This document shows positions 1-64,000 of a DNA stretch of 64,000 nucleotides, piece after piece. Numbering within the stretch: the stretch's first letter is position 1; the number at the start of each line of letters is the position of its first letter. The notes beneath the pieces are model-generated. The model was not told the DNA's origin. It saw nothing but the letters and a program-made list of their open reading frames with translations, and did no database searches. The translations under genes and the position numbers were made by a program. This DNA comes from Tridacna crocea (Eukaryota; Mollusca; Bivalvia; Cardiida; Cardiidae), in assembly GCA_943736015.1 (NCBI GenBank), contig OX031064.1:30689361-30753360 (forward strand). Direction: 5' to 3'.

Positions 1-32
1 ACACATGGCACCTGCATTTCTCACACTCATTA

Positions 33-233
33 TTCAACCCATACAATCCCAGGTTTTCACAACCCTCGGAAAGAAACCTACTGAAAACATTGTGGGTAAG
101 GAGAAAATGCTTTCCCACGTTGTTTGCTACCCTTTCCACCACAAATTTCAACTTTTGAGTCACATTAGTTATGTCATCTGCCAGTGCTTCCAATTTGGAC
201 TAGTCTAAATTATGCTGTTTGTTAATGAGTTAA
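33..233 (+). mobile_element. TTAA palindromic MITE (piggyBac-like), diverged
   Basis: Reads short arm, damaged palindrome, long arm, then ...TTAATGAGTTAA. The palindrome's second half is degraded. Same family as the intact copy at 63044-63273. Confidence 0.75.
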
Positions 234-236
234 GCT

Positions 237-464
237 TTAAACATTTACTACACAATCCCTACTTTTGACACCCCTGAGAAACAAGCCTTTAGAAAACAGT
301 GGGAAAAGGAGAAAATTGCTGGTAACCAGCATTTTCTCCCTTTCCCAAAATGTTTTCTACCCTTCACAGAACAAACTTCAAATTTTCAGTCACTTTTATT
401 TTGTCATCTGCAAATACTTTTGATTTGGACAAGCCTATAATATTGTCGTTTGGTAATGAGTCAA
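237..464 (+). mobile_element. TTAA palindromic MITE
   Basis: Whole copy: left TTAA intact, right end changed to GTCAA. Palindrome nearly intact. Lies directly beside the previous copy. Confidence 0.85.
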
Positions 465-827
465 ACATTTCTATTGCTTCTTTGCAGTCCAATTTTGATC
501 TGCACTGCCCACTAAAGGTATTATAGTCATGCTAAGCAGCATTAGGTTTGACCGACAACAAAAAATAAAATCGCTTTAATGATAAATTATAAATTAGCGT
601 AAAAGTTTTCAGGCAAAAAAGCTTTCTGCAACCAAATGTTTTTCTTACTCTGCACATACATGGAGATGATGTAAAGTGTTGTTAAATAACTGGCCACTGC
701 AGACTATTACCTCCCCAATTGGAATGAATTTTGCTCAGTAAATAGAGAAAATTCACGTTTTTGGTGGAAGATCAAAATTTATTTCATCTTGTGAACATCA
801 CCAGTACATTTTCACTCATGGCTCCAG

Positions 828-1180
828 GCATGACTAGAGCTACTAGTATCACTAAATGTGATTATACCCCCACCAGCTCCCTGTCACAAAAACAGGTCTT
901 TGTTACAGAATGCAGAATGGTTTAACTTTAGTACAAAAGGAAGAGTTTAAAAAAGTTCAAGGGGATAATTCCGTAACAAATCGCAGCAAGGTCATGAAAA
1001 TTGCACATGCACAACTTGATTATAGGAACACTGTGTGTAAATTTGTGCTCAGTACATGAAAAACTGTAGGAGTAATGCTCAGGACAAATTTGTGTCTACA
1101 AACAGACGGACAGATTGACATACAGCCATGGCGATTCCAGTATAACCCCCTCCTCCCACGTTCTGGGACATATAAAAATA
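828..1180 (+). mobile_element. Short HINE-like element
   Basis: CTAGAGCTACTAGTATCACT start, ACAGACGGACAGATTGACAT run, GGCGATTCCAGTATAACCCC, ending near GGGACATATAAAAATA. Confidence 0.6.
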
Positions 1181-1397
1181 TTACCGGTGATGTTTAGGAG
1201 ATATCCTTCAAAAAAAAAATATTCCACACATTTCATGCTTCTAAACCCTTTTAAGTTGGGATTTGTCAAAATCCAGGGTATTTTCCTAATTTTTTTTTAG
1301 AGAGTTATCCCTCTGTGCATGACTGGTAGAAATGGAAGGCAGATCGAAATCTGAAGAAACAAAAAATGGACAGTTAACATCTTTTTTCTTCATTTAA

Positions 1398-1624
1398 TTA
1401 ACCCTTTACCAAACAATCCCTGGTTTTAACGACCCTGAGAAAGAAGCCTTCTGAAAACAATGTGGGAAAAGGAGAAAATGCTGGTAACCAGCATTTTCTC
1501 CTTTTCCCACAATGTTTTCTTCCCTTCCCAAATGAAATTTCAAATTTTCAGTCACTTTTATTTTGTCGTCTGCAAATGCTTTCAATTTGGACCAGTCTAA
1601 AATTGTGTCGTTTGGTAAAGGGTT
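1398..1624 (+). mobile_element. TTAA palindromic MITE
   Basis: Whole copy with TTAA at left and GGTTA at right, palindrome almost perfect. Good reference for the plus orientation: CCCTTTACCAAACAATCCCT start, GTTTGGTAAAGGG end. Confidence 0.9.
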
Positions 1625-1810
1625 ACACAAAAAAAAAGACTCCGAGATTAAAAAAAAAAAATTATTTTTAAAAAAAATTGCACAATAAAACAATGCCTGA
1701 AAATCTTATTTTCCTTCAGATCTTTTAGCACTTTTCCTGTACAAGATACAAGGAGCACATTTCATGTTATCTAGCTGACACATCTTAAAAAACAAAAATA
1801 ACAAGCATGT

Positions 1811-2042
1811 ATTTACCCTTTACCACACAATCAAAAGTTTGAACAACCCTGTAGTAGGAGGTTTTTGAAAACATTTCAGGAAAAGGAGAAAATGCAGGTT
1901 ACCAGCATTTTCTCCTTTTCCCACAATGTTTTCTTTTCAATATCACAGACAGAAATCATACATTGAGCGTCAATGAATATGTCTTCTGCAAATGCTTTTA
2001 ATATCGTCTAGTTGAAAACTTTGTCGTGTGGTAAAGCATTAA
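1811..2042 (+). mobile_element. TTAA palindromic MITE, chained
   Basis: Whole copy whose right TTAA (2039-2042) is also the left TTAA of the next copy. Confidence 0.85.
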
Positions 2043-2254
2043 CTCTTTACCACATAATCCCAAGTTTTAAGGACCTTGAGAAAATAGCCTTTGGAAAACC
2101 TCGTTGGGAAAGGAGAAAATGCTGATAACCAGCATTTTCTCCTTTTCCCACAAGGTTTTCTACACTTTTAAAGACAATTATAATATAATATTATCGTCTG
2201 CAAATGCTTTCAATTTAGACCCGTCTAAAATTTTGTCGTTTGGTAAAGAGTTAA
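2039..2254 (+). mobile_element. TTAA palindromic MITE, chained
   Basis: Whole copy sharing one TTAA with the preceding element. Ends 170 bp past the TTF2 stop, so it may lie in the 3' UTR. Confidence 0.88.
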
Positions 2255-2423
2255 ATGTTACATTGCACATTTTAGAAATAGTTTTACTCCAATTAGTCAA
2301 TGGATAGGAATGGCAATCATGTGAAAACTGTAGGTTCATCTTGCTCTGAGACTTCTTCTACAAAATAGCCTTTACAGCGATTGGAGGCAGAAGAATATTG
2401 GCTAGCGTACTTCTCAAAGGGAA

Positions 2424-2484
2424 TCAAACCCCAAACAGGAGTCGTAAATCAGCCAGGGTTAACTTGCTGTTGGTTGCAGATGAT
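2424..2484 (-). CDS. TTF2: TTF2 last coding exon
   Basis: Residues 1158-1176 and stop: [19 protein letters not shown], matching the C-terminus of human TTF2 ([13 protein letters not shown]). Acceptor ttattttcag. The 3' UTR continues leftward into MITE-rich DNA. I could not fix a poly(A) signal. Confidence 0.96.
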
Positions 2485-5400
2485 CTGAAAATAAATGAAT
2501 AATTTTTTACACCGTATCACAAGTAATAAGTCATGAAATTAGCCATTTACAAAACAATCCTCTGTTTCACTACCCTGAGGGAGAAGCCTTTACAAAACAT
2601 TGTGGGAAAAGGGAGAAAATGTTGATAAACAGCACTTTTCTCCTTTTTCCACCACAAGCATTTTCTCCTTTTCCCACAATGTTTTCTATACATTGAAAGA
2701 TCATCAGCTCATTTGCACTACATTTGAATTTTTAATCTGCAGACACTTTCAATTTGGAAAAGTCTGGACTTTGTAATTTGGGAAATGTTAAAGAAAACAC
2801 TCTCCGATTCTAAACCGTATTTCAGTAAAACATGAAATATATTTTCTACAACAGACTTAACTCTTTACCAAACAATCCCCGGTTTTAACGACCTCGAGAT
2901 AGGACCCTTTGGAAAACATTGTGTGAAAGGAGAAAATGCTGGCAACCAGCATATTCTCCTTTTCCCACACTGTTTTCTACCCTGCTGGAAACAAATTTCA
3001 TTTTTTGAGTTATGTTTATTTTTTCGCCAGCAAGTACATTCTTTCTGGACCAGTCTAAAACTTTGTCATTTGGTAAAGAGTTAAAAAGCATCCTTTCAAA
3101 GTATGGATACACAACATAAGCATAAGCCAGAAGCAAGTACATGTATATTATATTTTATGTCTATTTTTAGAAATGTTATGGTTAAAGAATTGTGGCAATT
3201 CAAGCTGGGGAGAATTATTTCCCTGTCACAGTGAATATTTTCCTCCTGCCGAAAATCTGGAACTACTATTTTTGAAAATATTAGTTATCCAGTTAATTGA
3301 CTTGAGATCACTAGTTTTAAAAGTGGCATTCATTGACAATATAATATATAATCTATTTCATCAGCTTGTGGTTAATATGGGGAAATATTTGCCTCAAAAA
3401 GGAAAGATCTGCGAAAATGGCTCATGCTTTATGGCACTCGTTATTTTCGCATACCTTTCCCTTTTGAGGCAAATATTTCCCCATATTAACCACAAGCTGA
3501 TGAAATAAATCTGTATCTTTACTTAAAATGTTTTCTAACATTTCATGCACGAGTCTCAACTTTTAACCCATACATAATTCCTCAACTACCAGTGCTTTTG
3601 AAATGGAACAGTCTTATATTTGTTCTGTACAGGATTACACAAGAAAACACTCACCCTGTAAGAACATTTTTAGCCAAAGTCAGTTTCTGTTGCTGCAGCT
3701 GTAGAATCTTCTCCTCCACCGTCTCCTTACACAAAAACCTGAAATTATTGGAAAAGAAAATGAGGAAATGAACAGCCGAAATACCGATGGAGATTTTATG
3801 GTTGATTTGGCAGTATCTGTAACAAAGTAATGGACATCACTGATAAAAGATTTGACTGCAAATCTTGATCTACACTGTCCTCAAAAGCTACTAAAGCCAT
3901 GTCCAGCTCTTTTACTCTTTCCTACACAAAACAGTATTTTGAATACCAAGAGCAAGAAAGATTAGAAAAATATGTGGGAAATGGAGATCATTAGCAAATC
4001 CTCCTCTTTCTAAATTGTTTTCTACCCTTTGAAAGGAAAATTTTATCATTTGCACCACATTTACATTGTCATATAAATATATTTTACTATATGACTAAGT
4101 TTTAAAACTTTCTCACAATAGTATTGACACCACTTTCTTTCCAAGACACCAACTACTTTTCTGATAGGCATCAGAGTTGAGAGGTGAAAAATTGCCGCAA
4201 TGAAAATTTGCCTCAGGGTTAAAATGAATACCACAATTTTACATTGCTAAAAAACCTTTTACATTCAAAATCATTTTTCTTCACATTTCATGCAAACAGT
4301 TTAAAAAAAATTATTAAAGAATCATTTTACCTATGGATGTACACATTTTTCTGTTGACCGACTCTATAAATTCGATCACAAGCTTGTTCCTCTAATTGGG
4401 GGTTCCTGCAAAAAAACAAGCAGTTCAAAAATACTTTCTGCTGACAACTTTTAGAGACTTGCAGCTGACCCCTTTTGAAAACATTGTGGCAAAAGGAGAT
4501 TCTTGTCTAGAGCAATGTCCCCTTTTTTAAAAATGTTTTTACTTGTATTTAACCTGGGATAAACCTAGTAAATTTAAACCTTTACCACATCATCCTGACT
4601 TTTGGAGGAAGATGGCTTATGAAAACATGGTGGAAAAACGAGAAAATGCTGGTAATCAGCATTTTCTCCTTTTCCCATAGTATTTTCTACCCTTCCCAAA
4701 CAGAAATTTCATTTTAAGAGTCAAATTTATTTTGTCGACTGCACATGCTTACAAATTGGACTGGTCCAACATTTTGTTGTTTGGTATAGAGTTATTTATT
4801 ACCAACAACAAAATTTTGACTTTACCAAGTTCAAAGCATCAGCAGACAAACTGTGTAATATTTATGGTTATCTGTCCCTATTGTATGAGATCCCCTCTTT
4901 ACCCATTACTACACATCCCTACTTTTGACGACCCTACTTTTGAGAACCCTATAGAAAACGTTGTGGGAAAAGGAGAAAATGCTGGTAGCCATTTTGTCAT
5001 CTGCAAATATTTTCGATTTGGACAAGCCAAAAATTTTGTCGTTTGGTAATGAGTTAATACATGTAGTTAAAAATTTGTCCAAGTTTGAAGTAAATGTCTT
5101 CAGTAATATATGAGAGATATTACAAAATGTCAAGAAATTTTTCAAATAACCAGGATGCTAGGCTATGACATTAACTTGTTTTTTCTGACAAGAGCCAGGC
5201 TAAAAGAATGCAACTTTGACCTGACATCCCCAAATGGGCAAGCAAAATCGAAAATTCCAGTATTTCAGAAGACCTTGTGAACGATGCTAAAAACTAGAGG
5301 CGCTTGAGCGCCTGTATCGCTCCACAGCACTGATTTTTCTTTAATGGTGAAGAGAAGTTTTTAACAATTACCATTCATTCCTGCATTTTAAGTCACTAAA

Positions 5401-8400
5401 GAAAAATAGCTATGAAAAACATTGTGAGAAAAGAAGAAAATAATAGTAACCTGCATTTTCTTAGATTTACACAATAATTTCTACCCTTTTTGATAAAAGT
5501 TTTACTAATTTGAAGATTTATTATGTTGTCTGCAACATCTTTCAATTATGATCAGTTATAAATTTTTTTTCATCTGCTTACAGTTAAAGAGGGTCTTGTT
5601 ACAAACCATTTTGGGTGGGGAAACATCAAAATACAGAATATATGAATTGTGGCAATTGTTTTACTGAAGTTGCAGAATCAGTTTGATTGGATAACAAAAT
5701 GCCTTATCACAGCAGTAAAGCCCTGTCCCTCTTTGTACTAGGTCACCAGTAGGTCAACAAACCTTTACCAGACCTAATAAAAGTGCAGAGGTTCTCTTGT
5801 TTTATATGAAAAGGGTTATAGACTATGTAAAGCAACCATCTTTAACTCTTTACCAAACAACAAAATTTGGGATGTGACCAAACTGAAAGCATTTGCAGAC
5901 AACAAATTTAACATAGATGAAATGGTGATTTCTCTCTTTGATGAAGTAGAACAGACTGAGGGAAAAGGAGAAAATGCTGATTACTAGCATTTTCTCCTTT
6001 TCCAAGTGTTTTCCAAAGACTTCTTTAGGGTCGTTAAAAGTCAGGATTGTATGGTAAAGACTTACCACCATAGGAACTAACCTGCAATACAACAATGAAA
6101 TCCAATGAATAGTTTGAGAGAAGAAATTTTTCAAAGATTTTACTTTATACCATAAAAGGAAAATGAGTCTCCCATGGCCATAAAAGCCATGTTTTTTGAC
6201 AGATCTTTTTTTTTTTTTAAGGAATTCTGTAGACCTCTAGCAAAGGAACATTCCTGCAAAATAATGATGCTATCCAATTAGCAGTTTGTGAGGAGAAGAT
6301 TTTTAAAGGTTTTTTACTTTGGTTGCCATGGCAACCAGAATTATTCATGGAACACAATTATTTGAAGGAATTTGAAATAGGACCACCTAAGGAACATTCC
6401 TGTGAAATTTGGTAAAAATCCAGTCAACAGTGTCTAAGGAGAAGTTTTTTAAAAGAAAAAGTTTACGGACGCACGGATGAACGACGGACACAACGCCATG
6501 ACAATAGCTCACTGGCCTTTGGCCAGTGGAGCTAAAAACCTCTTTGCCAAACAACAAAATTTCAGTCTTGCCCAAATTCAAAGCATTTGCTCACAACAAG
6601 ATAAATTTGACCCCAAAATTGGAATCTGTTCATGGAAGGGTAGAAAACACTGTGGGGAAAAAGGAGAAAATGCTGGTAACAAGCATTCTCTCCTTTTCCC
6701 ACAATTTAAAAAAAAAAAAAATTCTTTCCTTTAGTCATTAAAAGTTAGAATTGTGTGGTAAAGAATGAATTCTTTACCACCCAATCCAAACTTGTAATGA
6801 CCCTGAGAAAGAAAGCCTTCGAAAACATTGTAGGACAAGAGCTTCACAAAGCGGCGCATATATGCCCGAAGGGGCTTGTCAGTGAAATGAGTTGAAATGA
6901 CGGAAGGGCCATGAATGAAGAGTAGTTAATCTCCATGATATGTGAAAAATATTAAAGGGCAATAGGTAAAAAAAGAAAGGGTGGCACAGTTACAAATTTT
7001 GTAAATTGCTGTTCTCCACAAGGTGTTCTATCAGTTTTGAAAGGTTCAAGATCATAGCTTTTATATTTTAGAAATTATGGCCCAGACGAAAATTCAAAGA
7101 GAAAATTATCAAAGGGCAATAACTAAAAAAGAAGGATGGCAGAGTTATGGTTCTTATGCAGTGCACTTCTTTATAATGTGTACTATAAGTCTTTGAAGTT
7201 TCAAGATGATAGGTTTTAAAGTTTGGGAGTTATGGCCTGGACAAAAATTCAAACTAAAAAATTAACAAAGGGCAATAACTAAAAAAATAAAAGTCGCAGA
7301 GTTATGGTTCATGTGCACTGCACTTCTCCATAATGTGTTTTATCGGTGTATGAAGTTGCAAGTTATTAGCTTTTATAGTTTGAAAGTTATGGCCTGGACA
7401 AAAATTCAAACTGAAAATTAACAAAGGGCAATAAGTAAAAAAATAAAGGTCGCAGAGTTATGGTTCATGTGCAATGCACTTCTCCATAAAGTGTTCTATC
7501 AGTGTATGAGGTTGCGAATTATTAGCTTTTATAGTCCGGAAGTTATGGCCTGGACAAAAATTCAATCTGAAAATTAACAAAGGGCTGTAACTCAAAAAAT
7601 AAAAGTGGCAGAGTTATGGTTCATGTGCAATGCACTTCTCCACAATGTTATCTATCAATGTATGAAGTTGCAAGTTATTAGCTTTTATAGTTTAGAAGTT
7701 ATGGCCTGGACAAAAATTCAAACTGAAAATTAACAAAGGGCAATAACTCAAAAAATAAAGATGGCAGAGTTATGGTTCATGTGCAATGCACTTCTCCACA
7801 ATGTTATCTATCAATGTATGAAGTTACAAGTTATTAGCTTTTATAGTCCCGAAGTTATGGCCTGGACAAAAATTCAAACTGAAAATTAACAAAGGGCAAT
7901 AACTCAAAAAATAGAAGTGGCAGAGTTATGGTTCATGTGCAGTGCACTTCTCCACAATGTTATCTATCAATGTATGAAGTTCAAAGTTAATAGCTTTTAT
8001 AGTTTAGAAGTTATGGCCTGGACAAAAATTCAAACTGAAAATTAACAAAGGGCTGTAACTCAAAAAATAAAAGTGGCAGAGTTATGGTTTATGTGCACTG
8101 CACTTCTCCATAATGTGTTCTATCAGTGTATGAAGTTGCAAGTTATTAGCTTTTATAGTTATGAAGTTATGGCTTGGACAAAAATTCAAACTGAAAATTA
8201 ACAAAGGGCAATAACTCAAAAAATAAAAGTGGAAGAGTTATGGTTCATGTGCACTGCACTTCTCCATTTTGTGTTCTATCAGTGTATGTAGTTTCAATTT
8301 AATACCTTTTATGGTATGGAAGTTATGGCCTGAACAAAAATTCAAAGTGAAAAGTTGGTTATTTCAGAAATCAAGGGCAGATAATTTTGGAACGGAAACA

Positions 8401-11400
8401 GCGATCAAAATTTATGACCCAGGTGCACAACTACACATCATGGAGATTCATTGTGGCAAGTTTCAAATAATTCCGATGAAAACTGTAGGAGGAGTTGCGC
8501 ACACAAGAAATTGCTAACGGACGGACGGACGACCAGGGGTATAACATAATACGACCCTTCGGGCGTATAAAAAGGAGAAAATGCTGGTAACCAGCATTTT
8601 TCTCCTTTTCCCACAATGTTTTCTACCCTTTCCAAATTAAATTTTAATTTTTGATTCACATCTATTTTGTTTTCTGCAAATGCTTTCAATTTGGACTAGT
8701 CCAAAATTTTGTTGTTTGGTAAAGAGTTAAGTAAGACTAATTTTCTTACCAATGACTATCCAGCAGAAATAGATGATTTCCACCAATCAGATTTAAGCCA
8801 CACCCTCCTGCCCTGAGAGATACCAGCATGACCTGTGGACCATGCGGATCATTGTTGAACTGGTCCACAGACTCCATTCTCTTTTTGGCTGGAATGTTAC
8901 CCTGTATAACTGAGTATCTGATGTCCATGTTTCTCAGGTGTATTGTGACAATGTCTAACATCTTGGTCCACTGTGATACTATCACACTGAAAGTTAGAAA
9001 AGCTGTATTATACTCAATAACCCAGGTCTCTGTAACAGATAAGGGGAATTTTAGACTGAACTGGAGTTTAACCCTTTTCCACAGTCACGAATTTAAGCAA
9101 GCCTCAGAAAGAAGCTTATAGAAAACATTGTGGGAAAAGGAGAAAATGCTGCTTACCAGCATTTTCTCCATTTCCCTCAATATTTTCTACCTTATCAAAG
9201 TCAGAAATCATCATAATAACAATATTCAATTTGTTGTCTACAGATGCTTTGAGGTAGATCCAGTCAAAAAGTTTGTCATTTGGTAAAAAGTTAAATGCCA
9301 TTTTAACAACTAAGTTCAAATCATACTAGTAAGAGCACCCATGTATTTTATTGCTTTCTCATACCAGTATTGGTTCAACTTTCTTTCCAAGTAACTAAGT
9401 ACTTTTGCAAATACTTTCAACATGGCCAAGTCTTAACTCATTACCAAACATCAAAATTTTAGCTTTGTCCAAATCGAAAGCATTTGCAGACGACAAAATA
9501 AAAGTTACTAAAAATTTGTAATTAGTTTTGTGAATAAAGGAAAACATTGTGGGAAAAGGAGAAAATGCTGGTTACCAGCATTTTCTCCTTTTCCCACAAT
9601 GTTTTCGAAAGGCTTCTTTCTCAGGGGCGTCAAAAGTAGGGATTGTGTGGTAATGGGTTAAACAACAATTTCTTCATTTCTATAAGTTTTTTATATTAAA
9701 TTATTCATGCAGAAATTTGTATTTTTTTTTTGTGTGTGGCTATCCTTCTTTAATAGGGATATCTTATAACTTTTAGCAAATAATCTCAAGTTTTGATGAC
9801 CTGAAGAAACCTTTTGAAAACATTGCAGGAAAAGCAGCATTTTCCTCTTTTCCCACAATGTTTTCTACCCTGTCACAGACAAATCACATCATTTTAGCTG
9901 CATTTAGAATATAATCTGCCAATACTTTCACTTTTGACATTTTGTTATGTTGTGAAGAGTTTAATATACCAGCTGCAAATAAGTTTCAGTAAAAACCTAT
10001 TCCATCTTTTTATTACCCAAACTTTACCTTTTACATTTGTCTTTAGGACTCCCTTCCTTATGTATCTTGTGAAGTTCATCCAGCAAGGCCTTCATCTGAA
10101 AGGTAAAATACCGAGTTTGCTAACATGTAGAACACACACACAGAGCTCCAGATAAGAGGGAGCGGTGATATTCTAAATCCATTATTTCTCTTCCAAAGCT
10201 TATGCTGTGGGTACTCATTAGAATCCTCTCAATGAGACGATTCTTATGAGTACCCATAACATAGTGTTTAGTGGTGAATAATTAAAATTTTGACATTTGA
10301 AGTAAAATAAACTCCCCCTACCTGGTGCTCTGAAATAAATGCACCATGCTCTGGCAAAAGAGGGCTTCATGCATTTCCATGATGCCTGATACCAAGCAAG
10401 TCATTACATACTTAAGGATCCATCATATCCACTTAAAAAAAACAAAAACAATTTAACCCTTTCCCAAACGACAAATTTTGGACTCTTCCAAACCAAAACA
10501 GTTTGCAGACGATAATTTTAGATTTGGAGAAAATGGCATAAAGTTCTCAAAAAGGGTAGAAAACACTGTGGGAAAAGGAGAAACTGCTCATTACGAGCAA
10601 TTTCTCCTTTTCTGAAACCTTGTTTCAAAAGACTTTTACTGCAGACACGTAAAAACCCTGGCTTGTTTGGGAAAGGGTTAACCACTGGGTAGACTGGTCT
10701 TTTGAAAAACAGAATACATGTATTGACAAACACTGAAATGTTTTGGCCCAGGTCAGCCTGCATGTACTGCGACCTGGGTCGATACTTCCTTGTTACTGAA
10801 CATGACTCAAATCAATTTTACACTTTTAGACTTAAAATCAAGTGAGGCCATATTGAAAGTTTACAGCTGAAGACTTTAGAGCGAAAGAACATCCAGAGAG
10901 CCATCAGTTAACCATATCACTCTATGCATTTAGTATCATGCCTCCAATACAAGATGATGTTAATGCAGAATAATGGTTTTTGCCACAGATATATAATGTG
11001 TTTGTTTAACCATACATCTTCCTTTGTTTTCAAAATATTGCCTCTGATGGTTGCACTGATTACGGCAGATAGAAAATGCATTTCATCCTATTGCAATTAG
11101 CCATGGACGTAACAGCCACAGTTCCCGGTTTAAATCGAAGACAAATCCGTACTGTACAGTTTCTTTACCCCATACACCTTATATTGGTTTTTTATCTATG
11201 TTTACTCAGCAAACAAGATTATAACAAACTCAAATTTTAACAGTCTGGCTGTGCATATGTTTCTTTAACCCATTACCACACAATTTCTACTTTTGACAAC
11301 CCTGAGAAAGAAGCCTTGAGAAAACATTGTGGGAAAGGGAGAAAATGCTGGTAACCAGCATTTTCTCCTTTTCCCACAATGTTTTCTACCTTTACAAACA

Positions 11401-14400
11401 AGTTTCAAATTTTCAATCACTTTATTTTAATTCTGCAAATGCTTTCAATTTGGACAAACCTAAATTTTTGTCATTTGGTAATGAGTTAAGGAAACACATT
11501 TACTTCCCTGCTGTAGCTTTTGAAGCAACATAGTAGGACATTTGCCTTTGGATCTAGAGATACCGGCTTCAATTTTTATTACAAATGCTTGTGTACTGTA
11601 GTTTGCATTCATACTTAAAGCAGCACTATAAGTGACTGACCTTTGTACTAACAGATTCAGGCTTGAAGATGACTGAGGACTTTTTAATGGCTGGTTCCCC
11701 AGTTTTGGTGTCATCTTCCAACAGTAGGTCCATCATCTGTTCCTCCAGTGTCAACTCCAAACCTTCATTTTGTTGTGTCTCTTCATCAAATGCCTGTTCA
11801 AAACAATCTATGTAAATCAACCAAATCTACCTACAGCTAATACTTGACCTGATCATACCCCTCGCCAGCTCCTTACCATAAAACAGGGGTTTTTGTCACC
11901 CAATGCAGAATGGTTTAGTGCAAAAGTAAGAGTTGAAAAAATTCAAGGGGAGATCATTCCGCAAAAATTGGCAGTAAGGTCATGAAAATTGCACATCCAC
12001 AAGTTTACATATACAGGAACACTGTGTAAATTTGAGTTAGGTATCTGAAAAACTCTTCTAGTATTTTGCAAATTTGTGTCTACACATAGAAACTTAGACG
12101 GATAGAGAGAGAGCAATGGCGATTCTAGTATACCCCCTCTACTTTGTTGTGCTGGGTATAATAAGTTACCAAGGCAGTGACTAATGAAATATCGTCAGTT
12201 TGCTTCCAAAACCTCGTAACTACAGCTTGTTTCAAGCTGTAGTTACGAGATTTTGGAAGCAAACTGACGATATGTGGAATGGAAGGGTAAAAATGCCTTG
12301 AACATAAATGGCACCATACTTTCTTCTGGTTGAATGGCACATGCTGTTTACCTTGGTCACTAGTGTGCAGGAACTACTGTTTCCGTCCTCAATTGAAAAG
12401 GAAAAGAGTATGAAATCAGTATTTTTCACTGGTTGTAACCATGATACTTCACACCACAATCCACCATCATTTTCGATAAACTACCAAAAAGCATTAACCC
12501 TTTATCACACAATCCTTGGTTTTCACAACAAATATAGAGCATATGAAAACATTTGGTAACCAGCATTTTCTCCTTTTCCCACAATGTTTTCCATCCTTCC
12601 AAAAGCAAATTTTACTTTTTCAGTCACAATTTTTTTTGTTGTCTGCAAATGCTTTCAATTTGTACCAGTCTAAAATTTTCTCGTGTGGTAAAGCGTTACA
12701 TAAACTTACATCCTTCATCAAACTAAGGTGACAGCAGCATTGTCTAAGCCTTAACAACATCACTAAAATCTGCTGGCCTCTAACATTTCCATGTTGAGTG
12801 GCAGGCTGGTTCATGTCTCCACTCCCAGGATACCCACTGACTGTCCCAGACTGGCTTACAGTTGATTTCTCCATGAATGGGTTAGTAGTCGTTAGCTTTC
12901 CATCATCTTTAGCCAGCTCTTTCTCGTCATGTTTTCGTAGATACTCTTTCAATACAGACCTTTGTAAGATAATGGTTAACAGTTTACCCTATGAAAGCTG
13001 TAAGATATTTTTGTATGTTCTTTTTTTTTTCAGATATCATTCGATCTTAACCCTTGTCCTGCTAAATAACTAAAACTGAAATTTTAAATTCGATAGTAAA
13101 ACCTGAAAAATTGTTATTTCAAAGGGATGTTTCGGAAAAAAAAAAATCTCCAGGTCGGACAGCGTAGATCCAAGATCATAATGCACATTCTGTGCAGTCT
13201 GATCTTGATCTACCCTGTCCGCAAAATGTCTGTGAGACACGATAAGCAGCCAAAGGGTCAACTCTTTTCAAAACGATTAAATTTTTGCAAAGTCAGAATT
13301 CAAAGCATTTGCAAGATAAAAATTTCAGTTTGGCCCATATGATGGAATTTTTGTTTGAGAGAATAGAAAATACAGTGGGAAAAGGAGAAAATGCTATTTA
13401 CTGGCATTGCCTCCTTTTCTCATAATGTTTTCAAAAGCCTTCTTTTTTAGTGTCTATAAAACCTGTGATTGCATGGCACTTTAATTCTTTACCAAACAAC
13501 ATTTTAGACTTGTCCAAATTTAAAGCATTTGCAGGCAAAAAACTGAGCATGGCTGAAATATTAAAATTTGTTTTTGAAAGGGAAGAAAACAATCTTGGGA
13601 AAAGAAGAAAATGCTGGTTACTTTCTTCTTTCCCCAAAATGTTTTCAAAAGCCCTTCTTTCACAGGGTCTTTAAAACTGGGGATTGTGTGGTAAAGGGTT
13701 AACCTTTTCCTAAACAGCAAATTTTGGACTAGACCAAATTGAAAGCATTTTGCAAGTGACAAATAAACAGTTGTTAAAAAGATGATTTTTCTATAGGGTG
13801 GCATAGAAAACATGTGGGAAAAGGAGAAAATGCTGGTTACCAGCATTTTCTCCTTTTCCTACAATGTTTTCAAAAGGCTTCTATACCTGACCCGTAAAAA
13901 CCAGGGATTGTTCGGGAAAAAGTTAAATATGTTTCAAAATCACTATCAAAGTACTCAAACTGAAAGCTTAGGTCTTTTGAACAGGCAATGAATAATACAT
14001 ACTGCTTTGCATGAATGAAATCATCAAAGAGAAAATGAAACCAGGTAATAAATAGTTTTGATCTCTTCTGTTAGCAGTAGGAGCTGCTGCTATATATATA
14101 TATATATGAAGACTTTTGAACAAGCCAAGTACATATACACATGGCATATGAATACAGATAAAACTTCAAAGTACCTTTTCTGTCTTGTCATTGACTATCC
14201 TGTATACAGGATAAACGTTATACTGCCCTTTACAAGCTATGAAAAGCTTGTATTTCCAGAGATTCATTCAAGCAAGTCATTTCATACTCAAGGAAACATA
14301 AAATTCATTCTGTCTCACAATCAACTGAATCATGACATAGAATGGTCCTTTGACATGCAGGAAATTAACAAAAAAGTTACGTTTCAACCTTTCTCAGCCT

Positions 14401-17400
14401 ACATAGGCTGGCATACATTGATACTTTCTACAGATGCATTAAGCCCCCTTTTCGTAAAGCAAGGTTCATTTAAATTCTTTTTATGACCCCTATACCACAC
14501 ACCAAATTTCAGACCTATCCAAATTGACAGCACTGGCAGACTACAATTTTATAGTGGCTCAGATGACACAATTTTTTCTTTGATAGGGTAGAAAACTTTG
14601 TGAGAAAAGGAGACAAGAGGACCATGATGGTCCTATATCGCTCACCTGAGTACCAAGCAGCAAAAGTCTACAATAAAGATAAATACCAAATATCAAGGTT
14701 CAAGGCTAAATGATAAGAGCTGCGATTTGTCGCAATTTGACTTGAGACTTTGAAGTTCCATTCCAGACAAGCAAGAAATACTGTAAGAATGAAGATCATT
14801 GTACTCTGTAATACTGCAACAAACATGCATACCAAGTTTGAAGTCGTTCCGACTTGAGATAAAAAAGTTATATTCCAGGCAGGCACTAAATGCTTTAAAA
14901 ATGACATTAAAAGGGAAATAACTTGACAGCACGAATTAGAGTTACAATTCTTGTGCACTGCACTTCCAAATATTGCACCAAATAATCATACCAAATTTCA
15001 AGTCATTCCTACTTAAGATGACAAAGTTTTGCTCCAGACAAGCAAGAAATGCTATGAAAATGAAGTTCAAAGGGGAAATAACTCAAAATTCAAGCTAGGA
15101 AGAGTTATGGTTCTTGTTCACTGCACTCCATAAATATACAACAATCATGCACATCAAATTTGAAGATGTTCAGGCTATAGATGACAAAGTTATATTCCAG
15201 ACGAGCAGAAAATGCTGTAAAAATGACAATCAAAGGGAAATAACTTACAGACAGTATAAGGTAGAGTTATGGATCTTTCACATTGCACTCTGCATTATTG
15301 CAACAAACACAAATGTCAAGTTTCAAGTCAATCAGACTGGAGATGACAAAGTTATGCTCTGTATTAAGAACTATTATAAAGAACTTTCTAATTCAAGGGC
15401 AAATAACTCCAGTTGTTTGCATCCGATTACACCCATAATTAAACACATCCAAGATCTTATAGTTATATATATTTTGGCCAAGTTTACAGCTGATTGGTTA
15501 AAAATTGTAGATGCTAGAGAGTAAACAAAGTGCAGTATAGCAATTTTTCTAATTCAAGGGCATGTAACTCTAAATGTTCTGGTCTGATTAGACCCATGAT
15601 CGAACTCATCCGAGATCTTATGGTCATATATATTTTGATCAAGTTTGGTGCTGATTGGCAGATATTTGTAGATGCTAGAGTGTTAACAAAGTGAAATACA
15701 GCAATTTTTCTAATTCAAGGGCAAATAACTCCAGATGTTCTGATCCGATTAGACCCAAAATCAAACTCAGCTGAGATCTTATGATCATATATACTTTGAC
15801 CAAGTTTGGTGCTGATTGGTTGATATTTGTAGATGCTGGAGTGTAAACAAAGTGAAATACAGCAATTTTTCTAATTCAAGGGCAAATAACTCACGATATT
15901 CTGGTCCGATTAGACCCAAAATCGAACTCATCCGAGATCTTATGGTCATATATACTTTGACCAAGTTTGGTGCTGATTGGTTGATATTTGTAGATGCTAG
16001 AGTGTAAACAAAGTGAAATACAGCAATTTTTCTAATTCAAGGGCAAATAACTCCAGATGTTCTGGTCCAATAAGACCCAAAATCGAACTCATCCGAGATC
16101 TTATGGTCATATATACTTTGACCAAGTTTGGTACTGATTGGTTGATATTTGTAGATGCTAGAGTGTAAACAAGAAAATGTGAACGGACGGACGGACAGAC
16201 GGACGGACGGACGACGGACGGTGAGTGATCACAATAGCTCACTCTGAGCACTTCGTGCTCAGGTGAGCTAAAAATGCTGGTGACCAGCATTTTCTTCCTT
16301 TCTCACAATGTTTTCAAAAAGGCTTCATTCTCATGGGCATTAAAAGTGTTTATTGTGTGGTAATGGGTTAATTCGTGGTACAAAAACACTCTTCTATTGC
16401 AGCTGGATATTACTGTAGTCTAAGTTTAGCACCAAGTATTGAACAGTGTAGATACAAGATCAGACTGTAGGCCCTGTGTAATCTGATCTTGCTATGTACT
16501 GTCAGCAACAGCTATGAGACAACAAAATTTTAGACCCACCTGAACTAAAAGTGTATGCAGACAACAAAAACAATGTGGATCAATAAATTGGAATTTTCTA
16601 TGAAAGGGTAGAAAGGTTAGAAAATAGTGTTGGAAAAGGACAAAATAATGGTTACCAGCATTTTCCCCATTTTCCACAATCTTTTCAAAAGCCCTCTCTC
16701 ATACTCTCGTTGAACTTGGGACTGTTTGATAAAGGATCCATAGCTGAGGGATGTGAAGGACTGAAACTTACAAAAGCTAAACTGATTGTTTACCTGGACT
16801 GAGCAAAGACCTTATCATAGACTTGTTTTTCCTGTTCTGACAACTGCAACTCATGTGTTTTACTGGATTTTTCTGGTAATGGTACCTGAATTAGAAAAAA
16901 AAAATGCTTAAAGAAAATGTTTAGTTTAAACATATTTATTTTACATCGATTGAGAAACAAGTTCTTACAACTTATACTAATCTCTCTCGATTCTGCTTCC
17001 TGGGAACTACACCAGTACTCGCGCCGAATGTGTGGGCCAATGAAAAATCCCAAAGTTGACACCCGCTCCCGGGTATCGAACTCAGGACCTTTAGGTTGTG
17101 AGGCCGACGCTCTACCTCACGACCACGGACACCACAAATGTTTCATAAGCTTTATCATACAGTTCCGAGTTTTAATAACCCTGAAATACCAGCATTTTCT
17201 CCATTTCACACATTGTCTTTTATCCTATCAAAAAGTAATTTCCTCATCCGAGTCACATGTAAATTTTCAGCTTAGACAAGTGTGCATCCTTCTCATGTGG
17301 TAAAGAGTTAACTCTTTACAAAACAACTAAATTTTGGACTGTTCCAAATTAAAAGGATATGCAAACGACGTAAGAAATGTGACTCAAATACTGAAATTTG

Positions 17401-20400
17401 GTTTTGGAAGCACACAAAACATTGTGGGAATAGGAGAAAATGCTGGTTTCCAGCATTCTCTTTTCCCACAATGTTTTCAAAAGGCTTCTTTCTCAGGGTC
17501 ATTAAAAGTCGGGTTATATGGTAAGGAGTTTAAACTCTGGATTGTGTAGTAAATGGTTATGAAGGCAAAAATTCTGACCAAGTTTCATGAGAAATGAACC
17601 AAAGTAATGAGGTTGTACTTACAAGAGCCTTCCCTGTTACAGTTGAAGTCTGTGATTTTGTCCTTCGCAGTAACAAACATTTCACCAACACATTCAGCCT
17701 GTCCTGACCCATAGCTGGTGTATAGAAGAGAAAACAATTTCTGGATTATTTAAAAATCAATACATGTAATATGAAAATATAAAAATAAACCTTTGTTCCC
17801 CTTTGTCTGTTCACCACACACCAAAATCTCAGGCTTGAGAAGTTGTTCGAATTCAAAATATTAACAGTCTACAAATTAGATGTGTCTCCAATGATGGTAA
17901 TTGTCCTTGAAAGTGTAGAAAATGCTGGTAATCAGCATTTTCTTCACTTTCAAGGACAATTACCTTCTTTTCCTTAAAAACTGCAAAAGGGTGAAAGAAA
18001 CGACTAATAAAGATCAGTGAGCAATATGCATGTACACCTAACCATTACAGAAACACACAAATCATTTGGATAGATTCAGACTCTGCACTGTGAAGGAACA
18101 TGTATGATACAAACTCCATTGATAGATTATATTTTACTTAAATCCATTTTCAAAATTATTTAACTAATATCCCACAGATGATGCACAATCCATGCTTTCC
18201 TGATGTTTCAATTACCTGTACTACAAGATAGTCTTTCCAAGCCACTGGCTGCTTTCCCACATTACCATTATTACCATTATCAAAATAATGATAAGCTGTG
18301 AGAGAGGAATGAATCCTGTCTCAATGACCACATGAACAAATCATCCAACACTTTAGAAAGTGAAAACTGTAGATCAAAGATCAGACATCTGTTCAGTCCT
18401 ATCTTGCCCTATATTTTTCTTCATCAGCCCTGTCTGTTGTGGCAGGCGTTTGAATGACAAAGTCCAATGATAAAAAAATTTACTGACCATTTCCTGTGTC
18501 AACCTGTCTCTTCCATACCTTATACTCATCAAATGGTGTACATCTTAGGAACCTGATTAAAGATTTATGAGTTTGCCATGTCATTTTTATGCCACTTATA
18601 CCATACGATAATAAATTTCCAGCTTTTGCTAGAAGGGAACTGTCTGTTAAATCAGTTAAAATTTTAAAACACCTACAAAAATTAAAATCTTAAGAGTAAC
18701 ATACACAAGTTCATATCATAGACATTTATTCTGGTAAGTTTCAAATTGTTTTGATGGAAACTGTAGGTGGAGTTGCACACACAAGAAACTGCTAACAGAT
18801 GGACAGATAGACAGATGACAGGGCCATAAAATAATACCACCCTTCAGGCGTATAAAAAGCCTAAGCAAACAAACAAAGACATGTGTGATTGTGCGTGTAT
18901 GTGGTAAAAGTTTAACTCTAAAACAAACAACAAAGTTTTAGATATGTTCATGATGGAAGCATTTGCAGGCTATAAACTAGATTTGATTCAGATGATGAGT
19001 TCTTTACCACTCAATTGTGACTTTTAAATACATGTACCCTGAAATTGAAAGCTGTTGAAAACTTTGTGGTATGAGAGGAAAATGCTGGTACACATCATTT
19101 TCTCCTTTCACAATATGCTTTCTATCCTCTCAAGGAGATTACATAACTTGTATCTTTTTCCACGACAGTTGCTACTCTCTCAAAGACAGATGTCACAAAT
19201 TGTTTCTTTTCCCACAATGTTTTCTATCTTTACTGGGACAAAAATTATCATTTGAGTTACTTTCAATTTTTGGTCAGTAAATGCTCTCAATTTAGTGGAG
19301 ACCAAAGTTTGGTCATTTGATAAAGGGTTAAATAAGTTGAAAACATCATTGGAAAAGGAGAAAATGCTAGTTACCAGCATTTTCTTCTTTTCCTATGATG
19401 TTTCAAAAGCCTCCATATGTAACTGTGGCTAATCTAGTAAAGTGTTAAACAGCATACTCCCAGACTACCAAAAATCACTACATTTTCATGGGAGTATCAT
19501 TGGGCAAATAAATTCAGACCGCTAGCCTAGCACTGGTGGAACCTAGGAAATACATGAATATCTGAGTTGACCTCGTCATATGACTGAAAATATGTTGAAA
19601 GTGGCATAAAGCACCGTTCAATCAATAAAATTCACTACTCACCTTAACAGTGAATACATATCCAACAGGTCATTCTGTATAGGTGTTCCTGTTAATGCCC
19701 ATCTAAATCCTGATCTCAGTCTACAAACTGCTCTTGACTGCAAACTTTTATGATTCTTTATATTGTGGGCTTCATCTAGTATGATTCGCTCCCAGGCAAT
19801 TCTCATGATATTTGGCTGTTGTGCAATGCTCAATGTAGACTTTTCTTTTTCCTAAATGATGAAGAAAAATTTTAAGGAATCTTTTTTTTTGTAATTTTTT
19901 TCCGCAACAAATTTGGACTTGTCTGCATTGAAAGCATTTGCAGACATCCAATCTATTGGTATATCTACAAATGGGTAGGAAAAGGAAACAAGAGCACCAC
20001 ACATGGTTGCAAAGACTTGATTGCAGTTGCTTCTTGAATTAGATCATTTTTTAAAGTATATATTCTGAGTTGTAAAAGAGCCACAGCTGTGTCAGTATAC
20101 CTTGAAGTTTATTTGTATTGGTTTCCCTTTAAATAGGTAGTATCTAGTCTAAGTGTATAGTAAATATCATCTATAATGTCAGATGTTATAAAATGTCAAG
20201 TTTTGCATGACAAATTCTAGTTCTAAAGAGGGTGATAAACACGGCGGGGAATCACGTGACACAACAACAACAACAATGACCGTTATTTGAAAAAATCCCC
20301 AACTTCAGGTAAGAAAATCTTCAATAATTCCGTTAATACATGACCGATTCGAATTTGGTTTGAAGCAGAGAAGGCGGAAGGACTCCGGGGATTTGCTTGA

Positions 20401-23400
20401 TGTGTTAGATTTTTTAAACAACACCTGATAAAAAAGTTATTGACGAGCAAACAAATTTTTTACCCTGGATAATTTGTTTGCTCGTCAATAACTTTTTTAT
20501 CAGGTGTTGTTTAAAAAATCTAACACATCAAGCAAATCCCCGGAGTACTTCCGCCTTCTCTGCTTCAAACCAAATTCGAATCGGTCATGTATTAACGGAA
20601 TTATTGAAGATTTTCTTACCTGAAGTTGGGGAATTTTTTCAAATAACGGTCATTGTTGTTGTTGTTGTGTCACGTGATTCCCCGCCGTGGATAAATGTGT
20701 AAAAAAATGTTTTAATGATTGCCTGCTCTTATTCTATGGACCACTTTTGATGATAAACATATGGCCTGAGTTTGAAGTGAATGTTTTCGGTAATGACAGC
20801 CATATTGTCAAATTTAAAAATTTCTGCATGATGATGCAGACAACGAAAGGGGTATGACAATAACTATATGTTTTCTTTAAAAAACAGCCAGGCTAAAAAT
20901 GCGCCAGATTTTCTCTTTTGATGTTTTCTATCAATTCAAAGACATCTGTCATCGTTTGAGGTAATTCTAATATGTCACCTGCAGATAATTTTGATGTAGA
21001 TAGGTCCAAGCAATGTTGACTTGTACAGAGTTACTCTATTTGACATTTACAACACAATCACAAGTTTTTACGACTCTGAGATGAAGGGCTTTTGAAAAAA
21101 TCTCAGGGAATGGTGAAAATGCTGGTATTAATTAGAGTTATCTCCTTTTCCCACAAGTTTTCTACCCTTTTTGGTACAAATAATATCACTTCTGCCACTC
21201 TTTTTATTTGTCATCTACAGAAGTTTTCAATTCTGACCAGTATAGAACTTTGTTTTCTAGTAAAGGGTTAATGTACAAATACTATTTCACTGCTATCACA
21301 GCAATAGCTCACTTATTTGTGACTCTCCTGGGTTGGGTGACATGCTGCATTCCCACATTAACAAAACTGCTTCAGGGTTCAAACCAGGATTTCTTGGCTA
21401 CAAATTCAAAACCTTTACCAATGCATTTGAGACTGCACAGCAATTTCTTCTGGCTTCTTTGCTGTTTTATATTTCATTTATGAATAAAAAAAAAATTAAA
21501 AAAAAACATCCCAGTGATGGCTATACTGAACACTACCTACCCCACTTTCATCCTTACTGTTAACTTCTTCATCATCTTTGATGGGCTGGTCCCCATTCTT
21601 GTCTTTCTCATCTACAACAACCTCCTTACCCACAATATTGTAGGTTGTTAGAACTACGTCATGCGCTGCTAGTCTGTAACATAGTATTAGTATTAGTCTA
21701 CCAGCTAGACAACAACTTGTATATGACTGAAGTGATACCCTCCTTTGTTCCTATATTCTAAAATTTAGATTTTTTTGACAAAACAATTTATTTCGTGTGT
21801 TTGTTCAAGAGAACTATTTGTTTTGTAACCTAGAATATCAATCTAGCATAGACCATCTGAACTATATTCCTGTATATTAAGACTGTTTTGCACAGGAATG
21901 TGCACATTCTAATCAATTGGCTGTGGAATAGATTAAATAACACTGACTGTTTGAAACCAGCTTTTTTACTCCTTTTTTCCAACACTGTTTTCAAAAGCCT
22001 CCATTCTGGACAACATTAAAACACAGGATAGTGAAAGAAAGTGTTAACAGTTTACCAAACAATCCCTAGTTTTTATTATCCTTAGAAAGAAGCCTTTTGA
22101 AAACATTGTGGGAAAAGGAGAAAATGCTGGTAACCAGCATTTTCTCCTTTTCCACCAATCTTTTTCTACCCTACTGGAAACCAATTTCATTGTTTCAGTT
22201 ACCTTTGTTGTCTGCAAGTTCTTTTAGCTTTGACCTGTTGAAAATTTTGTCATGTGGTAAAGTCTTCATCAAATTTGAAACAAACTCCAAAATAACTTAC
22301 TTCAGGATATTTCTCTCTCTGTTTGGACCATGATACATACAAACACGAAGTAGGCCAGGTTTACAACGTCTCTCTATCTCCGTCCTCCAATGATGTATCA
22401 AAGATGCTGGACAAATTATCAGAGTAGCGCTAGACTTCACAATAGATTTATCCACTGTGAAAAAAACAGTAATATCTGGATGTTTTATCCTTGAAGAGGT
22501 TGGTCGTAATGGGGTTTAACGCCACTTAAACAGCTAAGGTCATATCGTGGCGGTCGGTGACGCACATGTTTCCTGGTTTTCTCATACCAGTACTAACAAA
22601 CTTTCTTTCCAAAGCCACTGACTACTTTTCTCACATGCTTCAGTAGAGGTGAGAGGTGAAAATACGCCAGAAAGAAAGTACGCTTCAACCATGTATCAAA
22701 CTCACAACCACCAGGTCATGAATCTGACATGCTCACCAGTGAGCCATCCGGGCGGGCATCCTTTAAGAGGAGCTATTAGATAAGTTTGAATTGATTAAAT
22801 AGCTGCATTTAGAAATTTTTATGCTATGGCAGTATACTAATTTTTGAAAACTCTTTAGAAAAAAGGACTAACTAATTTAACAAAATAACTGGTTGTTCCT
22901 TTTCCTACAATGCTTCTTACTCAGAATCTCCTGAACTTCCCAAATGACATATTTCTCTTTTGAATTTAAAACATTACAGATGACATATTTGATATCAGTA
23001 CAAATGAGCTTAAGTTCTGAAAACAGGATAGAAAACATTGTATGAAAATGAGAAATTGCTTGTTACCAGTAAACTTCATCTTTTCCCACTGTATTCTCAA
23101 AAGCCTTCTTCCTCAGGGTTGTTAACATGGGATCATAGAGTTATGAATATTATGTTGCACTTAATAGCATCAAGATTTTCAAACATATACACCTTAAAAA
23201 CCTCAATGTCACATTAACTCTTTACCAAATGACAAAATTTTGGACCAGTTCAAATTGAAAATATTTGCAGACAACAAAAAAAAATGTGACCCAAAGATTT
23301 GTATCTGATTTGGGAAAAAGAGAAAACATTGTGGGAAAAGGAGAAAATGCTGGTCACTAGTATTTTCGCCTTTTCCCACAATGTTGTCAAAAGCTTTATT

Positions 23401-26400
23401 TCTCAGGGTCATTAAAAGTCAGGATTGTGTGGTAAAGAGTTAAAGTATTATTGTTGAATGTATTGATCAAGATCATAGGGAACAGGTCTAAAACATAAGG
23501 TTATGCAGGTTAACTCTTTATGAGACAAAACCTTAGATCCATACTGATTTATATCAAAAATATTCAAAGCATTTGCAGAAGACAACTGAAATGTGATATA
23601 AATGATGGGATTTCTGCTTTGAAAAGTAGAAAACATTGTGGAAAAAGGAGTGAATGCGGGTCAGTAGCCTTCTTCTTTTCTCATGATTATTTCCTAGCTC
23701 CTTTTCCCTAAATATCCTTCTTCCTCGAACGACAAAATTTTAGACAAACCCAAAATCTAATCATTTGCAGATGACAAAATGTGACAGAAAATTGTGACTT
23801 GTTTTGGGAAGGGTAGGAAACATTGTGGGAAAAGGAGAAAATGTTGGTTACCAGCATTTTCTTTTTTTTCCCACAATATTATCAAAAGGGTCTTTGTTAG
23901 GTTTGATAAAGTTTACAACATGTAAAGGATTAAAACATATAACTGTATATGACCCAATTAACTTACTTTTCTTCAGTTGTTCATCTCTATTCAGCCATAG
24001 TTTCTGCTCATCCTCACTTCCGCATTTCTTTGATTCATTCTGTTTCAATATCAGTGAGATCATTGTCAGGGTCTTGCCAAGTCCCATATCATCAGCTGTA
24101 ATTATTTTACCACAATAAATAAAAAAGTTCTAGAATACATATCTATACTCTTCAAAATTTGATAGAGATACAAAATATTGTTTTCTTAAAGATACATCTA
24201 TACTTATCAAAATTTGATAGGGATAAAAAAATTATGTAGAGCTTTATGGGTATTTCTAAAAACGTAGACCTGTTCCACACAATCCTGAGATTTAATGACC
24301 AGTAAGAAGAGATCTTTTGAAAATATTGTTAGAAAAGGAGAAAATGCTGCCACTGTTTTCAAATTAGACATGTTCAAAATTTTGTTATCTAATAAATGGT
24401 TAGTCTAGAACTGTTCCATATCAAAATATTTCTAAGACAGCAGAAACCATCTTTTTTGTTTGATTTGATTTGTTGTTTTGCTTTGTCCTTTTTAGAAACT
24501 CCTTACCAAATGACAAAATTCTATACCTGAGCATTGGCAGACAACAATTTGAATGTAGCTCAAAAAGTTGATTTCTGTCTATAATAGGGTAGAAAACATT
24601 GTGGGTAAAGGAGAAAATGCTTCCACTGCTTTCAAATTTTAGAATTTTTGTTGTTTGATAAATTGCTAGTCAAAAGGTTTGAGTAAAAGTAAGACAAGAC
24701 GGCCAAGATGGCCTTGGATCGCTCACCTGAATTTTTGAGAGGACCATAGCCTTTTTCTTTTTTAAGGTATTGAAACACTGGAAACAAAATCATTATTTTG
24801 CCAAGCAATTTTTAAAAGATCACCTGCAAATGTCCTTTCGAAATCTGGCCAGCAGTGTCAAAAAAGAAGAATTTATAGGAGTTTCTTAATTTCTGTACAG
24901 TGCAAGTAGCCCCCATTCACCAGAGCAATGTTTCTTGACGAATCAAACTTTCACGAACAATTTTTGAAAAGGGTCACCAAAGGAATATCTCTGTGAAAAT
25001 TTTCCAAAATCTGACCAGCCGTTTCAGAGAAGAAGAATTTTTAAGAATTTCTTTATTGCCCTATAGTGCAAGTAGCCCCCATTTACCAGAGCCATGTTTC
25101 TTGATGAATCATAATTTCACGAACATTTTTTGAAAAGGGTCACCCAAGGAACATCTCTGTGAAATTATTTCAAAATCTGACCAGCCGTTCGAGAGAAGAA
25201 GAATTTTTAAGAATTTCTTCATTTCCCTATAGCGCAAGTAGCCCCCATTCACCAGAGCCATGTTTCTTGACCTATCAAAATTTCACAAACAAGTTTTGAA
25301 AAGGGTCACCCAAAGAACATCTTTGTGAAATCATTTCAAAATCTGACCAGCAGTTTCAACGAAGAAGAATTTTTTAAGAATTTCTTCATTTCTGTATAGT
25401 GCAAGAAGCCCCCATTTACCAGAGCCATGTTTCTTGACGGATCAAAATTTCGCGATCAATTTTTGAAAAGGGTCACCCAAGGAACATCTGTGTAAAATTA
25501 TTTTAAAATCTGGCCAGCGGTTTCTGAGAAGAAGAATTTTTAAGAATTTCTTCATTTCTATATAGTGCAAGAAACTGTGCATGGCAACCAGAGTTTTTGA
25601 CGGAATCAAATTCTGTGAACAATTTTTAAAGAGGGCCTCCCAAGGAACATTCCAGCCAAGTTTGGTCCAAATTGGCCCAGCGGTTTAGGAGGAGTTGATG
25701 TTTAAAGAATTGTTGACGACGCACGACGGACACCGGGTGATCCTAAAAGTTCCCCTTGAGCACGTTGTGCTCAGGTGAGCTAAAGACAGAAACCATCTTT
25801 TTTTCCCCAAAAAGTAAGAGAACAGAAACTATCTTTTTTATTTTTTTCATTTGTTTTGTTGTCTTCTGACAACTCTTTACCAAACTACAAAACTTTATAC
25901 CTCAGCAAAACTGGAGCTGTCACTGAATGTGACTTAATACACCCGCCAGCACTTTGATTTTGTACACAGAGAGACACACAGAAACCCGGAAGGACAAACA
26001 GACAGACAGGCTGATGCCAGTATACCACCGAAAGCATTCGTTTTGTGGGGATATAATGAAGGCAATGGTATTTGAATGTAGCTTAAAATGGTGATATTTA
26101 TCTTTGATAGGGTAGATAACATTGTGGTAAAAGGAGAAAATCCTGGTTACAATGTTTTCATAGGCCATCTTCCTCATGGTCGTTAAACTCCAGATTGTGT
26201 GGTAAAGGATCAAAGACATGTGAGCCATTGGTCTTGGCAATTGACTTTCAGTTAACAAATTTATATACCCAGAATTCCCCCAGAAGGAGACTGTCTTTCC
26301 CTCCATGTCAGCCAGAGAAGAGCTTGTCTCTGATGAACCATCAAGGGGACATTCACACCTTTAGGATCCTCCAGTTCTGCTGTAGCCTCAGGACATGTTT

Positions 26401-29400
26401 CCAGCTGCCTGCGGGGTATTAAAAGGAAAGACAAGAGTGCCATTGGCCCTGGAACGCTCACCTTAGACTATAGCCTAGAGTGAAATTCAATTATTTGAAC
26501 AACTTTGGTAAAGCTTCACCCAAGGAACATCCATGCCAAGTTTCATCAAGATTGGACCAGTGGGTTAGGAGAAGATGTTGAAAGAAATTGTTGACAGAAG
26601 ACGGGCAACAAACGCCAGACATAGGGCAATCAAATATAAAAGCTCTACACCTTCCAGTTTCAAAGAAGAATTTTAAACTTTCCTTCTTTGTCCTATGTTC
26701 GAACTTGTGATCCCCTGGGCTGGGTCAGTTTTAACCAAAGCAGCATCCTTGGAACAAACTTGGTAGACGTCCAATCAAAGATTCTACATTTCAAATATCG
26801 AAGCTCTACACCTTCCCGTTAAAGAGAAAAAGAAATTTAAAATTTTCCTTCTTTGTTCCTATGTTCCAACCTGTGACCTCCGGGGCATGGCCAGTTTTGA
26901 TGCCAGGGACATCATATGACCAAACTTGGTAGAGGTCCACTAGAAGATTCTGCATACCAAATATCAAAGCTCTGCACTATCGAGTTTCAGAGACAAAGAT
27001 TTCTAAAGTTTTCCTTCTTTGTTGCTATGTTCGAACCTGTGACCCCTGGGGCAGGGCCAGTTTTGACCCCAAGAGCATAATATGAACAAACTTGGTAGAG
27101 GTCCACTAGGAATTGCTACATGCCAAATATCATAGCTCTATGCCTTCTAGTTTTAGAGAAGAAGAATTTTAAAATTTTCTTTCTTTGTTCCTATGTTCGA
27201 ACCTGTGACCCCCCCGGGCTGGGCCAGTTTTGACCCCAAGGGCATCATATGAACAAACTTGGTAGAGGTCTACATACCAAATATCAAAGCTCTACGCCAT
27301 CTAGTTTCAGAGGAGAAGAATTTTAAAGTTTTCCTTCTTTGTTCCCATGCTCAAACTAGTGACCAGAAGGTCGGGCCAGTTTTGACCCCAGGGACATCAT
27401 TTGTACAAACTAGGTAGATGTCCACTAGGAGATGCAGCAGACCAAATATCAAAGCTCTACGCTTTCTAGTTTCTGAGGAAAAGAATTCTAAAGTTTTCCT
27501 TCTTTGTTCCTATGCTCAAATTTGTGACCCACGGGGTGGGGCCAGTTTTGACACCAGGGACATAATTTGAACAAACTTGGTATAGGTCCACTAGGAGATG
27601 CTACATACCAAATATCAAAGCTCTACGCCTTCAAGTTTCAGAGGAGAAGATTTTCAAAGTTTTCCTTCTTTGTTCCTATCCTAAAACTTGTTATCCCCCG
27701 GGGTGAGGCCAATTTTGACGCTAGGGGCATAATTTGAACAAACTTGGTAGAGGTCCATTAGGAGATGCTACATACCAAATATCATAGCTCTACGCCTTCT
27801 TGTTTCAGAGAAGAAGATTTTCAAAGGTTTTGGGTTTTTTTCTTTTTGTTGCCATGGCAACCAGAGTTATGGGTGGAACTAAACTCTTTGAACACTTTTG
27901 GTGGAGCTTCACCTTCAAATATGTTGTACTATTGTATTGTATTGTACCCAAGCAACATTCCTGCCAAGTTTCATGAAGATTGGCCCAGTGGTTTAGGAGA
28001 TGTTTAAAAAAATTGTTGATGGACGCCGGACATAGGGCGATCACAATAGCTCACCTTTAGCACTTTGTGCTAAGGTGAGCTAATAAAACTGTAACAGTAA
28101 AACTCCTTTTTCATAAAGCATAGCTCATTTGATTGTGCAAAATATAAATGTTCAAAATCATTATTGTAAATGATTTTCCCAATAGTTTCCACTTTTTAAT
28201 ATTAAGTTTCATTTTTTTCTTTTTTTTTCTTTAAAAACCACCAAATTAAAAAAATTTAGGCCTTGGATAGAAGATGGAGTAAGAGATTAAGAATGAGACT
28301 ACTCACCTGAAGAAATTTCATGAAATCAAATACAACTTAAGGTACTCTTTAGTATCTAAACATTTTGATTTTTCTGAAAAAAATTACCTAAAAATATTGA
28401 GAAAAAAAATGTTAATAGGCAAAGGTTTATAACATACTTGTGTAGTTTTTCTATGGCTTCCTTGGTGACACTTCCCACTTCTCTCAATCGTGCTGCTGTC
28501 ATTCTTCCGCCATACAGCTGCATGGCCTGTGGGTTAGCTATAGGTAAAACAGAAATATCAGTAATAGATGAGCTCTGCTCCGTGAAATGAGGGCTTAATG
28601 CATCTGGAAAAACTAGAGCTGTCACTGAATGTGACTTAATACCCTCGCCAGCCCTTTGGCAGAAACAGGCAATTACTAGTACTTTGTATATAGAGACTGA
28701 CACACAGACGAACAGACAGGCTGATTCCAGTATATCCCCAAAAACATTTGGTTTGCGGAGGTATAAAAAAGCACCAACCATGTTCAAGCTGCGCATTCCA
28801 GACATAGGCTGACTTAAGTCAAAACTTTTTGCTGTCAGTCAATTTTCTGTATGTTCAAGGAACACTCTTCCTCCAGATTCTGCCGTTCATTAGACTGAGT
28901 GGATTTTTACTGATCCTTAATAATGTCATGACTTGCTCAGTACCATGCCTCATGGAGATGCATTAAGCCTCCTTATGCCAGAGCATAGCCCAAATGAATG
29001 TGTCTTTCAACTTTTTACCAAACAACATTTATAAATCTTAGACTAGTCCAAATTGGAAGCATTTGCATACAAAGAAATAAATGCGACTCAAAAAGTTAAA
29101 TTTGATTAGGGAAGGGAAGAAAACATTGTTGGAAAAGGAGAAAATGCTGGTTACCAATAAATATAAATAGCATATTGGCGACTCCCTCTTTAGCGCATAT
29201 AGAAAGACTTATAATAAACAACATAGGAGTTGCCTATGTGCAATTCATAGTAATGGTGTTATTGAAAATTTCACAATTCCATTATTCATACACATGATGC
29301 ACCAATATGCATTTTTTTGGTGTTCAATTGTGGAAAATTTCGGTATTCTATGATAGATCAATACAGCATTAAATGCCTGTGCTATAACACATGAGTGTGT

Positions 29401-32400
29401 GGTGTAAGATTGGAATTATATCATTATATCAGTACGAACTGTTTGTAGTTGTAGTTTTTGAAAGTATACAGCTAAAAAGTATCTCTAAAAAGCAGATTGT
29501 GGCTATGTAAGCGTAATACAATATCAGTCAAAACTACATCTGTCTGTTAGTGTTTCAGCAAAGATATTTTTTGGGCTGTCAGAATAAAGACATAATGATA
29601 GATTGATGCTTACTCAAAGTATATACAGTCAACAGCATAGTAAAGGAGGAATTATGCAAAAGTGGGCTAGTTCATCTTCTTTCAACAGCATTTTATAACT
29701 TTTTAAATAATCAGCTGCTTACCTGCATACATCTGCTGTAGTATATGTGGAGGGATCTGGGCCATGTGGGGCAGCAGTGTTGTCTGTCTTAACTGCTCTG
29801 GATTGTGTGGTTGGTGATGACCTGTCAATACCGAGTTTATTTCATCAGCTTGTGGTTAATATGGGGAAATATTTGCCAAAAAAGGGAAAGGTATAGGAAA
29901 ATAATGAGTGCCTTATGGCACTTGTTATTTTCGTATACCTTTCCCTTTTTCGGTAAATATTTTCCCATATTAACTACAAGGTGATGAAATAAATTATATT
30001 TCATATTTCTTCTGATTCTTTTGTCAACAAATGCCACTTTTAAAACTAGTGATCACAAGTCAATTAACCGCATAACCGAAAAGTAGTTCCAGATTTTCGG
30101 CAGGAGAAATATATTCACTGTGAGGGGGAAATAATCCCCCCCCCGCTTAAATTACGATATTTCTTTACTCATAACATTTCTAAAAATAGATACATGAAAT
30201 ATAAATTGATAATATCTACTAAATAATGGGCAAAAAATATTAAGACTTCCCAAAGTGGATTCACCTGCAGATATCAAATCAAAAGTTAGTCAACTGCTTG
30301 AATCTGTCTTTGAAAGGGTAGAAAAAATTTTGGGAAAAGAAGAAAATGCTAATAACCAGAATGAATGTATTTGTGGATATTTCAAACATAGGTAAATTGT
30401 TGGAATCTGTCTTCGAAATGGTAGAAAAAGTGGGAAAATGAGAGCCTGTAACCAGACGATAGTACATGTACACTTAGATGACAAATCAAATGTAGCTCAA
30501 ATGCTGCAGGCTGGTTTTTGAAAGGGTAGAAAATGTTATGGGAAACTAGTAACCAGCATTTTCTCCTTTTCCCACACTTTTTCAAAAGTCCTCTGTCGAA
30601 GGGTTGCACAGTCTCAAGTTTGATTCTGTAACCATTTTAACCCTTTACCTCACAATGACAACTTTTGACGCTCCAGGAAAAGAAGCTTTTAGAAAACATT
30701 GGGGAAAAGAATAAAATGCTGGTAACCAGCATTTTCTCCTTTTCCCATAATGTTTTCTACTCTATCAAAGAAAAATTACACCATTTGAGCCAATCTGAAA
30801 TTGTCATCTGCAAATTTGGACAAGTCTAGAATTTTGTCGTCTGGTAAAGGGTAAAATTAAATCAATTTTGGATTGATTTGACATGGGAAGAGAATCAAAT
30901 TAAAGAAGTTTTACTAAATGTCAAATTTTCAGTAACAATAAAGATTGCCAGTGCAAAAGGTCAAAGTTTTGGCACAACTACAATGTTGATAAGGCTATAA
31001 CATAAATTGTCATTTTCTCCAAACACAGACCAGGTAAAAGTGAGAAAATAACTAGACCTACCACAGTATCACTACATGTGATTATACCCCCCAGAGGTCT
31101 TTGTCACAGACTACAGAATGGTTTAGTACAAAAGTAAGAGTCAAAAAAGTTCAAGGGGAGATAATTCTGCAACGAATTGCAGCAGGGTCATGAAAATTGC
31201 ACATGCACAACTTCACATATATAGGAACCCATGTGTAAATTTGAGCTCAGTACATGAAAAACTGTACGGGAATTGCTGCAGACAAATTTGTGTCTACAGA
31301 CAGATGGACGGACAGACAGACAGCCATGGTGATTCCAGTATTCCCCCTCCACTACCTTGTGGGGGTGTAATTATGTTGTCCTCTTTACCAAATGTTGTAT
31401 GCAAGAGAATTACCTGTGACTGATACATTTGAAGCTAACACCTTTTGTTCTCCATTTGGGTAGATCTTTATGACTTGGGGTTGCTTAGGTAATATCTGCT
31501 TAAAACCAGTCTGTAATGATTTTTGCGCTGGCACTGGTCCACTGCCATGTTTAAAACCTGAAAATATTACACATATTATAGTGGTTTCTTTCTCTGTGAG
31601 TGGTTTACAGCAAGTGACTATAAAGGAGACAACTGCATATACTGAAAGTGACCATAAAGGAGATAACTGCATATGCTTTCTTTTTCAGAGTGCATATCCC
31701 CGAATTATGGAACCCTTTACCAAAAACCATGTGTTTTGAATAACCTTGAAAAAAAAGAGCTGTTTACAACATACAGGAACAAGAGCTTCACAGAGGGGCG
31801 CATATACGCCTGAAGGGGCTTGTAAGTGAAATGAGTTGAAATGATGGATGGGCCATGAATAAGGAGTAGTCATTATCCATGATATGTGAAAAATATTAAA
31901 GGGCAATAACTAAAAAAAAAAAATAAGGGTAGCACAGTTACAATTTTGTGAATTGCTCTTCACCACAAGGTGTTCTATCAGTCTTTGAAGGTTCAAGATC
32001 ATAGCTTTTATATTTTAGAAATTATGGCACAGACGAAAATTCAAAGTGAAACTAACAAAGGGCAATAACTCAAAAAGAAGGAAGGCAGGGTTATGGTTCT
32101 TGCAGAATGCACTTCTTGATAATGTGTTCTATTAGTCTTTGAAGTTGCAAGATGATGGATTTTGAAGTTTGGAAGTTATGGTCTTTACAAAAATTCAAAC
32201 TGATACTTAACAAAGGGCAATAACTCAAAAAATAAAGGTTATGGTTCATGTGCACTGTACTTCTCCATAATGGGTTCTATCAGTGTATGAAGTTCCAAGT
32301 TAATAGCTTTTATAGTTTGGAAGTTATGGCCTGGACAAAAATTCAAACTGAAAATTAACAAAGGGCAGTAACTCAAAAAATAAAGGTGGCAGAGTTATGG

Positions 32401-35400
32401 TTCATGTGCACTGCACTTCTCCATAATGTGTTCTATCAGTGTATGTAGTTTCAAGTTGATACCTTTTATAGTTTGGAAGTTATGGCCTGATAAAAAATTC
32501 AAAGTGAAAATTTTTTTTTCCAGAAATCAAGGGCAGATAATTTTAGAACGCAAACAGGGATCCACATTCTAAGAGTCAGGCCCACAACTAGACATCATGG
32601 AGATTCATTGTGGCAAGTTTGAAATATTTCCAATGGAAACTGTAGGAGTTGCGCACACGAGAAATTGCTAACAGACGGACAGACCAGCGGACAACTGGGG
32701 GTATAACATAATATGACCCTTTGGATGTATAAAAAGGATATGATGAAAGTTTCCATTATTTGATACTTTTTCTACAATGTTTTCTCTCATTATAGTGACT
32801 GAAATCAATCTAAGAGATACAATTAACATGTCATCAGCAAAAAATGTTAATGCTTTTGATTTAGTGGAGTGTAAAATTCTGTCATTTTGTAAAGAATTGA
32901 GAAGTTATATATTAAACTACACTCTTGACACAGTGATAAAATATTAGACCCTTTCAGTCTCATCTTCTTTTCCCACATTTCAAAGAACGTTAAAACAATA
33001 TTTTCAAAGTTTTATTAACTGTGCTCTTTTTCATCCATTCAAAAGCTAGAAACTGTCACCTGCCTGTAGAATTGTTTGTCAACACACCCAGTTTCACCTT
33101 TTTCTCTTTGATACCCATGTTCAGTGTGTGTATATCTCTAGTCAATGTCTCTATACTTTGTTTCAGCTTTGCTCCTTTATCCTCTAGTTGTGACATGTTA
33201 ACCTTGGCAACAAGTCCCTGCCAATACAGAGTTACAAAGTACTTTTAACATTTAACTCTTTACCAAATGACAAACATTTAGACTAGTCCAAATTGAAAGC
33301 AAATGCAGACAAACAAAATAAAAGCGACTGGAAAGCTGAAATTTGTTTTGGGAAGGAAAGAAAACATTGTGGCAGCATTTTCTCCTTTTCCAACAATATT
33401 TCTAGAGGACTTCTTTCTCAGGGTTGTTAAAGTCAGGATTGTGTGGTAAAGGGTTAACCATGACAAAACTTGTAAAAATTCAAAGCATTTCCAGACGACA
33501 ATTAAAATCAACAAAGTCTTATTTCATGTTTTTGGTAATTATTCAGGAAAAAATAGTGGATAATAAGGTTTGATATTGAAGTCATGTCTATGGCTAGTGA
33601 AATAAACTGTAACTATTTCCATTACTCCCAATATTGAAAGTGGAAACAGTAGCTCCCATGAGGTATTTACTTAAAAATACTGAATTATCAAAAACAACTG
33701 TACAGGACTTTCACGAATGTACCAACAAAAAAGGGGTTAAAAGCATGAGAAAATTTCAAGGATCCTGCATACATCAAAGGTAAGTGTAGGTTCTGGAAGT
33801 CCTGGATTTAAGCCTCACTGGATCCACTAGTTTTTTTGTGTAAGTGTCCATGACAAGACACTTTAGACTTAGAAACCAGGACTACTGCTGGTGAAACCAA
33901 GGAAACACATGATATATGTGACCTATCACCATGGCACAATGTATTTTAAATAATGATGAAAGTGGTGTAAAACACAATTCAGTCAATCAATCAAAACTCA
34001 ATCAAACAAATCACACCTTTTGTTTCTGGAGCAACTGAAACAGACCCTCTCTTTTCTTTCTATCTTGCTGGAGAGAAAACTGTAGTCCTTTGATCTGATC
34101 TGTATGCTGATTGGTTTTCAAACTATCATTTGTACCACCTGTCTGATTTCTCATAGCTGTCCACTGTGGTGCTTGTTGTCCTAAGGGAGGTTGAGATTCA
34201 ATTCCTTTACTGAGTGAGGCAAATGACTGTAAGGACTGAGTGGGTAAGTTTGAACTTACAGTTCTCTGCTGATGCTTGTCAGGGTCATTCGGACCTGAAG
34301 AAGTCTCCTTGTCAGTTTCATCATCACTTGTAAGATCTATCACATTCTCAGATGATGGCTTGGTAGGTTTTTGTCCCAATTTTACATCTAAACTTGCTGT
34401 AGAGCCAGGTTTTTGAAGTCTTTCTCTAAGAGGTTTATCAAGATTTATTCCAGTTTCCGTATTGCTTTCTGCTTTCTGTTCACTTTTATCAGCAACTTTC
34501 TCCACACTGTTTTTACTCAGTATAAGTTCACTTTTTGTTTGTTCAATATCTTTAGTAATTAAATTGTTCAAATTGTTCTTTTTCTGATGGCCATTCTCCG
34601 CTTGTTTTACCATTAATCCAGTCTTATCATCCAAGATAGCTGTTGAATTCTCAATACTCATGTTTTGTAGATCTGCACTAACATTAGATACATCTTTCTC
34701 ACTAACCTTTGAGTGTCTATTACTTGTTGTATGTATACCTGGACCTCCAGCTACATTATCATTACCTTCATCACCTAAATTGTTAAGTCGAGAAGCTTTT
34801 GAAGCAGAATCATCTAAGGTTTTCAAATTATCCCCAGGTATTTCTGTTTTAACTTGTTTTTTTCGCTCTCTGTACTCCAGTAGTGATATTTTTGGCTTGC
34901 TACCTTTGTCTTTTTCTGGTTCTTTTGTCATGTTGTTCTTCTGATCTTTTATGCAATCCTTGTCCATGGTAGTCAAGTAGTTTGTTTTATTCTTATGATA
35001 ATTCAGTCTTGAAAGAGGTTTAGATCCCTGCACCTGAAAAAAAAAGTTACAAGATACCACAGAATTAACCCTTTACCAAACAATTCCAAGTTTCAACAAT
35101 CCCAGCAAATAAGACTCGAAAACATGCCAGTAAAAAAGGTACATGTATTTTCTCCACTTCCAACTGTGTTTTCTACTCAATTGAGGACAATACCATCACT
35201 TGTGCTATTTTTGTGTATTGTCTGCAAATGCTGTCAATTTGGTTGTGCCTAAAATGTTTTTGTGTTGTTAACCCTGTATATGACATACCAAACAACAAAA
35301 AAGTATAGATTCATCCAAACTGGAAGCATTTTACAAATGACAATCTAGATTTTGGCTTAATTACGTAACTCCTCTTTGATAGGTTACAAAATATTGTGGG

Positions 35401-37045
35401 AAAAGGACAAAATGATGGTTTCCAGCATTTTCTCCTTCTGCCATAATGGTTTCAAAAAAGAGTCTCTCAGTGTCACTAAAATTCTGTGGTAAGAGTTAAG
35501 GATTAAACAGGGGTAGAACATTTTCAGAACATACCATATGAGCCTGAAAAAAAGTTTTGTTTAAGGTTTCCCAACCCTACCTAGAAAAATGCTGCTAAAA
35601 TTTAATTTCAAATATGATCCAAAAAAATCTGTTTATTAGCAGTTTTGGTACATCTCGGTATGATATGGCTGTTGCAATTTCGTACTCTCTCACTTGTCTG
35701 CATCAAAACATACTGGTCCCTGTCATATCTCCTGTAGCCATCCAAACAAAACGATACAAACACTGGTAACAGGCTTGGCTTTGTCAAGTTACACACCAAA
35801 CATGTGTTCACACTATTAAATGCTAATCAATCAAATACCTATTTTACCACGCATCATCTGCAAACTCTAATGCAAACCACTGAATTTACCATTCCACAAC
35901 AGATCCTTCTTGTCTAACAACAAACTAGCTTTGTAAACAATGTGGTGAAGTTGAACTAAAGTCTAAGCCTTCCTTCACTCTTTACCAAATATCAAAATTT
36001 TGTGTGGTGTCCGTTGTTGTGAGGTAGAGCATCTGCCTTGTAACCAAAAGGTTCCGAGTTCCATACCCAAGAGTAGGTATCAACTTTGGGATTTTCATGT
36101 TGAGCATGAGTGCTGGTGTAGTTTCCAAGAAGCAGAATCAAGAGAGTTTAGTATAAGTTGTAAGAACTTGTTTCTCAATAGATGTTAAATAAACATGCTT
36201 TAGATAATTATTGAAACCATCTGCTGACAACAAAATAAATTTGAATCAAAATTTGAAATTTGATTTGGAAAGGGTAGGAAACATTGTCGGGAAAAAGGAC
36301 AAAATACTGGTTACCAGCATTTTCTCTTTTTCCCACAATGTTTTCAAAGGCTTTCTTTCTCAGGGTCGTTAAATTCGGGATTGTGTGGTAAAGGTCTATA
36401 CTAAACTAACAAAGTTTTGGACAAAACTGGAATCATTAATATGGATTGCCTTACCTCTACATGTAGTTGGGAACCATTATTGACATACATCTAACATGAA
36501 ATCTTGCCCTGCAGTTTAATACAGCTCAGAGATCAAGTGTACCCTTGAAATGAAAAGAGCTTCACAAAGCAGCACATAAATTATGCCAGAATGGGCTTGT
36601 CAGTGAAATGGCTTAAAATCTAGACCACCTGCAGATATCCAAATCCTAAAAGTCACATTCACAACTACACATCATAGAGATTATTTGTAGTAAGTATGAA
36701 CTTATTTCAATGAAAACTGTAAGAGGAGTTGCACATATAAGGAATTGCTAACTGACGGATACATAGACACACAACCGGGGCCGTAACATATGACCCTTAG
36801 TGCTTAAAAAAAGCTAGTGGGAAAACTGCTGTAAGGCATGTGAAAGATAAATTTCAGTAAAGAGAAAGCAACTTGTCAGTTTACTTCAAAAACCTTGTAA
36901 CTACAGCTTGAAACAAGCTGTAGTTTCAAGGTTTTTGAAGTAAACCATCAAACTGTTGTTTGCCTTACCCTGACTACATCACTAGGCTGCTGGTTCATTC
37001 CAGTTCTATAATTATTTTCCATTGATTCTGCTTTTAACTTGCACT
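2424..37045 (-). CDS. TTF2: TTF2: transcription termination factor 2 (SNF2 ATPase), 21 exons seen, 5' end missing
   Basis: Members of this family are dsDNA-dependent ATPases that release RNA polymerase II transcripts and clear polymerase at mitosis, acting in the nucleus. Coding exons on the minus strand, in order: 37045-36969, 35033-34017, 33217-33064, 31557-31414, 29821-29723, 28537-28438, 26408-26269, 24095-23967, 22454-22301, 21673-21541, 19851-19643, 18552-18488, 17714-17623, 16885-16794, 12959-12710, 11793-11641, 10095-10028, 8986-8750, 4405-4331, 3738-3655, 2484-2424. Every junction keeps frame, giving 1,176 residues before the stop. Human TTF2 is about 1,160 residues. Visible motifs: DDMGLGKT (578-585), DEAH (741-744), LTGTPIQN (768-775), motif V (1076-1095), motif [13 protein letters not shown] (1111-1121), and C-terminal [11 protein letters not shown]. 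The N-terminal GRF zinc finger expected from the family is not in these exons. Order and spacing match human TTF2 from memory. Exon borders are inferred from splice signals, not from transcripts. Confidence 0.95.
2539..2791 (+). mobile_element. TTAA palindromic MITE, expanded palindrome
   Basis: In the first intron upstream of the TTF2 stop. The palindrome arm is partly duplicated (two TTTTCTCC blocks), making it longer than usual. Confidence 0.8.
2857..3084 (+). mobile_element. TTAA palindromic MITE
   Basis: TTAA at both ends; CTCTTTACCA terminal repeats at both ends in this copy. Confidence 0.88.
3150..3512 (+). repeat. Second palindromic repeat family, copy A
   Basis: About 190 bp of tail followed by a palindrome of about 150 bp (3357-3508) centred on ATGGCACTCG. 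A second copy in inverse orientation lies at 29832-30200, with the tail also conserved, so this is a dispersed element of about 350 bp. It sits in the intron before TTF2 exon 21. Confidence 0.8.
3655..3738 (-). CDS. TTF2: TTF2 exon 20
   Basis: Residues 1130-1156: [20 protein letters not shown] then LAKNVLT, the post-helicase helix shared by SNF2 proteins. Acceptor aatttcag, donor ACAGG|GTGAGT. Confidence 0.96.
4331..4405 (-). CDS. TTF2: TTF2 exon 19, motif VI
   Basis: Residues 1105-1128: [20 protein letters not shown] then VYIH. The arginines of motif VI (1115, 1118) complete the ATPase site. Acceptor tttttgcag, donor CATAG|GTAAAA. Confidence 0.97.
4574..4794 (+). mobile_element. TTAA palindromic MITE
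   Basis: Whole copy, palindrome with few mismatches, ends TTAA / GTTA. Confidence 0.85.
4898..5057 (+). mobile_element. TTAA palindromic MITE, one palindrome arm lost
   Basis: Short copy (about 160 bp). The second arm of the palindrome and the adjoining stretch are missing; right end GTAATGAGTTAA is intact. Confidence 0.8.
5293..6536 (+). mobile_element. Helentron/HINE ('pearl')-like element, nested MITEs
   Basis: Starts with hairpin GGCGCTTGAGCGCC then TGTATCGCTCCA, and ends with hairpin CTGGCCTTTGGCCAG then TGGAGCTAAAA, after a CGGACGCACGG-type run. Two MITEs lie inside (about 5361-5590 decayed; 5842-6064). The terminal hairpin and CTAA end fit the Helitron group. Family placement is inferred. 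Confidence 0.65.
5842..6064 (-). mobile_element. TTAA palindromic MITE, nested
   Basis: Minus orientation, inside the HINE-like element 5293-6536; left TTAA intact. Confidence 0.85.
6533..6771 (-). mobile_element. TTAA palindromic MITE
   Basis: Abuts the end of the preceding HINE-like element. Palindrome arm expanded by an A run. Confidence 0.82.
6766..8730 (+). mobile_element. TTAA MITE split by a HINE-like insertion
   Basis: Left piece 6766-6834 ends ...AACATTGTAGG. The right piece resumes at about 8572 with AAGGAGAAAATGCTGG and ends in TTAA (8727-8730). The 1.7 kb between is a younger element inserted at the edge of the palindrome. Confidence 0.88.
6835..8571 (+). mobile_element. 'Pearl'/HINE-like element with 156-bp tandem core
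   Basis: Begins ACAAGAGCTTCACAAAGC. The core is about eight tandem copies of a 156-bp unit (start points of AACAAAGGGC near 7265, 7421, 7576, 7732, 7888, 8044, 8200), then a unique 3' part, an ACGGACGGACGG run, GGTATAACATAATACG and a terminal hairpin ACCCTTCGGGCGTATAA. The layout (core repeats, microsatellite, 3' hairpin) matches bivalve 'pearl' elements and Helentron-associated HINEs. Confidence 0.8.
8750..8986 (-). CDS. TTF2: TTF2 exon 18, second RecA lobe (motifs IV-V)
   Basis: Residues 1026-1103. Contains [17 protein letters not shown], the 'GN' strand, and [20 protein letters not shown] then HLFLLDSHW (motif V). Very close to human TTF2. Acceptor taactttcag, donor CATTG|GTAAG. Confidence 0.97.
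9068..9294 (+). mobile_element. TTAA palindromic MITE
   Basis: TTAA at both ends; palindrome nearly intact; in the TTF2 intron upstream of exon 18. Confidence 0.87.
9433..9661 (-). mobile_element. TTAA palindromic MITE, well preserved
   Basis: TTAA at both ends (9433-9436, 9658-9661); perfect central palindrome from AACATTGTGGG to CCCACAATGTT. ACTCATTACCA-type ends, a subfamily shared with 63044-63273. Confidence 0.93.
9765..9963 (+). mobile_element. TTAA MITE, decayed
   Basis: Recognisable arms (CTTTTGAAAACATTGC, TCCCACAATGTTTTCTACCC) but shortened palindrome. Its end lies about 65 bp from TTF2 exon 17. Confidence 0.65.
10028..10095 (-). CDS. TTF2: TTF2 exon 17
   Basis: Residues 1003-1024: [20 protein letters not shown], a helix leading into the second RecA lobe. 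Acceptor acctttcag, donor AAAAG|GTAAAG. Phases agree with exons 16 and 18. Confidence 0.9.
10190..10262. repeat. Inverted repeat
   Basis: Arms TATGCTGTGGGTACTCATTA and TATGAGTACCCATAACATAG with a short centre containing CTCTCAATGAGA. Unassigned hairpin in intron 16. Confidence 0.55.
10453..10681 (-). mobile_element. TTAA palindromic MITE, variant palindrome
   Basis: TTAA at both ends; ends read CCCTTTCCCAAAC. The centre is GGAGAAACTGCTCATTACG with a matching altered opposite arm (CGAGCAATTTCTCC), so both arms differ from the common form in the same way. Confidence 0.88.
11265..11489 (+). mobile_element. TTAA palindromic MITE
   Basis: TTAA at both ends; CCCATTACCACACAATTTCT start. Palindrome with one or two mismatches. 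Confidence 0.9.
11641..11793 (-). CDS. TTF2: TTF2 exon 16
   Basis: Residues 952-1002, phase 0 at both ends: [20 protein letters not shown] then [10 protein letters not shown], matching the 'GLVLSLEEQLSALTL' region of human TTF2. Acceptor ttttgaacag, donor AAAG|GTCAGT. Confidence 0.92.
11845..12165 (+). mobile_element. Short HINE-like element (no tandem core)
   Basis: Similar along its length to 828-1180 and 31050-31372: GATCATACCCCTCGCCAGCT near the start, AATGCAGAATGGTTTAG, AAATTTGTGTCTACA, a GACGGATAGAGAGAGAG microsatellite, then CAATGGCGATTCTAGTATAC. Confidence 0.65.
12189..12273. repeat. 85-bp palindrome, ATATCGTCGG family
   Basis: Nearly perfect palindrome: ATATCGTCAGTTTGCTTCC... ending ...TGACGATAT, centred on CTTGTTTCAAG. 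Other copies lie at 36.9, 45.5, 54.9, 55.0, 58.2-58.4, 59.2 and 59.3 kb. Confidence 0.85.
12494..12698 (+). mobile_element. TTAA palindromic MITE beside TTF2 exon 15
   Basis: Short arm partly lost. The right end stops 12 bp from the exon 15 boundary, so in the transcript the MITE begins just after the donor. Confidence 0.85.
12710..12959 (-). CDS. TTF2: TTF2 exon 15, [11 protein letters not shown]
   Basis: Residues 869-951. It begins with the helix [18 protein letters not shown], passes through a low-complexity T/S/G/Q stretch, and ends with [20 protein letters not shown], nearly identical to human TTF2. The acceptor (cttacaaag) is unusually poor in pyrimidines. A MITE begins 12 bp past the donor (GAT|GTAAGT). 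Confidence 0.94.
13258..13484 (-). mobile_element. TTAA MITE, first of a chain of three
   Basis: Shares TTAA 13481-13484 with the next copy. Palindrome has several mismatches. Confidence 0.83.
13481..13702 (-). mobile_element. TTAA MITE, second of a chain of three
   Basis: Shares a TTAA with both neighbours (13481-13484 and 13699-13702). One palindrome arm shortened. Confidence 0.85.
13699..13926 (-). mobile_element. TTAA MITE, third of a chain of three
   Basis: Best preserved palindrome of the chain; right TTAA at 13923-13926. Confidence 0.87.
14481..16371 (-). mobile_element. TTAA MITE split by a HINE-like insertion
   Basis: Left piece 14481-14611 ends GAGAAAAGGAG. The right piece starts ATGCTGGTGACCAGCATTTT at about 16273 and ends in TTAA (16368-16371). 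Confidence 0.88.
14612..16272 (+). mobile_element. HINE-like element, 161-bp tandem core
   Basis: Starts ACAAG then hairpin AGGACCATGATGGTCCT, TATATCGCTCACCTGAG. It ends in an ACGGACGG-type run, TGATCACAATAGCTCAC, hairpin GAGCACTTCGTGCTC and AGGTGAGCTAAAA. The second half holds four copies of a 161-bp unit (GCAATTTTTC at 15701, 15862, 16023); the first half has diverged repeats of about 120 bp. Subterminal inverted repeats plus 3' hairpin and CTAA fit Helentron-associated elements. Confidence 0.78.
16514..16738 (-). mobile_element. TTAA MITE, decayed
   Basis: Recognisable arms and palindrome with several mismatches. Its end lies about 56 bp from TTF2 exon 14. Confidence 0.75.
16794..16885 (-). 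CDS. TTF2: TTF2 exon 14
   Basis: Residues 838-867: [20 protein letters not shown] and [10 protein letters not shown], the SNF2 'LP.K....L.LS..E...Y' block. Acceptor ctaattcag, donor TCCAG|GTAAAC. Confidence 0.95.
16915..17131 (-). mobile_element. tRNA-derived SINE, copy 1
   Basis: Reverse strand reads GTGGTCGTGAGGTAGAGCG (A-box-like) and GAGTTCGATACCC (B-box-like), then a body with TCAACTTTGGGATTTT and AGTATAAGTTGTAAGAACTT, ending near TGTAAAATAAATATG. It matches the plus copy at 36000-36205. Confidence 0.82.
17147..17311 (+). mobile_element. TTAA MITE, shortened
   Basis: One palindrome arm missing; right TTAA (17308-17311) shared with the next copy, which has opposite orientation. Confidence 0.78.
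17308..17533 (-). mobile_element. TTAA palindromic MITE
   Basis: Shares its left TTAA with the previous copy. Palindrome nearly intact. Confidence 0.85.
17623..17714 (-). CDS. TTF2: TTF2 exon 13, LLRRTK segment
   Basis: Residues 808-837: [18 protein letters not shown] and TVTGKAL, the conserved LRRTK element between the two RecA lobes. Acceptor tacaccag, donor CTT|GTAAGT, phase 0. Confidence 0.95.
17897..17966. repeat. Palindrome related to the MITE core
   Basis: Arms GGTAATTGTCCTTGAAAGTG and CACTTTCAAGGACAATTACC around the usual AAAATGCTGG/CAGCATTTT centre. The outer arms differ completely from the MITE but still match each other. Confidence 0.8.
18235..18330 (-). repeat. SINE body fragment
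   Basis: CTTTCCAAGCCACTGGCTGC ... GAGAGAGGAATGAATCCTGT; same module as in the foldback at 61735-62245. Confidence 0.5.
18488..18552 (-). CDS. TTF2: TTF2 exon 12
   Basis: Residues 786-806: [20 protein letters not shown], matching human [20 protein letters not shown]. Very short exon; acceptor tttaatcag, donor AATG|GTCAGT. Confidence 0.93.
18722..18858 (+). mobile_element. 3' end of a HINE-like element
   Basis: Only the 3' part: GGAGTTGCACACACAAGAAA, a GATGGACAGATAGACAGATG run, and the terminal ACCCTTCAGGCGTATAAAAA. Same family as 6835-8571. Confidence 0.65.
18911..19450. mobile_element. Three partial TTAA MITEs
   Basis: A minus half (18911-19003), a plus copy with an internal duplication (19002-19331) and a shortened minus copy (19328-19450). 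Confidence 0.65.
19495..19636 (+). mobile_element. Truncated SINE tail beside TTF2 exon 11
   Basis: Ends GTTGAAAGTGGCATAAAGCA then CCGTTCAATCAATAAA, the standard tail of this SINE group (compare 33782-34008). The tail stops about 10 bp from the exon 11 donor. Confidence 0.6.
19643..19851 (-). CDS. TTF2: TTF2 exon 11, DEAH and motif III
   Basis: Residues 716-784. Contains [16 protein letters not shown] (motif II, DEAH at 741-744) and [20 protein letters not shown] (motif III). The DEAH form rather than DEGH is typical of TTF2/Lodestar. Acceptor atttag, donor TTAAG|GTGAGT. A truncated SINE tail lies about 15 bp past the donor. Confidence 0.97.
19990..20898 (+). mobile_element. HINE-like relic carrying a nested palindrome
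   Basis: Starts AACAAGAGCACCACACATGG and ends GCCAGGCTAAAA, with MITE-derived sequence on both sides. The 450-bp palindrome at 20240-20689 is inserted in it. The end resembles 5060-5200. Confidence 0.55.
20240..20689. mobile_element. 450-bp near-perfect palindrome with 6-bp target duplication
   Basis: Arms of about 215 bp (outer end CACGGCGGGGAATCACGTGA) around a spacer of about 16 bp. I find a single mismatch (GGACTCC against GTACTCC) across the arms. GATAAA flanks both sides (20234-20239, 20690-20695), so it behaves as a mobile foldback. No coding content that I trust; family unknown. It lies in the TTF2 intron between exons 10 and 11. Confidence 0.9.
21046..21272 (+). mobile_element. TTAA MITE, diverged
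   Basis: Palindrome broken by AT-rich change (GCTGGTATTAATTAGAG); right end AGTAAAGGGTTAA intact. Confidence 0.75.
21541..21673 (-). CDS. TTF2: TTF2 exon 10, TTYN motif
   Basis: Residues 672-715: [15 protein letters not shown] followed by an acidic insert rich in D, E and K. SNF2 proteins use the TTY element between motifs Ia and II. Acceptor atgttacag, donor GTGGG|GTAGGT, phase 0. Confidence 0.93.
22044..22266 (+). mobile_element. TTAA palindromic MITE
   Basis: Left TTAA intact, palindrome perfect at the core. A partial minus copy (about 21930-22047) lies before it. Ends about 35 bp from TTF2 exon 9. Confidence 0.87.
22301..22454 (-). CDS. TTF2: TTF2 exon 9, motif Ia
   Basis: Residues 621-670. 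Contains [20 protein letters not shown] and [12 protein letters not shown], matching '[20 protein letters not shown]' and 'VYLYHGPNRDSR' of human TTF2. Acceptor tttcacag, donor TGAA|GTAAGT. Confidence 0.97.
22499..22757 (-). mobile_element. tRNA-derived SINE
   Basis: Reverse strand: GCCCGCCCGGATGGCTCACT head with TGGTTGTGAGTTTGATAC (B-box-like), body CTTTGGAAAGAAAGTTTGTT, tail TGTTTAAGTGGCGTTAAACC. Inserted about 45 bp upstream of TTF2 exon 9. Confidence 0.82.
22935..23143 (-). mobile_element. TTAA MITE, decayed
   Basis: Arms recognisable (AGGATAGAAAACATTGTATG, TCAAAAGCCTTCTTCCTCAG); ends lost. Confidence 0.6.
23214..23443 (-). mobile_element. TTAA palindromic MITE
   Basis: TTAA at both ends (23214-23217, 23440-23443); long palindrome with mismatches only at the centre. 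Confidence 0.9.
23510..23932 (-). mobile_element. Two decayed TTAA MITEs
   Basis: One from TTAA 23510 to about 23724, the next 23727-23932 with a recognisable palindrome. The second ends 35 bp from TTF2 exon 8. Confidence 0.7.
23967..24095 (-). CDS. TTF2: TTF2 exon 8, Walker A (motif I)
   Basis: Residues 578-619: [18 protein letters not shown], the nucleotide-binding P-loop of SNF2 helicases, then a charged loop. Acceptor aattacag, donor AAAA|GTAAGT. Confidence 0.97.
24263..24672. mobile_element. Two rearranged TTAA MITEs
   Basis: Copy 24263-24402 lacks half of the palindrome and most of the long arm. Copy 24500-24672 joins a minus long arm to a plus end, both through the AAAATGCTKCCACTG junction. 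Confidence 0.65.
24694..25784 (+). mobile_element. HINE-like element, 166-bp tandem core
   Basis: Starts ACAAGACGGCCAAGATGGCC then TTGGATCGCTCACCTGA. It has about four units of 166 bp (CCCCCATT near 24910, 25076, 25242, 25408), and ends in hairpin GAGCACGTTGTGCTC then AGGTGAGCTAAAG. Confidence 0.78.
25868..26214 (-). mobile_element. TTAA MITE split by a short HINE-like insertion
   Basis: MITE pieces before 25908 and after about 26056. The insert (CTGGAGCTGTCACTGAATGT ... TTTGTGGGGATATAA) resembles 28611-28768 and carries a GACAAACAGACAGACAGG run. Ends 55 bp from TTF2 exon 7. Confidence 0.72.
26269..26408 (-). CDS. TTF2: TTF2 exon 7, start of helicase core
   Basis: Residues 531-576. Contains [18 protein letters not shown] and GGIL, the Q-motif-like entry of SNF2 ATPases just ahead of motif I. 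The acceptor (taccccgcag) is preceded after only about 22 bases by a 1.65-kb HINE-like element. Donor CTGG|GTATAT. Confidence 0.95.
26431..28085 (+). mobile_element. HINE-like element abutting TTF2 exon 7
   Basis: Starts ACAAGAGTGCCATTGGCCCT and ends in GATCACAATAGCTCACCTTT, hairpin TAGCACTTTGTGCTA and AGGTGAGCTAA. The core is about six units of 150-168 bp, each containing CCAGTTTTGAC and ACAAACTTGGTAGAGGTCCA. Its 5' end lies about 22 bp from the exon 7 acceptor. Confidence 0.8.
28438..28537 (-). CDS. TTF2: TTF2 exon 6, conserved LYGGRMT segment
   Basis: Residues 498-529: [20 protein letters not shown] then [12 protein letters not shown]. It matches the segment just before the helicase core of vertebrate TTF2. 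Acceptor tacctatag, donor CACAA|GTATGT. Confidence 0.92.
28611..28768 (+). mobile_element. Short HINE-like element
   Basis: CTAGAGCTGTCACTGAATGT ... ACAGACGAACAGACAGGCTG, ATTCCAGTATATCCCC, ...GGTATAAAAA. Same kind as 25909-26055. Confidence 0.6.
29003..29156 (-). mobile_element. TTAA MITE, truncated in the palindrome
   Basis: Ends abruptly at GCTGGTTACCA; the second half is absent. Confidence 0.75.
29723..29821 (-). CDS. TTF2: TTF2 exon 5
   Basis: Residues 465-496 ([20 protein letters not shown] and onward), phase 1 at both ends, donor GCAG|GTAAGC. The acceptor tract is very short: the palindromic repeat at about 29832 begins roughly a dozen bases upstream of the exon. Confidence 0.85.
29832..30200 (-). 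repeat. Second palindromic repeat family, copy B
   Basis: Inverse copy of the element at 3150-3512: the palindrome at about 29838-29993 with loop GCCTTATGGCAC, then the tail to TTTCTAAAAATAGATACATG. It begins about a dozen bases from the TTF2 exon 5 acceptor. Confidence 0.8.
30280..30855. mobile_element. MITE cluster
   Basis: Minus fragments with a partly duplicated arm (30280-30625), then a whole plus copy 30637-30855 with TTAA at the left and GGTAAAGGGTAAAA at the right. Confidence 0.75.
31050..31372 (+). mobile_element. Short HINE-like element
   Basis: Close relative of 828-1180 and 11845-12165, with a GATGGACGGACAGACAGACA run near the 3' end and the closing GGGGGTGTAATTA. Lies about 40 bp from TTF2 exon 4. 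Confidence 0.65.
31414..31557 (-). CDS. TTF2: TTF2 exon 4
   Basis: Residues 417-463 ([20 protein letters not shown] and onward), phase 1 at both ends. Clear acceptor atattttcag and donor CACAG|GTAATT. Pre-helicase linker with no recognised domain. Confidence 0.85.
31700..32901 (+). mobile_element. TTAA MITE split by a HINE-like insertion
   Basis: Left piece 31700-31778 (ACCCTTTACCAAAAACCATG ...), right piece 32737-32901 ending ...GTCATTTTGTAAAGAATTGA. Confidence 0.72.
31779..32736 (+). mobile_element. 'Pearl'/HINE-like element, shorter copy
   Basis: Same family as 6835-8571: ACAAGAGCTTCACAGAGG start, three to four units of about 156 bp, ACAGACGGACAGACC run, GACCCTTTGGATGTATAAAA end. Confidence 0.78.
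33064..33217 (-). CDS. TTF2: TTF2 exon 3, GC-type donor
   Basis: Residues 365-415, a heptad-like helical stretch ([20 protein letters not shown]) matching the 'QKLIKQIQELEEVLSGL' area of human TTF2. Only a donor at ACAG|GCAGGT restores frame to the next exon (phase 1), so this is a GC-AG intron. The GT four bases downstream would shift frame and stop within three codons of the next exon. Confidence 0.85.
33252..33457 (-). mobile_element. TTAA MITE, one palindrome arm shortened
   Basis: TTAA at both ends; a further fragment follows (33454-33530). Begins 35 bp from TTF2 exon 3. Confidence 0.82.
33782..34008 (+). mobile_element. tRNA-related SINE beside TTF2 exon 2
   Basis: Head with GGAAGTCCTGGATTTAAGCC, tail GAAAGTGGTGTAAAACACAA then TTCAGTCAATCAATCAA. 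The tail ends about 10 bp from the exon 2 donor. Confidence 0.65.
34017..35033 (-). CDS. TTF2: TTF2 large disordered linker exon
   Basis: A 1,017-bp exon (residues 26-364), phase 0 at both ends, acceptor tttttcag and donor AAAAG|GTGTGA. It is rich in K, E, S, N, D and Q and looks disordered, like the linker between the zinc finger and the helicase of vertebrate TTF2. It carries VIDLTSDDE (256-264), a textbook-looking SUMO-interaction motif with an acidic/serine tail; function is inferred only. The end, FQLLQKQK, is helical and leads into exon 3. A SINE tail ends about 10 bp inside the following intron. Confidence 0.9.
35065..35499. mobile_element. Two TTAA MITEs, opposite orientation
   Basis: Plus copy 35065-35271 (TTAA both ends, decayed palindrome) and minus copy 35280-35499 (right TTAA intact). 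The first starts about 30 bp from TTF2 exon 2. Confidence 0.78.
35974..36394 (-). mobile_element. TTAA MITE split by a SINE
   Basis: CACTCTTTACCAAATATCAA, SINE 36001-36205, then the rest of the MITE with a nearly intact palindrome. Confidence 0.83.
36001..36205 (+). mobile_element. tRNA-derived SINE, copy 2
   Basis: Plus copy of the SINE at 16915-17131: TGTGAGGTAGAGCATCTGCC head, GAGTTCCATACCC, AGTATAAGTTGTAAGAACTT, tail ATGTTAAATAAACATG. Inserted in a MITE. Confidence 0.82.
36553..36808 (+). mobile_element. Internally shortened 'pearl'/HINE-like element
   Basis: Start AAGAGCTTCACAAAGCAGCA and end GGCCGTAACATATGACCCTT of the 6835-8571 family without the tandem core. Confidence 0.6.
36875..36949. 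repeat. Palindrome, ATATCGTCGG family
   Basis: GTCAGTTTACTTCAAAAACC ... GGTTTTTGAAGTAAAC with centre CTTGAAACAAG; outermost bases lost. Confidence 0.8.
36969..37045 (-). CDS. TTF2: TTF2 exon 1 of those seen
   Basis: Short open stretch between an acceptor (tatttcag) and a donor GTAAGG. It encodes residues 1-25 ([19 protein letters not shown] and onward) and joins the large exon in phase 0. It starts in phase 1, so at least one further coding exon lies upstream. The sequence is weakly conserved, so this is the least certain exon. A palindromic repeat (36875-36949) lies about 20 bp past its donor. Confidence 0.7.
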
Positions 37046-37081
37046 CTGAAATACAAGGTATGAATATATTGAAAGACTTAT

Positions 37082-37309
37082 TTAACTCTTTACCACACAA
37101 GAAAATTTTAGACTGGTCCAAATTGAAAGCATTTGCAGACGACAAAAAAAAGGTGACTAAAAAATGAAAATTTGTTTTGGGAAGAGTAGAAAACACTTTG
37201 GAAAAAGGAGAAAATGCTGGTTACCAGCATTTTCTCCTTTTCCCATAGTGTTTTCAAAAGGCTTCTTTCTCAGGGGCATTAAAAGTAGGGTTTGTGTGGT
37301 AATGGGTTC
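37082..37309 (-). mobile_element. TTAA palindromic MITE
   Basis: Left TTAA intact; palindrome nearly perfect; starts about 36 bp upstream of TTF2 exon 1. Confidence 0.87.
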
Positions 37310-37344
37310 ATAGGTTTCATTGTGGTGGCAATAAGGAAACAAAT

Positions 37345-37914
37345 GCCAAGCAGTCCCAAATTTTAATGGCCTTCAGAAAGAATCAGCAGAAAACATTGTG
37401 TAACTAGTACAGATAACTGTCCCCAAAGGCGATGTTACTTTTCGACTGGTCACCTCTGGTGTACAGTAAATGTCATGAAAAAGATCACCGAGGCGTCTCA
37501 TTATTGAGACTGATTGTGTAACTAGCATTTTCACCTTCTTTCCACAATGTTATCTATCCTTCTCAAAACAAGTGTCAATTTTTAATTACATTTTTTGTTG
37601 TCTGTGAATGCTTTCAAGATGGACCATTCTAAAATTTTGTAATTTGGTACTGAAGACCAGTTTTACTCTGAATTTAAACCAATTAATTCAAAGCATTTGC
37701 AGACGACAAATTAAACTTTGCACAAATTATGAACTTTGCCTTAGAAGGGTAGAAAACCTTGTGAGAAAAGGAGAACATGCTAGTAACCAGCATTTTCTCC
37801 ATTTCCAACAATGTTTACAAGGACAGATGTTTTTATTGAAATTGTCGTCTGCAGCAGTGCAGGTGCAAATACTTTCAGGTTGGACCAGTCTTGAATTGTG
37901 TAGTTTGGTGAAGA
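37345..37914. mobile_element. Composite MITE remnants with a 105-bp insert
   Basis: A plus copy (37345-37650) holds a foreign 105-bp stretch (37408-37512) between 13-bp direct repeats ATTGTGTAACTAG. It is followed by a rearranged copy with two long arms (37672-37914). Confidence 0.65.
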
Positions 37915-39355
37915 GTAAGAAAAAAAAAATGTGTGTGTTTTTTTAACGTTTATCTTTTCTCAGTTTAGGCCACGCTAGGAAGCTACTAGGAATCTCCAAA
38001 AATAGCGGTGAAAATAGGACTTGTCAACGGGACGCGAATTCCAATGATATTCGCGTCAAACTACAACACTGTAGTTAATCATCAATGTTTAAGTTTTAGG
38101 TTTACTATATCTTTTTGTAGAATCATTCTTATATCTTTCTTAATCATTTTACTCGATATTTAACTGTCGGGGTCGACGATACTCATGAATTCCTATTGGT
38201 CTTTCCTCGGAAATCATAGATTTAAATCCGCCTTTGTTTCCCGGTACCGAAATAACCGAAATGATTAAAAAATACCGAAATTAAATGGGATTACCGAACT
38301 GAAATGGAAAAAAAACACGAAATTGAAAACCGAAATTACTATATATGTGTATGTGTGTGTGGGAATGTGTATATGACAAATATTTGGAGTTTTCTTCAAG
38401 CAGAGTGTCTTAATAAAAGCATTTCATCGTCTTAAACATATAAAAATTCAAAAGAACGTGTTCATACTGAGGGCCATTTGCATGTCTGTTTGTCACACCG
38501 GAATGAGTAGGGCTTTTGCTCTCTCTTAGCAGCCTTATGAATAGTGTAAGCCAATCTTTTTCACAACTCTTGAATCTGTATGCATCATGCAACTTTTTCA
38601 AAACTATCTTAATCAATGAAACGTTTGAAACTTTTTAAACTTTGCAGAGCGGGTATTTTATAATTCATTATTTTTTTTCTTTGAAAATATAGGTAAACTG
38701 TAGGCCTGCTTTTTCAGGGATATCGTATATACAAATACGATCCCTGGCTTTTTGAAGAATCTTTTTATGATATTTGATTGAGAAATAATTAGTAAAGTCT
38801 ACTTAAAACCCAAACATTTCAAAGTGACGTACGGTTAAAAAAAGTTCAAGAATTATTGAATGGACAGAATTTTCAACATTTGTCATGACTATTATCGTGA
38901 CTCTCATAGCATACTTGGCTAAATCAGTCCACATTCAGAAGTTTTATTAACGATTTAATACATTTTGGTTAAAATTTCTTTTGATTTTAATATACAGTAG
39001 TAGGTTTGATATAGCCTACATGTAACACTATCACTAATTTATGTTCTTCTGCCACAATTTCTGCATACGTTTGATGATGATATATTTTGATATTCGATAT
39101 TTTTACAACGACGTTTTCTAAAGCGCTTCAAGTCATTGGCGCAATCGTGTTTCATGGGATAATGAATACAGATAAACTGCGCCTGAACTTATTGAAGGTA
39201 AAGCATAAGGAATATGTTACACAGCACGGCCATATAAGAATGAGCAGTTAGATAACAGAAATCGCACAAATATAGTTTTGATTATTTTCAATCACTATGT
39301 GTACACACGTGGCTAGTTGGGTATAGGGAATAGAGATGTGTGTTTTTCGTTAGTT

Positions 39356-39626
39356 TGTTAAGAAAAATGGTCTTATAAAAAAATAATTACCCTTTTTTTT
39401 CCAAGATAAATTTATTCTCAATTTTCATGTGTATCAATGAAAGTTTTTTTTTTTTTGAATGAAAGTATTTTTTATTTTGCTTTCTTTTTTATGATGAATA
39501 TGGATTTTGCCATATTCATCATAAAAAAGAAAGCAAGCAATCAAAAAATACCCTCATTCGAAAAAAAAAACGTGAAAATTGAGAATAAATTAAAAAAAAT
39601 TCTTATTTTTCCCTAACAAAGAAAAA
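39356..39626. repeat. AT-rich foldback of about 270 bp
   Basis: Arms share TTTATTCTCAATTTTCA, GAATGAAAGTATTTTTTATT (against rc AATACCCTCATTC) and CTTTCTTTTTTATGATGAAT; loop ATTTTG at about 39494-39501. Arms have several indels. No recognised family. Confidence 0.75.
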
Positions 39627-39824
39627 CTCCCTCATATCCTCCCACCTCTCTTTCTCCCACTCTCTTCAATACCATTCTTAAATCCATCTTCCTTCAGCAA
39701 AGGTACTAAACGACACTGGATGAAGATTAAGTAATTTACTACCATCTGTCCCGAAGGTTATTACTTAATGTATTCAACAACGGTAAAATAATAACTTTGT
39801 GACTATTAACCTGTATCCTGGTGA

Positions 39825-40040
39825 ATTAACTCTTCAACAAATAATATCCAGTCCCTGAAGAACAAGGTTTTTGAAAACTGTGCCGGAAAAGAAGAAAATG
39901 CTAATAACCAGCATTTTTCTTCTTTCCCACAATGTTTTCTACTCTTTGAAAAATAAATTTCAACATTAAAGTTACTATATAACTAATTTGTCGTCTGTAA
40001 ATGCTTTCTATATGGATATATCATCCCGTAAAGTGATTAA
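39825..40040 (+). mobile_element. TTAA MITE, diverged
   Basis: TTAA at both ends; lies just before the DIRS-like fossil. Confidence 0.75.
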
Positions 40041-40331
40041 ATTTGTCAGTGAAACAGCTCATTGTTCAAGACCTATTCTCCTATCAGCACAAGGTCATGT
40101 GATGAGCCCCTGTGAGAGATGCATGTTGTCTCCAGCAGGTCAATTGCAGGTTAATTCCAGTCAGGTTAAGGCGTGTTTTTACATTGCACCTTATTCAGAT
40201 TTGGAGTAAAAATACACAGTGGAACTTAAATTCCATTGTTTAACTGTTAAAGTTCAACCAAGGGTGAATTATCAGTGTAGTTCAAAAAGTGACTTAGTTG
40301 AGTGTGAATTATAGTAAATTCAGAAAAGTAA

Positions 40332-42440
40332 GTGATGGCACAAAAAGGATTACTTAGTAAACTGAGCATTCAGTTCAATTCGAAAAGCAATTCTGAGAGT
40401 ACGGAGGAGACTCAAGGAAGGGGTCGGAGTGTTGAGTCTCCCACATTTCGTGCCATGGGCAGAGACGCTCATATTAGGTCAATAAACCCAACATATCAAG
40501 TTGAGAATGATAAAAATGATCAATTGTCACCTGTTACGGGACAAACAAAAAATCCACATACTATTGATAAAAATGATCAATTGTCACCTGTCACGGGACA
40601 AACAAAAAATCTAAATACCATTGATGAAAATGATCATATGTCACCTGTCACGGGACAAACAAAAAATCGAAATACAATTGATGAAAATGATCATATGTCA
40701 CCTGTCACGGGACAAACAAAAAATCCAAATGCCATTGATTTCTCTCAACTTATGGCTGTACAAAGACAGCAATCTGAAATGATAATGAATTTGGTATCCC
40801 AGCTTTCTGGGGTGACTCAATCATTAGCACAACTTCAAAAGGGGGTTAGTGAGAATCCTGGTGAGGAAGAGGACAATTCTGAGGAATACAATAGTAACTG
40901 CAGTGAACTACAGTCCGTGTCACGTACTCAGGCCGAAGCTTCAATAATAGAACAATGCACAGCCTCGCTGGCATTAACGGAGAAAAAAGGGTTGCCAGCT
41001 TCCCAGGAGATGGGAAACTTCCTTCAAACACTCATGTCATCAAGATTAGATAACAAGAAAAGAGAATCGCTCTGTGAAAAACATCTAATACCAGAAAACA
41101 CTCGCCTTCTCGATGTCCCAAAAGTCAATGAAGAAATCTGGAGAGTGCTTTCACTGGACGCTAGGTCAAAAGATGCGAAACTGCAGAAAATACAGTCGAA
41201 CTGCCTAAGAGCAATTGTTCCGGTGGTGAGAGCCATCGACCATTTGGTGAAGAACCAAAGCCAAACAGACCAAGTAGACGTAGAGAGTATAGTTACATTA
41301 CTTGTGGACAGCTTAGCACTCATTTCATGTGCTAGCTCTGACATGAATTCCTGGAGACGCGACTCAATGAAGAAGGAGCTGAATCATGAATACACAGCAT
41401 TGTGTTCACAGCAAAATCCGATGACAGAATACCTTTTTGGGGACAATATAACGGAACAACTTAAGACGATAACAGAAACGAACAAGATTGGTTTAAAGGT
41501 CAGACCCCAGAAGCATTTCCCTCAGCATCGCTTCAATCCAATGACAAAACGCAGCCAGAGGCCTTTTTTATTCAACAGGCCTCCCCAGCAGGTAACAACA
41601 GATTCATCGCTAATTGGCTGGGGTGCAGTCTGCAAAGATAAAAAGACAGGAGGTCAATGGGGTCTCTCAGAGATACCCACTGATAACAACATTAATTACC
41701 TTGAACTAAAAGCCGTTTATTTAGGGTTGTTATCTTTTCGAGAGGAACTGTTAAATAAACATGTTAGGGTTCAAACGGACAACAGCACCACAGTCGCCTA
41801 CATTAATCACATGGGGGGGACACGCTCTGACAGCTGTAATTCAATTGCCAGACAGCTCTGGGAATTGGCAAAACAGTGTAACATGTGGCTAACTGCAGTT
41901 CATATACCTGGACGGGATAATGTAATTGCTGATAGGGAAAGTCGTATTTTTCATGATAACACTGAGTGGATGCTGAGAGATGATATCTTCCAAAAGTGCA
42001 TTAAACATTTCTCTCTAAAGATAGAGGTGGACTTATTTGCCTCTAGGCTAAATAAGAAATTAAAAAATTACATGTCCTGGAAGCCTGATCCGGGGGCTTT
42101 ACATGTAGATGCATTTAAAGTATCCTGGTCAGATTTCAAATGCTATGGTTTTCCGCCTTTCAGTCTCATAGACAGAGTGCTTCAGAAACTGCTGGCAGAC
42201 AAGGCAGAAGGGATATTTATACTTCCTCATTGGCCAACACAGCCATGGTTCCCCCTAGCGATAAAAGTGTGTGTGTCATGCCCGGTCAGATTACCACGTG
42301 CCATAGATCTCCTGACCTTACCATATGCACCGGGCAAAATCCATCCATTATATCCAAAACTACGACTGATAGCCTGTCACTTGTCAGGGAAGTTTATCAA
42401 CGGTCAGGCTTATCAAACTCGGCAGTTGCCATCATTATGA
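40332..42440 (+). other. DIRS-like element: gag-like and RNase H parts (fossil)
   Basis: The N-terminal part holds four near-identical 19-residue repeats (core SPVTGQTKN), then a gag-like helical region. The later part shows RNase H features (TTDSSLIGWGAV, LELKAVYLGLL, VQTDNSTTVAYIN, HIPGRDNVIAD) and the family's conserved C-terminal VDLFASRLN element. Part of the fossil at 40075-43914. Confidence 0.8.
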
Positions 42441-43369
42441 ATTCCTGGAGGGCCAGCACAAGAAAACAATACCAGGTGTATTACAATAAGTGGATCCATT
42501 ATTGTGACAGCAATGACCTAGATATTCACTCTGTTTCTGTAAATCAAGTACTAGAGTTCCTTACATTCCTATTCCAGAAGGAATCAAGTTACAGTGCACT
42601 AAATACAGCACGAAGTGCTCTATCTTCCATAGTAACTCTTACCGACACAAATTACACAGTTAGTAATCACCCAGTTATAAAGAGATTCATGAAGGGGTCC
42701 TTTAATTACAGGCCTTCCCTTCCTCGGTACACATGCATTTGGGATACTTCAGTTGTTTTAAAATATCTTAAATCACTGGCACCTACTGATAAACTTGATT
42801 TGAAATTACTTACACATAAGCTAGTCATGTTATTAGCTTTGTTGTCGGGCCAAAGAGCTCAGTCCTTGCAGTATATGGACATAACTTCAATGACTTTATT
42901 GGAGGATCAAGTTATCTTTCATATTGGGAAGTGCATAAAGCAGACTAGACCGGGTTTTCATATCAAGCCACTAGTATTTCATGGATATACCCCAGACAGG
43001 GATTTGTGCGTTCTATCAGCCTTAAAGGCCTATCTACAACAAACACGAGATCTGAGAGCGAACTGTACGCAACTGTTCATAAGTACACAGAAACCTCATA
43101 ATGCAGTATCCATTAACACAATTTCTAGATGGATCAAAAATACTCTCTCAGTCTCGGGTATAGATATTACAAAATACAAAGGGCACAGTACAAGAGCTGC
43201 ATCTGTTTCTGCAGCTCAGAACGCAGGGATACCATTACATAACATTATGGCAGCGGCAGGCTGGTCATCTAAAGCAACCTTTTCAAAATTCTATAACAAG
43301 TCCATACATAATGCGGACAATTTCTCTAAAGCTGTTCTTAAAAGTTGTGAACAGCTGGACAGCACATAA
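42140..43369 (+). other. DIRS-like element: tyrosine recombinase part (fossil)
   Basis: Phage-integrase-type recombinase. The recognisable domain starts near MNSWRASTRKQYQVYYNKW and includes LALLSGQRAQSLQ, KGHSTRAASVSAAQNAG, AAGWSSKATFSKFY and the terminal Tyr region. The frame overlaps the previous part, as DIRS elements commonly do. Part of the fossil at 40075-43914. Confidence 0.85.
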
Positions 43370-43486
43370 ATTAAAGGGGATCATAATGTACATTTGTATA
43401 TAAATGTAGGTAGAGAGTTAGTTGATTACATACGTAGTGCCTTCCCTGATTTATTGGTTGTTCGTGAACACCTTTAAAACTCTCAC

Positions 43487-43607
43487 AGGGGCTCATCACA
43501 TGACCTTGTGCTGATAGGAGAATTGGAAAATTAAACGAGACTTACCTGTAAGTTGAAGTTGGATTTCAATTCTCCGAAGCACAAGGTCACCGTGATGAGC
43601 TCATGTG
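43487..43607. repeat. DIRS internal complementary region
   Basis: The first half is the reverse complement of the element's left end, the second half that of its right end, meeting at a shared aatt. This is thought to template the circular intermediate in DIRS elements. Confidence 0.85.
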
Positions 43608-44149
43608 CCCTCCCGTTTTTTGCCCGCCCTTTGTATAAATTGGCAGTATAGATATATATATGTATAAATGCACAATGTATTCAAAAAGTGCTAAGTGTTA
43701 AGAAATGTGTGTATAAGTGTTGTAAAAGTGCAAGTGCAAATCAATTCCATGGGAAAAAGTGTTCCATGGGAAAAAGTGTTCACATCACAAGTTAAAACTT
43801 GACCTGCTGGAGACAACATGCATCTCTCACATGAGCTCATCACGGTGACCTTGTGCTTCGGAGAATTGAAATCCAACTTCAACTTACAGGTAAGTCTCGT
43901 TTAATTTTCCAATTAATAAATCTTGACACTCAGCCAGATAAAGCCCGACAATCTTGACCCATTCGTCACAACTCGGCCGATTCTGTACCTACATCAAATG
44001 GCTCACCCGAGGTATGCCGAATGAATCTTTATCAAGATTAGTCTGATCTTGGATTTCCACTGCCCAATATGAATTTTTCGGCGTAGCTCAGTGCATCAGA
44101 TTTTGACTGCCTGTTTGGTACTACATTCGAGTGCATTCGGTATACCTCG

Positions 44150-44400
44150 GGTGATAGGATTCATCAATGATGCATTATTTCCCTGCTAGATGGCTTTCTA
44201 AAATACTCATCCAATTTTGGTATTCTGGGTACAGAATCGGACCGCAAAAATCAGGAGGAAAAAATCAGGCCTGTTTTGGCTCCAGGTTTCCGTAAACCGT
44301 TGATCATAGCTGAATGAATAGCACCAGAAAGAGTTTTATTGAGAAAACGTTTATTGGAAAGGTCATTAGACCTCTCCAACAGCGGTGAGTTTAAAAGGCA
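44150..44400 (+). repeat. Dispersed repeat (AAACGTTTATT family), copy 1
   Basis: Shares blocks CTAGATGGC, ACTCATCCAATTTTGG, ATTCTGGGTACAGAATCGGA, AAACGTTTATT and AGCTGAATGAAT with copies at 60995-61215 and 63455-63650. Confidence 0.55.
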
Positions 44401-44729
44401 GACTGCCCCAGAATTTGCTGTCGAATTCTATTTCTTGTAGCGTCATTGTTCTGAAACACAGTCTGTTTCGTCATGGTTTTGTAAATAAAGCGAAATAAAA
44501 AAAAAACGAAACAGGAAATAGACGTGGTTTATTTTTATAAATGACGAAATACAGAAAAGATTTTTAGTAATTTGCCATGGTGCTGGCACTTTGTCCTGCC
44601 CCCCTTGCCTTTAGGGGGCAACTTGTTGGAAAGAAAAAAATCTTAAAAATCAAATAAATTTATCTTGTGGTTGATAATAATGATGATCACTTTGTAGTGA
44701 TACGAGAGCAATCTAGCTTTATATATCCC

Positions 44730-45535
44730 CTGTAAACCAGCCTGCCGCGTCAGATTATCGGGCGGGCGCCTGTCGGTGGCAGTTCGAACGCCCGATCGCC
44801 GGCCGGTGTCACTTGTAAATGGTCGGTGTCCGCCAGGTCGCCGGGCGGTGGCAGGTAAAATCTGACGGCTGCCGGATTGTCGCCTAACTGCCACCTGCCG
44901 ACACCCTGATGACACCCCACACCCCTCGAACTTAAGAAACTGCCTGCCGCCGCCCGGAACCCGCCAGGCGGCCTTTTACTGGCAGTTATTTATGACCACT
45001 CTCACCGATTTGTAAAAAATCGGCCGGCGGCATGTAATTTTAAGAATCTACCGATGTCTAAAAATCGGCAGGCGGCAGTTTCACATTGTGACCATAGTGT
45101 TCCATCTGCTTTTCAATCTCCGCCCTGCCGCCAGCAGATATTTTGAAATCGCACGGTGGCATGACGGTAGCAGGCCGGATGCTGGAGAGTGGCGTGGCAG
45201 TTAGTTCCTACCGATCGCCGACCGAAGATTGAAGGCCCTCAAATCCCGTGACGACCGATTAAAAATCTCACTGCAGTCCGTCTTCCTCTTGATAGCCACC
45301 GCGCGACTACGAAATGAGCCCGCCCGGCCCCTGACGACAAGCACAATTGGAAAAAATCGGCCGGTGGCATAATTTTAACTTTTTCTTAAAACTTCAGCGA
45401 CGTCCTGGCGACGTCTAAAATGCTGCCTGCCGATTGTGCCTGCCACCGAGCTGCCATTGAGCTGCCACCGGCCGAATTTGAGTGAAAACTGGCAGTTACC
45501 ACGTCGGCAGGCGGCATTTACTGATTTGTGACCGC
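44730..45535. repeat. GC-rich block of degenerate CGGC/GGCGG words
   Basis: Much richer in G+C and CpG than its surroundings. Recurrent words such as AAAATCGGCCGGYGGCAT (near 45020, 45355) and AAAAATCGGCAGGCGGCAG (near 45060), plus inverse forms CTGCCGCCGGC/CTGCCACCGGCC. The 90-codon minus frame 44643-44915 is a by-product of composition. No gene is supported. Confidence 0.5.
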
Positions 45536-45538
45536 ACT

Positions 45539-45611
45539 ATTACTTCAAAAAACCTCGTAACTACAGCTCGTTTCAAGCTGTAGTTACGAGATGTTTGAAG
45601 TAACCCGACGA
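45539..45611. repeat. Palindrome, ATATCGTCGG family
   Basis: TTACTTCAAAAAACCTCGTA ... CGAGATGTTTGAAGTAACCC; directly borders the GC-rich block. Confidence 0.78.
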
Positions 45612-48600
45612 AATGCTACGATTATTACAATCTCATTTGACTTTTCAAACAAGATAGCAAACTTTTTTGGTTTCACGGACGACACGTTTACCTGCTTAAA
45701 ATCCCGTGAATAAGCGTAATTATGACCCCACAGCATGACCCTACACTTGTTTATGTGACATGTAAAATTCCATGTTGTAATTAATACTCATAACTGTGGG
45801 ACAAAAAGAGCAGGTCGCTGAAGGTAACTGGGTTAGTGAATCATAGGCTCATAGGACCGCCATAATATCAAAGCACCGAGAGTGTAGACAGTCCAATTAT
45901 GCAGTAAGTGGGTTAGAGAATTACCGACAGGTTTACTGTGGGCGTATTCCTTTCGCTACTCCGAACACTCTGAACATGTTCTATCTCAATGGTGTACATG
46001 TATTTAGGAACACTTTGCCGTGTTCTTCAGAACATGTTCTGGCTGTTCTAATCCAATCTAGGCGTAGCGCACCTGCTTGTAGGAGGCCACATGCGCAGAC
46101 AACTTCATCTTCGCAAGCCAAGGCTGACGATTCACTACGTTACTGTACCCTTGGCGGATCAAGCTTGATTTTTACATTCCCCGATATACGTTTTTTCATT
46201 GGATGCAGCCAGCTTTAGCTGCAACGAATGAAATCGCTCGTAGCATTTCATCTTTGATAAAAATAGAACATGGTCGCTATCTTTCGATCAGAAGGTAAAC
46301 ATGGAAATCCACGTGGATGTCAGCTTATCGCTTCATGTGTATTCGTAAGCGGTTTGTAAAACGATACTTCATTGGCCTTTAGAAATATGATGTAAAGGGG
46401 GTAATAACCGGCATCCAATATTATAGAGGGCGCATCGAAGGAATCTCGAAATCGGGCTCAATCAGCCAAGGTAAGATCCACGAAGTGATCGTAATCTTGG
46501 CTGTCGAAGATGAGACAACTTGTGATTGTACAAAAGTGCTGGTTGACTTGGACCTCGACCTGAAAATTTTTACCATTGATTTATTCTATATATCCAAAGA
46601 CAAGTGTACTTCATGATTCAGTTCAGTCTTGTGAAAAATGGATTTTACGGATCCATCATTATAGGGTAATTTGCTTGGTACCCGTATAATGAATCACGAA
46701 GATGCACTAACACTCTTTCTGCTAGAGTATGGCTGAAGTACTCTTATCATGCAGCAAAACTGGTCAGAAATTAAGATAGCCCGAGATAACCCTTAGGAGG
46801 CATTTGTAAGTTACTACAGGTAAGTGTGTCAGTGAATCATAGCGCCACAGAATCAAAGCACCGAGAGTACAGACTTTGTGTCGTCACGCAGTAAAACTGA
46901 CCTGATATTAGAAAGTCTAAGATGGCTCTTTATTTGACAAGAAAGCTTTAGACAGGTTCAAATTGGAAGCATTTATTCGACCTTACATTAAAGTGCAAAA
47001 GTAAATAACGATTTAGAAACAAAGTACCGAGAGTGCAGACGGTCCCATTATGTACTTTTATGTATCATTTAGTAAAACTGATTTAAACTGACTTTAGATG
47101 ACTTTTTACTTGTTGAAAAAACTTTAGACATATCCATTTGGAAAGCATTTGCAGCTTGTTACAGGAAAGTGAATCACAAGCAAACTTACGCTGCAGCGAG
47201 AATGCAGACATTCCGATTTTGTAATTTTACCAAGCAGCGCAATTGTTCACGTCACATGTAAATTCATGTTGTATCAAATCCTCATAACTGGGGGACAAAA
47301 GAATAGGTGACTAGAAGTAAATGGGTTTGTAAATCACATGTTTCCAACGTGCCATAGAATCAAAGCACAGAGAGTGCAAACAGTCCAGATACTGAAAAGT
47401 TTAAAAGTCAAGGTCAGCCTGCGTGTGTTGTGCAGGCTGGTTTGGTTCAATAACTTTCACAGATGGATGAAGCCTCGTTTTCACAGATTATGACTCAAAT
47501 GTAATTTGCAACTCTTTCGTTGTTGTTTTGATTGTCAATGAAATTTTGTATTATGGGCCAGAGGCCTACATTTACAAATAAAATCTTGTATACATGTACT
47601 TGTATAATTCTATACTTTTAGCTTGCAGTAAAACCGATAATACGTTAAGTGACTCTTTGCCAGATAAATGGAATGAATGAATGATTTGAATGAATGAATG
47701 AGGGAATGAATGAAAAAAGGAACGAATGACTTTGATAAGAATTCGCAAAGCTATGGTTATCCAGCCCAATATACAGTGTTTCTGACGCCTTTCGGTTTTT
47801 GTGCTTCTTAGTCAAATGCAGTCTTTCATTAAAAGTGATAAGAAACACCTCTATTACATTAAAGCATTTTTATGAAATTCAAAATTTATTTCCTTGGGTG
47901 ACCATCATCGATCCGATCGGTAATATTTTCACGAGTGGCACAGGAGATGTTTACGAAAATTCTCACTTACGACCTATTGTGAAACTGTACACCATGTAGT
48001 TCCGTACTGGTCCCAATGACAGGTTAATTTCACTGATCGTAACCAAGAATTGTCAAGTCTGATATAAATGCATCTCCTGCTGATTTCATGGTGTGTTTAT
48101 AAACGTAGGACACTTTTTCTACGTCTTGAGATATACTAGTATTTGGTGCTTGCGACTACCCAAGGAAACATTGTTCACATCCCATGTAGGAGCCGCTGTA
48201 ATCTTGTAAGCAACACTGTCCTTTATGGATATCATTGAACTAATGCCGTAGAAATAAACAATAATCGACTAGCAAAGAATCGTTTAAAGTTAAAAATTAC
48301 ATGTAGTGATTTCCGGTGTATTTCAACATGTTCTCGGTTTGACACTAGGCGCTCTTGACCTTGATACCAAGTGGCCATGGAAATGCAATATGAGGTAATG
48401 TTGACCGACAGTCATTTTTCAGAGCGCTTTGTAAAGTTTTATGTGACTTGACTATATCAATCATGGTACCTAATGAAAGAAAAGTTATATTTACCCCGCC
48501 TACATGATTTGATGAATCGATAATGTCTCGACTGCGTATAAATTTCTCCTTTTCCTAGCGAGAAAACACTTAATGGACAATGACGCGTACTTATACTTCC

Positions 48601-49340
48601 GGTTTAGCACCGTACTTAATACTAAAGCTTTCTAAAATTGAAAGAAACACAACTTCTGATTGGCTACACCATTTGGTTTGGCAAATAAGAAGTTATGTTA
48701 TTTTCAAATACAGAAAATTCTGGAGAATAAAACTGAGAACATTCGAACCCAGGTTGAGAAGTCAAAGAAGGTAACAAAAACCTATATGTTCATCTCTCAG
48801 TGACGGGGAGCATAACTCTATATTTTTCTTCACGCTATCGAGTACCAACTGCATACAATCTAATTAAAACTTGAAGGAAATCGCACTTTTTTGAATTCTG
48901 AAACACCAACCCTTGACATTGACTGCCCTGCGTAGTTAACCTTTTTGCGTACAATTACGCAATGAGCTTCCGTGATTGTTTTTAGATTAGGATACTTAAA
49001 TCAAATGTTGTATTAAATATTGAACTGAAAGGTTGAATTATTTCTGCTCTCTCTTTTGATTCAAAATTAAAGGCCCGTTTTACAGCTGCCTTGAAAAGAA
49101 AGAAAAAAAGAGTTTTGAGGTAATGATGATATTTAAGTTTTCACGCATGATTTTTAACTTTATTTCAATTAGACAGTAAAAGTTTATTAATAAACAGTAT
49201 TACATGTTTAAATTAAAGTCAACGTGACATTTGTTAGAACACCGCTGTCAAACTGTTGGCGAATATTTTACATGGGCTAGTAGTCCTCACGCCGATGTGT
49301 GTGCAAGGCTTTTGATTGGATGAAAACTGCTTTTTTGATT
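45612..49340. other. Gene-poor stretch
   Basis: I see no supported gene. Contents: two GAACATGTTC palindromes (about 45972, 46039), decayed MITE arm fragments (about 46927-46980, 47085-47160), a GAATGAAT run (about 47667-47720), and a TGATTGGCTACACCATTTGG inverted repeat near 48655. The missing TTF2 5' exons could lie here on the minus strand, but I could not find them. Confidence 0.5.
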
Positions 49341-49342
49341 TG

Positions 49343-49349
49343 TATAAAA
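49343..49349 (+). promoter_or_regulatory. TATA box for the 51.6-kb gene
   Basis: TATAAAA about 30 bp before a plausible start site and upstream of a transcribed-looking GC-balanced stretch that ends in a donor. Its link to the 51632 gene is inferred from spacing and from the matching acceptor at 51607. Confidence 0.55.
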
Positions 49350-49374
49350 TATGACGACATCATCTTGGCAATTG

Positions 49375-49487
49375 CCAGAAAGAGGGTCGTTCTGTTACAC
49401 GTGGGGACGTTAGTTCGGTTCGACAAGTGTTCTGGATTGCTGCTGTGTTAGTTCAGACAGTGCTTGTTGGGAATTTGTGTGGGAAAA
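49375..49487 (+). other. Probable non-coding first exon of the 51.6-kb gene
   Basis: Starts about 30 bp after the TATA box and ends at AAAA|GTAGGT. The intron would run 49488-51607 and hold MITEs and simple repeats. The start is approximate. There is no transcript evidence. Confidence 0.4.
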
Positions 49488-49608
49488 GTAGGTTTACAAT
49501 AATTCTGGAAATAACTTTTGGTATCGTGTTGATCAGTATCGTGGTGAACTTTATATGTTGTTAATAATCTAAAAAAATCTTTTATTGGCACTTAATTGGG
49601 AGTATAAT

Positions 49609-49833
49609 GACTTCACTGTTTACCAGACGACAAAATTAAAAGACTTTTCCAAAATGAAATCATCTGCAGACGACAAATGAAATGTGACTAAAATGACTAA
49701 ATTATCATTAAAAAGTTAGAAAATGTTGAAGGAATAGCGTAAAACGATTGATCCAAGTATTTTCTCCTTTTCCCACAATGTTTAGAAAAAAAATTAAGGG
49801 TTGTTAAATACAGGATTGTGTGGTAAAGGGTTG
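49609..49833 (-). mobile_element. TTAA MITE, decayed
   Basis: Inside the intron of the secreted-protein gene; terminal ACTGTTTACCAGACG and GTGTGGTAAAGGGTT recognisable. Confidence 0.7.
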
Positions 49834-50339
49834 ACCCGTTGATAGAGAAGATTGGAGTTTGAAACAAGATCTGCACGTGTGTGTACAGATCGATCTTGGT
49901 CTATGCTCAACGCATATTAGTCTACATCTGAGCCATGCTCTGTGAAAAGGGGGGTATTGCATTTTGTATTATACCAAGCAAGACACAAAAATCCACTGAA
50001 ACATGAGATAGATCGGTCCTTTGACATGCAGACAGTAGACCAATAGCAAGAAGTTTCGGCTCAGGTCAGCCTGTGCAGACTGCGCAGGCTGACCCTGGGT
50101 CGATACTTTGAGCAATTTTGCATTGATCAGGATACCTTTTGCATTTTGCAGTGATCAGGGGTTATTGTAGGAAAAGGAGCCGATGCATTAAGTAGTTGTT
50201 TCTCCCTTTCCGACGATGGGTTCACAATGGTACTAGGGCGTAAAAAGTAATCGCATATTGTGATTTTAAAGTTATGCTTTTGTTGAAGAAAGAAAGTTCT
50301 CCCTGAATATTGGACAGTGTAGATTCAAGACAGGTTCCG

Positions 50340-50547
50340 AGTTATTACGTCGCTACGCTAAACGCTTTTAAAATCAACCCGAGAAAAGAGAAAATGCTGA
50401 TAACCAGGATTTTCCGTTTCGCCCACGATGTTTTTCTATCCTTTTAAAGACAAATTCGATCTTTAAAGCCTAAAACAAATTTTAATCTGCCAAGGCTTTT
50501 AGTCTAGAGAGGTCTAAAATTTTGTTGTTTGGTAAATATATGGTTAA
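50340..50547 (+). mobile_element. TTAA MITE, partial
   Basis: Left end lost; palindrome and right arm (TTTGTTGTTTGGTAAA) present. Confidence 0.65.
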
Positions 50548-50696
50548 AAGGAAAAATATCTATATCAAAGCCTGAAAAAATGTATGGCAAGGAACAAAGA
50601 GGTGTAGACCGTAATCAGACAGCACATAAGTGCAGTCTGGTCGCGGTCTGTACTGTTCACAAATGACACAAGAAGCTGTTGTTAATTTATGTAGGT

Positions 50697-50924
50697 TTAA
50701 CACTAGCAAAACAATCCCTGGTTTTTACGGCCCTGAGAAAGATGGCTTATGAATACATTGTGGAAAAAGGAGAAAATGCTGGTAAGCAGCATTTTCTCCT
50801 TTTCTCACAATGTTTTCTATTCTTCCAAAGTTAAGTTTCAATGTTTGAGTCGTGTTTATTTTCTCGTCTGCAAATGCTTTCAATTTGGAAGAGCCTTAAA
50901 TTTCGTCGTTTGGTAAAGAGTTAA
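50697..50924 (+). mobile_element. TTAA palindromic MITE
   Basis: TTAA at both ends; palindrome with one central mismatch (GGTAAGCAGC). Confidence 0.9.
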
Positions 50925-51159
50925 TTTGGGTCATACAAGTGCAAATCTAAATGAACGCAGCAGTAATTTTAGAATCAAAAGTCACCCATCAATCATAACT
51001 GTGCGCTTTAGCAACATCATTTTACTCTTAGAGTGCTCGGAATGATTTGACATTTTCTGTCTGGGAAAAACCGCCCCATCTTATCACAGTTCAAGGCTGT
51101 TTCTTTGAAATATTATTGAAAACGGAGCGCAAGATCAGTCAATTGATCGATCGATGGAC

Positions 51160-51360
51160 CCAACCCAGCCATTCAACATCCAACCCACCCACCTAATTGT
51201 TTAGCCAGACAGCCAGCCAGCCAACCGACCAATTAGTCAGTCAGTCAGTCAGTCAGCCAGCCAGCCAAAAGGCTCCCCCCCCCCAAAAAAAAAAAAAGAA
51301 AAAAGTAAAAAAGCCAACCGACCGACCAACCAACAACTCGGTCGGTCGGTCGACCGGTAG
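51160..51360. repeat. Tetranucleotide simple repeats
   Basis: Runs of CAGT, CAGC and CGAC/CGGT units with a C/A homopolymer patch at about 51277-51297. Confidence 0.85.
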
Positions 51361-51369
51361 GTCGTGAAA

Positions 51370-51545
51370 TTCAATGAATTCGGCTAAAACTCGGGTAGTC
51401 AGTAACCGATCGGCCGATAGACGTTGCTTCCCCTGCATCGATTACGGATTACCTGAGTCTACTCCGAATGTCTTATGATTTTTGCGATAAAAGGCGTTAC
51501 TACACGAATCCCATCAAGGTGCCCGATCCGTAAGGTTTTTATTGA
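51370..51545. repeat. Partial copy of the ATCGATTACGGATTAC element
   Basis: Contains GCATCGATTACGGATTACCT and TACACGAATCCCATCAAGGT. Other copies at 60447-60652 and 61330-61465. Lies just before the coding exon at 51608. Confidence 0.6.
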
Positions 51546-51631
51546 AACTAGGTCTTGATTAGTTTGTAAAATTAGATTATTTTAAGTGCATTTTTTTTTA
51601 TTTCTAGTCCAGAGAAGAAGCGCCAGTCAAG

Positions 51632-53653
51632 ATGCAGTTAAAGTTGTGGGTACTAACATCAGTCTGGACTATCGTACAAAGTACACTTGGACCGCACATG
51701 CCTTTCTTTCCAGTCTTGCATCCACCATTGTATGGGCCAGAGTTCGCATTCCACGATCCACTGCCTCCTTTCTTGTCCCCTGGTCTAACCGGCCCTCATC
51801 GACCCTTTCCAAGAAGGATCCTGATAATTAGAGCTCCTCCTGGAGCGCGGTTTCCTTTCGGCGAGAGTCATCTGGGTGGAATGCTGCGACCGCTACCAAA
51901 CAGTTTGTTTCCCAGACAGTTAAGACGGTTTCGCCCGCTACCATACGGTCCTAGAGTACCTGCACATATGGGTGTACATCCAGTCAGTCTTTCTAAATAC
52001 GGTTATGAACGACCAGACTTTCATGATATGGATGTTGTTAGACGACGGTTTCGGTCTTTCAGAGACCGGGATTACAGGGATAGATATCGAATGTCCCGTT
52101 GGAGAGATAGTGACAGGTATACAGATATGACATCAGATTACTACAGAGATAGAGAATTTAGATTCGGAAGAGATGGTGAGCGTAGTTTCCCTCGGGATGT
52201 ATGGGGAATTTCTCGACGGTTCGATAGTCCTGGTGCAGTCAGACGAGCCATACCTGCAGCGGCAAGGAGGTCAAGATTCAGTGAACGTGTCAGTACACTC
52301 CATAAAATAAATCAACCTAAAGGTGTTTCAAAGCGACTTAACTCCTCCAGGAAGGCTTCTATGGCTTCTAGACGGCAAGGTGCAAGACGAGGGCGAGGAC
52401 AAAGGGGAAATACTAGGAAACGCTCGAAGAATAATCGCCCGATATTCAGACCTAAGCAGACCCCTGGCAAGGGCAAGGTTAAATCGAATTCAAAAGTGTT
52501 GGATTTGACGAAAGCTGCAGGATCTGTCATTGCAAAGACAGTTGATAAATCTTCAAAATTACCGGATGCTAATGTAATAGATTTAACACAAGTAAACGTT
52601 CCCGGTGAAACAAACAGTATTGTAAATAGCGGTGGATCTGTGCCTGTGGACAATGCAATAATAGATTTAACACATCTAGATCAGGAACCACCCTCTCCAG
52701 AGATAAAAGAGCTAGTCAAAACAGACCCGTCAGCAGTTTTACAAGCGGATGTTCCTGGCAATGCCATCAGTAAGAACATCGCTGAGATTCGAAACTTGCC
52801 ACCAGCAGGTCCGGAACCGGAACCTATAGGAGTAAAACCAAGCATCAATCTTGAGCCACCACCAGTAATTATAGAGCCAGATGTTGCCCTTACAGGAGCA
52901 TCCAAAGCTAAAGCTCTAAGTGCGCCACATCTTACAAATGCAGACAAAAGTTCAACTGGGGTAGCAAATATTGTAGGTGCAGCACACTCATTAAAAGCTG
53001 ACCCTCTTGCCCCTGAGGTTAGCATTTTGGAATTAGGGAAGACTGGCTCCATTCCAAGTGATTTGTTAGGTCTTGGCAATGTTGATGTTCTAACTCTGAG
53101 CAAAGAAGGATTTACTGAATTGGAGAAAGCTATTCAGTCAGGGAAAACTATAAATGCCGACGTGTTAAACAGTATTATCGGAAATGGTGGCGCTGGTGGT
53201 GTTTCCGGAACGGGAGCTGCAGGAGCAGGTCCAGACATAGTCGTTATTGATCATCCATCTGCAGGTCATACATCTGCAGGACACGTTGAACATGTTGTAG
53301 ATGCAGGTCCGTCTGCTGCAAAACACGTGCACTTAGCAGAATCGAAAGTGCCTTCGATTGCTAGAGCGACCACAGTATTGTCGCCGGGACACAGTGGACA
53401 TAGTATGTCCGATATTAGTGTATCACCTCATGATCCGCAGCATGGGTCTCACAAAGCAAACATAGTTGGTGTTGTTGGTGAGTCTGTTGGAGCTGTAGAA
53501 GCAAGCGGGGCAACCGACGTTCTTGGCCTTTTTACTGTGCCTTCGAATTCTGACTTTCCAAAAGTGCCAAAGAGTGTATCGGTAATACCGTCATCCATTG
53601 GACAACTGTTAAATGGAATTAGTAAAGATCACGTTGCACACAAAGTTCACTAG
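51632..53653 (+). CDS. 673-residue predicted secreted, low-complexity protein, unrecognised
   Basis: Single long open exon; ATG in good context (A at -3), 24 bp after a strong acceptor (tttatttctag at 51607). Residues 1-20 look like a signal peptide (MQLKLWVLTSVWTIVQSTLG). Then come a proline/aromatic-rich stretch (21-120), an RD/RY-rich stretch (about 136-190), a strongly basic Arg/Lys region (205-285), three spaced DLT motifs (VLDLTK 289, VIDLTQ 315, IIDLTH 343), a Pro/Glu/Ala-rich middle, and a Gly/Ala/His-rich end with SAGH repeats (543-551). No enzyme domain or transmembrane helix after the signal is visible. I do not recognise the protein. Composition would suit an extracellular matrix, shell-matrix or byssal-type protein, but that is inference; an intracellular role for the DLT motifs would require the signal peptide to be false. 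Confidence 0.85.
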   Translation: MQLKLWVLTSVWTIVQSTLGPHMPFFPVLHPPLYGPEFAFHDPLPPFLSPGLTGPHRPFPRRILIIRAPPGARFPFGESHLGGMLRPLPNSLFPRQLRRFRPLPYGPRVPAHMGVHPVSLSKYGYERPDFHDMDVVRRRFRSFRDRDYRDRYRMSRWRDSDRYTDMTSDYYRDREFRFGRDGERSFPRDVWGISRRFDSPGAVRRAIPAAARRSRFSERVSTLHKINQPKGVSKRLNSSRKASMASRRQGARRGRGQRGNTRKRSKNNRPIFRPKQTPGKGKVKSNSKVLDLTKAAGSVIAKTVDKSSKLPDANVIDLTQVNVPGETNSIVNSGGSVPVDNAIIDLTHLDQEPPSPEIKELVKTDPSAVLQADVPGNAISKNIAEIRNLPPAGPEPEPIGVKPSINLEPPPVIIEPDVALTGASKAKALSAPHLTNADKSSTGVANIVGAAHSLKADPLAPEVSILELGKTGSIPSDLLGLGNVDVLTLSKEGFTELEKAIQSGKTINADVLNSIIGNGGAGGVSGTGAAGAGPDIVVIDHPSAGHTSAGHVEHVVDAGPSAAKHVHLAESKVPSIARATTVLSPGHSGHSMSDISVSPHDPQHGSHKANIVGVVGESVGAVEASGATDVLGLFTVPSNSDFPKVPKSVSVIPSSIGQLLNGISKDHVAHKVH

Positions 53654-54010
53654 GTATTTATGAGCATCTTTTATCGTACATTTACCTTTAGGAAAAACAA
53701 CAAAACTAATTGGTCTGATACTAGTACACGCCACCCATTTCTTTGTAGACATTTGTACCAAATAATTGTAATGTATTCTCCAAAATTGTTGAGAAAAAGT
53801 TTGAAAAATGTAAACTTTTTCGCCAGCCTTTCGGGCATTTTGCTAAAGTATGACAATTAAACGACCATCTTTTTCCCCCCCTAACGTTAGTGCTTTTCGA
53901 AATGGCCTTCCGAAGTACACTCTCGGCCTTCACCGGTCTCCGAAGGGATTGAGATTTGGATTCTTGCGTAACAAACGCAGTATCATTTGGTCCAACTAGT
54001 TGAAAAATGT

Positions 54011-54016
54011 AATAAA
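54011..54016 (+). terminator. Poly(A) signal AATAAA
   Basis: AATAAA 358 bp after the stop at 53653, followed by a T-rich stretch (cttttttcctgtggtg). Likely 3' processing signal for the secreted-protein gene. An ATTAAA near 53857 is an alternative. Confidence 0.5.
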
Positions 54017-54422
54017 GTGACTTTTTTCCTGTGGTGACTGATTATATCCACTTTACTCATTTAGCATTCATAGGGCTTAATGAATGTCTATAGATATCAC
54101 TTATCACCGACTGAGATATGCAGTAAATAATTGTGGAGAACACTGATACGAAAAAAGAAATCACTTGTAACGAGTTTTTCTCCTTTTGCTCATACGTTCA
54201 CATGTATTTTTGTAATCGACTTAATCCATCTTTTTCATTAGCGTTTTCAATTGATATTCTTTTTTAATTTTCAAAGTCGTCTGCTGAAAATACATTTCGG
54301 GAGGTAATGCGTTATAGGAAAGGGGAGGTAAATATAGGCAGCTACAATAGATATTTTTACACGCCATTGTGCGTTGATATGACAGTTAAAAACAAAGGTG
54401 TAATTAGTACGCTTGTCTGGAT

Positions 54423-54665
54423 TTAACTCTTCACAAAATAGTGCCATATTTTAACGACTCTACAAAGGAGAGCTTTTGAAAAAAGTTTGAAAATGAGAAA
54501 GTGCAGGTTACCAGCATTTACTTTTTTTCTCAAAATGTTTTCTTCACTTTCAAAAATAACATTCATCATTTGAGCTACATATATATCATAGCTTGTCTTC
54601 TGCGAATACTTAAAAAAAACTGAAATTCGACAAGTCTAAAATTTTGACATTTTGTAGAGGGTTAA
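54423..54665 (+). mobile_element. TTAA MITE, diverged
   Basis: TTAA at both ends; palindrome decayed. Confidence 0.78.
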
Positions 54666-54853
54666 AGGACGAAGCTTTCGTGTAAAATTGCTGACAACAA
54701 TGACGTTCTTGTTTATTATTTATGTGTGCATCAAAAATACCTTTTTAACTTAAAGTCTAATTACATTTAACTTAAAGTCTAATTACATGTAGCTCTCACG
54801 CATGGTATACATGTGCTGGTATCCCTTAAGTTAACGTGACTCTTTCCACACAC

Positions 54854-55024
54854 ATATCGTCGGTTTTTTTTTCGAAAACCTCGTAACTACAACTGGTTAC
54901 AAACTGTAGTTACGAGGTTTTCGAAGTAAACCGACGATATCGTAAGGTCGATGCACTTGCAAAACCTTTTAACCACATCTTGTAACAAGCTGTAGTTACG
55001 AGGTTTTGGGAGTACACCGACGAT
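54854..55024. repeat. Two ATATCGTCGG palindromes in tandem
   Basis: The first (54854-54941) is nearly perfect. The second (54952-55024) has lost its left outer arm. The third arm repeats GCTGTAGTTACGAGGTTTTG. Confidence 0.82.
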
Positions 55025-55361
55025 AAATGACATCTTGGCTATCCGAATATTTCTCCGTTCGGACATGATTAATATGGAGTTTTGGTGGGAAAAGTCAAAG
55101 CTTTTTATGGTTCCAAAAAGGTAGCTCTCGGTGCAAGTTCATGTATGACAATTTTGAACTGGCTCCAAATTACTTCCAACGCCAAACAAATAAACTAGAA
55201 TTATTTCGACAGATGAAAAGACAGTTCACAGGTTCTCAGAAAGATTTTTTTACAGGCTTGGCCAATGTAAACGAGCGGACGATGTAGGTCAGACAGCTTG
55301 TTCCCCGTAAAAGTTTTGCTAGAAAACGTTTCTATATGTAACAGGTGGTGAGAAAAACTGC

Positions 55362-55433
55362 GGCTCGACCGGGATTCGAACCCAGGGCCTCAGGAATACC
55401 GTTCCTGAACTCTACCAACTGAGCTACCGAACC
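55362..55433 (-). pseudogene. tRNA-like cloverleaf (GGU anticodon), probable pseudogene or SINE head
   Basis: 72 nt that fold into all four arms: acceptor GGTTCGG/TCGAGCC with wobbles, GCTCAGTTGGTAGAGT D arm, CAGGA-ACGGTAT-TCCTG anticodon arm, CTGGGTTCGAATCCCGG T arm, then TTTTT downstream. Position 33 is C rather than U, and a GGU (Thr) anticodon is not normally used in animals, so I doubt it is a working tRNA. Confidence 0.6.
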
Positions 55434-55616
55434 ACATGTCGATAAGGCCGCACGATATATCACCAAATACCTGTATCCGGCTACTTACTACCTTTACATC
55501 TATCTGTGGGCAAGACCATGCAGTATACTACACTTGGCACCAAATGTCCAGGTGCGACATGTCTCGGAACGACTTGTTCTAGTACTGTTTGTCTAAGAAC
55601 CAGGGCAAGTGTGGCA

Positions 55617-55771
55617 GAAATTAGGTAAATTGTCTTCGATAAGAGAGAAAAAATGTAGGAAAAGGAGAAAACTGCGGTTAGCTTACGAGTATTTTCTCAT
55701 TTTTCTGCAGTTTTTAAAAGCGCTTTTCCCTGTGGCCACTAAAAGTGGCAATCGTTTTGTAAATGGTTAAT
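55617..55771 (-). mobile_element. TTAA MITE, partial
   Basis: Recognisable GGTAGGAAAAGGAG-type arm and AATGGTTAAT end; first arm lost. Confidence 0.55.
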
Positions 55772-56022
55772 TTATTAATATTGTGTGCTTGCAGATGTAA
55801 CTGGTGATGGAATGATGGAAAGCCAATCAAGACTAGATAAAAAAAAAACGGGTGTTCTTTATTGTCGGCCAGATTTAGTGACAGACTTCAACATACTGCA
55901 CACAGCCAGAGCTGTTATTCGCCAACCATTCAGGGACTGAGAGCGTTGTTACTTTTATTTTAGATAACTAGGTAAACTGCTTCTTTTGTAAAGTCATTAA
56001 TTATGTTTCCTTAAGTTTAACA

Positions 56023-58200
56023 TTGTTCAGAATTAGATTAAGTATTTCGCCAAAATTGGTTGGCGAATACGGGCCCTGGTTCCCTTCTACATTAGTCGTG
56101 CATCCAGGTGTCTTGTTTTCTTGGTCCTTAGGATACGATCACGCCAGAGTCCGTATTCACCAATCAGATAAGAACATATTTTGTCAAATCCTCCAAGACT
56201 TGAAATTTTAATGTAACACAACTTCTGATTGGCCAAACCAAATGGTTTAGCCAGTCATATGTTCTGTTACCTTCATTATATTCTGAAAATTGATTGGTGA
56301 ATACGGATCCTGAATCCTAAACCATTGACTGTCCATTTGATTGGCTTGAATGTATTATCTTGGCCAATCAGATGTAATGATCTACTAGTTGGAATTAAAA
56401 ACTGAAAACTGATTTTTGTATAAGAAATTAGGATCATGCATGGAGTGGTTTTCTTAGTTGTCAAGGATGTGATAAAGCTAGGGGCAGACACTACCCACCT
56501 GTACATTTCTTGAGTCCTAAATTCCAATTTAGTCGCGTGATTCATTTATACCTTCGGTTGCAGACGACAGTATATGACTTGATGCAAAGTTTAGAGTAAA
56601 GTTTAGAAATGCCAATGGCACTGATCGCTTACCGTTCTAAATATAACCAAAATATTCTTGTTTTGTCATTGTACATACTTAATATTTCAGTTGATGCATC
56701 TCCTCCCATAGATTATACGTAAAACCCAAATTCTGTAATCCTGTTTACAAATTTAAAACCTTTGTGCATTTCAATCTTGTATTACGTCATTCAACCATTC
56801 TTTACATTCCTACAGTAAACAGCTATGGAGTTGGTCAATTCTGCTTCTTCTTCTCCCCTTAAAATTTCGTCTTCAAGGGAAGAAAGTTATTGACCTGCCC
56901 GTGAAATAGCTACCTCTTTTTTTATTGTTTGCATTAGTTTGCTCTTAGCTCTCAAATTAGCATTGTGTTGCATTACAAGATTTTCCTTTCGGCAGCTACT
57001 GAATATTGATAGCGGATCTTAAAATGAAACACCTCATTATCTTGTAAACCAAGATATTTTCTGCTCTGTGTCTAGCAAGTGATATTTGAATATATATGTC
57101 GGTCAAACTTCACAATTCAGCACTATAGACTTTCGAAAAATATTTTCTTGAAATTTCCATGTGCCTTGAAAAGTATATATGTTTCCTATTAACTTACCAT
57201 ATTGTCCATGATTTAGCCGTTGAAGTCTTTTGTGATAGAGGTGAATTTGCATTCCGTCCTTACCAAAAATAACTGTTATTGAAAGATTTCCGAGCTCAAT
57301 TTGCAACGAACAATATGATTGGATATCGGGAGAGTAAAGGTAGATAACGCATGCGTTTGTGAAATGAAAAAGGCTATTTTTCGAAGAAATACTGGGCTCA
57401 CTAGTCACATATTGCCTCATTAATAATTCATGATTACGAGGAAACGCAAACGATATACAGCAAAGTATCCAAGAGATGATTAATTTCGAAAAGAAAATAG
57501 ACGTATAGATCTACATTACCAAAGGTATTTGCACCACATCTTGTATCTGTGGAACACTTAAAATCAGTTATACCAACTGGATGGAGAGTGCGTATACGAA
57601 AACTGTTGGAGTCATATATGAAGTGCTATTATGGCTTTCAATTATCATTTTTACCCACTATGGTTAGTTTACGTTGTGGCTACGTCACGGGCATCGTGTA
57701 GGTCCCAGATATATCGCGCTGTCTCGCGAGGCTTGTAAGTTTTCTTTACATATGATCAAAAGAATGCTCCAAGAGAGATAACTCCATAGGACCAGATGAT
57801 ACTAAGTTGTATAATTGATCAGTGATATATGTAACACGGGGAAACATGATTTAATTCACACCAGTCCCTTTTGCGTGTCAGCATGAAACACTGAAATTAT
57901 CTCAATACAAATTATCAGTTTATGATCAGTTTATGACCATCTTTCAACCTCATGCAGGCCATTTATAATAGCATTTGAATGAAAAAGAGAAAATGTTTAC
58001 AATTTGCAATTTGTCTTTGTGCCACACGTTTTTGCATGTTCTTTAGCAACAAGTTTATATTTTCACAAACTGTTTATTATAAAAGCTTCTGTAACAGTTC
58101 TGGCGAATAGGCTCCCTATGCATAGGTTGAACCCAGAACCTCAAGGACCCATAGTGAAAGCTTTACTACGTCGGTACAAAAGCTAGCTCCATAGCAAGGC
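56023..58200. other. Stretch without a supported gene
   Basis: Contains inverted repeats around GATTGGTGAATACGG (about 56050-56310) and an ACACAACTTCTGATTGGC hairpin (about 56217) that recurs near 48645. The minus frame 57103-57420 (105 codons) lacks any recognisable domain and is left uncalled. Confidence 0.4.
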
Positions 58201-58235
58201 AGTATAAATGTTTCTTTATATAAAGACAACCTTTT

Positions 58236-58446
58236 ATATCGTCGGTTTACTTCAAAAACTTCGTAACTACAGATAAATGTTTCTTTATATAAAGACAACC
58301 TTTATATCGTCGGTTTACTTCAAAAACTTCGTAACTATACAGATAAATGTTTCTTTATATAAAGACAACCTTTATATCGTCGGTTTACTTCAAAAACTTC
58401 GTAACTACAGCTTGTAATTAGGAGATTTTTGAAGTAAACCGACGAT
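58236..58446. repeat. Triplicated 68-bp unit built on an ATATCGTCGG arm
   Basis: AGATAAATGTTTCTTTATAT, AAAGACAACCTTTATATCGT, CGGTTTACTTCAAAAACTTC repeats three times in tandem. Only the last unit is followed by the opposite palindrome arm. Confidence 0.85.
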
Positions 58447-58524
58447 GTCTACATCTATTTGCGGGACAGACCAGTATACTACATACTCCCGCGCCATATG
58501 AAGATTCGTCCATAAAGGTCCTTC

Positions 58525-58797
58525 ACATATGGAGTGCAACACGCGAAAAGGTGCATTCGGACATTTGCGTAAAGTGTCGTCCCGGATTAGCCTGCGCAGT
58601 CCGCGCAGGCTAATCCGAGACGGCACTTTACGACTACATTAGATTTTGTGCTACAGTAGACTTGGGTAAAACAGAAAATCACCTAAAATCGGAAAGTGTC
58701 GTTTCGGATCAGCCTGTGCGGACTGCATACGCTGATCAGAGACGACACTTTACGCAAATGTCCGAATGACCCTTTTCGCGTGTTGCACTCCATATGG
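58525..58797. mobile_element. 273-bp element with about 55-bp terminal inverted repeats
   Basis: Both ends read CATATGGAGTGCAACACGCG, inverse to each other, continuing to GCGTAAAGTGTCG. Inside are two further hairpins, GATTAGCCTGCGCAGTCCGC and its relative GATCAGCCTGTGCGGACTGC. A non-autonomous DNA-transposon-like element, family unknown. Confidence 0.8.
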
Positions 58798-58826
58798 TTT
58801 CTCTAAACCTCAACTAAATGTTTTTT

Positions 58827-59055
58827 TTAACCCTTTACTCCATAGATACTTATTTCTACGCATTGCTTGTAGGAGCCTTTGGAAAACATTGTGGCAAAAG
58901 GTGAAATTGCTCGTGACGAGCAATTTCACCTTTTGCCACAATGTTTTCAACACTATCAAAAGGTGTCATATACACATAAGAAATGGCTTCATCCTTGCTG
59001 TTATTTAGGGTCAATTAGAGATACCATAGAAATGCCTTATGGGGTAAAGGGTTAA
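58827..59055 (+). mobile_element. TTAA MITE, variant perfect palindrome
   Basis: Ends CCCTTTACTCCA and GGGGTAAAGGG with TTAA. Palindrome arms GGCAAAAGGTGAAATTGCTC and GAGCAATTTCACCTTTTGCC are perfectly matched, yet differ from the common core at several places on both sides. Confidence 0.9.
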
Positions 59056-59185
59056 CTTACACTGCCTGGCCATACAAAGCTAGCTTTTGTACCGTTGTTG
59101 GAAAATGATGATTGCTCGCTGTGAGCATTGTAACTTTTTGCCAATGTAATTTCTACCTTGTACTCGATAAGGACATTTTTTAATG

Positions 59186-59399
59186 ATATCGTCGATTTTA
59201 CTTCGAAAACCTCGTAACTACAGCTTCTTACAAGCTGTAGTTACGATGCTTTTGAAGTACATGTAAACCGACGATATGATTTGACGATATGCTTTAGGAC
59301 ATTTGTTTTAATGATATCGTCGATTTACTTCGACAAACCTCGTAACTACAGCTTGTTACAAGCTGTAGTTACGAGGTTTTTGAAGTAAACCGACGATAT
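59186..59399. repeat. Two ATATCGTCGG palindromes
   Basis: 59186-59277 and 59314-59399; the second is almost perfect, centre CTTGTTACAAG. Confidence 0.85.
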
Positions 59400-59434
59400 G
59401 CTTTAACGATATGCTTTGAACAAACCTTCAGCCA

Positions 59435-59652
59435 AAGGACCTCTCCTTTACATGGTCAGGACCATGAAAAGAAAAGGGCTTTAAAAGCATCCTGGCAAAA
59501 GCAGATAATGCTAATTAGCAGTATTGTCCCTTTTTCAACCTAGTGTTTTCCACTCTTTGAAAAAAAAGGCACATAGTCATATTTCAGTTGTCATATGCAG
59601 GTGCTTTAAGTTTAGGCAAATTTAAATTTTTCGTCGTTTTCTAAAGAGTTAA
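59435..59652 (+). mobile_element. TTAA MITE, decayed
   Basis: Long arm and end (TTCGTCGTTTTCTAAAGAGT then TAA) recognisable; palindrome partly preserved. Confidence 0.6.
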
Positions 59653-59874
59653 TTACGTCAGAAAGTATTTCCTGGCCAACTATAGTCGCTCAGAAGTGTG
59701 AATTATTGTCGTACAATGACATTTAAACACACATCTCATTCTTATGAATTATTCAGCTTGACACACTATTTGCTTTATTTTCGAGATTTTTGCATGCGCT
59801 GGGACAAGCAAAAATCGTTCTAAATCTACTTAGAGTAAGAAGAACTTCTCTCGATTACGTATTTTTAACACTTT

Positions 59875-60094
59875 CCCAAACGACAAACTTTTGGACTGGA
59901 CCAAATTGAAAGCATTTGCAGACGAGAATTCAACTCTTGCTGAAAAGATGATTTCTGTCTATGATAGGGTAGAAAACGTTGTGGGAAAAGGAGAAAATGC
60001 TGGTTACAAGCATTTTTTCCTTTTCCCACAATGTTTTTAAAAGGCTTCTATGACAGACCCGTAAAAACCAGGGATTGTTTGGGAAACGGGTTAA
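59875..60094 (-). mobile_element. TTAA palindromic MITE, CTTTCCCAAACG subfamily
   Basis: TTAA at both ends; palindrome nearly intact. Confidence 0.9.
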
Positions 60095-60446
60095 ACTACT
60101 AAAAGTCAGAAGAACTTCTCTCAAACATGTGTTTTTAATACATATGAGCAATGTGTTGGGAAAAGGGGGCTAAATGCGTTATAACGAGCAAGTCATTATA
60201 AATTGTGGATCCTTAAAAACCCATTTTGTCAAACAAACGTCCAAATAATGCGCTTGAAGGGACCCTTGACATGCGGAAAACAGACTAATAGCAAAAGGTT
60301 TGGACCCAGGTCAGCCTAGGCTGACACTGGTTTACACTTTTTTGCAGATGCTTTAACCTCCCTTTTCACAGAGCATGGTGCATGTATATTTGTTCTACAG
60401 ATTTAAGGGGAGAAAGTGTTTAAGTGAGAGAAAATTTTAATGATAG

Positions 60447-60652
60447 AGCACCCAAATAGGATTCCTGTAACATCGCCTTTCTTCGCGGAAAATAACGAAC
60501 GGATTCGGCTGAGACTCGGGTAATCCGTAATCGATCGGCCGGTAGACGCTGGTTCCCCGCATCGATTACGGATTACTCGAGTCTTATCCGAATCCGTACG
60601 ATTTTAGCGAAGTAAGGCGATGTTACACGAATCCCATTATGGTGCCCTATCC
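60447..60652. mobile_element. About 200-bp foldback, ATCGATTACGGATTAC family
   Basis: Terminal inverted repeats GGCACC-TAATGGGATTCGTGTAACATCGCC (given in short: GATTCGTGTAACATCGCC) at both ends and an inner palindrome GACTCGGGTAATCCGTAATC/GATTACGGATTACTCGAGTC. A further single end lies at 60954-60990. Confidence 0.75.
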
Positions 60653-60994
60653 ATTAATTATTGATTGTTATTTGTTATTTATTATAGTGTTCAGTTTACT
60701 GTTTATTTTAACTTTATCATTAGTAAAATTTTGTTAATTATACTGTAAATAAAATTTCATCAAGGAATGGAATTTATTTAAGTTACTAGGTAATGTAATT
60801 TCCAATCCATACTTTTCACAACGTTTGTTCGAATGATGGATGTATATGTTGTCAGTAAGAAATAAAATATTGTTTAAACTGAGGCTGCACGTTATCTTGT
60901 GTCTTGCATGATCTATAGTGGTGTATATTTTATGTCCTGTCATTAAGAATAGGGCACCGTAATGGGATTCGTGTAACATCGCCTTCCATCGTAG

Positions 60995-61215
60995 GGATTC
61001 AGCCAAGTCTCCATTATCTCCCGCTATATGGCATTCTACAAATACTCATCTATCTAATTTAGGCCATTCTGGGTACGCAACCGGACTACTTTTCTACGCG
61101 ACAACCTCTACTTTGAATTTTAAACTACAATAAACGTTTATTTAATGTGCGATTCATTCAGCTGTGATCAGCAGTTTACAGGAATCTGGAACTAAACCAG
61201 GCCTGAATTCTCCTC
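60995..61215. repeat. Dispersed repeat (AAACGTTTATT family), copy 2
   Basis: ATTATCTCCCGCTATATGGC, TTCTGGGTACGCAACCGGAC, AAACGTTTATTTAATG, TCATTCAGCTGTGATCAGC. Confidence 0.65.
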
Positions 61216-61617
61216 GAAAGTACTGATAAAAGCCATGTTCTCCATTGCTAGGGGGAGGGGGGGGGGGAAGAGAGTGATAGCAGACAGGTCAAATCTTCGA
61301 AGTTTATATGGCGTGCGCAGACAACGGCCAAGACCCAAGTAATCGATTCGGGGAATCAGTATCTATCGGGAGATCGATTACGGATTACCCGAGTCTTAGC
61401 CGAATCCGTCCGTTTTTCGGCGATGAAAGCCGATATTACACGAATCCACATTAGGATGCTCTACCTTTAACCCTTTCCCAAACGACTGCAACCTGCGATC
61501 TGGGTCGATACGGTTTGCAGATGTATTAAACCTCATTTTCACAAAGTATGGCTCACGTGAACTCGACCACCTTCGACGGTTAAAAATGCACTCCAAAGTG
61601 AGGCTGCATGTTCTTTT

Positions 61618-61642
61618 CAGTTCAGTCTGACTGATTGGTTGG

Positions 61643-61680
<38 letters not shown>

Positions 61681-61705
61681 GAATGAATGAATGAATGAAT
61701 GATCG
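61618..61705. repeat. GATT/GAAT simple repeat
   Basis: Run of (GATT) followed by (GAAT) units. Confidence 0.95.
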
Positions 61706-61734
61706 ATGGATTGTATGGTTATAAAGCCGTTTTC

Positions 61735-62245
61735 AACATTATTTCAGTAATATCGCGGCGCCCAATGCACTTATCCATGCTTTCCATGGATTTTTTCTAC
61801 CAGTACTCCGCATAATATTCTTCCCAAGCTACTGGCAGCTTCCCTACATAACCATCGTAGACAAAATGATCCGCGTTCACAGAACTTGAGAAGAATGAAT
61901 CCTGTCGCAATGACGATCATCAATCCTAGGAAGGAAATTGGCCGAGCCAGTTCTCTGGAATTTGCCGAGCCCCGGTGGCTCAGTCAGTAACGCACAGGAC
62001 TTGAGAACGGGGAATCGTGAGTTCGATCCTCGGCTTAGCCAACTTCTTTCCGAGGATTGATGATAGTCATTGCGACAGGATTTATTCGTCCCTCTCTCAC
62101 CAATGGTCGTTGTTTTAAAGATGGTTATATGGGAAAGTAGCCAGGGGCTTGGCAAGAATATTCTGCGGAGTACTGGTAACAGAAACCCCAGGAAAGCATG
62201 GATAGGTGCGCTGGCCGCCGCGATATAACTGAAATAATGTTGAAA
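61735..62245. repeat. 510-bp foldback with a tRNA-like centre
   Basis: Outer arms TTCAACATTATTTCAGTAAT...CTTATCCATGCTTTCC and the inverse copy at about 62190-62245; inner arms ATCCTGTCGCAATGACGATC and its inverse near 62065. The middle (61968-62041) has A-box GTGGCTCAGTCAGTAACGC and B-box GAGTTCGATCC, as in tRNA-derived SINEs. Looks like two SINE copies head to head. Confidence 0.75.
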
Positions 62246-62251
62246 ACCGCG

Positions 62252-62480
62252 TTAACCCTTTACCAAACAACAAAATTTTAGACTGGTCCAAATTGAAAGC
62301 ACGTGCAGACAACAAATTCAGAGTAACTCAAAATTTGAAATTTGTTTCGAGCAGGATAGAAAACATTGCGGGAAAGGGAGAAAATGCTGGTTCCAAGCAT
62401 TTTCTACGTTTCCCATAAGGTTTTCAAAAAGCTTCCATCTTAGGGTCGTAAAAACCAGGGATTGTTTGGTAAAGGGTTAA
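62252..62480 (-). mobile_element. TTAA palindromic MITE
   Basis: TTAA at both ends, both with CCCTTTACCAAACAA-type ends; follows the foldback directly. Confidence 0.9.
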
Positions 62481-62481
62481 A

Positions 62482-62486
62482 CACCG

Positions 62487-62518
<32 letters not shown>

Positions 62519-62540
62519 ATCGATCGATCGATCAATCAAT
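62482..62540. repeat. CAAT/CGAT simple repeat
   Basis: Run of ATCA units changing to ATCG and back. Confidence 0.95.
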
Positions 62541-62602
62541 CTGGAATTTTTACCGTCTTTAAACTCCTGTATACACTTTTTGATGCAGAAAGGCCTGATT
62601 CT

Positions 62603-62790
62603 TACCGTTGTATCACACAGTGACAAGTTTTGACGACCCTATGATAGAGGCTTTTTGAAAACATTGTGAAAAAAAAAGTAGAAAATGCTGGTAACTCTAT
62701 AAAAAGACAAATTTCATCTTTTGACCTATGATTAAACCGTTGTCTTTCATTACTTTCAATTTGAACAAGTTTACCATTTGTTCACGAGGG
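62603..62790 (+). mobile_element. TTAA MITE, decayed
   Basis: Second palindrome arm missing; left end ACCGTTGTATCACACAGTGA. Confidence 0.6.
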
Positions 62791-62889
62791 TGGTCAATGT
62801 TTAAACTGCTAAATACGGTTGAAATGAAATTTCAACTCAATAGCAGAACCTAAATAGGCCTATTGCGCTTTCAAAGTTGATTTCACTGG

Positions 62890-63000
62890 AAAGTAAATAC
62901 CGTATCGGACAATGCAGATGAAAAATCAGACTGCACGTTTTGTGCAGTCTGATCTTGATCTATATTGTCCGCAAAAAGCTCCATGAATCGTACTAAGCAG
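62890..63000. repeat. Hairpin repeat GATCTTGATCTATATTGTCC family
   Basis: AATCAGACTGCACGTTTTGT / GCAGTCTGATCTTGATCTAT, then GTCCGCAAAAAGCT. Relatives near 487-560, 13150-13250, 16440-16510, 18375-18440, 49860-49975, 50560-50660. Confidence 0.65.
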
Positions 63001-63043
63001 CATGATTGCTAAACCAATCTGCACATGACGTCACCTACATGTA

Positions 63044-63273
63044 TTAACTCATTACCAAACGACAAAATTTTAGGTTAAGCCAAATCGAAAGCATTTGCAG
63101 ACAACAAAATAAAAGTGAGTGAAAATTTGAAATTTGTTTTGTGAAGGGTTGAAAACATCGTGGGAAAAAGGAGAAAATGCTGGTTACCAGCATTTTCTCC
63201 TTTTCCCACAATGTTTTCCAAAAATTTCTTTCACAGGGACGTCAAAAGTAGGGATTGTGTGGTAATGGGTTAA
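63044..63273 (-). mobile_element. TTAA palindromic MITE, best preserved copy
   Basis: 230 bp with TTAA at both ends (63044-63047, 63270-63273). The central palindrome (GGAGAAAATGCTGGTTACCA and its mirror, flanked by GGGAAAA/TTTTCCC) is perfect apart from one extra A. Useful type copy: terminal repeats CTCATTACCAAACGAC and GTGTGGTAATGGG. Confidence 0.93.
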
Positions 63274-63454
63274 GCACTACGCTCCCAGCTTTGTCTGCGT
63301 ATGTCATGTTCTTCGAAGATATGACCTGTCTGCTATGACGAATCACCCATCCTCCTAATACCTGGGAAAAGTAGAGCTTATACTGAAGCTATATTCCCTT
63401 ATTACCCAAGCATGTAGAACATATTTTAATGAATGGTCGATGTATAGGTTTCAT

Positions 63455-63650
63455 GCTAGCCGATTTTAGCTGAATGAATCGCACCAAGTAGCATGTTATA
63501 GGGTAAACGTTTATTTCATTTTGAAATATAAAGTAACGGTTGTTGTTTTAAAAAAGTAGTCCGCTTCTGTACCCAGCATGCCCAAATTAGATGGATGTAC
63601 ACGTATTTGTAGAACGCCGTCTAGCGGGAGATAATGACGCTCCCGATGTA
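63455..63650. repeat. Dispersed repeat (AAACGTTTATT family), copy 3
   Basis: Inverse to copy 2: TTTTAGCTGAATGAATCGCA, AAACGTTTATTTCATT, TCTGTACCCAGCATGCCC, CGTCTAGCGGGAGATAATG. Confidence 0.65.
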
Positions 63651-64000
63651 TTCTTGTTGTTTAGAAATAGTTTATTCGTGACCCCTTGTCCTTCACATAG
63701 ATGTCTCGTGACGTAAAAGATTATAAATTAAACCAACCATAATGGTCTTCAAACGCATAATTCTCTTTGAAAGGTTAATTTCGTCGGAAATAACACAAAA
63801 TATGAAATGGCGGAAGTATATAGTTTTATTTCCCGTAGATATTCGTAGCCTGTATATATCTTTATTATGCTCTCAAGAAATTTCTCCCAATCTGATTGGA
63901 TAATATTCCTTGATTATTAATAGTTGATCGGTCAGTTGGCAAGGGACTTGGAAATTTGTCCACGGTGTGGCGAAGCATGTCCCCCCAATCCAAGGTGGCG

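What the first reader, a model, noticed from the sequence alone, without database searches (positions are those of the whole stretch)
20240..20689. 450-bp near-perfect palindrome with GATAAA target duplications, nested three deep
Arms of about 215 bp differ at one position that I can see, and the element is flanked by identical 6-bp GATAAA. It sits in a HINE-like relic that is itself bordered by MITE pieces, inside a TTF2 intron. Such symmetry means either very recent origin or continuing arm-to-arm conversion. The transcript would be one long hairpin. I cannot assign it to a family.
Basis: seen in the sequence. Interest (0 to 1): 0.72.

Follow-up and report, generated by a model that had tools for sequence, protein, structure and literature searches.

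The report
Young family of near-palindromic mobile elements
The 450-base palindrome is one of well over a thousand copies of a small, non-coding jumping element made of little more than the two mirror-image ends of a larger transposon, and its two arms seem now and then to copy mutations from one to the other.

Summary
The palindrome is real, at the stated coordinates, flanked by GATAAA. It is not an assembly artefact: its 23-base tip occurs 1884 times forward and 1880 times reverse in the window's own genome (reversed-pattern control 0). Of 109 paired copies examined, 108 carry a target duplication: 5 bp in 70, 6 in 30, 7 in 6, 4 in 2. It is a MITE. Longer relatives (2.1, 2.9, 4.5, 5.7 kb) share its tips and have long inverted ends 87-91% like the MITE arm, spacer included; the MITE is what remains when everything between the ends is deleted. 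No transposase was found, so the superfamily stays open. The symmetry is mostly inherited: the family consensus is already palindromic (arms 98.6%). Weak arm-to-arm copying is also supported: rare variants mirrored in both arms of one copy number 6 against 0.47 in shuffles (0 of 1000 reach 6). The window copy's own mirrored variant occurs in six arms genome-wide, two of them its own. Spacer inversion is suggested in two lineages. Ordinary as an element; useful as a natural assay of palindrome evolution.

The parts
20234..20239 (.). left target-site duplication GATAAA (6 bp)
   Evidence: 30 of 109 copies examined have a 6-bp duplication
20240..20457 (+). left arm of the MITE, derived from one terminal inverted repeat of a longer transposon; tip CACGGCGGGGAATCACGTGACAC
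   Evidence: the consensus arm matches the inverted ends of L111, L112, L114 and L117 at 87-91%
20458..20470 (.). central spacer, part of the parent's inverted end (CCCTGGATAA) kept on one side only
   Evidence: the same stretch lies inside both inverted ends of the 2.1-kb relative L111
20471..20689 (-). right arm, the mirror copy of the left arm; 1 substitution and 1 indel apart
20690..20695 (.). right target-site duplication GATAAA
20306..20313 (+). CAGGTAAG, 5' splice-donor-like sequence in the left arm, mirrored in the right arm; perhaps a relic of the parent's first intron (inference)
   Evidence: consensus arm position 68 on both strands; window sequence
20615..20622 (-). mirror copy of the CAGGTAAG motif in the right arm
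   Evidence: for the consensus
19642..19851 (-). coding stretch of the host gene (SNF2-family helicase, DEAH and LTGTPIQN motifs)
   Evidence: Pfam PF00176 E 5e-19; PDB matches led by RAD5
23851..24129 (-). open stretch with the DDMGLGKT motif, upstream part of the same kind of helicase; the MITE lies between the two, hence probably in an intron
   Evidence: Pfam PF00176 E 3e-6 over residues 10-40
19036..19408 (.). old repeat pieces flanking the insertion on the left
   Evidence: matches to other pieces nearby at about 73-90%
21046..21161 (.). old repeat piece flanking on the right, member of a large dispersed family, about 70-81% identity

Best explanation
It is a MITE, a non-autonomous DNA transposon, inserted into old repeat DNA in an intron of an SNF2-family gene. 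It arose when a longer transposon with long inverted ends lost everything between those ends. The left end was kept to about position 234, including the stretch that is now the spacer; the right end was kept to about position 219; and the two were joined, perhaps at a 2-bp AA microhomology. A transposase supplied in trans, not identified here, recognised the CAC..GTG tips and spread the product to some 1,500-1,900 sites, usually duplicating 5 to 7 bp. Copies are near-palindromic because the master was and because the spread is fairly recent. After or during insertion an arm was occasionally rewritten from its mirror arm, by template switching or hairpin repair, and the spacer was occasionally flipped. 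Shown: family, copy number, duplications, shared ends with longer elements, excess of mirrored rare variants. Inferred: direction from long element to MITE, the deletion mechanism, the transposase in trans, the route of arm-to-arm copying.
For: Tips 1884 forward and 1880 reverse, control 0. Of 41 listed places, 40 match the whole 450 bp at 98-100% and one at 95%. Target duplications in 108 of 109 paired copies. Consensus 451 bp with arms 216/219 identical. Relatives with the same kind of tips and long inverted ends: L111 2111 bp (exact TTGTT duplication), L112 2888 bp (TACTAT/TTCTAT), L114 5662 bp (TTAACC/CTAACC), the L112-L117 element about 4.5 kb (ATTAA/GTTAA). Both ends of L111 contain the MITE spacer. 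Arm copying: 6 mirrored rare non-CpG variants in 99 copies against shuffle mean 0.47, maximum 3, 0 of 1000 reaching 6. The window allele is in 6 arms genome-wide, two being both arms of the window copy; the other four carriers each have it in one arm only. The L100 allele is in 21 arms, with one same-copy pair. Arm alleles swapped relative to the spacer in L013, L014 and L073.
Against: No transposase was found in any longer copy, but only 16 of the 53 open stretches printed were given to Pfam. Nothing reached a curated cut-off; one stretch of L114 gave weak helix-turn-helix matches (E 0.02-0.03) and by reading looks like a Tc1/mariner insert. The mirrored-variant count is small: two of the six (L033, L107) share one allele, and at the strictest cut (alleles in at most 2 arms) there are 2 against 0.13, a value that some shuffles reach. 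Some mirrored changes could be inherited from unsampled sources. At the three consensus arm differences, all CpG sites, one-arm changes give no separate support for copying. In 3 of 4 longer elements the duplication has one mismatch. The tip count includes some longer and shorter relatives: of 58 tip-bearing places in the C1 sample, 45 are paired copies of 430-470 bp.
Confidence: 0.9

Rival explanations
1. Continuing arm-to-arm conversion is the main reason why the arms are alike; without it they would have diverged.
For: Mirrored rare variants exceed chance. The window copy's arms (1 substitution, 1 indel) are more alike than those of any of 45 full-length copies taken in contig order from C1 (arm-arm differences 3 to 30, median 8).
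Against: Single-arm rare changes outnumber mirrored ones by 243 to 6, so conversion touches only a few per cent of changes. The consensus itself has arms 98.6% alike, and typical copies have gone on to differ arm from arm (median 8).
Confidence: 0.08
2. The window palindrome is an assembly fold-back artefact.
For: Near-perfect palindromes are a known form of assembly error (general knowledge).
Against: Well over a thousand copies with the same structure, different flanks and target duplications; a spacer that is not symmetric; an arm mismatch and an indel in this copy.
Confidence: 0.01
3. A functional hairpin locus, for instance a dsRNA or small-RNA source kept by selection in this intron.
For: The transcript would form a long hairpin; MITEs have given rise to microRNA genes (start of abstract of PMC1784062, seen in the listing).
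Against: The copy is one of many, with ordinary divergence from the consensus; nothing found sets it apart. No RNA data were available.
Confidence: 0.04
4. The element belongs to the Transib/RAG-like group: CAC..GTG tips, mostly 5-bp duplications.
For: Tips start CAC; 70 of 109 copies have 5-bp duplications. Transib and RAG-like elements share these traits (passages of PMC7204232).
Against: 36 of 109 duplications are 6 or 7 bp, whereas those of protostome RAG-like elements are 'invariably 5 bp'. The tip does not fit their consensus CACTWMCAAACKTYKBB beyond CAC. No RAG1 match, but that search rang in no control genome either.
Confidence: 0.15

Closest known systems
MITEs, as a structural class of non-autonomous TIR DNA transposons
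   Same: short, non-coding, inverted ends, target duplication, high copy number, ends shared with longer elements
   Different: almost no unique centre: the two inverted ends meet, so the whole element is one palindrome; target duplications vary, mostly 5 to 7 bp
Galileo (P superfamily) and Foldback-like elements with long inverted ends
   Same: very long inverted ends; copies that hold two ends and no transposase segment (passages of PMC4168063)
   Different: Galileo duplications are 7 or 8 bp with consensus GTATTAC; here mostly 5 bp, and no P-type transposase was seen
Transib and protostome RAG-like transposons
   Same: CAC tips, 5-bp duplications in most copies
   Different: duplications of 6-7 bp in a third of copies; tip otherwise unlike the published protostome consensus; no transposase found
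Inverted-repeat arm homogenisation and spacer inversion by template switching (Abraham and Hazkani-Covo 2021, PMC8604942)
   Same: changes that make arms alike and flips of the spacer, the two outcomes described there (passages); the paper also cites earlier cases of homogenisation of long repeats
   Different: that study is of short repeats in yeast genes; here arms of about 219 bp in many copies of one MITE, and the route is inferred only

Membership tests
MITE | terminal inverted repeats with defined tips | tested here: met
MITE | target-site duplication | tested here: met
   108 of 109 paired copies
MITE | short, non-coding, many near-identical copies | tested here: met
   451-bp consensus; 1884 and 1880 tip matches
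MITE | ends shared with a longer element of the same genome | tested here: met
   L111, L112, L114, L117
MITE | autonomous partner with transposase | tested here: inconclusive
   none found; only 16 of 53 open stretches printed searched
Transib/RAG-like | CAC..GTG tips | tested here: met
Transib/RAG-like | 5-bp target duplication, almost invariable | tested here: not met
   70 of 109 are 5 bp, 30 are 6, 6 are 7, 2 are 4, 1 none
Transib/RAG-like | RAG1-like or Transib transposase | tested here: inconclusive
   PF12940: no match, but the control also did not ring; Transib not searched
IS3EU | TA..TA tips, usually 6-bp duplication | tested here: not met
   tips CAC..GTG; features from passages of PMC10045372
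P superfamily (Galileo) | 7-8 bp duplication | tested here: not met
   6 of 109 are 7 bp, none 8; feature from passages of PMC4168063

The most novel reading that the evidence does not exclude
Well over a thousand natural copies of one 450-bp palindrome in one genome record continuing exchange between the arms. New mutations are copied to the mirror arm and the spacer is flipped inside single insertions after they land, so the family is a ready-made, replicated assay of template switching or hairpin repair in long palindromes. Its mover may also be a transposase with an unusually loose 5-7 bp stagger, not yet matched to a superfamily.
Probability: 0.45. Interest if true: 0.5.

Novelty: new member of a known kind. 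Interest (0 to 1): 0.33.

Why it matters
As an element it is an ordinary kind: a MITE made of two joined inverted ends. It matters a little more for two reasons. The family shows plainly how a near-perfect palindrome can arise and persist with little need for continuing conversion. And because the genome holds well over a thousand copies of one palindrome, rare mirrored changes can be counted and separated from inherited ones, which would give a measurable rate of arm-to-arm copying and spacer flipping.

Tried and rejected
Assembly artefact: rejected. Phage origin: no near match in the phage collection. RAG1-like partner: PF12940 gave nothing, but the control did not ring either, so this is uninformative. 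L083-L109 as a long parent: the 4.4-kb span holds repeats and a TTAA-bounded repeat beside the right tip, and the flanks match by TGA only, so I do not count it as one element. L110 (inner side of L086) holds no second tip. L116 (inner part of a possible 7.2-kb copy), L118 and L119 showed nothing that I recognised as a transposase; of these only L116 stretches went to Pfam. L118 and L119 are largely one duplicated stretch (95.7% over 1592 bp). I first took the three consensus arm differences as signs of conversion; they are CpG sites and by my arithmetic the one-arm changes at position 102 look independent, so I dropped that argument. Over all sites 46 mirrored changes stand against 9.86 in shuffles, but much of that is subfamily alleles (position 44 mirrored in 14 copies), so I used only rare alleles. 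Literature: IS3EU and IS481EU set aside by tip or duplication (outline and passages of PMC10045372). Searches for palindromic or bivalve MITEs of this kind listed none that I recognised as this family; only listings were read there, plus passages of PMC10294476.

Rows dropped: arm analyses used full-length copies of 430-470 bp only, 78 of 84 and 103 of 109; CpG sites, runs of four or more and the CAA repeat were left out, leaving 138 mirrored positions. Part of the sample was picked by similarity to the window copy. L140-L142 were fetched because they carry the window allele; they and L001 are left out of the 99-copy test. The alleles counted were chosen because they were mirrored in the sample.
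Full report
Observation. The palindrome is at 20240-20689, 450 bp, tips CACGGCGGGG...CCCCGCCGTG, flanked on both sides by GATAAA. The arms differ by one substitution and one single-base indel. Folded as RNA it reaches -389.6 kcal/mol against -99.2 for shuffles. It is the only copy found in the window.

Family. The window lies in an unnamed 1.05-Gb genome of 31 contigs. A 23-base tip pattern with up to two mismatches occurs 1884 times forward and 1880 times reverse; the pattern read backwards occurs 0 times. An intact copy gives one forward and one reverse match. Of 58 tip-bearing places examined in the C1 sample (51 paired, 7 unpaired), 45 are paired copies of 430-470 bp, so I estimate some 1,500-1,900 copies, part of the tips belonging to longer or shorter relatives. 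In one search, 40 of 41 listed places match over the full length at 98-100% and one at 95%. In 109 paired copies the duplication is 5 bp in 70, 6 in 30, 7 in 6, 4 in 2 and absent in 1; in the 51 paired copies taken in contig order from C1 it is 36, 11, 2, 1 and 1. A length of 6 is not 5 plus a chance base, because the two readings are in different register.

Divergence. The consensus is 451 bp, built from 44 copies largely picked by similarity to the window copy. Its arms differ at three positions, all CpG-type sites, and in the spacer. The 45 full-length C1 copies differ from it by a median of 11 substitutions over 438 bp, and arm from arm by a median of 8. The window copy has 6 mismatches and one gap against it.

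Origin. A search with a diverged tip found pairs of tips 2.1 and 2.9 kb apart. The fetched elements have the same kind of tips and inverted ends of at least about 220-235 bp (L111 2111 bp; L112 2888 bp). L114 is 5662 bp, and the element spanning L112 and L117 is about 4.5 kb. Left and right ends within one element are 88-92% alike; the MITE arm is 87-91% like each. Both ends of L111 contain CCCTGGATAA, which in the MITE is the spacer. The MITE is therefore read as the left end to about position 234 joined to the right end to about position 219. The junction GGATAA/TTTG shares AA with both ends, so a 2-bp microhomology deletion is possible (inference). A donor-like CAGGTAAG lies at arm position 68 on both strands, perhaps a relic of the parent's first intron (inference). 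No transposase was recognised (16 of the 53 open stretches printed were searched). RAG1 was not detected, but that search had no working control.

Why the arms are alike. The master was palindromic and the spread is fairly recent; that explains most of it. A second, weaker cause is arm-to-arm copying. At 138 mirrored positions outside CpG sites and simple repeats, variants seen in at most 4 arms are mirrored in the same copy 6 times in 99 copies; shuffling right arms among copies gives 0.47 on average, maximum 3, and 0 of 1000 shuffles reach 6. Single-arm rare changes number 243. Two of the six share one allele and may be one event; at the strictest cut (at most 2 arms) the count is 2 against 0.13, which some of 300 shuffles reach. 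Two alleles were then counted over the whole genome. The window copy's mirrored G to C at arm position 112 is found in 6 arms, two of which are its own; the other four carriers have it in one arm only. With about 3,760 arms, six random carriers would share a copy about 0.004 times (my arithmetic; the allele was chosen because it was mirrored). The L100 allele is in 21 arms with one same-copy pair. Three copies in two lineages (L013 and L014; L073) have arm alleles swapped relative to the spacer, as spacer inversion would give. Template switching is known to cause both outcomes (passages of PMC8604942); hairpin repair during transposition could too (inference).

Setting. Minus-strand SNF2-family open stretches at 23851-24129 and 19642-19851 place the insertion in a probable intron. 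Old repeat pieces lie outside it. None of the 40 scored candidates (of 2893) other than the site itself spans the insertion point, so the middle HINE layer is unconfirmed and the empty site was not shown by a paralogue.

Classification. A MITE by the features that could be tested, short of an autonomous partner. Superfamily open: CAC tips and mostly 5-bp duplications recall Transib and RAG-like elements (passages of PMC7204232), but a third of the duplications are longer and the rest of the tip does not fit. That Transib tips can begin CACGGTGG is my recollection and comes from no call. The organism was not identified; that it may be a mollusc is a guess and was not tested.

Noticed in passing
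window 6945-8356 and 31889-32513: Tandem-like arrays about 71-77% similar to a repeat of roughly 156-bp spacing in L118 2280-3373; possibly satellite-like units carried by mobile elements.
   Followed up: no
window 237-461, 1398-1624, 9466-9661, 11260-11493, 37116-37308, 62286-62493, 63046-63274: Dispersed copies of a repeat of about 230 bp, 75-82% like L118 3805-4036 (output cut at 3000 characters, so not all are listed).
   Followed up: no
window 40332-43369 (+): Two long overlapping open stretches (702 and 416 aa) that read like RNase H and tyrosine recombinase of a DIRS-type retrotransposon (assignment from reading, not tested).
   Followed up: no
L113 73-267 (C2:39150672-39150866): A 195-bp miniature relative with the same tips and an ATACA duplication, shorter than the 450-bp family.
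   Followed up: partly
L109 about 3826-4207: An insert bounded by TTAA with inverted ends GGTAAGACCTGTGTAATG, sitting beside a tip of the present family; part of it has 1512 first-look candidates in the genome, 40 scored.
   Followed up: partly
L052, L049, L055, L059, L065; L083, L086: Copies of 321-373 bp with internal deletions, and one-armed copies broken near the centre, as might be expected if the palindrome centre is fragile.
   Followed up: partly
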